Assembly: GCA_027021085.1 (NCBI GenBank)
Contig: JALUVB010000239.1
Location: 1 to 28,787, forward strand
Direction of reading: 5' to 3'
Source of the DNA: a bacterium
Lineage (GTDB): Bacteria > CAIJMQ01 > JAADFP01
Length of the DNA stretch: 28,787 bases
The position numbers were made by a program, and so were the translations under genes. The notes beneath the pieces are model-generated. The model had not been told where the DNA came from and ran no database searches. It saw only the letters and a program-made list of their open reading frames with translations. The stretch's first letter is position 1. The number at the start of each line of letters is the position of its first letter. Below are positions 1 to 28,787 of this stretch, one piece after another.

Positions 1-131
1 AGGTGGATAGGGAATTAACTTACTGCTTAGCATTCTATAGTCTAAAGTCTATGGTCTATAGTTTAAGAGTTGTGAGTTGTCAGTTTCCAGTTGCCAGTTC
101 CACCTGTATCTGGGGAGAGTTGTGAGTTATT

Positions 132-176
132 CCCGATGTCCATCGGGCCCGGCGCATGCCGGGGCACCTATGCCCC
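132..176. repeat. Cluster of three small palindromes
   Basis: Three hairpins in a row: CCCGATG-tc-CATCGGG at 132-147, CCGGC-gcat-GCCGG at 149-162, and GGGGCA-ccta-TGCCCC at 161-176, the last two sharing bases. The first has a sister at 5160-5175 in the other gene-free stretch. These look like REP-type palindromic units. There is no T-run after them, so they are poor intrinsic terminators. Confidence 0.6.
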
Positions 177-384
177 TATGTTAGACTATAGACATCAGAC
201 TTTAGACATTAGACGGGAAAGACAGATGATACGGGGGACCAACTCACTGTTCACTATTTACTATTTCTCCAGTCTATAGTACAAAGAGTTGTGAGTCATC
301 AGTTGCGAGTTCCACCTATTCCTCCGCCTGTGTCCTACTTCCCCCGGTCTACACTCTAAGGTCTATAGTCTAAAGTCTTGCGTG

Positions 385-468
385 GATGCCTGCTTCCGCA
401 GGCATGACAGGCGGGCTGGTTTTTTCCCTTTTTGCTTCTCTTTTGTCATTCCTGCGTAAGCAGGAATC
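385..468. repeat. 84-bp MITE/BIME-like inverted pair of palindromes, copy 1
   Basis: A 25-base palindromic unit (385-409, core ATGCCTGC-ttcc-GCAGGCAT at 386-405) is followed after a 34-base spacer by an inverted, diverged copy (444-468, core ATTCCTGC-gtaa-GCAGGAAT at 448-467). Both units carry the same outer motif, ATGACA in one orientation and TGTCAT in the other. A second copy with the same 34-base spacing starts at 5249. Two hairpins in opposite orientation with conserved spacing suggest a non-autonomous mobile palindromic element. No flanking target-site duplication is evident. Confidence 0.7.
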
Positions 469-590
469 GATTTTCCCTCGCTACTCACTACGCGCTACTT
501 TCTCTCCATTCACCGTTCACTGCTTACTATCTCCCAGTCTAATGTCTAAGGTCTATAGTCTACAGTCTAACCCCCCCTCACTACCCGCTA

Positions 591-1022
591 CTATTTAATT
601 ATTTCCAGCAGTGCTTCCAGTGCTAATAAGTAACTCAATTTCCCCAGTCCTGTGATTTTTCCCGTGCATACAGGCGAGATGTAGGAGTGGTGGCGAAAAT
701 TTTCCCTGGCATAGATATTGGAAAGGTGGACTTCTATGGAGGGTTTATTAAATGCTGCAAGTGCATCTCTGATTGCTATGGAAGTGTGCGTATAGGCGCC
801 AGGGTTAATTATTATCCCGTCTGCCCATTCTAACGAGGAACCTATTACTTCTACAATTTTTCCTTCGTAATTGCTCTGGACTATTTTAAGAGAAACTTTT
901 CTTTCTCCTGCTTTCTTTTCCAGAAGATTATTTATCTCTTCCAGGGTTTCTTTTCCATAAATTTCTGGTTCCCTTTTCCCCAGGAGATCCAGATTAGGTC
1001 CGTGAATTACCAGTATATTCAT
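591..1022 (-). CDS. aroQ: Type II 3-dehydroquinate dehydratase (AroQ)
   Basis: Dehydrates 3-dehydroquinate to 3-dehydroshikimate in the shikimate pathway; cytoplasmic, and dodecameric in the family. The 143-residue length is normal. Type II signatures are all visible: GPNLDLLGKREPEIYG at 8-23 with the catalytic loop Arg17 and Tyr22, QSNYEG at 49-54, NPGAYTHTS at 73-81 (Asn73, His79), and EVHLSNIYARE at 97-107 with catalytic His99. The start ATG has a good ribosome site (GGGGGTGA just upstream). It lies 81 bases after ribD on the same strand, so it is probably the last gene of a recJ-ribD-aroQ unit. No other aro gene is in the window. The TAG stop lies at the edge of the heptad array, whose last units read CTACTATTTA across it. 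Confidence 0.97.
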   Translation of the reverse strand: MNILVIHGPNLDLLGKREPEIYGKETLEEINNLLEKKAGERKVSLKIVQSNYEGKIVEVIGSSLEWADGIIINPGAYTHTSIAIRDALAAFNKPSIEVHLSNIYARENFRHHSYISPVCTGKITGLGKLSYLLALEALLEIIK

Positions 1023-1103
1023 TACTCACCCCCTTTTACTATTATATAATCTTTTTTGCTATGTTATATGATACCCAAGATACCCCGGGGATTGGGATAA
1101 AAA

Positions 1104-2213
1104 TTACTTATCCTCCGCTGAATATTTTGGGTATCCTTCCATTATCACATCTTCACCCCGGAAAAACCAGTGAATCTTTTTGAATTGTATTCCATCTTTT
1201 ACTTTTTCCACCCCCCTGCCTTCAAATGGAGTAAGTGCCTTTTCTCCTCCCAGAAGAAGGGGGGAGACAACAGCATATACTTTATCGGTTAGTTTATTTT
1301 CCAGGAATTCAGTAAATACTTTACTGCCGCCTTCTACCAGGAGAGAGGTGATTTCTCTTTTGCCCAGGATTTTTAGCATATTTGCTACTTGTATCCTTTT
1401 TTTTCCACAGGGGATTATCTCTATATCTTTTGAAAGTAGAAATTCCTTTTTATTTTTATCTATATCCTCACAGGTAAAAATCAGTATGTTTCCCCCCTCT
1501 TCCTGCAACATTTTTGCTGTCAGGGGAAAAGAGAGTTTAGGATCAATTATAATTCTAAGGGGTTGCTTCCTGGCTGGCACTTCCCTTACCGTGAGAATAG
1601 GGTCATCTTGCAGGACGGTTCCTATTCCTACCAGAATTCCATCCACCTGGTTTCTCAAAGAGTGCACGAAAATCCTGGATTTATCTCCCGAAATCCAGCG
1701 GGAGTCTCCCGTGCGGGTGGCTATTTTGCCGTCCAGGCTCATTGCCCACTTGAGAATTACAAAGGGCAGGTTAGTGGTTATATATTTTATGTAGAACTCA
1801 TTTAATTTTCGTGCCTTTTCTTCCTCTATGCCTACTTCTACTTCTATCCCTGCTTCCCTGAGCATGGTTATTCCCTTGCCATTTACCCTGGGATTTGGGT
1901 CCAGCATGGCTATAACAACCCTTTTTATCCCTTTTTCTATTATACGGGGAACACAGGGAGGAGTTCTGCCGTAGTGAACACAGGGTTCAAGGTTCAGGTA
2001 GAGGGTGGCTTCCCGGGATTTTGTCCCTGCTTCTTGCAGGGCTATAATTTCCGCATGGGGAGAACCTGCTCTTTTGTGGTAGCCTCTGCCTACTATGCGG
2101 TTGCCTTTAACTACCACTGCTCCCACCATGGGGTTGGGGGAGGTCGTTCCTCTTCCTTTCTCTGCCAGGAAGAATACTTCCTGCATGAATTTTTTATCTT
2201 TTGTTCTCTTCAT
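1104..2213 (-). CDS. ribD: Bifunctional riboflavin biosynthesis deaminase/reductase (RibD)
   Basis: Carries out the second and third steps of riboflavin synthesis: deamination of the pyrimidine amine, then NADPH-dependent reduction of the ribose side chain. Length 369 is typical of the fused enzyme. The N-terminal deaminase has SPNPMVGAV at 25-33, the zinc/catalytic motif HAE at 53-55, and Cys78 and Cys87 within LEPCVHYGRTPPC. The C-terminal RibD_C reductase starts near residue 150, with MSLDGKIAT at about 157-165, a GILVGIGTVLQDDP segment and LLVEGGS near residue 312. It begins seven bases after the recJ stop with only a weak AGGTAG site inside the recJ end, so translation may be coupled. 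No ribE, ribBA or ribH is nearby, so this is a solitary rib gene joined to DNA repair and shikimate genes. Confidence 0.97.
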   Translation of the reverse strand: MKRTKDKKFMQEVFFLAEKGRGTTSPNPMVGAVVVKGNRIVGRGYHKRAGSPHAEIIALQEAGTKSREATLYLNLEPCVHYGRTPPCVPRIIEKGIKRVVIAMLDPNPRVNGKGITMLREAGIEVEVGIEEEKARKLNEFYIKYITTNLPFVILKWAMSLDGKIATRTGDSRWISGDKSRIFVHSLRNQVDGILVGIGTVLQDDPILTVREVPARKQPLRIIIDPKLSFPLTAKMLQEEGGNILIFTCEDIDKNKKEFLLSKDIEIIPCGKKRIQVANMLKILGKREITSLLVEGGSKVFTEFLENKLTDKVYAVVSPLLLGGEKALTPFEGRGVEKVKDGIQFKKIHWFFRGEDVIMEGYPKYSAEDK

Positions 2214-2220
2214 GCTTAAA

Positions 2221-3894
2221 CTACCTGGAAGATATTTTCAGGCTCTGCAGAATGAGAACCACGCTATTCCTCCCTTCCCAGTTGTTGGTGCGGGGAGTAT
2301 AGACCAAATCAATTTCTTTACCTTTGCTCAGGCTGTTTTTCAGCTTATCTTTCCAGCCAAAGCCCAGAACCTCCAGGTGCAGCTTCTCTCCTTTTACCCA
2401 GAATTTTATATGTCCGTTTCCCAGGGGACGGGGAGCAGTTACCATTTTTACTTTACGGGAAAGAAACAGAGGTTCTTCGTTTCCTTCTCCAAAGGGGGAG
2501 AGTAGAGATAGTTCCTTAATCTGCGGGAAAGTCAATGTGTCGAGGGAAACTTCTTTATCTATCAAGAAAGTTTTTTCTTCGGGTGGCGGTATATCCTTGA
2601 TTAAGCTGAGGATTCTCTTGCGGAACTCTTTTATTTTTTCAGGTAGTATCTCGAATCCTCCCGCTTTTTCATGGCCGCCGTAGGCAAGCAATAAGTCGTG
2701 AGATTCTTTTAAAAGATTAAACAGGTTTATACCCGGGATACTTCTGGCTGATCCCTTTGCTGGCTTGTTTTTATCGGGAGGAAGGCTTATTACAAAAGCA
2801 GGCCGGGAGTATTTATCTACCAGGCGGGAAGCAATTATTCCCAGCACTCCTGCATGCCATCCTTCTCCCGCCAATACCAGAGCTGACTCATCTTCTCTTT
2901 CTTTCATTAGTTTTCCTGCTTCTTTAAGTATATTGTCTCCTACTTTTTTTCTATTGCGGTTATCCAGTTCCAATGAGAGAGCTATTTCCTGAGCTTCTTC
3001 CTCGTTGCTCAGGAGAAGGTTCAGGGATTTAAGGGCATGAGTCATTCTTCCCCCCGCGTTCAGACGGGGAGCTAACAGGAAGGAAATGTCCCAGGTAGTT
3101 ATCTTCCTCTTTTTCAGTCCGCATATTTCCAAGAGACTCCTGAGCCCTTTCTTGGATGTTTCTGCGATTTTTAGCAACCCTTCTTTTACCAGGATGCGAT
3201 TGTCACCTATAACCGGGACAATATCCGCCACAGTCCCCACGGTTACCAGGTCCAGATGCTTGAAGGCTTCTTCTTCATCAAGGCTTTGCAGCAGTTTGAA
3301 GGCTATTCCACATCCTGCGAGTTCTTTGCCGGGGGAATCTGAATGAATATGCGGGTTTATCAGGGCATAAGCAGGAGGCAGGTTACCCTCTTTTATATGA
3401 TGGTCACAGATAACCAGGTCAATTCCTTTCTTTACTGCCTCACAAGCTGCTTCTTCCCCTTCTGTTCCGCAGTCAATGGTGATGATAAGGGAGAACCCTT
3501 TTTTCGATAGTTTTTCCACTGCTTCTCTATGGAATCCGTATCCTTCCTCTATGCGGTGGGGGATATAAACTTCGGGGAGAATCCCCTTTTTTTTGAAAAA
3601 GTGGTAAAGCAGTGCGGTGCCCGTGATACCATCGGCATCATAATCTCCGTAGATAAGGATTTTTTCTTTGTTTTCTATCGCCTTCTCAATACGGTACTTT
3701 GCTTTCTCTATATGGGGGATGGCAAAAGGGGAGAGAAGTGAATCGAGTGAGGGATAGAGAAATCTCCTGGCCTCTTCTACGCTGGTTACTCCCCGGTAAA
3801 GAAGCATTTCTGCTGTTAGGGGAGAAATTCTTAAGTTTTGAACCAGTTTTTCTATTTCATATGGGTCATTTTTTTCTCTTATCTTCCAGAGCAT
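2221..3894 (-). CDS. recJ: Single-stranded-DNA-specific 5'-3' exonuclease RecJ
   Basis: Degrades single-stranded DNA 5' to 3' in recombination and mismatch/base-excision repair; metal dependent. Length 557 fits bacterial RecJ. The DHH domain shows YGDYDADGITG (Asp84, Asp86, Asp88), the TIDCG motif around Asp141, DHH at 164-166 and VGTVADIVP at 219-227. The linker and DHHA1 domain show RLNAGGRM at 277-284 and the GGHEKAGG motif at 406-413. The C-terminal roughly 130 residues are the OB-fold region. The ATG has a GGAGAG site ten bases upstream. It is first of a likely recJ-ribD-aroQ operon and is divergent from the 6S RNA gene. Confidence 0.97.
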   Translation of the reverse strand: MLWKIREKNDPYEIEKLVQNLRISPLTAEMLLYRGVTSVEEARRFLYPSLDSLLSPFAIPHIEKAKYRIEKAIENKEKILIYGDYDADGITGTALLYHFFKKKGILPEVYIPHRIEEGYGFHREAVEKLSKKGFSLIITIDCGTEGEEAACEAVKKGIDLVICDHHIKEGNLPPAYALINPHIHSDSPGKELAGCGIAFKLLQSLDEEEAFKHLDLVTVGTVADIVPVIGDNRILVKEGLLKIAETSKKGLRSLLEICGLKKRKITTWDISFLLAPRLNAGGRMTHALKSLNLLLSNEEEAQEIALSLELDNRNRKKVGDNILKEAGKLMKEREDESALVLAGEGWHAGVLGIIASRLVDKYSRPAFVISLPPDKNKPAKGSARSIPGINLFNLLKESHDLLLAYGGHEKAGGFEILPEKIKEFRKRILSLIKDIPPPEEKTFLIDKEVSLDTLTFPQIKELSLLSPFGEGNEEPLFLSRKVKMVTAPRPLGNGHIKFWVKGEKLHLEVLGFGWKDKLKNSLSKGKEIDLVYTPRTNNWEGRNSVVLILQSLKISSR

Positions 3895-3956
3895 TATTTA
3901 TTTTCTCTCCTGCAACAGAAGAAACATCAAAAAAGTCTAACTCTACCTCCCTCCAA

Positions 3957-3965
3957 ATTTTAACA
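3957..3965 (-). promoter_or_regulatory. Candidate extended -10 promoter for recJ
   Basis: On the minus strand the sequence reads TGT-TAAAAT: an extended -10 (TGn) plus a hexamer matching five of six consensus bases. It would start transcription near 3950 and leave a leader of roughly 55 bases before the recJ ATG. No convincing -35 box is seen at 16-18 bases, which is tolerable for extended -10 promoters. It lies back to back with the 6S RNA promoter. Confidence 0.4.
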
Positions 3966-4001
3966 CATTCTCTTCTACAAAGCAGATTGCAGTTCGTGCA
4001 C

Positions 4002-4030
4002 TTGACAGGAGAAGGCTTTAAGTATACTAT
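4002..4030 (+). promoter_or_regulatory. Sigma-70-type promoter of the 6S RNA gene
   Basis: A perfect TTGACA at 4002-4007 is followed by TATACT at 4023-4028 (15-base spacer) or, in the overlapping reading, TACTAT at 4025-4030 (17-base spacer). Either places the start near 4036-4038, exactly where the 5' strand of the 6S closing stem begins. Confidence 0.75.
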
Positions 4031-4036
4031 TAAATT

Positions 4037-4242
4037 AGCCCTGCGGTGTGCGTGATGAAAAGTGTGGAATCCGGGGCCAAACTACTCCGACGGGAGCTCG
4101 ACTTTGAGAAGATATGCAGGCTCCTTTTTTCCCCGATGTAATATCAGGGCTGGAAGGAGAAGCAGATTCTTCTCAAGGGAGCACCCACCTGAAGCCGGGG
4201 TTCGTTGATTCCCCTTTTTACACGGCACTGCGGGGCTTTTTT
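4037..4242 (+). ncRNA. ssrS: 6S RNA (SsrS)
   Basis: 6S RNA mimics an open promoter, binds the housekeeping RNA polymerase holoenzyme and damps transcription in slow growth. The roughly 200-base region folds as a long rod. The closing stem of about 16 pairs is 4038-4054 with 4221-4236 (one bulge). An inner helix pairs GGAATC 4066-4071 with GATTCC 4207-4212. A wide central bubble follows. The apical arm pairs GCTC 4096-4099 with GAGC 4179-4182, TTGAGAAGA 4104-4112 with TCTTCTCAA 4168-4176, and CTCCTT 4121-4126 with AAGGAG 4154-4159. The 3' bubble strand carries CACCCACCTGAAGCC...GGTTC (4182-4203), which I recognise as the conserved 6S motif (CCCACCUUGAACC...GGUUC), and the 5' end has the CCCTGCGGTGT signature. 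Promoter and T-run terminator are in the right places. It is followed after 28 bases by ksgA. Identification is by eye, not by covariance search. Confidence 0.88.
4221..4242 (+). terminator. Intrinsic terminator of 6S RNA
   Basis: The 3' strand of the closing stem (4221-4236) is followed directly by six T residues (4237-4242). The stem itself therefore acts as the terminator helix. Leaky read-through would feed ksgA, 28 bases downstream. Confidence 0.65.
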
Positions 4243-4270
4243 AAAAGGATTTCAAAGTTAAGTAAAAAAG

Positions 4271-5104
4271 ATGACTGCCTATCCCAATCTTTATTCCCCG
4301 CGCTTTCTCAGAGATTTACTCTATGATATCCCTCTAAAAGGAAAATGGGGCCAGAGATTTTTGATAGATAAAAATATAGTGGAAAAAATAATAGAGGAAG
4401 CTGATATTAAAGAAGGAGAAGCAGTATTGGAAATTGGCCCCGGCATAGGGACATTGACATTGCCTCTGGCACAAAGAGGTGCCCGGGTTTACGCGATAGA
4501 AAAAGATAGGCGAGTCTTTAAGATACTCCAGGGATTTCTTAAGGATTATCCGGGAGTGAGGCTGTTTGCAGGTGATGCGCTGGATATGAATCTTTATTCT
4601 ATTTTAAGAAAAGAAAGAAAATGGAAGGTAATATCAAATCCTCCTTACAGTATTGTAGGTCCCCTTATTTCTAACCTGCTTCAGTATCCTTCCCGCTTGG
4701 ACTTTTTCCTTTTTATGCTGCAGAAGGAGGTGGCAGATAAATTGGTTGCTGTTTCAGGAAGGAAGGAGTACTCGCTTTTGACTATCAAGGTCAGGTTATA
4801 TGGTGAAGCAAAAATCATCAGAAGAGTGCCCCGGCAGGTGTTTTTCCCGCCACCAAAGGTGGATTCTGCCCTGGTCAGAATAGATGTTAAGAGAAAGAGG
4901 AAGATTATTCATGAAGACAGCATAATGAAAACGGCGGGGAAAATTTTCCAGAAGAGGCGTAAGATGCTCAAAAATGTCATCCCCTTGCCTGTTGAATTGT
5001 ACCGGCACCTGGGTATTTCCCCGGAGTGGAGAGGAGAAGTGCTGGATATAGATAAGTTGCTGCATCTGTCAAAAGTTATCAGGGAGCTTCAGAAAGGAAC
5101 CTAA
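4271..5104 (+). CDS. rsmA: 16S rRNA dimethyladenosine transferase RsmA (KsgA)
   Basis: Dimethylates two adjacent adenines in the 3' terminal helix of 16S rRNA, a late 30S assembly step. Length 277 is normal. Family motifs are visible: GKWGQRFLID at 24-33 (counterpart of the usual LGQNFL), the SAM-binding VLEIGPGIGTLT at 52-63, the acidic AIEKD at 75-79, the catalytic NPPY at 123-126, then FFPPPKVDSALV and a FQKRRKML segment near the C-terminus. The ATG is the first possible start after an in-frame stop at 4259, but it lacks a clear Shine-Dalgarno (AAGGA is about 21 bases away). No separate promoter is obvious; it may depend on read-through from the 6S gene or a weak promoter inside it. Confidence 0.96.
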   Translation: MTAYPNLYSPRFLRDLLYDIPLKGKWGQRFLIDKNIVEKIIEEADIKEGEAVLEIGPGIGTLTLPLAQRGARVYAIEKDRRVFKILQGFLKDYPGVRLFAGDALDMNLYSILRKERKWKVISNPPYSIVGPLISNLLQYPSRLDFFLFMLQKEVADKLVAVSGRKEYSLLTIKVRLYGEAKIIRRVPRQVFFPPPKVDSALVRIDVKRKRKIIHEDSIMKTAGKIFQKRRKMLKNVIPLPVELYRHLGISPEWRGEVLDIDKLLHLSKVIRELQKGT

Positions 5105-5159
5105 GCGGGAGAGGTGAAATTCCCCTGACTACTTACTATTTTCAGAGTCGCCAGTTGCT

Positions 5160-5175
5160 CCCGATAGACATCGGG
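5160..5175. repeat. CCCGAT palindrome, sister of 132-147
   Basis: CCCGAT-agac-ATCGGG, a 16-base palindrome of the same type and size as the one at 132-147, again flanked by AGTTGC- and AGTTCC-like heptads. No T-run follows. Confidence 0.55.
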
Positions 5176-5248
5176 ATGAGTTCCCAGTCCTGCACTATAT
5201 CTCATATCCTCCCTAACTACTCGCTACTATCTACTCACTACTTTTCTG

Positions 5249-5332
5249 GATGCCTGCTTCCGCAGGCATGACATGTGAGCTGGTGGTTTATCTTTCCTAC
5301 TCTTTCTTGTCATTTCTGCAAAATCTATCCCC
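5249..5332. repeat. MITE/BIME-like palindromic element, copy 2 (right end decayed)
   Basis: The left unit 5249-5273 is identical over 25 bases to 385-409 (ATGCCTGC-ttcc-GCAGGCAT core plus ATGACA). After a 34-base spacer, the same length as in copy 1, the right unit begins TGTCATTTCTGC at 5308 but its palindrome is broken. The spacers share a GAGCTGGT/GGGCTGGT start and pyrimidine-rich tail, so the two copies are homologous over their length. Confidence 0.7.
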
Positions 5333-5463
5333 TTCACCAGGAAGCCAGGACTACCAAGATACCAGGGTAGCAACCCCCTATTCACTGCTTACTGTTCACT
5401 ATTCACTGTTTACTATACTTTCCCCTCACTACCATCTACCCGCTACTCGCTACTAACTACTAT

Positions 5464-6576
5464 TTACCTGTGAAAAACTTGAGAGAATCTTTTGCAGTAG
5501 GCTAAAAGCAGGGAATTTGTCTTGTATCTTTTTTTCATCCAGGCCGGGGAAGGCAAGATGTTTTTCTTGAGATAGAGTAATTTTTCTCCGTATCTACCGG
5601 GATAGAGCAGGTGGAGAAAACGGGTCCAGGCAGCAGAATAATTGTGGTGTCTTTGACTCCATTCTATGTAAGGCTTTCCCCGCCAGAGATATTTCTCTAT
5701 TTGTTCTATTATAGGGTGGGGCTTTATGGAAAGCAGGAAACTTGCGGGAACACTTTCAGGTGCTATCTGGTTTACCATGGATAAGACGGTGTAGAGGAAA
5801 GGATGTATTTTTGTCTTCAGGGAAAATTCCTGCAGGTAGTGCCAATCAATCTCCTTATTCCATTTTTGCAGAAATCCTATGATATCCAGGACCCACAAAA
5901 ATATGGAGAATCCGCTCCTGTGCAAGTGGATACATAAGTTGCTCAGGGTATGTTCCAGGGAAGGAAGATATATTTCTGTACCTTTTTCCCGTAAGATTCT
6001 TTTCCTCTCCCAGATTTCTTCTTCTATTTTTACCGGGATAGTAAGGTGCAGGATATCCGTATGTATTTCTACCAGTCTTCCCTTGCTAAATAGGTTTGTG
6101 TGTATGGGGGCCTGTCCTGCTTCAATTTTTGTGGGGGTATAGGGGGTAGGAGAGTAGCCTAATTGGTTAAGGGTTTTGTAAGCTATTTCCCAGTCTCTTG
6201 TTCTTATCAATATATCTATGTCTTCTGAGGCTCTTATACCCAGGTCACCGTAGACTTCCAGGGTAAAAGGTAACCCTCGCAGGAAAAGAGGGGATAACCC
6301 TGCCCGGGTTAATTCTTGCGAAAGCAATTCCATTTGTTTCCACAGGTAGAGATTGGCAGAAAGGGTAAATAGATAGGTTTGCTTAAATTTTGTCTTAAAG
6401 GGTTCCGGGATTTTATCGGTGAAAACAGAGTAAATCAGCGGAGCAATTTTATTCCTTACGGATACACGAAAAATCCCTTCCCAGTTCTCCCGGGAAGGGA
6501 TAATATTCTCTATACCGGAGAAATACGAATACGCCGCTGATATTATAAAACCAAAGTCATCCCTGGAGCCTTTCAA
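5464..6576 (-). CDS. Nucleotidyltransferase-fold protein (NTP_transf_5-like) of the peptide cluster
   Basis: A 370-residue protein resembling the uncharacterised nucleotidyltransferase family (PF14907 type) that often sits beside PqqD-like and HprK-like genes in peptide-modification and exopolysaccharide loci. The diagnostic stretch is LFLRGLPFTLEVYG (97-110) followed by R115 and the metal-binding DIDIL at 119-123. The rest is helical with a cluster of aromatic and basic residues at the C-terminus; no signal peptide or clear membrane segment. The start is TTG, two bases after the TGA of the precursor gene, with no good ribosome site, so translation is probably coupled to the precursor. A role as a nucleotidyl- or phospho-transferase acting on the modified peptide or a sugar is conceivable; the substrate is unknown. 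Confidence 0.8.
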   Translation of the reverse strand: MKGSRDDFGFIISAAYSYFSGIENIIPSRENWEGIFRVSVRNKIAPLIYSVFTDKIPEPFKTKFKQTYLFTLSANLYLWKQMELLSQELTRAGLSPLFLRGLPFTLEVYGDLGIRASEDIDILIRTRDWEIAYKTLNQLGYSPTPYTPTKIEAGQAPIHTNLFSKGRLVEIHTDILHLTIPVKIEEEIWERKRILREKGTEIYLPSLEHTLSNLCIHLHRSGFSIFLWVLDIIGFLQKWNKEIDWHYLQEFSLKTKIHPFLYTVLSMVNQIAPESVPASFLLSIKPHPIIEQIEKYLWRGKPYIEWSQRHHNYSAAWTRFLHLLYPGRYGEKLLYLKKNILPSPAWMKKRYKTNSLLLAYCKRFSQVFHR

Positions 6577-6578
6577 TC

Positions 6579-6782
6579 TCAGGAGTAGGCGGCGTAGTCG
6601 GTTCCAGCAACTAAACTGGAACTCTTTTTGCAGGCATTGTTTGTTTCAGTTGCTACATTACAATTGCCTGACCAGTTAGAATCAGAAAGTCCTGAAGCCA
6701 GGGTGCTGCAATGCTGCAAGACTGCCTGCTCAGGGTTAAGCTTAACTACCTTCACTACAGGCTCTGTATATTTCCTTTTCAT
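6579..6782 (-). CDS. Putative RiPP precursor peptide, 67 residues, three Cys
   Basis: A small peptide I do not recognise by name, with the layout of a modified-peptide precursor. The N-terminal half looks like a leader: basic start, then the pattern Y5-x-x-P8-(6 residues)-L15-x-P17-EQAVL (18-22). The C-terminal half (about 23-67) is rich in Ser, Thr, Asn, Gly and Ala and has Cys25, Cys41 and Cys51, one Trp (37), two Tyr (63, 66) and a terminal Ser67. There is no Sec signal peptide and no double-Gly cleavage site. The ribosome site is strong (AAGGAGG, seven bases from ATG), and a near-consensus promoter lies directly upstream. It sits between the third radical SAM gene and the nucleotidyltransferase gene on the same strand. 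Three Cys and three SPASM enzymes fit thioether or C-C crosslinking, but the chemistry cannot be read from sequence. Confidence 0.8.
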   Translation of the reverse strand: MKRKYTEPVVKVVKLNPEQAVLQHCSTLASGLSDSNWSGNCNVATETNNACKKSSSLVAGTDYAAYS

Positions 6783-6803
6783 AAGTAGCCCTCCTTTTTA
6801 GGA

Positions 6804-6832
6804 AGTATACATAAAACTTAGTCAAATGTCAA
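6804..6832 (-). promoter_or_regulatory. Strong sigma-70-type promoter for the precursor peptide
   Basis: On the minus strand, TTGACA (6832-6827) and TATACT (6809-6804) are separated by exactly 17 bases, eleven of twelve consensus matches. Transcription would start near 6797, about 15 bases before the ATG, so the leader is little more than the ribosome site. A short TCCT-aaaa-AGGA inverted repeat overlaps the start. This separates high expression of peptide plus nucleotidyltransferase from the enzyme genes upstream. Confidence 0.85.
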
Positions 6833-6862
6833 TAGAAAAAGGGCTTCTTCTATCCGTTTCTT

Positions 6863-7921
6863 TTATGCTTCGCATTCTATTCTTTGTTTCCCCAGTAGTT
6901 TTGTTAATTTACAGTAGTAAGGAATGTTTTTCTGGTACTCTCCTGTTTCCAGAAATGCTATGGCAGGGCACCAGGAACAAATATAGAATAAAGAACAGCG
7001 GGAACAGGGGGTATCCCGGGTGAATTTTTTCTCTCTTAGAGTGTGGGAGAGGATTTTGAATTCTTGCAATAGGTTTTCCCAGCAGGGGATAGTGTATTCT
7101 CTTAAAAAGGGACAAGCCATTACTTTGCCTTCAGGAGAAATGGAGAAGCTCCAGGTGCCTATGCCGCATTTAAAAAGTTTCCTTTTTTCACCTGCAGGAA
7201 TGCGCGGGGAGGACGGAGAATATTCATCATTTTGGAAAAACTCTTTCTTTATGGCTTCCGGAGTTAAGCGATACTTTAATGGGGCGGTTGATCCGTCTAA
7301 CCTGGGATAAACCTGGAAATTGAAGTTAAAGGGAACTTTTAGTTCCCGGGAGAAATTCCCTACGGCTTCCAGTTCCTTAAGATTTAGAGTGAGCACTTTG
7401 AACTTTATTTTAAAGGGAAGGGAAAATTCTTTGAGAAGGAATATCCCCTGCATGGTTTTTTTGAAAGAGCCTTTAACCCGGGTGATTTTTTCAAATGTAT
7501 CTTCCTTGAGACTATTAAGGGTAACTTCTATGTTAAAAGGGCGATATAGCTTGAGGAATTCAGCTGTTGCCTTGTTAATATTCCCTGCATTGGTAAGGAT
7601 GTTGACAAATAGGCCCTTCTTTTTTGCATGGAGGTAGATTTCTAAAAAATCTTCCCGGATAAAAGGGTCCCCCCCGGTAAAAGAAATCCACTGCACACCG
7701 GAAGCAACTATTTTATCAATTATCTTTTTCCATTTCTCTGTGTTTAATTCTTTCCCTTTCTCTTTCCCTTCTAAAAGTAGGGGAGGGATATAACAATAAT
7801 TGCAGCGGTGTGAACATCTGAAGGTAAGTTCTATCTGGCATTGGGCTACTTTTCCCTTTTGCCAGATTTTATCGTGCAGGGAAATGCTCTCTTCTTTATA
7901 GGGAATTTCTTTTACCCGCAT
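6863..7921 (-). CDS. Radical SAM/SPASM peptide-modifying enzyme, copy 3
   Basis: A 352-residue radical SAM enzyme. The SAM-cleaving [4Fe-4S] site is Cys36-x3-Cys40-x2-Cys43 (CSHRCNYC), with the GGE-type motif as FTGGDP at 81-86. The C-terminal SPASM domain for auxiliary clusters has Cys252, GKVMAC ending at Cys270, then Cys306, Cys309, Cys315, Cys318 and Cys337: the seven-Cys pattern, but with CX2C where CX3C is usual. Shares LxxGSFKK and the 'DGSTAPLKYRLTPE' (209-222) type stretch with the two paralogues upstream. It overlaps the preceding gene by 26 bases, with AGGAGG three bases before the ATG. It lies just before the precursor gene, so the peptide is its likely substrate. Possible reactions include Cys thioether formation, C-C crosslinking or epimerisation; which one is not decidable here. 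Confidence 0.92.
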   Translation of the reverse strand: MRVKEIPYKEESISLHDKIWQKGKVAQCQIELTFRCSHRCNYCYIPPLLLEGKEKGKELNTEKWKKIIDKIVASGVQWISFTGGDPFIREDFLEIYLHAKKKGLFVNILTNAGNINKATAEFLKLYRPFNIEVTLNSLKEDTFEKITRVKGSFKKTMQGIFLLKEFSLPFKIKFKVLTLNLKELEAVGNFSRELKVPFNFNFQVYPRLDGSTAPLKYRLTPEAIKKEFFQNDEYSPSSPRIPAGEKRKLFKCGIGTWSFSISPEGKVMACPFLREYTIPCWENLLQEFKILSHTLREKKFTRDTPCSRCSLFYICSWCPAIAFLETGEYQKNIPYYCKLTKLLGKQRIECEA

Positions 7922-8936
7922 GTGCCTCCTTATAAAAATAGTCAGCCAGTTCTTTTAACCAGGGGACGCAACTCTCAAAATTTCCATTATAGAGCCATGC
8001 ATCAGCCGGACACTTGTTGCAGTAGGGGAAAAGTTTGCAGGCAGAGCAGGGATAGTGGGAGGAAGGATGGAATCCCTTTACCCAGGAAGATAATCTCTTA
8101 AATGCTTCGTATACTCCTTCTTTGCCTATGGGAAAGGAAGGGTAGGGGAGGTTTGGACATGGTTTTACTTCCCCGGAAGGAGTTAGAGTAAAGGATTTTT
8201 TCCCTGCCATGCAGTAAAAGGGGGTATTTCCCATAGGAGTATAACCCTCGTCCCTGCAGACGAGAGGTGCAGTATCAATTGATTTCATGAATTGGAGGAT
8301 TTCCTTGGGGCTGAGTCTTAAGGATTTGTTATCAGCGTTGTTCCATTTGGGAAAAAGAGAATAGGTATAGATAAATTTACAGCCTAGATCCAGAGAGAAT
8401 TTTTTGATTTCTTCAAATTCTTTCTCATTTCCTTTTAACAGGATGTATTTTATGGTTGTTGGCACGCTTTTGTGTCTTAAAATTTTTACTGCATTTTTTA
8501 CTCTTCCAAACGAACCGGGAACGCCGGTAAAATAGTCATGCGTTTTTTCTTTCCCTCCTAAAAAAGACATTTCCACCCTGTTTACAGTCTCCCTTAAAAT
8601 ATCGGCTTCTTTTTCTTGGATAAGTGTGCCATTGCTCAGGAAAGTAAGAATTCCCCCCTTTCCCCGGGTAAAACGGATAATATCTTCCCAGGCAGGATAA
8701 AGCATTGGCTCCCCTCCTGTGAAGGTGAAGAATAGGACGCCTTTTTCCAGAAGTTCTGCTATGTAATACTGGAGAATATTGGGGGAGGTTAAGCCAGGAG
8801 GCTCATTTGAAGGAATGTAGCAATGGCGGCATTTGAGATTACAGGAATAGGTTAGCTCTATGGAGCATTTTAAGAATTTATCCCGGGAAGCGTATTTTTC
8901 CCAGAACCCGGCAAAGTTTACGTTTTCTACCCGCAT
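7896..8936 (-). CDS. Radical SAM/SPASM peptide-modifying enzyme, copy 2
   Basis: A 346-residue member of the same family as its neighbours. The radical SAM site is Cys32-x3-Cys36-x2-Cys39 (CNLKCRHC) followed by FTGGEP at 72-77. The SPASM Cys are 242, 260 (GEVKPC), 297, 300, 306, 309 and 323. It is the most diverged of the three: FLGGKEKTHDYFTG replaces the longer NSLKEDTFEKIT-type stretch of the others, and the hinge reads FPKWNNADNKSLRLSPKE. The ATG overlaps the end of the kinase gene by ten bases and has AAGGA immediately upstream, so coupling is likely. The divergence suggests a distinct reaction or site on the peptide. Confidence 0.92.
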   Translation of the reverse strand: MRVENVNFAGFWEKYASRDKFLKCSIELTYSCNLKCRHCYIPSNEPPGLTSPNILQYYIAELLEKGVLFFTFTGGEPMLYPAWEDIIRFTRGKGGILTFLSNGTLIQEKEADILRETVNRVEMSFLGGKEKTHDYFTGVPGSFGRVKNAVKILRHKSVPTTIKYILLKGNEKEFEEIKKFSLDLGCKFIYTYSLFPKWNNADNKSLRLSPKEILQFMKSIDTAPLVCRDEGYTPMGNTPFYCMAGKKSFTLTPSGEVKPCPNLPYPSFPIGKEGVYEAFKRLSSWVKGFHPSSHYPCSACKLFPYCNKCPADAWLYNGNFESCVPWLKELADYFYKEAHAGKRNSL

Positions 8937-9811
8937 TCCTTAAAATTTTTTAAAAGAAAATCCACCACATCTCTATTCTTGGCAAATCCAAGGCTGAAAA
9001 ACATGGCTTTTTGATTTATTTGCTCCAAAAGGGAGAGCACGTTTTCCAGCTTTTCTTTTTCCCAGAAAGGAAGAAAGACCTGCGGTATTAAACGAGAAAG
9101 GGTGTTTGAGGGAGATAAAGGAGTGATGACGTGGTGAGAATCATGATGCAAGAAAAAGATTCTTTTTAACCTTCCCTTTTCGGGTGATTGCACTTCTGCT
9201 GTGCCTCCCCAGGGGGTGCCAAATACCTGGAATGTGCCTTTGTTACCTTCCCTGATAATAATGGTTTCATCGTTCAGAGGTGTACCTATACCACTTTCCT
9301 CCCAGAATCTCATTATGGTGCTTTTGCCTGCTTCGGGCGGCCCGGTAAAAATCCATACTTCATTATTTAGCTTTAACGCAGCACCGTGGAATAAAACTCC
9401 TTTGCGAGCTGATAGGTGGTTAATGATGAGTAATTCTCCAAAGGGAGAGAAAAAGCGTGGGATAAACCACCCTTTCTGGTTTGTGAGGAGGTTTGTATCC
9501 GGAGGGGAGTAATAGGTGCCTGTTTGAAAATTTTTGTCTATCAATAGAACGCGGTTTTTTTTCCGTGTGATTGAGTCATAGCCATGAATGATGTATGTGT
9601 TTTCTTTCTTGTATATCTCCCAGTTTCCCGGGTTGTTTCCTATGAATTTGGCTGTATATGTTTTGTCATGAAAAGAGGAAGAGAATTCAATACTAATATG
9701 AGGAGATGAATCAGGCGTGCTGAATTTTCGGAAGATGGAGTTTAAGGGGAAAATGGGGTATTCAGGGGAGGAAAAGGCAAAGTTTATTCCGCCGATAGAT
9801 AATTTTTTCAC
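8927..9811 (-). CDS. HprK-related kinase of the peptide cluster
   Basis: A 294-residue protein resembling the kinase domain of HPr kinase/phosphorylase. The core begins with FHGAAL at 141-146, then the P-loop GPPEAGKST at 157-165, a NDE acidic motif at 180-182 and a GTPW turn at 199-202. The N-terminal 130 residues are not recognisable as the HprK N-domain. No HPr protein is encoded nearby, so the target is probably not the sugar phosphotransferase system. HprK-like kinases with PqqD-like partners are known in RiPP loci, including one type that phosphorylates a C-terminal Ser of a lasso precursor; the precursor here ends in Ser. Start is GTG with a GGGAG site, overlapping the previous gene by four bases (GTGA). 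Confidence 0.82.
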   Translation of the reverse strand: MKKLSIGGINFAFSSPEYPIFPLNSIFRKFSTPDSSPHISIEFSSSFHDKTYTAKFIGNNPGNWEIYKKENTYIIHGYDSITRKKNRVLLIDKNFQTGTYYSPPDTNLLTNQKGWFIPRFFSPFGELLIINHLSARKGVLFHGAALKLNNEVWIFTGPPEAGKSTIMRFWEESGIGTPLNDETIIIREGNKGTFQVFGTPWGGTAEVQSPEKGRLKRIFFLHHDSHHVITPLSPSNTLSRLIPQVFLPFWEKEKLENVLSLLEQINQKAMFFSLGFAKNRDVVDFLLKNFKECG

Positions 9812-10884
9812 TTTTTTGCTCCCTTTATATATTCTCTTTTTCTTCGGTTTCTTTCTTTAGCCAGTGCACAGAAAAAAGGTTCGGGATAATAAGCCTCTTT
9901 ATTCATTACTGCCCTGCCCGGACATTGGGGGCATAGGCTTCTGATACTGCAGGAGAAGCAGGGGGAATCGGCGGGAAGTTTAAGCTGAAAGAGGTTTGAG
10001 GCACGGGAAATAAATTTCTCCCGGGCACTAAGAGAGAAGATGTCTGTGGTAATCCCGCGAAAATTTGTGCATAATTCCATGTTTCCTTCCGGAGTTATCA
10101 AGAACTCCGAGTATCGATTATGGCAGGGGAAAAGAAAGGCGGTGGGAGGAGAGGATGGCGAACTTATTATTCTTGCCATGTGGGTGCAAAAATCTTTGTC
10201 TGAAAGCTCTAATTCCACTACTTCTTCCGGTGCTAACCTTAATTCCAAAGGGCGGGTATCGCCTTTAATAGTAGGGAGAATGAGGGGGTCAAACTTGTAT
10301 TTGAATTGCCTGCGCAGGATAAAATCTTTAGTCTCTAAAATATCCTCCTTGTTTAATTTGGCTCCCACGGTTTTGAGAAGCACCGGCAATTTTTTGCTTT
10401 GTAATTTCTCCAGGACTTTTTCTAACTTTTTAAATGAGCCTTTGTGCTGGGTAATTTTATCAAAGGTTTCTTCCTTGCAGCTGTGCAGGGTAATTTCTAT
10501 GAGAAGGGGAGGATAAAGAGATAATGTTTCTATCCCTTCCTCGTCGATAAGTATTCCGTTGGTAAAGATAGCTATCAAAAACCCCATTTCTTTTGCTTTC
10601 CGGTAAATCTTCCAGAAGTCTTTTCTTAGCAGGGGCTCTCCGCCCGTGAATCCTATAATGAATGTTCCCCATTCTTTAAGTTTGGTTAGTATTTGCTCTA
10701 TCAGGGGATAATCCAGGTCTTTTGCCTCGCTTTTTCTGAGAGAAGGTGGAATATAGCAATGTTTACAGTCCAGGTTGCATTTATAGGTAAGCTCCCACAT
10801 GCAGGAAAAAAATCTCCTCCGGGAAGCAGCCTTTGTATACAGCAGGTTAGCAAGCGTGTTATAGGAGTAATTCAGGAGAGACAT
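9808..10884 (-). CDS. Radical SAM/SPASM peptide-modifying enzyme, copy 1
   Basis: A 358-residue paralogue of the two enzymes downstream. The radical SAM site is Cys36-x3-Cys40-x2-Cys43 (CNLDCKHC), then FTGGEP at 79-84. SPASM Cys are 254, 272 (GNMELC), 309, 312, 318, 321 and 339. The middle has KTVGAKLNKED and DPLILPTIKGDTRPLELRLA, a stretch typical of peptide-maturation SPASM proteins that work with PqqD-like partners. An additional SHS-like tail of basic residues (344-358) ends the protein. It begins one base into the stop of the PqqD-like gene (TAATG), so the two are tightly coupled and the PqqD-like protein may serve this enzyme first. Confidence 0.92.
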   Translation of the reverse strand: MSLLNYSYNTLANLLYTKAASRRRFFSCMWELTYKCNLDCKHCYIPPSLRKSEAKDLDYPLIEQILTKLKEWGTFIIGFTGGEPLLRKDFWKIYRKAKEMGFLIAIFTNGILIDEEGIETLSLYPPLLIEITLHSCKEETFDKITQHKGSFKKLEKVLEKLQSKKLPVLLKTVGAKLNKEDILETKDFILRRQFKYKFDPLILPTIKGDTRPLELRLAPEEVVELELSDKDFCTHMARIISSPSSPPTAFLFPCHNRYSEFLITPEGNMELCTNFRGITTDIFSLSAREKFISRASNLFQLKLPADSPCFSCSIRSLCPQCPGRAVMNKEAYYPEPFFCALAKERNRRKREYIKGAKK

Positions 10885-11177
10885 TAATCCCTCACTTCTT
10901 CAAGAGCACCGAAACTAAGCAAGGTGTTAATAAAGTCCTCTATATCTTTTCTGGCTCTCTCCCGGGTAACCTCGTAGGTGTTTGTCATTCTATCGAGAAT
11001 ATTATCCAGGGAGTTTTTACCATCCAGAAGGTTCCAGATAAAGGCAGAGGTTTCGTTCAACACGTAAATAGAATCCATCTCCGGAGCTTCACTTACTACG
11101 GGAACCAGGATAACTTCCCCTTCGATTTCACGGGTGACGATATCTTTGCTTTTGTTGTAAACTTTGCCGGCTTCCAC
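10884..11177 (-). CDS. PqqD-like RiPP recognition element protein
   Basis: A 97-residue protein of the PqqD family. PqqD-type proteins form a small winged-helix RiPP recognition element that binds the precursor leader and hands it to a radical SAM/SPASM partner. Visible signatures are GEVILVPV near 20-27, the conserved core SIYVLNETSAFIWNLLDG at 36-53, and an amphipathic helical end (RERARKDIEDFINTL, 72-86). The start is GTG with a strong AGGAGGAGA site. It is the first gene of the minus-strand peptide cluster and overlaps the next gene by one base. No other leader-binding domain is apparent in the cluster. Confidence 0.9.
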   Translation of the reverse strand: MEAGKVYNKSKDIVTREIEGEVILVPVVSEAPEMDSIYVLNETSAFIWNLLDGKNSLDNILDRMTNTYEVTRERARKDIEDFINTLLSFGALEEVRD

Positions 11178-11211
11178 TCTCTCCTCCTTTTCTTTTATTA
11201 TCCTTTTACCT

Positions 11212-11221
11212 TATAATTATA
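11212..11221. promoter_or_regulatory. Overlapping divergent -10 elements between peptide cluster and polysaccharide operon
   Basis: The 48-base gap 11178-11225 holds TATAAT on the plus strand at 11212-11217 and TATAAT on the minus strand at 11221-11216, overlapping in the palindrome ATAATTAT (11213-11220). The plus-strand start would fall near 11224, one or two bases before the ATG at 11226. Neither direction has a clear -35 box at the standard distance, so strength may depend on an activator. Confidence 0.45.
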
Positions 11222-11225
11222 GCGT

Positions 11226-13145
11226 ATGTACAGGAAACTTTTGCCCATTATAACATTTTCTCTTGTAGCAGGAGTAATATGGGATTATGGAGGCATGGGA
11301 GTCTGGGGTTGGAGGATAGCATTTATTGTAAGTGCACTTCTTTTTGTTATTGCATTAATAAATAAGGAAAGAAGACGTTTCTTATATCAGGTTCCTTACC
11401 CCTTTTACCTTTTATTTATTGTCGGGTTGTTTAGTTTCGTTACCTCTCCCATTATCTCAGTATCGCTATTTCCCCTGTACAAGTTTAGTTCTTACTTTAT
11501 TCTTTTTCTTCTTTTTGCAGAGTTCCTTAAAGAGGGAAAAAACTACCAGATATTCGGGTTTTATCTCATTACTCTGGGCTTCATCTTCAGCATTTACGGA
11601 TTTTTACAGCACGGCGGTTTTGTAGAGCATTCTTACTGGGCTAATCCGACCCTTACTGCTTCGCGATTCGTAAATCATAACCACTTTTCTGCTTTTCTGG
11701 AGATTCTCATACCCGTTAACCTGTCTCTTTTTCTGGTGAAGAAGAATATACTCTTGAGGTTATTAATTTTTTCTGCATTACTGGTAAATCTCCTTTCCCT
11801 GCTGATGGCAGGTTCACGTGCGGGAATGCTTTCCCTGGGTATAGGATTCCTTTTGTTTTTCCTCCTGATTCTGAGGTATAAGCTGCTAAGTGTTAAAGAG
11901 TTTGTTTATCTTTCCTTCTTTGTGCTTATTTTATTTGTGTTATTGATTGTCTGGGAAGGTGGCGCAATAAAAGAAAGGGTCGCTGGCCTGGAGACTTCCA
12001 ACTTCTTCAGTGTGCAGCAAAGAATATTGATATGGAAAGATACCCTGAAAGCAGTGGCAAAGCGTCCCCTGGGTTATGGATGGGGAACTTTTCCCTACAT
12101 GTTTTCCCGGTTTAGAACCTTTTCAGATCGCTTTACCCCTTTCTATGTGCATAATGAGTACCTGCAGATTGCCTGGGAAATGGGATGGTTTGGTTTGGGC
12201 TTGAGTTTATGGTTGTTGTGGAAGCTATTGGTTAGAATAAAAGTAAAAATTACGTATTCAGGTGATGAATCGTTAAAAATACTTTATTTGGGGTTTTTTG
12301 TGGGGATAATAGTGCTTTTACTGCATTCCGTGGTAGATTTTCCCCTTCGTTTGCCCGCCATAGCTTTAATTTTTTCTCTTTGTCTCTCTATGGGAATGTG
12401 GAAGGGGCGGGGTGGGAATAGGTTTAATAAAGTGACCTTGGTACTTTTAGCAGTTGTGGTACTTTCAGGCATTCCCTTGACTATTGCAAGTGGAGTGGCG
12501 GAGAGTTTTTTCCAGGCAGGTAAAGAGAAAGAAAAGTTTTATCCCGGTGAAGCTAAAACATTGTATGAAAGAGCCTATAAATATTATCCCTACGAGGCTA
12601 AATATGCACGGGAGATAGGGAAAATTGACTTAAATTTAGCCAGGTTGCTGCCACTTAAAAGAAATGGGTATTTAAGGGAAGCCAGAAAATGGTTAGAGAT
12701 AGCAGTGAGGCGAAATAAGTATGATGCTTATTCCTATGTTTATCTGGCTTATGCTTATGCAGGGTTGGGAGAAGATAAAAAAGCTGGACAGGCATTTAAA
12801 AAAGCAGTTTCCTTAAGACCGCAAGAGGGTAACTTCCATTTTATTTATGCTTCCTGGTTGATTGATAAAGATACAAAGCAAGCTTTGTCTGAATTCAAGA
12901 AGGCTCTTGCGCTTTTTCACGATGGTTTTAGCGTAAAGCATGTACTGGAAAAATGCTATCCAAGAGTAAAAGTATATGATAAACTTAGAGAGCTTGTTCC
13001 CCCTGATTCGGAGAGCATATGGGAATTTGCGGTATTTCTCTGGAAAAACGGAGAAAGGGAAATGCTTGGAAAATTGGAAAAAGAATTGAGGAGTGGGGGG
13101 AGAATAAAACTTTTGAAAAGGATTGAGAAGTTGAAAGGCAACTGA
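11226..13145 (+). CDS. O-antigen ligase/polymerase-family membrane protein with C-terminal TPR domain
   Basis: A 639-residue protein of the Wzy/WaaL superfamily. Residues 1 to about 420 hold roughly a dozen hydrophobic segments with the family landmarks FVNHNHFSAFLE near 150, AGSRAG near 198, RPLGYGWGTF near 284, VHNEYLQIAWEMG near 309 and HSVVDFPLRLP near 365. From about 435 the chain is soluble and helical with TPR-like units (for example AYSYVYLAYAYAGLGEDKKA near 503-522). In this family the membrane part transfers or polymerises lipid-linked glycans at the periplasmic face; the TPR tail, probably periplasmic, may hold a partner. The ATG has no Shine-Dalgarno and lies eight bases after a TATAAT, so the mRNA may be leaderless. 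First gene of the polysaccharide operon. Confidence 0.88.
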   Translation: MYRKLLPIITFSLVAGVIWDYGGMGVWGWRIAFIVSALLFVIALINKERRRFLYQVPYPFYLLFIVGLFSFVTSPIISVSLFPLYKFSSYFILFLLFAEFLKEGKNYQIFGFYLITLGFIFSIYGFLQHGGFVEHSYWANPTLTASRFVNHNHFSAFLEILIPVNLSLFLVKKNILLRLLIFSALLVNLLSLLMAGSRAGMLSLGIGFLLFFLLILRYKLLSVKEFVYLSFFVLILFVLLIVWEGGAIKERVAGLETSNFFSVQQRILIWKDTLKAVAKRPLGYGWGTFPYMFSRFRTFSDRFTPFYVHNEYLQIAWEMGWFGLGLSLWLLWKLLVRIKVKITYSGDESLKILYLGFFVGIIVLLLHSVVDFPLRLPAIALIFSLCLSMGMWKGRGGNRFNKVTLVLLAVVVLSGIPLTIASGVAESFFQAGKEKEKFYPGEAKTLYERAYKYYPYEAKYAREIGKIDLNLARLLPLKRNGYLREARKWLEIAVRRNKYDAYSYVYLAYAYAGLGEDKKAGQAFKKAVSLRPQEGNFHFIYASWLIDKDTKQALSEFKKALALFHDGFSVKHVLEKCYPRVKVYDKLRELVPPDSESIWEFAVFLWKNGEREMLGKLEKELRSGGRIKLLKRIEKLKGN

Positions 13146-13146
13146 T

Positions 13147-14490
13147 GTGCTTTACCCATTAAGAAACATAAACAGAGGTTCTCCGGGGATATTTTTTATT
13201 TTTGCCGGAATAATTCTTGCCGCTATTTTTATTCTGGCAGTTTTCCTTATTTCTCCTGTACTCTCCTTAGCTATCACCGTAGCTGCAATCTTTTTTATCG
13301 CCACTTTTCTTAAGCTGGAAGTGGGTTTTGCTATCCTGATTTTTTCCATGCTGCTTTCCCCGGAGTTTAATCTCGTGGGAGCATTGCCGGGGGCGTTTAG
13401 GGGAGTAACGCTGAGAGTCGATGATTTACTCCTGGGGGTTATATTTTTTGCCTTTCTTGCCCGCATGGCCTTAATGAGAAGCAAGATTTCTTTCAAGTAT
13501 TCGCCTCTCTATCTACCCCTGTCAGTTTACATGTTTATCAAGATAATTGCTACCTTGTGGGGGATAAACAAGGGGAGCGTTTATCCCATGACCGGGATGT
13601 TTTTCGTTCTTAAAGAGATTGAATTTCTCCTTATCTTCTTTGTGGTTTATAACTATGTGAGAGAGCAAAAACAGGTGAAGAATTTTCTCATTATATTTCT
13701 CATAATGACGGTCATTGTAGGGATATATGGGTTTACACAAATTGGCCGGGTGAATAGAGTGGCGGCACCTTTCGATACAGGAGAGGCCAATACCTTCGGC
13801 GGCTTCCTGGTACTTATGTATGCATGCATCCTGGGTATTCTCTTTTATAGTGAATCCATAAAAGTTAAGATGGGTATGATTACTTTAGCAGTATTGCTCT
13901 TTTTCCCGTTCTTGTTTACTCTCTCCCGCAGTTCTTACCTCGGGCTTGTCCTTACCCTGCTTGTTTTCTTCTTGCTCACCCGCAATCGTGGATTGCTCTT
14001 TATTTTATTCTTTATGTTGGTTCTTTCGCCCTGGTGGCTGCCACAAGAAGTAATTTCCCGCATAACTTATACTTTCAGCGGCTACAGGGGGTATACCCTG
14101 GGTCCTTCTGCCATATCGCGACTTGGGATGTGGCGTTACACCTTGAGAATGTGGCTGGAATCCCCCCTCCTGGGACACGGGGTAACCGGGGTCAGGTTGG
14201 TGGATAACTATTACGTCAGGCTTCTGGGAGAGACAGGGATACTGGGTTTAGGTGCTTTCTTCTGGGTGATTTCGGTTATAGGCAGGTGTGCATGGAAATT
14301 GTACAGGGAAAGCAAGGACAGGTTTACACATTACTTTGCTGTGGCTTACATTGCTGGGTTTGTGGGCATCCTGGCGCATGCTATAACCACGAACACTTTT
14401 TACATCGTAAGAATAATGGAACCGTTCTGGTTTATTACGGCATTAATGATGGTACTGTGGGAAAAGGAAGTGGGGCTTACTAAGAGATAA
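13147..14490 (+). CDS. Second O-antigen ligase/polymerase-family membrane protein
   Basis: A 447-residue, multi-pass membrane protein. Wzy/WaaL landmarks are LSRSSYLGL near 258, SRLGMWRYTLRMWLESPLLGHGVTG near 327-351 (the periplasmic loop with conserved Arg and the GxG turn) and a DNYYVRLLGETGILGLG segment right after. It follows the first ligase-like gene by a single base (TGATGTG) and starts at GTG, because the ATG two bases earlier is out of frame; an AAAGG site is nearby. Having two such proteins in tandem suggests one polymerase (Wzy) and one ligase (WaaL), but sequence alone does not say which is which. Confidence 0.87.
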   Translation: MLYPLRNINRGSPGIFFIFAGIILAAIFILAVFLISPVLSLAITVAAIFFIATFLKLEVGFAILIFSMLLSPEFNLVGALPGAFRGVTLRVDDLLLGVIFFAFLARMALMRSKISFKYSPLYLPLSVYMFIKIIATLWGINKGSVYPMTGMFFVLKEIEFLLIFFVVYNYVREQKQVKNFLIIFLIMTVIVGIYGFTQIGRVNRVAAPFDTGEANTFGGFLVLMYACILGILFYSESIKVKMGMITLAVLLFFPFLFTLSRSSYLGLVLTLLVFFLLTRNRGLLFILFFMLVLSPWWLPQEVISRITYTFSGYRGYTLGPSAISRLGMWRYTLRMWLESPLLGHGVTGVRLVDNYYVRLLGETGILGLGAFFWVISVIGRCAWKLYRESKDRFTHYFAVAYIAGFVGILAHAITTNTFYIVRIMEPFWFITALMMVLWEKEVGLTKR

Positions 14491-14532
14491 TAGCCTGTCC
14501 GGAGGCTTATCTATATAGATATATAAAATAGG

Positions 14533-15951
14533 ATGACCCTTGTTTACAGAATCGCAAAGAATACCGCGTTCATAATACTTGGAAGCTTCATTGCCAAGGC
14601 AATAAATCTTGCCGTCTCATTTCTCTTGGCTCGCTACCTGAAGCCTTCTGGCTTTGGCACGTACTCCTACATATTTGCCTATCTCGGCTTTTTCGGAATT
14701 ATCTCTGATATGGGTATCAGGGAAATCCTGGTCAGAGAGATTGCCCGCCGTCCGGAAAGGACCGATGAATTAATTGGCGTGGGGATGATACTAAGAGTTT
14801 TTCTCTCTCTAGTAGCCATTATTCTTGCTTCCAGTATTGTTGTTGTTATCAATAACTCTCTCGAGGTTAAACAACTTATCTGGCTTGCTTCGCTGGGGAT
14901 GCTTTTTTCGTTTTCTGCTCTCTATAAGGTGGTTTTCCAGGTTAAGTTGAAATGGGAGTTTGTAACTCTTTGTGATACTCTGGATGGGCTTATTAAGCTT
15001 TCCGTTTTTCTGTTTCTCATAGTTAAAAAGGCTCCCCTTTCATATTTCATAGTGGCAATTGTTTTAATGTCCATGGCTTCCTGGGGAATAATTGCCTTCT
15101 TTTCCCGGAATTTTGTCAAACCTAAATGGAAAATATCTTTTCCCCTGTGGAAGGAATTGCTCAAAAATTCCTGGCCCCTGGCAATAACCACGTTTTTCAT
15201 AATTATCTACAATCGCATAGACCAGGTTATGCTCTTCCAGATGAAAGGGGATAAAGAAGTAGGTCTTTACTCCGCAGCAGTTAGGTTGGTGGAAGGCTTG
15301 AATATTATTCCGTTTGCTTTTATTGGCTCGGTTTATCCGGTAATGTCCCGGTTTTTTAAGAGTGAGCAGGATTCGTTCGAGAAAACGGTTTTCCTGAGTT
15401 TTCGTTATCTGATGACAGTAATGGTTCCTCTTGCTACACTTCTCTTTATTATTACAACACCATTGATTCATCTTATATACGGCAAGGATTATGCGGGGTC
15501 TGGCGGCGCTTTCCTGGTGCTGGTTTGGTCTGCTGTCTGGGTATGCTTTGTTGCTATTACTCATTATATTTTGAATGCTACAAATAAGCAGAATCTGAAC
15601 TTTTATCTTACCGGGACAACAGCAGGGATGAATGTCTTGTTAAATTTTCTGCTTATTCCTTCTTTTGGTATTGTGGGAGCGAGCATAGCTACCCTCATTT
15701 CCTATGGAACGGGACCTCTGGTGGGTGGTTTTTTGCCTGCTACCCGTTATTATTTCAGGAAGGGGTTTCGCTCTATTACCAGGCCTTTTATTGCCTCATT
15801 ACTCTCCGGGTTTATATCCTGGAAATTGTTTGGAGAAAACTTTTATGCAGTAATTCCTTTCGTTGTTATATACTGCGTTTTAATCTGGATAATAGGGGGC
15901 ATAAACAGGGAGGATTTGATAATATGGAAGAAAGTTTTTAATAGGGAATAA
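14533..15951 (+). CDS. Wzx-type polysaccharide flippase (MOP superfamily)
   Basis: A 472-residue integral membrane protein with about 12-14 hydrophobic segments and MOP/RfbX hallmarks: LARYLKPSGFGTYSYIFAY near 33-51, a DMGIREILVREIAR stretch near 59-72, WPLAITTFFIIIYNRIDQVML near 214-234, and GLYSAAVRLVEGLNIIPFAF near 242-261. It moves undecaprenyl-linked oligosaccharide units across the inner membrane. It begins 42 bases after the previous gene; that gap holds a weak hairpin (14492-14507) and a TATCTATATAGATA palindrome (14508-14521) followed by TATAAA. The ATG has no spaced Shine-Dalgarno. The stop overlaps the next start by one base (TAATG). Confidence 0.92.
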   Translation: MTLVYRIAKNTAFIILGSFIAKAINLAVSFLLARYLKPSGFGTYSYIFAYLGFFGIISDMGIREILVREIARRPERTDELIGVGMILRVFLSLVAIILASSIVVVINNSLEVKQLIWLASLGMLFSFSALYKVVFQVKLKWEFVTLCDTLDGLIKLSVFLFLIVKKAPLSYFIVAIVLMSMASWGIIAFFSRNFVKPKWKISFPLWKELLKNSWPLAITTFFIIIYNRIDQVMLFQMKGDKEVGLYSAAVRLVEGLNIIPFAFIGSVYPVMSRFFKSEQDSFEKTVFLSFRYLMTVMVPLATLLFIITTPLIHLIYGKDYAGSGGAFLVLVWSAVWVCFVAITHYILNATNKQNLNFYLTGTTAGMNVLLNFLLIPSFGIVGASIATLISYGTGPLVGGFLPATRYYFRKGFRSITRPFIASLLSGFISWKLFGENFYAVIPFVVIYCVLIWIIGGINREDLIIWKKVFNRE

Positions 15952-16697
15952 TGGATATACAGGAATATTACAGAAAAAATCCGTTGATGGTAAGCTCTCC
16001 CTTTGGCGGCAGGGATTTCTTTGACGAGCTTTTCTTTGAAAGGGTTTTAAATATGCTTGATATCAATATAGCTAAAAAGTTGGTTCTCGATGCAGGATGT
16101 GGCAGAGGGCTGGTGGCAAATTATTGTTTCAAAAGGGATGCTTATTATATCGGTTGTGATTTTGTAAAGAGTTTCCAGGGAGACCCACATATACCATTTC
16201 TACTGGCAGACGGTCAGAGACTACCCTTTAAAAATGAGATTTTTGATGTTATTTTTTGTATAGATGCCTTTGAGCATTTCCCCAGCCAGAAGAAAGCTGC
16301 TAAGGAGTTTAAGAGGGTATTGAAAAAAAATGGCACGGTTTTTCTTTCTGTTCCCAACTACAGCAATATATGCGGGTTGGTGAAGTTGTTTGAGGAAAAA
16401 TGTGGTTTCTATGAGAAGGGAGCCTGGGCTCCTTTTGGCAACTGGAAGCCCCAGGTGCTTGAGCAATTTATAACCCCCTGGAGAATTAAAAAAGTATTCA
16501 AAAACGCCGGGTTTAGGAATTTCAAGTTTGTAGGGCTTGACCGCGAGCTGATAACCGGAATATTCCCCTGGATAGAGCATCCCCGTATACCCGAAGCAAT
16601 AAAATTTCGGCTTCAAAGGTGGTTTCCCGGGGCCAAGCAGTTTTTCTCCAGGATTTTTCCTCATTTAAGCGGACATACTTTTTGGAAGATAGGGTGA
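15951..16697 (+). CDS. SAM-dependent methyltransferase (class I)
   Basis: A 248-residue class I methyltransferase. Motif I is VLDAGCGRG at 45-53, the acidic end of strand 2 is GCDF near 68-71, then ADGQRLPF near 85-92 and the motif IV region IFCIDAFEHF near 101-110. The C-terminal 100 residues are aromatic and basic and resemble the tails of methyltransferases found in O-antigen clusters. It probably methylates a sugar of the glycan or a lipid-linked intermediate; the acceptor cannot be read. It overlaps the flippase stop by one base, so it is in the same transcript. Confidence 0.85.
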   Translation: MDIQEYYRKNPLMVSSPFGGRDFFDELFFERVLNMLDINIAKKLVLDAGCGRGLVANYCFKRDAYYIGCDFVKSFQGDPHIPFLLADGQRLPFKNEIFDVIFCIDAFEHFPSQKKAAKEFKRVLKKNGTVFLSVPNYSNICGLVKLFEEKCGFYEKGAWAPFGNWKPQVLEQFITPWRIKKVFKNAGFRNFKFVGLDRELITGIFPWIEHPRIPEAIKFRLQRWFPGAKQFFSRIFPHLSGHTFWKIG

Positions 16698-16702
16698 AAG
16701 AG

Positions 16703-18547
16703 ATGGGGGAAAAAACAAAGGTTTTAATTGGTATTCTTACCTGGAATAAAAAAGATAAAGTTCTTGCCTGTCTGGATGCTGCAAAAAAATTAGATTTTAA
16801 AGATTATCAAGTATTGGTAGTGGATAATGGTTCTTCGGATGGAACTGCTTCTTTTATTAAAAAATTTTTCCCTGATATTACTTTGATAACCTTGCAGAAA
16901 AATCTGGGAGCGGCAGGGGGCAGAAACGTTATTATTGGGTATTTTCTGGAGAGGGGTGATTGGGATTACCTCTTCTTTCTGGACGATGATGCGGTGGTAG
17001 AGAGCAATACTCTTGAGGAAATGGTCAGAATAGCGGAAAAGAAAAAAGCAGGGGTTGTAGGTGCTAAAGTTCTTTATCATAGCCGACCGGGGTTAATCTG
17101 GTGTGCGGGCGGAGCCTATATAGACTGGAAGAGAGGGAGATTTCATGGCTCCAGGCAGGGAGAGATTGATAAGGGAGAAGATTTTCCTTATGAAGTTGAT
17201 ACTGTCCCCATAGGATTCAGTCTGGTGAGCAGAGAGGCTGTAAGAAAAGCAGGGGAAATTGATGAAAGATTTTTTATTTATTATGAGGAATCTGATTGGC
17301 AGGTGAGGATAAAAAGGGCGGGGGTTAAGATATCTTATGCTCCCGCAGCAAAGATATGGCATAAAGTCTCTTCCTCCCTGGGGCTGGAGTCTCCTTCCTT
17401 TTACTATTACAGAACCAGGAACAAACTGCTTTTCATGCGGAAAAATGCGAAAAAGATAGACTTCTTTTTCTTTATCCCCTATTTCTTATGGGATTTTACC
17501 TATAGTACACTGCTTACCCTCCTGGTGAACAGGATGAGGGAGCAGCTTAAGGCAGCTCTGTTGGGTTTTGTGGATTTTTTGAGAGGGGAGTTTGGGGAGA
17601 GAAAGTTGAAAGAAGATTTCCTGGATGCAAATATATTTCTTTTCCTGGTAAAGAAGTTGGAAAACTTAATAGTAAGAAGAGTTCTTGGTTGCAAAAGAAA
17701 GTTAAAATGTTTGGGCAAGAGACTCCTTGGAAAGCCGTTGAAGATTCTTGTCAACTCTTCCTGGAGACTGGGAGATGAGATTGCCTCTCTGCCTGTTTAC
17801 GAGAAAATAAGAGGGAAATATCCCTGTTCTGAAATTGAGGTGTTATGTAACTATCCGGAGATTCTTCGAGGGTACGATTTTTTACAGCCGCTGAAAAAAG
17901 CGGATATGAACAAGTATGATTTAATTTTCACTCTAAGAGGCGAAAATCCCTTGTTATCCAGAAGAGAAAACCTGGAAAGAAAGTTAAAGGTAAAAATCAA
18001 CCGCTATCCTGAGATTAAGCTGGAAAGAACACCTGAGGAAGATATAATAGGGATATCGGTGGGAGCAGGGTGGGAATGCCGGAAATGGCCGCGGGAATAT
18101 TTCGAAGAATTTGCCAGGCTCATGGAAAATGAGGGGTTTGAGGTGCGGTTTTTTGGCCTTCCGGATGAAAAAATAAAGGCAGGAAAAGATTTTACCGGTA
18201 TTTCGTTGAGTAAATGCATGGAAAACTTAAAAGAATGCAGGATATTTGTAGGGAATGACTCGGGGCTCTTGCATCTTTCCCTTGCCCTGGGGATTCCTTC
18301 TATTGGATTATTTGGCCCCACGGATCCGGAAAAGCTTTATATGGGTAATCCCTTGCTCTATCCTGTGAAAAGCCCGCTGTCTTGCCAGGGATGCTGGAAT
18401 AGGGGGAAGATGTTGCATCCGGATGTATGCCCGGCAGGAATTCCGGAATGTATGAGGGAAATCAAGGTAGCTTATTTAATTGATTTTCTTGAGAATATAT
18501 TGGCGGAAGAGCCTGGGAAAGTGATGCATATAAACAAGGCAGGGTAA
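16703..18547 (+). CDS. Fused glycosyltransferase: GT2 domain plus GT9 (heptosyltransferase-like) domain
   Basis: A 614-residue two-domain protein. The N-terminal GT-A/GT2 domain (about 5-290) has ILTWNKKDKVLACLDA, VVDNGSSDGT near 43-52, the metal-binding LDDDAVVE and the acceptor-side YYEESDWQVRIKRAG. An aromatic hydrophobic stretch (FFFFIPYFLWDF and following) then suggests membrane association. The GT9 domain (about 346-600) has ILVNSSWRLGDEIASLPV, SVGAGWECRKWP, GNDSGLLHLSLALGIPSIGLFGPTDP near 516-541, and a four-Cys tail (CQGCWN...C...C) common in heptosyltransferase relatives. I chose the ATG at 16703, six bases after the previous stop, over an upstream GTG at 16619 that would bury 79 bases in the methyltransferase gene; conserved GT2 sequence begins right after it. 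A single chain would add two sugars in sequence. Confidence 0.88.
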   Translation: MGEKTKVLIGILTWNKKDKVLACLDAAKKLDFKDYQVLVVDNGSSDGTASFIKKFFPDITLITLQKNLGAAGGRNVIIGYFLERGDWDYLFFLDDDAVVESNTLEEMVRIAEKKKAGVVGAKVLYHSRPGLIWCAGGAYIDWKRGRFHGSRQGEIDKGEDFPYEVDTVPIGFSLVSREAVRKAGEIDERFFIYYEESDWQVRIKRAGVKISYAPAAKIWHKVSSSLGLESPSFYYYRTRNKLLFMRKNAKKIDFFFFIPYFLWDFTYSTLLTLLVNRMREQLKAALLGFVDFLRGEFGERKLKEDFLDANIFLFLVKKLENLIVRRVLGCKRKLKCLGKRLLGKPLKILVNSSWRLGDEIASLPVYEKIRGKYPCSEIEVLCNYPEILRGYDFLQPLKKADMNKYDLIFTLRGENPLLSRRENLERKLKVKINRYPEIKLERTPEEDIIGISVGAGWECRKWPREYFEEFARLMENEGFEVRFFGLPDEKIKAGKDFTGISLSKCMENLKECRIFVGNDSGLLHLSLALGIPSIGLFGPTDPEKLYMGNPLLYPVKSPLSCQGCWNRGKMLHPDVCPAGIPECMREIKVAYLIDFLENILAEEPGKVMHINKAG

Positions 18548-18552
18548 TAAAT

Positions 18553-19260
18553 ATGGAGAAATTAAAGAATTTTGTGAAAAATGTCCCGTTTTTATATTTT
18601 CTGGTGAAATCCCTGAGAAAGATAAAAAGAGCACATAGGTACTGTGTATGGCATAAACCTATTGATGACATCAAAGAGATTGTGCTGGGAAAGGAAGAGG
18701 GAAGACGAATTCTTCATATAGGCTGCGGCAAAAAAAATATCCACCCAGGATGTATCAATATGGATGTTTTCCCCACTCCTGTCGTCCATGTAATAGGAGA
18801 TGCTCATTACTTGCCGGTGAAGAAAGAAACTTTTGATTCTGTCTGGATGGAAGCGGTGCTGGAGCATGTAAAAAATCCGGCCAGGGTGATTGGTGAAGCT
18901 TACAGGGTACTCAAACCGGAAGGGTATATTTACATTGAGATTCCCTTTTTCCAGGGGTACCATCCTTCTCCGGGAGATTACCAGAGGTTTACCCATGAAG
19001 GGCTTCGCGAGCTCTGCAAGGATTTTGAAGAGATTAAAAGCGGGGCAGTCAGTGGCCCTGCCTCTGCCTTCAGCCATGTTTTGCGGAATTTTCTTGCTTA
19101 CCTGTTCTCTTTTCATTCGGAAAATGTTTTTAACTTTTTGTACTACTATGTTTTTGGCTGGATTACCGGGCCCTGGAAATACCTGGATGTTATTCTTATC
19201 AAGCATCCCTTATCTTCTTATTTGTGTTTTGGTTTGTATTTCCTGGGAAAAAAGAAGTAA
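18553..19260 (+). CDS. SAM-dependent methyltransferase (type 11 like)
   Basis: A 235-residue protein with motif I ILHIGCGKKN at 53-62, NMDVFP near 69-74, IGDAHYLPVKKETFDSVWMEAVLEHV spanning the motif II-IV region, and AYRVLKPEGYIYIEIPFF, typical of Methyltransf_11. The N-terminal 35 residues are basic and aromatic and the C-terminal 60 hydrophobic, which may put it at the membrane. It starts six bases after the fused glycosyltransferase with an AGGG site. Likely a glycan or capping methyltransferase; the acceptor is unknown and is distinct from that of the earlier methyltransferase, since the two share little outside the fold. Confidence 0.83.
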   Translation: MEKLKNFVKNVPFLYFLVKSLRKIKRAHRYCVWHKPIDDIKEIVLGKEEGRRILHIGCGKKNIHPGCINMDVFPTPVVHVIGDAHYLPVKKETFDSVWMEAVLEHVKNPARVIGEAYRVLKPEGYIYIEIPFFQGYHPSPGDYQRFTHEGLRELCKDFEEIKSGAVSGPASAFSHVLRNFLAYLFSFHSENVFNFLYYYVFGWITGPWKYLDVILIKHPLSSYLCFGLYFLGKKK

Positions 19261-19262
19261 AA

Positions 19263-20345
19263 ATGAAAGTCCTCTTTCTCACCCTTTATTCGCGCAATTT
19301 CCCCTCCACTTACTTCAGGGTTTACCAATACCTTCCTTATCTTGAGAGAGCGGGAATAAAGTATAGGATTTGTCCTGCTATCCCTGAGGAATGGGAAATT
19401 ACTTACTATAAAGGGAAGAAATGGGGAAAAATGATTTTTGAGGCAAGGGGAGTGGGAAAAAGAGTTAAAGAAAGCATAAGCGGTTTGCAGTACGATGTTA
19501 TATTCCTTCAGAAGGGAATAACCCCGGCAAATTTCAGGGGGCTGGAAAGACTGCTTTTTCTCTTCAATGCAAATGTCATCTACGATTTTGATGATGCCGT
19601 ATATATTGCTCCCCCCCAGGAATTCAGAAACAAACTATTTTCCTGCCTCCAGGATAAAAAACAGGTAGAGAAGATAATCAGAAGGGTAAGACTCGTAATA
19701 GCGGGGAATACGCATCTTGCTCGTTATGCAGAGGAATTTAATAAAAAAGTCAGAATTATTCCCACCCCGATTGATACGGATAGGTACAGGGTCAGGGAAT
19801 ACCGGCCGGGTAAAAGGGTGATTATCGGCTGGTCGGGCTCACAAAGCACGAATAAGTATCTGAATACTATTGCTCCCATAATCTCAAAGTTGGCGATAAA
19901 GACTCCCCATGTTTTGAGAATTATGAGCAATTCCATGAAAGGAATAGATGGGAAGCTATTTTCTCCGGCAGAAATTGAGTTCGTTCCCTGGAGCAGGGAA
20001 AAAGAGGCAGAGGTAATAAGAAGTTTTGATATAGGGGTGATGCCCCTGGAAGATGACGAATGGTCAAGAGGTAAATGCGGACTTAAGGCACTTCAATACA
20101 TGGCATCCGGAGTACCGGTGGTTGCTTCTCCCGTAGGGGTAAACCGGGAGATTATAGAGGATGGTGTGAACGGTTTCCTGGCAAATACTGAGGATGAGTG
20201 GGAAGATAAACTGGATTTACTTCTGGAAGAAGGTAAAAAGAGGAAAGAAATTGGACTCAAGGGAAGAGAAACTGTGGAAAAGAGTTATTCCCTGAAGGTG
20301 AATGCCCCTTCTTTGATTAAGACATTACGGGAAGTTGCGAGATGA
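19263..20345 (+). CDS. GT4-type glycosyltransferase (GT-B fold)
   Basis: A 360-residue glycosyltransferase. The N-terminal half opens MKVLFLTLYSR with a FRVYQYLPYLERAG acceptor-side helix and YDFDDAVYIAPP near 100-111. The C-terminal nucleotide-sugar half has KRVIIGWSGSQSTNKYL, then FDIGVMPLEDDEWSRGKCGLKALQYMASGVPVVASPVGVNREI, the E/K-rich motif of family 4 with the usual first Glu replaced by Lys (KCGLKALQYMA). I place the start at 19263, two bases after the previous stop, and not at an ATG 39 bases upstream that would lie inside the methyltransferase and add a non-conserved stretch. The end overlaps the next gene by four bases (ATGA). Confidence 0.88.
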   Translation: MKVLFLTLYSRNFPSTYFRVYQYLPYLERAGIKYRICPAIPEEWEITYYKGKKWGKMIFEARGVGKRVKESISGLQYDVIFLQKGITPANFRGLERLLFLFNANVIYDFDDAVYIAPPQEFRNKLFSCLQDKKQVEKIIRRVRLVIAGNTHLARYAEEFNKKVRIIPTPIDTDRYRVREYRPGKRVIIGWSGSQSTNKYLNTIAPIISKLAIKTPHVLRIMSNSMKGIDGKLFSPAEIEFVPWSREKEAEVIRSFDIGVMPLEDDEWSRGKCGLKALQYMASGVPVVASPVGVNREIIEDGVNGFLANTEDEWEDKLDLLLEEGKKRKEIGLKGRETVEKSYSLKVNAPSLIKTLREVAR

Positions 20346-21544
20346 TTAAAGGTAAAAAAACATTGATGTGGGGAATTATTCTGTTTGCTGTTGCTTTTTT
20401 GCTGAGGGCTGGTTTTATTTTTTTATATCCCCGGCATGACTTTCTCTCTCCCCGGGTTTATACTGCAGATGGAGACTCTTACCAGGGGTATGCGATGAGT
20501 TTGCTGGAAAAAGGGGAATACCAATTTAACGGACTCCCGGCCAGAAGATTGCCGGGGTATCCCTTGTTTCTGTATGCGATTTACAGGATTTTTACACCCT
20601 CTCCGGTTACGGTGAGGTTTTTCCAGGCTTTCCTGGGGGCACTGAGTTGTTTTATCTTGTTCCGAATTACCTGTTATTTAGCCGGCTCAGTTGCGGGGTG
20701 GATAGCCTATCTCATATCTGCTTTTTATTACCCTCTAATACAGCTTTCCGGATATATCATGCCGGAAGTGCTTTTCATATCTCTTTTTCTTTCTTTCGTT
20801 TACTTTCTTTATCGCTGGCATGCTACCTCTTTACGTATTTATTTAATTCTCACTGGTATTCTGCTGGGAATTTCTGCTCTTAGCAAGGAACCTGCTATTC
20901 TATTGATTTTGTTTGTTCCGTTCTGGATAGCCTATTATTCCAGGAAAGAAAAAGCCAAGAATCTGCTTATTTTTATTGCTTCGCTAACTTTAACTTTGGC
21001 TCCCTGGGGATTGCGTAATTTCCTGGTGCTGCATTCTTTTGTTCCTTTTACTTTGTCTGCGGGACACACACTTTACCTTGGCAACAATCCTTCTTCTACC
21101 GGGGGAAGAGGAGGCGATTGGAAACTGGGCGAAGACACTCGTTACCCGGAAGATATCCCTCCCCTGTTTACCTTGCAGGCGGACAAGGAATTAAAGAAAC
21201 GCGCCATTAAATTTATCCGGGAAAATCCGGGGAGATTCTTACAGCTTACAGGAAGAAGAATTATTAATATGTGGAGGCCATTTTTCTCGGAATCTTCCCG
21301 GGCAAGCAAACTGGTGAGTGGGATTTCTTATATTCTCTTGATGGTCTTTGGCTTATGGGGTATAATCCTTTCTCGGAAAAGATGGAAAAAATACTCGCCT
21401 CTATACTTTTATTTAGTGAGCAATTTTCTCCTCTATGTTTTCACTATTGGAACTATAAGGTACCGGTATCCGCTTATTCCCGTAATTATAATTTTTGCCT
21501 CTTTCCCTCTGTCTCACCTAAGCAAAAGGATATATGAAAGATAA
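20342..21544 (+). CDS. ArnT/PMT-family membrane glycosyltransferase
   Basis: A 400-residue multi-pass protein of the GT-C fold (PMT_2/GT39-GT83 type). The first periplasmic loop has the family signature: DGDSYQGYAMSLLEKGEY from residue 43, then RRLPGYPLFLYAIYRIF near 68-84. About ten hydrophobic segments follow, and the LGNNPSSTGGRGGDW loop near 242-256 is seen in relatives. Such enzymes use undecaprenyl-phosphate-linked sugars and act in the periplasm on lipid A, glycan or protein. In this operon it may decorate the polysaccharide or its lipid anchor. It overlaps both neighbours (four bases before, eleven after). Confidence 0.87.
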   Translation: MIKGKKTLMWGIILFAVAFLLRAGFIFLYPRHDFLSPRVYTADGDSYQGYAMSLLEKGEYQFNGLPARRLPGYPLFLYAIYRIFTPSPVTVRFFQAFLGALSCFILFRITCYLAGSVAGWIAYLISAFYYPLIQLSGYIMPEVLFISLFLSFVYFLYRWHATSLRIYLILTGILLGISALSKEPAILLILFVPFWIAYYSRKEKAKNLLIFIASLTLTLAPWGLRNFLVLHSFVPFTLSAGHTLYLGNNPSSTGGRGGDWKLGEDTRYPEDIPPLFTLQADKELKKRAIKFIRENPGRFLQLTGRRIINMWRPFFSESSRASKLVSGISYILLMVFGLWGIILSRKRWKKYSPLYFYLVSNFLLYVFTIGTIRYRYPLIPVIIIFASFPLSHLSKRIYER

Positions 21545-22946
21545 ACCAATTGTCGTTTTAGGAGGGGGAATCAGTGGATTATCCGCTGCCCTTGAATTAT
21601 TAAAGAATGGTAAAAAAGTTGTTATTCTGGAGAGGGAGAAAGAAGCAGGGGGAATGGCAAGAACCATTAACGAATCCGATTATTACCTGGATTTTGCCCC
21701 GCATGCTTATCATTCCACGGACCCCGAGTTCTTAAAAGAAATTTTCTCTTTAATAGGGGATGAACTGGAAGAACGCTCCAAAGATGTAAGGATAAATTTT
21801 AGGGGAAAATATTTTCTCTATCCCCTCAAAGCCCGGGATTTGGCACTTAATATGAATCCCTTGCTTACTCTTTCTGCGCTTACGGATTTTATTTTTGCTT
21901 TTCCGAAGCGGAAATCACGCTTGGACAGGTCCTCGGAAGATTGGCTGGTAAATAGATTCGGCAGAACTTTGTACGAGATATTCTTCGGGCCCTATTCTGC
22001 AAAAGTCTGGGGAGTGCCTCTTTCCTGTTTATCTCCTGAATTTGCCGCACACCGCATCCCTTATCCTAATCTCTGGAATATCATAAAAAACAGCTTAATT
22101 AGAAAAAAGGATACCAACGATACCCATCCCTATGCTCCTCTGGTGAAAAAACTTTTTTATCCCCGTAAAGGAGCAGGGCGCCTGCCGAAAAAAATGCAGG
22201 AAGAAATACTGAAAAACGGCGGAGAAATACTATTGGGATACGAAGCGAAAAGCATCGAGATACTGGGAAATAAAGTAGTAAGAGTTAAGGGGGAAAGGGA
22301 GGGAAAAGAAATAACCCTTTCTCCCGAATCTGTTATATTTACTATTCCCCTTCCCGAGATAAGCAAAATGTTGTCGCCTTCCCCCGGGAAAAAAATTGCT
22401 GACCTTGCCAAGAAATTAAGATTTCGAGACATGGTTATACTCTCGTTAATAGTAAAAGGCAGGCCCGTGCTCTCTGCCCAGTCCATATATTACACCAATA
22501 AGCTTTTTAACAGGTTGTCTGAAATTAACCTTTACGGAGGCATAGAAATGGTGCCTCCGGAGTGCTCTCTTCTTACTTTGGAGATGACCTGTGCAGAAGG
22601 TGATTACTTATGGAATATGGAAGATGATTTGCTTCTGGGTGAAATCTTACCCTATCTGGAGGAGGAAGGGATATTAAGCAAGGAAGATATTGTATTTCAT
22701 AAAAAGATGCGTCTAAAAAATGCCTATCCCATTTATCTCAGGGATTACGAAGAAGTTATGGGAGGCATTCTCTCGTATCTGGAGGGAATTGACAATTTAA
22801 GGCTTTGTGGAAGGCAGGGGTTCTTTAAATACATAGACATGGATTTATGCTGGAAATCCGGTAAGGAATTGGCATTGAACATTTTGCATGGCGGCAGTAG
22901 AATACCTTTAAAAGAATTGACGTATCAAGAAAGGCTGTTTTTCTAA
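21534..22946 (+). CDS. FAD-dependent oxidoreductase (amine oxidase / UDP-galactopyranose mutase-like)
   Basis: A 470-residue flavoprotein. The dinucleotide-binding motif is VVLGGGISGLSAALEL (7-22) with LEREKEAGGMART near 32-44, the two FAD landmarks of the amine oxidase/protoporphyrinogen oxidase/UDP-galactopyranose mutase superfamily. FGPYSAKVWGVPLSCLSPEFAA near 150-171 is the usual substrate-domain segment, and the C-terminal FAD contact is around LRLCGRQGFFKYIDMD. A heme role is unlikely given the polysaccharide context and lack of other hem genes. Members of this group recur in O-antigen loci and may act on a sugar nucleotide or lipid-linked sugar. An AAAGG site precedes the ATG, which overlaps the previous gene by eleven bases. 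Confidence 0.82.
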   Translation: MKDKPIVVLGGGISGLSAALELLKNGKKVVILEREKEAGGMARTINESDYYLDFAPHAYHSTDPEFLKEIFSLIGDELEERSKDVRINFRGKYFLYPLKARDLALNMNPLLTLSALTDFIFAFPKRKSRLDRSSEDWLVNRFGRTLYEIFFGPYSAKVWGVPLSCLSPEFAAHRIPYPNLWNIIKNSLIRKKDTNDTHPYAPLVKKLFYPRKGAGRLPKKMQEEILKNGGEILLGYEAKSIEILGNKVVRVKGEREGKEITLSPESVIFTIPLPEISKMLSPSPGKKIADLAKKLRFRDMVILSLIVKGRPVLSAQSIYYTNKLFNRLSEINLYGGIEMVPPECSLLTLEMTCAEGDYLWNMEDDLLLGEILPYLEEEGILSKEDIVFHKKMRLKNAYPIYLRDYEEVMGGILSYLEGIDNLRLCGRQGFFKYIDMDLCWKSGKELALNILHGGSRIPLKELTYQERLFF

Positions 22947-22947
22947 G

Positions 22948-23955
22948 ATGATAGGTGTTGGCGTAATAGGATACGGATACTGGGGTCCCAACCTGGTGAG
23001 AAATTTCTCTCAATTAGATGATGTGCAACTTGTAGGGGTAGCAGATAAACGGGCAGAGATTTTGGAAAGGGTGGGGGGGAAATATCCTCATTTAAAGCTA
23101 ACCTCTGACTATGAAGAACTGCTGAATAATCCTAAGATAGATGCTCTGGCGATAGCTACGCCAGTATCCACTCACTATCCGATAGCTAAAGATGTGCTTA
23201 GCAAGGGTAAACATGTTTTGGTAGAGAAGCCACTTACGGTCAGTTCCCAGGAAGCATGGGAGCTGGTAAGACTATCGGAAAAAAACAAAAGAGTTCTCAT
23301 GGTTGACCACACTTTTATTTACACTTCGGCTGTCCAGAAGATAAAAGATTTATTGCTCAGCGGTGAGCTGGGAGATATTTATTACCTGGATTCAGTAAGG
23401 GTTAACTTAGGTTTATTTCAGCATGATATAAATGTTTTGTGGGACCTGGCTCCCCATGATATTTCAATAATGGATTATTTATTTGATAAATTGCCAGAAG
23501 AGGTAAATGCAGTGGGGATATCCCACATAGGCAATGCTCTGGAGAACACAGCACATCTACATTTTTACTATCCTTCCGGGGAAACTGCTCATGTGCATGT
23601 AAGCTGGCTTGCGCCGGTAAAGATACGCTTGATGCTTATCGGGGGAAGCAAGAAAATGGTGGTATATAATGACCTGGAACCTTCCGAGAAGATTAAAGTA
23701 TACGATAAAGGAATAACGCTTATCAAGGACGAAAAAAACCTGCATAAGGCACTGGTGGATTACCGTATAGGAGATATGTACTCTCCCCATCTTGAACCAA
23801 CAGAGGCACTCCATCGAGTTTGCAGCCACTTTGTTTCTTGCATACTCAGAGGAGAGACTCCTATTACTGATGGAGAAGCAGGGGCAAGGGTGGTAAAAAT
23901 TTTAGAGGCCTGCAAAAGGTCTATCAGTAACCAGGGAGAAAGAGTGAAATTATGA
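22948..23955 (+). CDS. Gfo/Idh/MocA-family sugar dehydrogenase
   Basis: A 335-residue NAD(P)-dependent oxidoreductase. The Rossmann motif is GYGYWGPNLVRNF at 8-20, followed by the EKP motif at 93-95 that carries the conserved Lys, and a DHTFIY segment. The C-terminal beta-sheet domain has WDLAPHDISIMDYL near 169-182 with the His used as proton relay in the family. The next two genes are a hexapeptide acyltransferase and a DegT-type aminotransferase, the same trio as WlbA-WlbB-WlbE (WbpB-D-E), which make 3-acetamido sugars. That suggests oxidation of a UDP-sugar at C3, but the exact substrate is an inference. Confidence 0.9.
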   Translation: MIGVGVIGYGYWGPNLVRNFSQLDDVQLVGVADKRAEILERVGGKYPHLKLTSDYEELLNNPKIDALAIATPVSTHYPIAKDVLSKGKHVLVEKPLTVSSQEAWELVRLSEKNKRVLMVDHTFIYTSAVQKIKDLLLSGELGDIYYLDSVRVNLGLFQHDINVLWDLAPHDISIMDYLFDKLPEEVNAVGISHIGNALENTAHLHFYYPSGETAHVHVSWLAPVKIRLMLIGGSKKMVVYNDLEPSEKIKVYDKGITLIKDEKNLHKALVDYRIGDMYSPHLEPTEALHRVCSHFVSCILRGETPITDGEAGARVVKILEACKRSISNQGERVKL

Positions 23956-24626
23956 AAGGGGTAGAAGTTAAAGGCGATTGCAAAATATATGCTGGAGTAG
24001 AGATTGGTGTGGGTAGTGTTATTGAGGGGCCCTGTGTCATAGGTAAACCTCCCCTGGGCAGAAAAGAGGGAGATTTAATGCTTCGTATAGGAAGAAATGC
24101 AATAATAAGACCCTTTACCACTATTTATGCCGGGACAGTGATTGGAGATGAATTCCAGGGTGGTCAGTGCATAAGTATTCGGGAAGACAATGTCATCGGT
24201 AATAACGTGGTAGTGGGCACTTCGGCTGTGATTGAACCGGGGAATCGCATTGGGAATGGAGTGAGAATTCACTCCGGGTGTTTTCTGGAAAGAGTAACTG
24301 TAGGTGAGTTTGTATTCATAGGACCAAATACCGTTTTTACAGATGACCCACACCCCATGAAATGTCCCCGTTTTGATGAATGCGGTAAAGGAGCTACCAT
24401 AGAAAATTTTGTCAAAATCGGGGCGAATGTAACCGTGCTTCCTTTTGTCAAAATTGGAAGAAATTCTCTTATCGGAGCTGGCAGTGTGGTCAGCAAGGAT
24501 GTCCCCCCAGACTCCGTAGTAGTGGGAAACCCCGGAAAAGTGGTTAAGAAAGTTAAAGAACTAAATTGCAGACATGGATGGTTTTCTCATCCTTATCTCT
24601 GGCCCCCTTATGAGGAGGAAAAATGA
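23952..24626 (+). CDS. Left-handed beta-helix sugar acyltransferase (WlbB/WbpD-like)
   Basis: A 224-residue protein made of hexapeptide repeats (IGVGSVIEGPCVIG, IGNNVVVGTSAVI, IGRNSLIGAGSVVSKDV and others), ending VVVGNPGKVVKKV as usual in the family. The FIGPNTVFTDDPHPMKCPR loop, with His in the active-site region, is typical of N-acyltransferases that acetylate an amino sugar nucleotide with acetyl-CoA. It overlaps the dehydrogenase gene by four bases (ATGA) and the aminotransferase gene by four. Likely to acetylate the amine installed by that aminotransferase. Confidence 0.9.
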   Translation: MKGVEVKGDCKIYAGVEIGVGSVIEGPCVIGKPPLGRKEGDLMLRIGRNAIIRPFTTIYAGTVIGDEFQGGQCISIREDNVIGNNVVVGTSAVIEPGNRIGNGVRIHSGCFLERVTVGEFVFIGPNTVFTDDPHPMKCPRFDECGKGATIENFVKIGANVTVLPFVKIGRNSLIGAGSVVSKDVPPDSVVVGNPGKVVKKVKELNCRHGWFSHPYLWPPYEEEK

Positions 24627-25732
24627 AAGTACCTTTAATTAATCTGACAAAGCAAAACCAGAAAATATTAAGCGAAATATCGAGCGGAATTTCAAGCATC
24701 TTTGAAGAATCCCGTTTTATCCTGGGTAAGGAAGTGGAAGAATTTGAGGGAAATTTTGCTTCTTACTGTGGCACAAGGTTTGCCGTTGCCGTTAATTCCG
24801 GCACTTCGGCGCTTCTGCTTTCTCTTATTGCGCAGGGAATAGGCAGGGGAGATGAAGTTATTACTGTTCCTTTTACTTTTATTGCCACGGTGGAAGCCAT
24901 TATCTTTTCCGGAGCAAGGCCTGTGTTTGTGGATATAGATGAGCGAACCATGACCATTGATGCGGACAAAATAGCGAGAGCAATAACTCCCCGCACGAAA
25001 GCAATTATCCCGGTGCATTTGTACGGCGAAGTATGCGACATGAATCCCCTCAGGGAGATAGCGGATAAGTATAATCTTTCTCTCATAGAAGATGCCTGTC
25101 AGGCACATGGGGCTGAGTATCTCCCTTTAGCAAAAAAAGCCGGGAGTATGGGAGATTGCGGTTGCTTCAGTTTCTATCCTTCCAAGAATTTGAGTGCCTG
25201 GGGTGAAGGCGGGATGGTAACCACAGATAGTGAGGAGATAGCAAAAAAAGTAAAAATGCTCAGGGACCACGGCTCTGAAAAGAAGTATTATCATAAAATG
25301 ATAGGATTAAACTGCAGGATGGAAGCGTTGCAGGGATTGGTGCTCAATTGCAAGTTGAAATATCTGGATAAATGGAACGAACGGAGAAGGGCAATAGCAC
25401 ACCAGTACAGCGAAGCTTTCCGGGATATAGAGGATATATGTTTACCCTCTTCCCCTCCTTATTCCCGGGGAGTCTATCATCTATATGTGGTGAGAACGGC
25501 TGAACGGGATAAATTGAAGAATTTTCTGCAGGAGAAAGGGGTAGGAACAGGATTGCATTATCCTCTTCCCCTGCATTTACAGGATTCCCTGCGTGATTTA
25601 GGCTACCAGGAAGGCGCTCTTCCGGTTTCCGAGAAAACAGCCCGGGAGATTATTTCCCTTCCCTTATATCCGGAGATGGAAGATACGGAAGTAGGATACG
25701 TGATAGATGCAGTAAGAGAGTTTTTCCAATGA
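24623..25732 (+). CDS. DegT/DnrJ/EryC1/StrS-family sugar aminotransferase 1
   Basis: A 369-residue PLP enzyme that transfers an amino group to a keto-sugar nucleotide. Landmarks are NSGTSALLLSL at 58-68, the PLP-ring Asp157 in IEDACQAHGAE, and the PLP Lys188 in CFSFYPSKNLSAWGEGGMV. The NLSAWGEGG form is the one common in UDP-3-keto sugar (WbpE/WlbC-type) and antibiotic-sugar aminotransferases. A strong GAGGAGG ribosome site precedes the ATG. Context pairs it with the preceding dehydrogenase and acyltransferase for a C3 amine; the position is inferred. Confidence 0.93.
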   Translation: MKVPLINLTKQNQKILSEISSGISSIFEESRFILGKEVEEFEGNFASYCGTRFAVAVNSGTSALLLSLIAQGIGRGDEVITVPFTFIATVEAIIFSGARPVFVDIDERTMTIDADKIARAITPRTKAIIPVHLYGEVCDMNPLREIADKYNLSLIEDACQAHGAEYLPLAKKAGSMGDCGCFSFYPSKNLSAWGEGGMVTTDSEEIAKKVKMLRDHGSEKKYYHKMIGLNCRMEALQGLVLNCKLKYLDKWNERRRAIAHQYSEAFRDIEDICLPSSPPYSRGVYHLYVVRTAERDKLKNFLQEKGVGTGLHYPLPLHLQDSLRDLGYQEGALPVSEKTAREIISLPLYPEMEDTEVGYVIDAVREFFQ

Positions 25733-26739
25733 GAGTAAAAGGGAAAAAAGTCCTGGTTACGGGCGGAGCTGGATTTATCGGCAGTCATGTAGTTGATTTA
25801 CTCCTGGAGAAGGGAGCAAAGGTGAGGGTGGTGGATGATTTCTCCAGCGGGAAAAGGGAGAATCTTTCCCTGCATGAGGGAAATAATAGCCTTGAGGTGA
25901 TAGAAGGAGATATCAGAAACAGCGAACTTTTAGAGACTGCTCTCTCTGGCGTGGAATGGGTGTATCACATGGCAGTAAAATGCCTGAGAGAGTCACTGGA
26001 AGACCCCTTTGTAGTGCATGAAGTAAATGCTACTGCTACGCTTGATTTGTGCGAATTGTGCAGGAGGATGGGAGTAAAAAAGTTCGTTTATGTTTCTTCC
26101 TCGGAAGTTTATGGCTCTGCTGAATACGTTCCCATGGATGAGAATCATCCTTTAAATCCCACTACCGTCTATGGAGCGAGTAAGTTAGCCGGGGAGAAGT
26201 ATGCTCTTGCTTACTTTTACACTTATGGCCTTCCGGTGACAGTAATAAGGCCTTTTAACACCTATGGTCCCCGTGAGCACTTTGAGGGTGTATATGGCGA
26301 AGTTATTCCCAGGTTTATAGTGCAGATTTTGAATAATCAATCGCCTACTATTTTTGGAGATGGGAAGCAAAGTAGAGATTTCACCTACGTGGGAGATACA
26401 GCCCGGGGCATTCTGGAAGTCTCTCTCCACCCGGATGCAGTGGGTAAAACTTTTAATGTAGCCCGGGGAGAAGAGGTGTCCATCCTGGAAGTGAGTAATT
26501 TACTTCTGCGTCTGTTGAATAAAAAAGAGGAGATCTCTCCCGTTTTTCTTCCTCCCCGGCCAGGAGATGTAAAAAGACATTTTGCCGATGTTTCCCGTGC
26601 CCGCAAGGTTACAGGGTTTGAGGCAAAAGTTGATTTTACCCGGGGGATAGAAAAATTCCTTCTCTGGTTTAAGAGCACTTACTCTGCTCCTGATGACCTG
26701 CTTCCTCTCATTGAAAAGTTTTGCTGGGAAAAGAGATGA
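25729..26739 (+). CDS. Extended SDR: NAD-dependent sugar epimerase/dehydratase
   Basis: A 336-residue extended short-chain dehydrogenase acting on a nucleotide sugar. It has the NAD motif TGGAGFIG at 11-18, the acidic DDFSSGKREN near 36-45 for NAD preference, SSSEVYG at 123-129 and the catalytic Tyr148-x3-Lys152. The FGDGKQSRDFTYVGD stretch is the usual nucleotide-binding element. Glu126 in SSSEVYG is closer to 4,6-dehydratases than to 4-epimerases, which usually lack it. The HMAVKCLRESLEDP segment replaces the common HLAA. Followed by a PglD-like acyltransferase and a PglE-like aminotransferase, so a 4,6-dehydratase is plausible; epimerase remains possible. Confidence 0.88.
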   Translation: MRVKGKKVLVTGGAGFIGSHVVDLLLEKGAKVRVVDDFSSGKRENLSLHEGNNSLEVIEGDIRNSELLETALSGVEWVYHMAVKCLRESLEDPFVVHEVNATATLDLCELCRRMGVKKFVYVSSSEVYGSAEYVPMDENHPLNPTTVYGASKLAGEKYALAYFYTYGLPVTVIRPFNTYGPREHFEGVYGEVIPRFIVQILNNQSPTIFGDGKQSRDFTYVGDTARGILEVSLHPDAVGKTFNVARGEEVSILEVSNLLLRLLNKKEEISPVFLPPRPGDVKRHFADVSRARKVTGFEAKVDFTRGIEKFLLWFKSTYSAPDDLLPLIEKFCWEKR

Positions 26740-27416
26740 AGAAAATCATTATCCTGGGAACAGGCGGAAGCAGTATAGATATTCTTGATACTATCAACGA
26801 TATAAACGCATTATCAGCTACCCCCAACTACGAATGTATCGGCTTTCTGGATGATGACCCATCCAGTTGGGGTAGGGAAGTATGCGGAGTGAAAGTCCTC
26901 GGCCCCTTGAATACCGCAGATAAATTTATGGATGCTTATTTTGTAAACGGTATTGGTAATCCCTCTAATTTCTGGAAAAAGGAAAGTATTATTTTTACTA
27001 CGGCTCTTTCTCCGGAACGGTTTGAAACAATTATTCATCCTACTGCGAGTGTTTCCAGTATGGCTAAGATCGGAGCAGGGACTGTAATTCTCCAGAATGT
27101 TACTATTAGTTCCCGGGTAAAGATTGGCAATCATGTGGTCATTCTTCCCAATACAGTTATCAGTCATGACGACATAATCGGAGACTATACCTGCATAGCG
27201 GGAGGAGTTTGTATTTCGGGAAACGTGGAGGTGGGTAAAGCATGTTATCTGGGAAGTAATAGTACAATTAAAGAAAATATCCGCATCGGGGACTATTCTC
27301 TTATCGGGATGGGAAGTGTGGTTATAAGAGATGTTCCTCCCAATAGTGTGTTTGTGGGCAATCCGGCAAAATTTTTAAGAAACCTGCAAAAAGAGGTAGA
27401 ACAAAGGCATAATTAA
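26736..27416 (+). CDS. PglD/NeuD-like sugar O- or N-acyltransferase
   Basis: A 226-residue protein with an N-terminal Rossmann-like domain (KKIIILGTGGSSIDILDTI, then CIGFLDDDP) that binds the nucleotide-sugar, and a C-terminal left-handed beta-helix from about 98 (IHPTASVSSMAKIGAGTVI, IGNHVVILPNTVISHDD, IGDYSLIGMGSVVIRDV, GNPAKFLR). The ISHDD His is where the catalytic base sits in PglD. PglD acetylates a 4-amino-4,6-dideoxy sugar; NeuD acetylates sialic acid. The ATG at 26736 overlaps the previous stop by four bases (ATGA) and is preferred over a start 15 bases upstream, which adds only a tail inside the previous gene. Confidence 0.9.
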   Translation: MKKIIILGTGGSSIDILDTINDINALSATPNYECIGFLDDDPSSWGREVCGVKVLGPLNTADKFMDAYFVNGIGNPSNFWKKESIIFTTALSPERFETIIHPTASVSSMAKIGAGTVILQNVTISSRVKIGNHVVILPNTVISHDDIIGDYTCIAGGVCISGNVEVGKACYLGSNSTIKENIRIGDYSLIGMGSVVIRDVPPNSVFVGNPAKFLRNLQKEVEQRHN

Positions 27417-27421
27417 CAAAA

Positions 27422-28555
27422 ATGATAAAAATTCCTGTAGCTAAACCTTTTCTGGGAGAAGAGGAAGCAGAAGCAGTAAGAGAAGTTCTCCTCTCGGGAT
27501 GGGTGACCCAGGGTAAAAAAGTAGAGGAATTTGAAGGGATAATTTGCCAGTATGTAGGAGCAAAATATGCTGTGGCTACTTCCTCCTGCACCACTGCTCT
27601 TCATCTTTCCCTCCTCTCGCTGGGTATTGGGGCAGGGGATGAAGTAATACTTCCTTCCTATACCTTTATTGCTACGGCAAATGCTGTCTTGCACGCAGGA
27701 GCAAGGCCAATATTTGCAGATATTGACTCTAAAACTTACAATTTGGACCCGGGAAAAATAGAAGAAAAAATCACTCCTCGTACAAAAGCCATCCTCCCGG
27801 TACACCAGGTAGGATTACCCTGTGACATGGAAGAGATAATAAAAATTGCTAAGAAACATAATCTGTATGTGATTGAAGATGCTGCTTGTGCTCTTGGTTC
27901 AAAGTACAAAGATAAAATGATAGGCAGTATTGGTGATGTAACCTGTTTCAGTTTTCATCCCCGTAAACCTATTACTACCGGCGAAGGGGGTGTTATTACT
28001 ACTGATCTGCCGGATATAGCAGAAAAATGCCGGGTAATGAGATCGCACGGAGCTTCTGTTTCGGATTTGGAGAGGCATGTTGCTTCCCGCATAGTTTTCG
28101 AGAAATATACTGAACTGGGTTACAATTACCGTCTTACGGATATTCAGGCAGCTGTTGGTATTCAACAGATGAAAAAGCTGGAGAAGTTTATAGAAAAGAG
28201 AAGATACCTATCGGAAAGATACACCAGGCTGCTGGGCAAAAATGAATTTCTTATCCCACCTCATGTGCCTTCCTATGCTTTTCACAATTTCCAGTCCTAT
28301 ATTCTCAGGTTAAAAGAGAATGCTCCTATTTCCCGGGATGAGTTGATGGGAAAATTGCTTGATAAGGGCATAGCTACCAGAAGAGGAGTTATGGCTATTC
28401 ACCTGGAGCCATATTACGTGGAGAATTTTGCTTCTGTTTCACTGCCGGAGACAGAAAAAGCCCTGAATACCACGATAATTCTTCCTCTCTATACCCAGAT
28501 GACTCAGGAAGAACAGGATTACGTTATAGAAAATATCTCCCGCATTTGTGCTTGA
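27422..28555 (+). CDS. DegT/DnrJ/EryC1/StrS-family sugar aminotransferase 2 (PglE/perosamine-synthase-like)
   Basis: A 377-residue PLP aminotransferase. Landmarks are SSCTTALHLSLL at 54-65, Asp153 in IEDAACALGS and the PLP Lys182 in CFSFHPRKPITTGEGG. The HPRK-ITTGEGG form is characteristic of 4-amino-4,6-dideoxy sugar aminotransferases such as PglE and perosamine synthase. With the preceding acyltransferase and the SDR it could form a 4-acetamido-4,6-dideoxy sugar. It lies five bases after the previous gene with no clear ribosome site. Last gene of the polysaccharide operon in this window; no terminator is seen after it. Confidence 0.92.
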   Translation: MIKIPVAKPFLGEEEAEAVREVLLSGWVTQGKKVEEFEGIICQYVGAKYAVATSSCTTALHLSLLSLGIGAGDEVILPSYTFIATANAVLHAGARPIFADIDSKTYNLDPGKIEEKITPRTKAILPVHQVGLPCDMEEIIKIAKKHNLYVIEDAACALGSKYKDKMIGSIGDVTCFSFHPRKPITTGEGGVITTDLPDIAEKCRVMRSHGASVSDLERHVASRIVFEKYTELGYNYRLTDIQAAVGIQQMKKLEKFIEKRRYLSERYTRLLGKNEFLIPPHVPSYAFHNFQSYILRLKENAPISRDELMGKLLDKGIATRRGVMAIHLEPYYVENFASVSLPETEKALNTTIILPLYTQMTQEEQDYVIENISRICA

Positions 28556-28574
28556 TATCCCCTTTGTGTCTTTC

Positions 28575-28583
28575 TGGTAAAAT
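28575..28583 (+). promoter_or_regulatory. Candidate extended -10 promoter for the 3'-truncated gene
   Basis: TGG-TAAAAT (TGn plus five of six bases) ends eight bases before the ATG at 28591, so transcription would start at or one base before that codon. TTGATA at 28552 is 20 bases away and too far for a standard -35. No Shine-Dalgarno lies between the -10 and the ATG, consistent with a leaderless message. Confidence 0.4.
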
Positions 28584-28590
28584 ATTGCTA

Positions 28591-28787
28591 TGCGAGATTC
28601 GCAATCTCTTTTACATACACTTGAAATTCTTCTGAAGCCTTTTCCCCATGAGAAGAAGTCCGGATGTAAAAACCAGGCTTGTTTCGGTGGCTTTGATAAA
28701 TTTGTGCAGGAATGGGGTGGAAAGATTCTACTTTGTAATCTTAAATCGCACCAGTACGAATGGGTAAAAGGAATAGTAAATAAAGTA
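28591..28787 (+). CDS. recG: N-terminal part of a probable RecG-type helicase (runs off the window)
   Basis: An uninterrupted frame from an ATG at 28591 to the last base, 65 codons plus two bases. The translation begins MRDSQSLLHTLEILLKPF and contains GCKNQACFGGFDKFVQEW near 26-43. This matches the N-terminal region of some RecG proteins, where a GYxNxAVxGGxxxF...W motif precedes the wedge domain. RecG is the branch-migrating helicase for replication fork rescue. The fragment lacks helicase motifs, so this identification is tentative. It follows the polysaccharide operon on the same strand but seems to have its own extended -10 promoter. Confidence 0.5.

Follow-up and report, generated by a model that had tools for sequence, protein, structure and literature searches.

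A three-SPASM gene cluster with an HprK-like kinase belongs to a widespread putative RiPP family whose precursors mostly end in serine or threonine

The analysed window, a whole stretch of 28,787 nucleotides (contig JALUVB010000239.1), carries a cluster of genes that a sequence-only reading had described as seven same-strand genes, most of them overlapping by 1 to 26 bases. All seven ORFs were located on the minus strand, and their coordinates and order were confirmed, with overlaps of 1, 4, 10, and 26 bases. The genes and control elements are as follows:

10884..11177, minus strand: PqqD-like RRE, 97 aa (PF05402, 64 bits)
9808..10884, minus strand: radical SAM/SPASM enzyme E1, 358 aa (PF04055, 91 bits; CX3CX2C and seven SPASM cysteines)
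8927..9811, minus strand: HprK/PEPCK-fold kinase, 294 aa (predicted fold and motif residues)
7896..8936, minus strand: radical SAM/SPASM enzyme E2, 346 aa (PF04055, 83 bits; full cysteine set)
6863..7921, minus strand: radical SAM/SPASM enzyme E3, 352 aa (PF04055, 81 bits; full cysteine set)
6804..6832, minus strand: promoter of the sigma-70 type ahead of the precursor gene (TTGACA-17-TATACT; 11 of 12 positions match)
6579..6782, minus strand: precursor peptide, 67 aa (dN/dS 0.14; Shine-Dalgarno sequence AAGGAGG; leader HMM)
6473..6501, minus strand: hairpin with trailing T run, in the 5'-terminal part of the NTP_transf_5 gene (12-bp stem)
5464..6576, minus strand: NTP_transf_5 (PF14907) protein, 370 aa (120 bits)

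A gap of 80 bases separates the third SPASM gene from the precursor gene, and one of 2 bases lies between the latter and the NTP_transf_5 gene. An identical cluster in the same order is present in a genome of the same genus, with proteins 78–89% identical to those of the window (89% for E1), and dN/dS values of 0.07–0.16 were obtained across all seven genes, the precursor included. This recurrence, together with the dN/dS values, indicates that the cluster is not a chance assemblage. A defence system was also considered, but PADLOC returned only a generic viperin-like radical SAM overlap, and this reading was therefore rejected.

The product types proposed from the sequence alone, namely a PqqD-like leader binder, three SPASM enzymes with all ten Fe-S cysteines each, an HprK-related kinase, a cysteine-containing peptide, and a nucleotidyltransferase-fold protein, held up throughout. 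Among solved structures, the RRE is nearest to 9x8z, a member of the PqqD family, and to two lasso RREs, TbiB1 and TfuB1. The complete cysteine set was read in each of the SPASM proteins, which scored 81–91 bits with the Pfam Radical_SAM model; among NCBIfam models, NirJ and heme-type models ranked highest, and PqqE and MftC-like models were also matched. In the tree of SPASM proteins, the branches leading to E1–E3 are long and the deep nodes poorly supported, and therefore we do not claim an order of duplication.

In Pfam, the kinase produced only sub-threshold AAA P-loop matches. Its AlphaFold model (pLDDT 94) matches the PEPCK and HprK/P folds, and its assignment is based on this predicted fold and on profile alignment to HPr kinase. 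Residues H142, K163, and D181 are invariant in 51 relatives; His, Lys, and the first Asp of the HKDD motif are present, and the fourth position (D182) is occupied by Glu in the window kinase. The predicted model of the NTP_transf_5 protein is a nucleotidyltransferase fold, and G101, D119, D121, H217, and D231 are invariant in 28 relatives; a sequence search of solved structures found no relative of this protein. By analogy with PsmN, a partner of the HprK-type lasso kinases whose annotation as a nucleotidyltransferase places it in the NTP_transf_5 class, it is a candidate phosphoglycosylating enzyme.

The 67-residue peptide has no Pfam match, and its dN/dS of 0.14 shows a real coding gene under purifying selection. 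It begins with a YxxP leader, YTEPVVKVVKLNPEQAVL, contains cysteines at positions 25, 41, and 51, and terminates in ...DYAAYS, the codon of the last residue, Ser67, being located at 6582–6584. YxxP is an RRE-binding motif, defined as [Y/W]xxPx[L/V/I/F/A] (PMC13381572), and is represented here by YTEPVV at residues 5–10, the consensus of relatives being YxKP. The promoter of the precursor gene is the best-scoring sigma-70-type site of the region; in the same-genus genome both of its hexamers are identical and the spacer is changed. The stem of the hairpin is likewise conserved there, with an altered loop, and this element is a possible attenuator between the precursor and NTP_transf_5 genes, such sites being no more numerous in the region than expected by chance.

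A check of neighbourhood conservation, which included a scan of genome contigs with nine closely related kinase sequences, found the cluster and its family far beyond the window genome. The window cluster branches deeply within a RiPP family of wide distribution, which occurs in well over 10 bacterial phyla, including Omnitrophota, Nitrospirota, Desulfobacterota, Acidobacteriota, and Chloroflexota. The core order RRE – SPASM – precursor – HprK-like kinase is kept across phyla and is often followed by genes for a SipW-like peptidase and an NTP_transf_5 protein. Among 51 kinase loci with adequate flanks, a SPASM enzyme was found near the kinase in 48, a SipW-like peptidase in 33, and an NTP_transf_5 protein in only 25. 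Locus L225, considered as a kinase-free control, proved to be a decayed remnant. The common form is a cassette with a single SPASM enzyme; three-SPASM cassettes recur in Omnitrophota and in one other small phylum, and in Omnitrophota such cassettes recur together with the 'KLNPEQAVL' leader of the window precursor.

The original remark that the cluster lacks protease and transporter genes is true for the window, where no SipW-like peptidase is encoded in the cluster; this enzyme is found in the window genome only in trans, on contig C148 or C107. However, relatives usually have such a peptidase and a few have an MsbA-like exporter, so retention of the product in the cell is not implied.

About 190 relatives of the window precursor were linked by the leader HMM. 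Although only the leader was used for the search, 80 of the 82 non-redundant precursors adjoining a kinase gene end in Ser (72) or Thr (8), against an expectation of about 15% (in other ORFs of these loci, Ser and Thr account for 10% and 4–5%, respectively). A hold-out set from Omnitrophota gave 104 of 109 (101 Ser and 3 Thr), and all 49 precursors of the PEQA[VI]L type have Ser/Thr at the end. The enrichment is confined to position -1, and all six Ser codons are used for the C-terminal Ser, which indicates that selection acts on the residue. The conserved C-terminal Ser/Thr is therefore the likely substrate of the HprK-like kinase. Three cysteines are present in 59 of the 82 precursors, a composition that allows for thioethers without demonstrating them.

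In Omnitrophota, the precursor cores are hypervariable, and a genome can hold tens of divergent copies. Genomes with at least 30–40 precursors have a single strong kinase match, so one kinase appears to serve all of them. Prochlorosin-type trans libraries rely on lanthipeptide synthetase enzymology, unrelated to SPASM. The relatives of the window cluster resemble them in having one enzyme set, tens of scattered precursors, a conserved leader, and hypervariable cores, whereas the window has a single precursor.

Comparison with named systems, including GeoRSP and HPr-rel-A, revealed none that fits, all NCBIfam scores being far below the cut-offs. The proposal of an undescribed combination thus stands in this respect, but the cluster is not singular, since it represents one lineage within a family that is distributed very widely. 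The closest parallels are the paeninodin and pseudomycoidin lasso peptides, whose clusters share a discrete RRE, an HprK-homologous kinase (PadeK, ThcoK, PsmK), a nucleotidyltransferase-type protein (PsmN), a precursor with C-terminal Ser, a [Y/W]xxP leader, and frequent proximity to polysaccharide loci. Unlike them, the window operon has three radical SAM/SPASM enzymes instead of a lasso cyclase and B2 protease, neither of which was found among the annotated window genes. The sequence-only reading had overlooked both the conserved C-terminal Ser/Thr and the close parallel to these systems and to LPP (Popov et al. 2026, PMC13381572).

LPP clusters also combine an RRE, an HprK-like kinase, an NTP transferase, and a YxxP leader start, the window cluster resembles LPP and lasso systems in its position beside polysaccharide loci, and its relatives have in common with LPP a SipW-like peptidase for the leader and, in some cases, an MsbA-like exporter. 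One could thus suppose that the system is of the LPP or lasso type, with phosphorylation as its central step and SPASM proteins that were recruited as accessories. We consider this unlikely: described LPP and lasso clusters have no SPASM enzyme, while one accompanies the kinase in nearly all of the family loci with adequate flanks; the modified Ser of LPP is internal (Ser3); and the LPP leader, YxxPxVLxHQxIxFETxxS (PMC13381572), differs downstream of YxxP, the window leader YTEPVVKVVKLNPEQAVLQHC having no HQxIxFET.

It is also quite improbable that the cluster is a divergent SynChlorMet (SCM) cassette (TIGR04248–TIGR04251) with an SCM-type product, in which the RRE would correspond to ScmD, the kinase to ScmC, and the SPASM proteins to ScmE/F. 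These are the best NCBIfam matches of the RRE and kinase, and a bona fide SCM locus with over-cut-off scores (L209) likewise holds RRE, HprK-like, S26, NTP_transf_5, and two SPASM genes. However, the window proteins scored far below the curated cut-offs (ScmC 14/125 bits, ScmD 38/100, ScmE at most 77/400, ScmF at most 63/400), the candidate SCM precursors (L020, L209, L213) have Cys-x2-Gly repeats and no C-terminal Ser, and a separate SCM-like second cluster is present on contig C148 of the window genome. GeoRSP and HPr-rel-A, which share PqqD-like and SPASM proteins or an HprK-like component, are matched only at 53–77/400 bits (GeoRSP_rSAM), 22/100 (GeoRSP PqqD), and 13/200 (HprK_rel_A). No paper naming SynChlorMet, and none combining HprK, radical SAM, and RiPP, was found in the open-licence literature. 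Synthesis of a small redox cofactor, with the C-terminal Ser as a processing signal only, would accord with the SPASM matches to PqqE, MftC-like, and NirJ/heme-type models but is very improbable, since a kinase gene accompanies the precursors and hypervariable multi-copy cores fit poorly with a single cofactor.

Our preferred reading, to which we assign a probability of about 0.7, is a RiPP pathway of leader binding by the RRE, SPASM cross-linking, phosphorylation of Ser67, and possible further attachment of a sugar or nucleotidyl group; here we infer the enzyme substrates, bond type, order of steps, processing, and biological role. The RRE would bind the YxxP/PEQAVL leader and present the precursor to the three SPASM enzymes, which would introduce radical cross-links, most likely thioethers, into the cysteine-containing core. 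The kinase would phosphorylate the Ser67 hydroxyl of the linear precursor, as PadeK, ThcoK, and PsmK do with lasso precursors. The phosphate may next receive a sugar or nucleotidyl group from the NTP_transf_5 protein, in the manner of PsmN, and a SipW-like peptidase, acting in trans in the window genome, would remove the leader. Lasso HprK homologues phosphorylate a C-terminal Ser, and PsmN adds hexoses (PMC9266682, PMC8498205); against these precedents, the related kinase of LPPs modifies an internal Ser, S3 (PMC13381572), and LppN was inactive in a heterologous host. We also counted against the pathway the Glu at the fourth HKDD position, the occurrence of NTP_transf_5 in only about half of the loci, and the lack of an adjacent SipW-like peptidase.

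We are somewhat inclined to regard the family as a new RiPP class of more than 10 phyla, in which a SPASM cross-linked core is combined with a C-terminal Ser/Thr that is phosphorylated by an HprK-type kinase and in some cases also glycosylated, and in which a single three-SPASM cassette of Omnitrophota processes in trans a genome-wide library of at least 30 hypervariable precursors. The peptide family, with its shared leader and last residue, is apparently previously undescribed. It would unite two separately reported logics, SPASM cross-linking and the kinase–NTP-transferase module of lasso peptides and LPPs, and extend them to uncultured phyla, and its near-invariant last residue amounts to a one-residue prediction of enzyme function, a kinase acting on a C-terminal Ser. 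Few members of Omnitrophota have been cultured, and the arrays in this phylum point to natural libraries of cross-linked peptides; with the leader motif, it should be possible to mine hundreds more precursors. Modules of this kind were repeatedly found beside polysaccharide loci, a recurrent siting that makes a cell-surface role of the phosphopeptides testable.

All seven open reading frames that the sequence-only reading had placed on one strand, with overlaps of 1–26 bases, were found, together with a polysaccharide locus that lies upstream of D and is transcribed divergently:

10884-11177, minus strand: D, PqqD-like RRE (Pfam PqqD, 64 bits)
9808-10884, minus strand: E1, SPASM enzyme (Pfam Radical_SAM, 81-91 bits across E1-E3)
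8927-9811, minus strand: C, HprK-like protein (sub-threshold P-loop matches only in Pfam)
7896-8936, minus strand: E2, SPASM enzyme (Radical_SAM, as E1)
6863-7921, minus strand: E3, SPASM enzyme (Radical_SAM, as E1)
6579-6782, minus strand: A, 67-residue peptide (no Pfam match)
5464-6576, minus strand: N, NTP_transf_5 protein (Pfam NTP_transf_5, 120 bits)
11226-28555, divergent: O-antigen/capsule-type locus right beside the cluster (two Wzy_C-type proteins, flippase, glycosyltransferases, sugar dehydratase, DegT aminotransferases)

The transcription order is D-E1-C-E2-E3-A-N, with overlaps of 1, 4, 10 and 26 bases and an 80-base gap between E3 and A, which abuts N. The complete Cys set of all three SPASM enzymes, as read from sequence, was likewise confirmed.

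A genome of the same genus carries the identical gene set in the same order (locus L016; 78-89% protein identity), and dN/dS is 0.07-0.16 across all seven genes, with 0.14 for A. The gap before A holds the top promoter match of the region (TTGACA-17-TATACT, 11/12), of which both hexamers are unchanged in L016 while the spacer has diverged, and the Shine-Dalgarno sequence of A is strong. Within the 5' coding end of N (6473-6501) there is a hairpin with a T tail; L016 retains its stem but has a different loop. Since such hairpins are no more frequent in the region than expected by chance, an attenuator limiting read-through and letting A exceed N is only a possibility.

Comparison of the cluster proteins with NCBIfam gave nothing over cut-off (ScmD 38 of 100 bits; ScmC 14 of 125; HprK_rel_A 13 of 200; GeoRSP SPASM 53-77 of 400), and the cluster is therefore near SynChlorMet (SCM) without being SynChlorMet. 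No description of this gene combination turned up in the searchable open literature. The neighbourhood is conserved well beyond this genome, with related loci in many phyla. An HprK-like profile was searched in 386 broadly sampled genomes and the loci fetched; a scan of the closer kinase set against GTDB r220, one genome per species, gave 80 named loci from Omnitrophota, Nitrospinae, Nitrospirota, Aminicenantes, Desulfobacterales and other deltaproteobacteria, Acidobacteria, KSB1, WOR-3, Chloroflexota, Aerophobetes, Desantisbacteria, Methylomirabilis, Myxococcales, Armatimonadetes and Fermentibacteria. By home-made HMMs the gene order D-E-A-C is strikingly constant, and in most cases an S26/SipW-like peptidase gene, N or both come next. 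Within 6 kb of the kinase gene, in 51 loci with a kinase of >100 bits and at least 3 kb on each side, we counted D in 48, E in 48, S26 in 33, N in 25 and an MsbA-like ABC exporter in 5. Cassettes with a single SPASM enzyme predominate; those with three and the 'KLNPEQAVL' leader turn up again elsewhere, as D-A-E-E-C-E-ABC exporter-N in another small phylum (L064) and, among others, as D-A-E-E-C-E (L301) and E-D-A-E-E-C-E (L292) in Omnitrophota. In locus L315, which has two further SPASM genes, a single 669-residue ORF (3262-5271, minus strand) fuses a radical SAM/SPASM enzyme to an HprK-like kinase, a natural fusion that would support joint action of the two enzymes.

The precursors share the consensus KKxYxKPxhxxVxLxxEEAVLxxCK ... 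C ... C ... GS. The search for them used a leader-only HMM truncated right after the first conserved Cys, and the C-terminus therefore played no part in detection. The non-redundant set with a kinase gene no more than 3.5 kb away numbers 82 precursors; the last residue is Ser in 72 of them and Thr in 8, versus 10% and 5% of the other ORFs of 40-110 residues in the same loci (binomial p ~1e-63, assuming an independence that shared descent weakens). All six Ser codons encode the terminal Ser; it is thus the residue that is conserved, not the DNA. Three is the commonest Cys number in this set (59/82), and thioethers are the usual product of SPASM enzymes acting on Cys-containing cores. As a hold-out, 285 genomes of one phylum, recognised as Omnitrophota from the identity of L056 with a named record, were searched with a peptide profile, giving matches in 40; this genome-picking profile contained full-length seeds, and the ORFs were re-identified with leader HMMs. 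In 101 of the 109 new non-redundant precursors the last residue is Ser and in 3 it is Thr; of the remaining five, three are ORFs just 38-43 residues long. Counted position by position, the Ser/Thr peak is confined to position -1 (95-98%). The residue before it differs between the two sets (Gly in the first; Pro, Ser or Ala in the second, the hold-out), so the peak does not reflect a shared C-terminal tail. Precursors of the PEQA[VI]L type, to which A belongs, end in Ser or Thr in 49 of 49 cases.

SCM loci serve as an internal control for this finding. To our knowledge, the SynChlorMet precursor is listed as unidentified; short ORFs beside or near an over-cut-off ScmC or a SPASM gene are candidates (L209:8159-8326, minus; L020:13954-14271, minus; L213:4089-4433, plus). 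They carry Cys-x2-Gly-rich repeats and no C-terminal Ser, and a terminal Ser is therefore no general trait of peptides beside HprK-like genes; a YxxP start is present in L209 and L020 and absent in the third. The window's own genome has a second, SCM-like cluster on another contig (C148, 4572-8330; counterpart in the same-genus genome, L022), encoding an HprK-like protein, a SPASM enzyme, PqqD, a PqqD-S26 peptidase fusion and a Cys-Gly-repeat peptide, with a nucleotidyltransferase and polysaccharide-type genes nearby.

The predicted structure of C (pLDDT 94) has a PEPCK/HprK fold (Foldseek matches to PEPCK and HprK/P; Z ~13 against PEPCK), and the family profile aligns with HPr kinase across the His, P-loop and Asp-Asp-Arg motifs. 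H142, K163 and D181 are invariant among 51 relatives; as a caution, the nearly invariant D182 is Glu in the window, L016 and a few others. N has a nucleotidyltransferase fold with DxD intact. The HprK homologue of paeninodin-type lasso systems acts on the linear precursor, phosphorylating its C-terminal Ser with the remaining sequence mattering little, and in pseudomycoidin one or two hexoses are put on the phosphorylated Ser by PsmN, annotated as a nucleotidyltransferase (PMC9266682, PMC8498205). The conserved set of linear polyphosphorylated peptides (LPPs) comprises a SpI peptidase, an RRE, an HprK-like kinase, an NTP transferase and an exporter, the RRE-binding motif being [Y/W]xxP; that paper makes no mention of a radical SAM or SPASM enzyme (PMC13381572). 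The adjoining polysaccharide locus is a likeness to paeninodin and LPP clusters, for which the same is reported. LPP-like sets without SPASM (S26, RRE, NTP_transf_5, ABC exporter, HprK-like) also occur at L079 (3858-8273) and L080, adjoining apparent polysaccharide export genes; LPPs are described as Bacillota-restricted.

The reading of the cluster as a RiPP pathway, here in a new RRE-dependent variant, is thus supported and sharpened. In the proposed mechanism (probability about 0.72), D would bind the leader, the SPASM enzymes would cross-link the core, C would phosphorylate the C-terminal Ser, N might phosphoglycosylate it, and a peptidase acting in trans would remove the leader. Action of C on the terminal Ser is the step we hold with more confidence than the whole; phosphoglycosylation by N is tentative.

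Two genomes hold precursor libraries on contig stretches where no cassette enzyme genes were detected, with at least 41 divergent precursors in G641 and at least 30 in G595. Each has one strong kinase match, that of G595 lying in C-D-E-E-E with three SPASM genes. The arrays (L262-L281 in G595 and G641, L282-L287 in G405) comprise tens of divergent precursors with conserved leader, terminal Ser and hypervariable cores. In G595 and G641 the pattern fits one promiscuous enzyme set serving many substrates. These libraries independently argue that the last precursor residue is recognised. Near-identical orphan precursors (...IPQCFNPGS) occur at L214-L220 in three further genomes (G048, with ten matches, G193 and G325); no cassette genes were detected around them, and they are probably served in trans by the L017 cassette, which itself has no nearby precursor.
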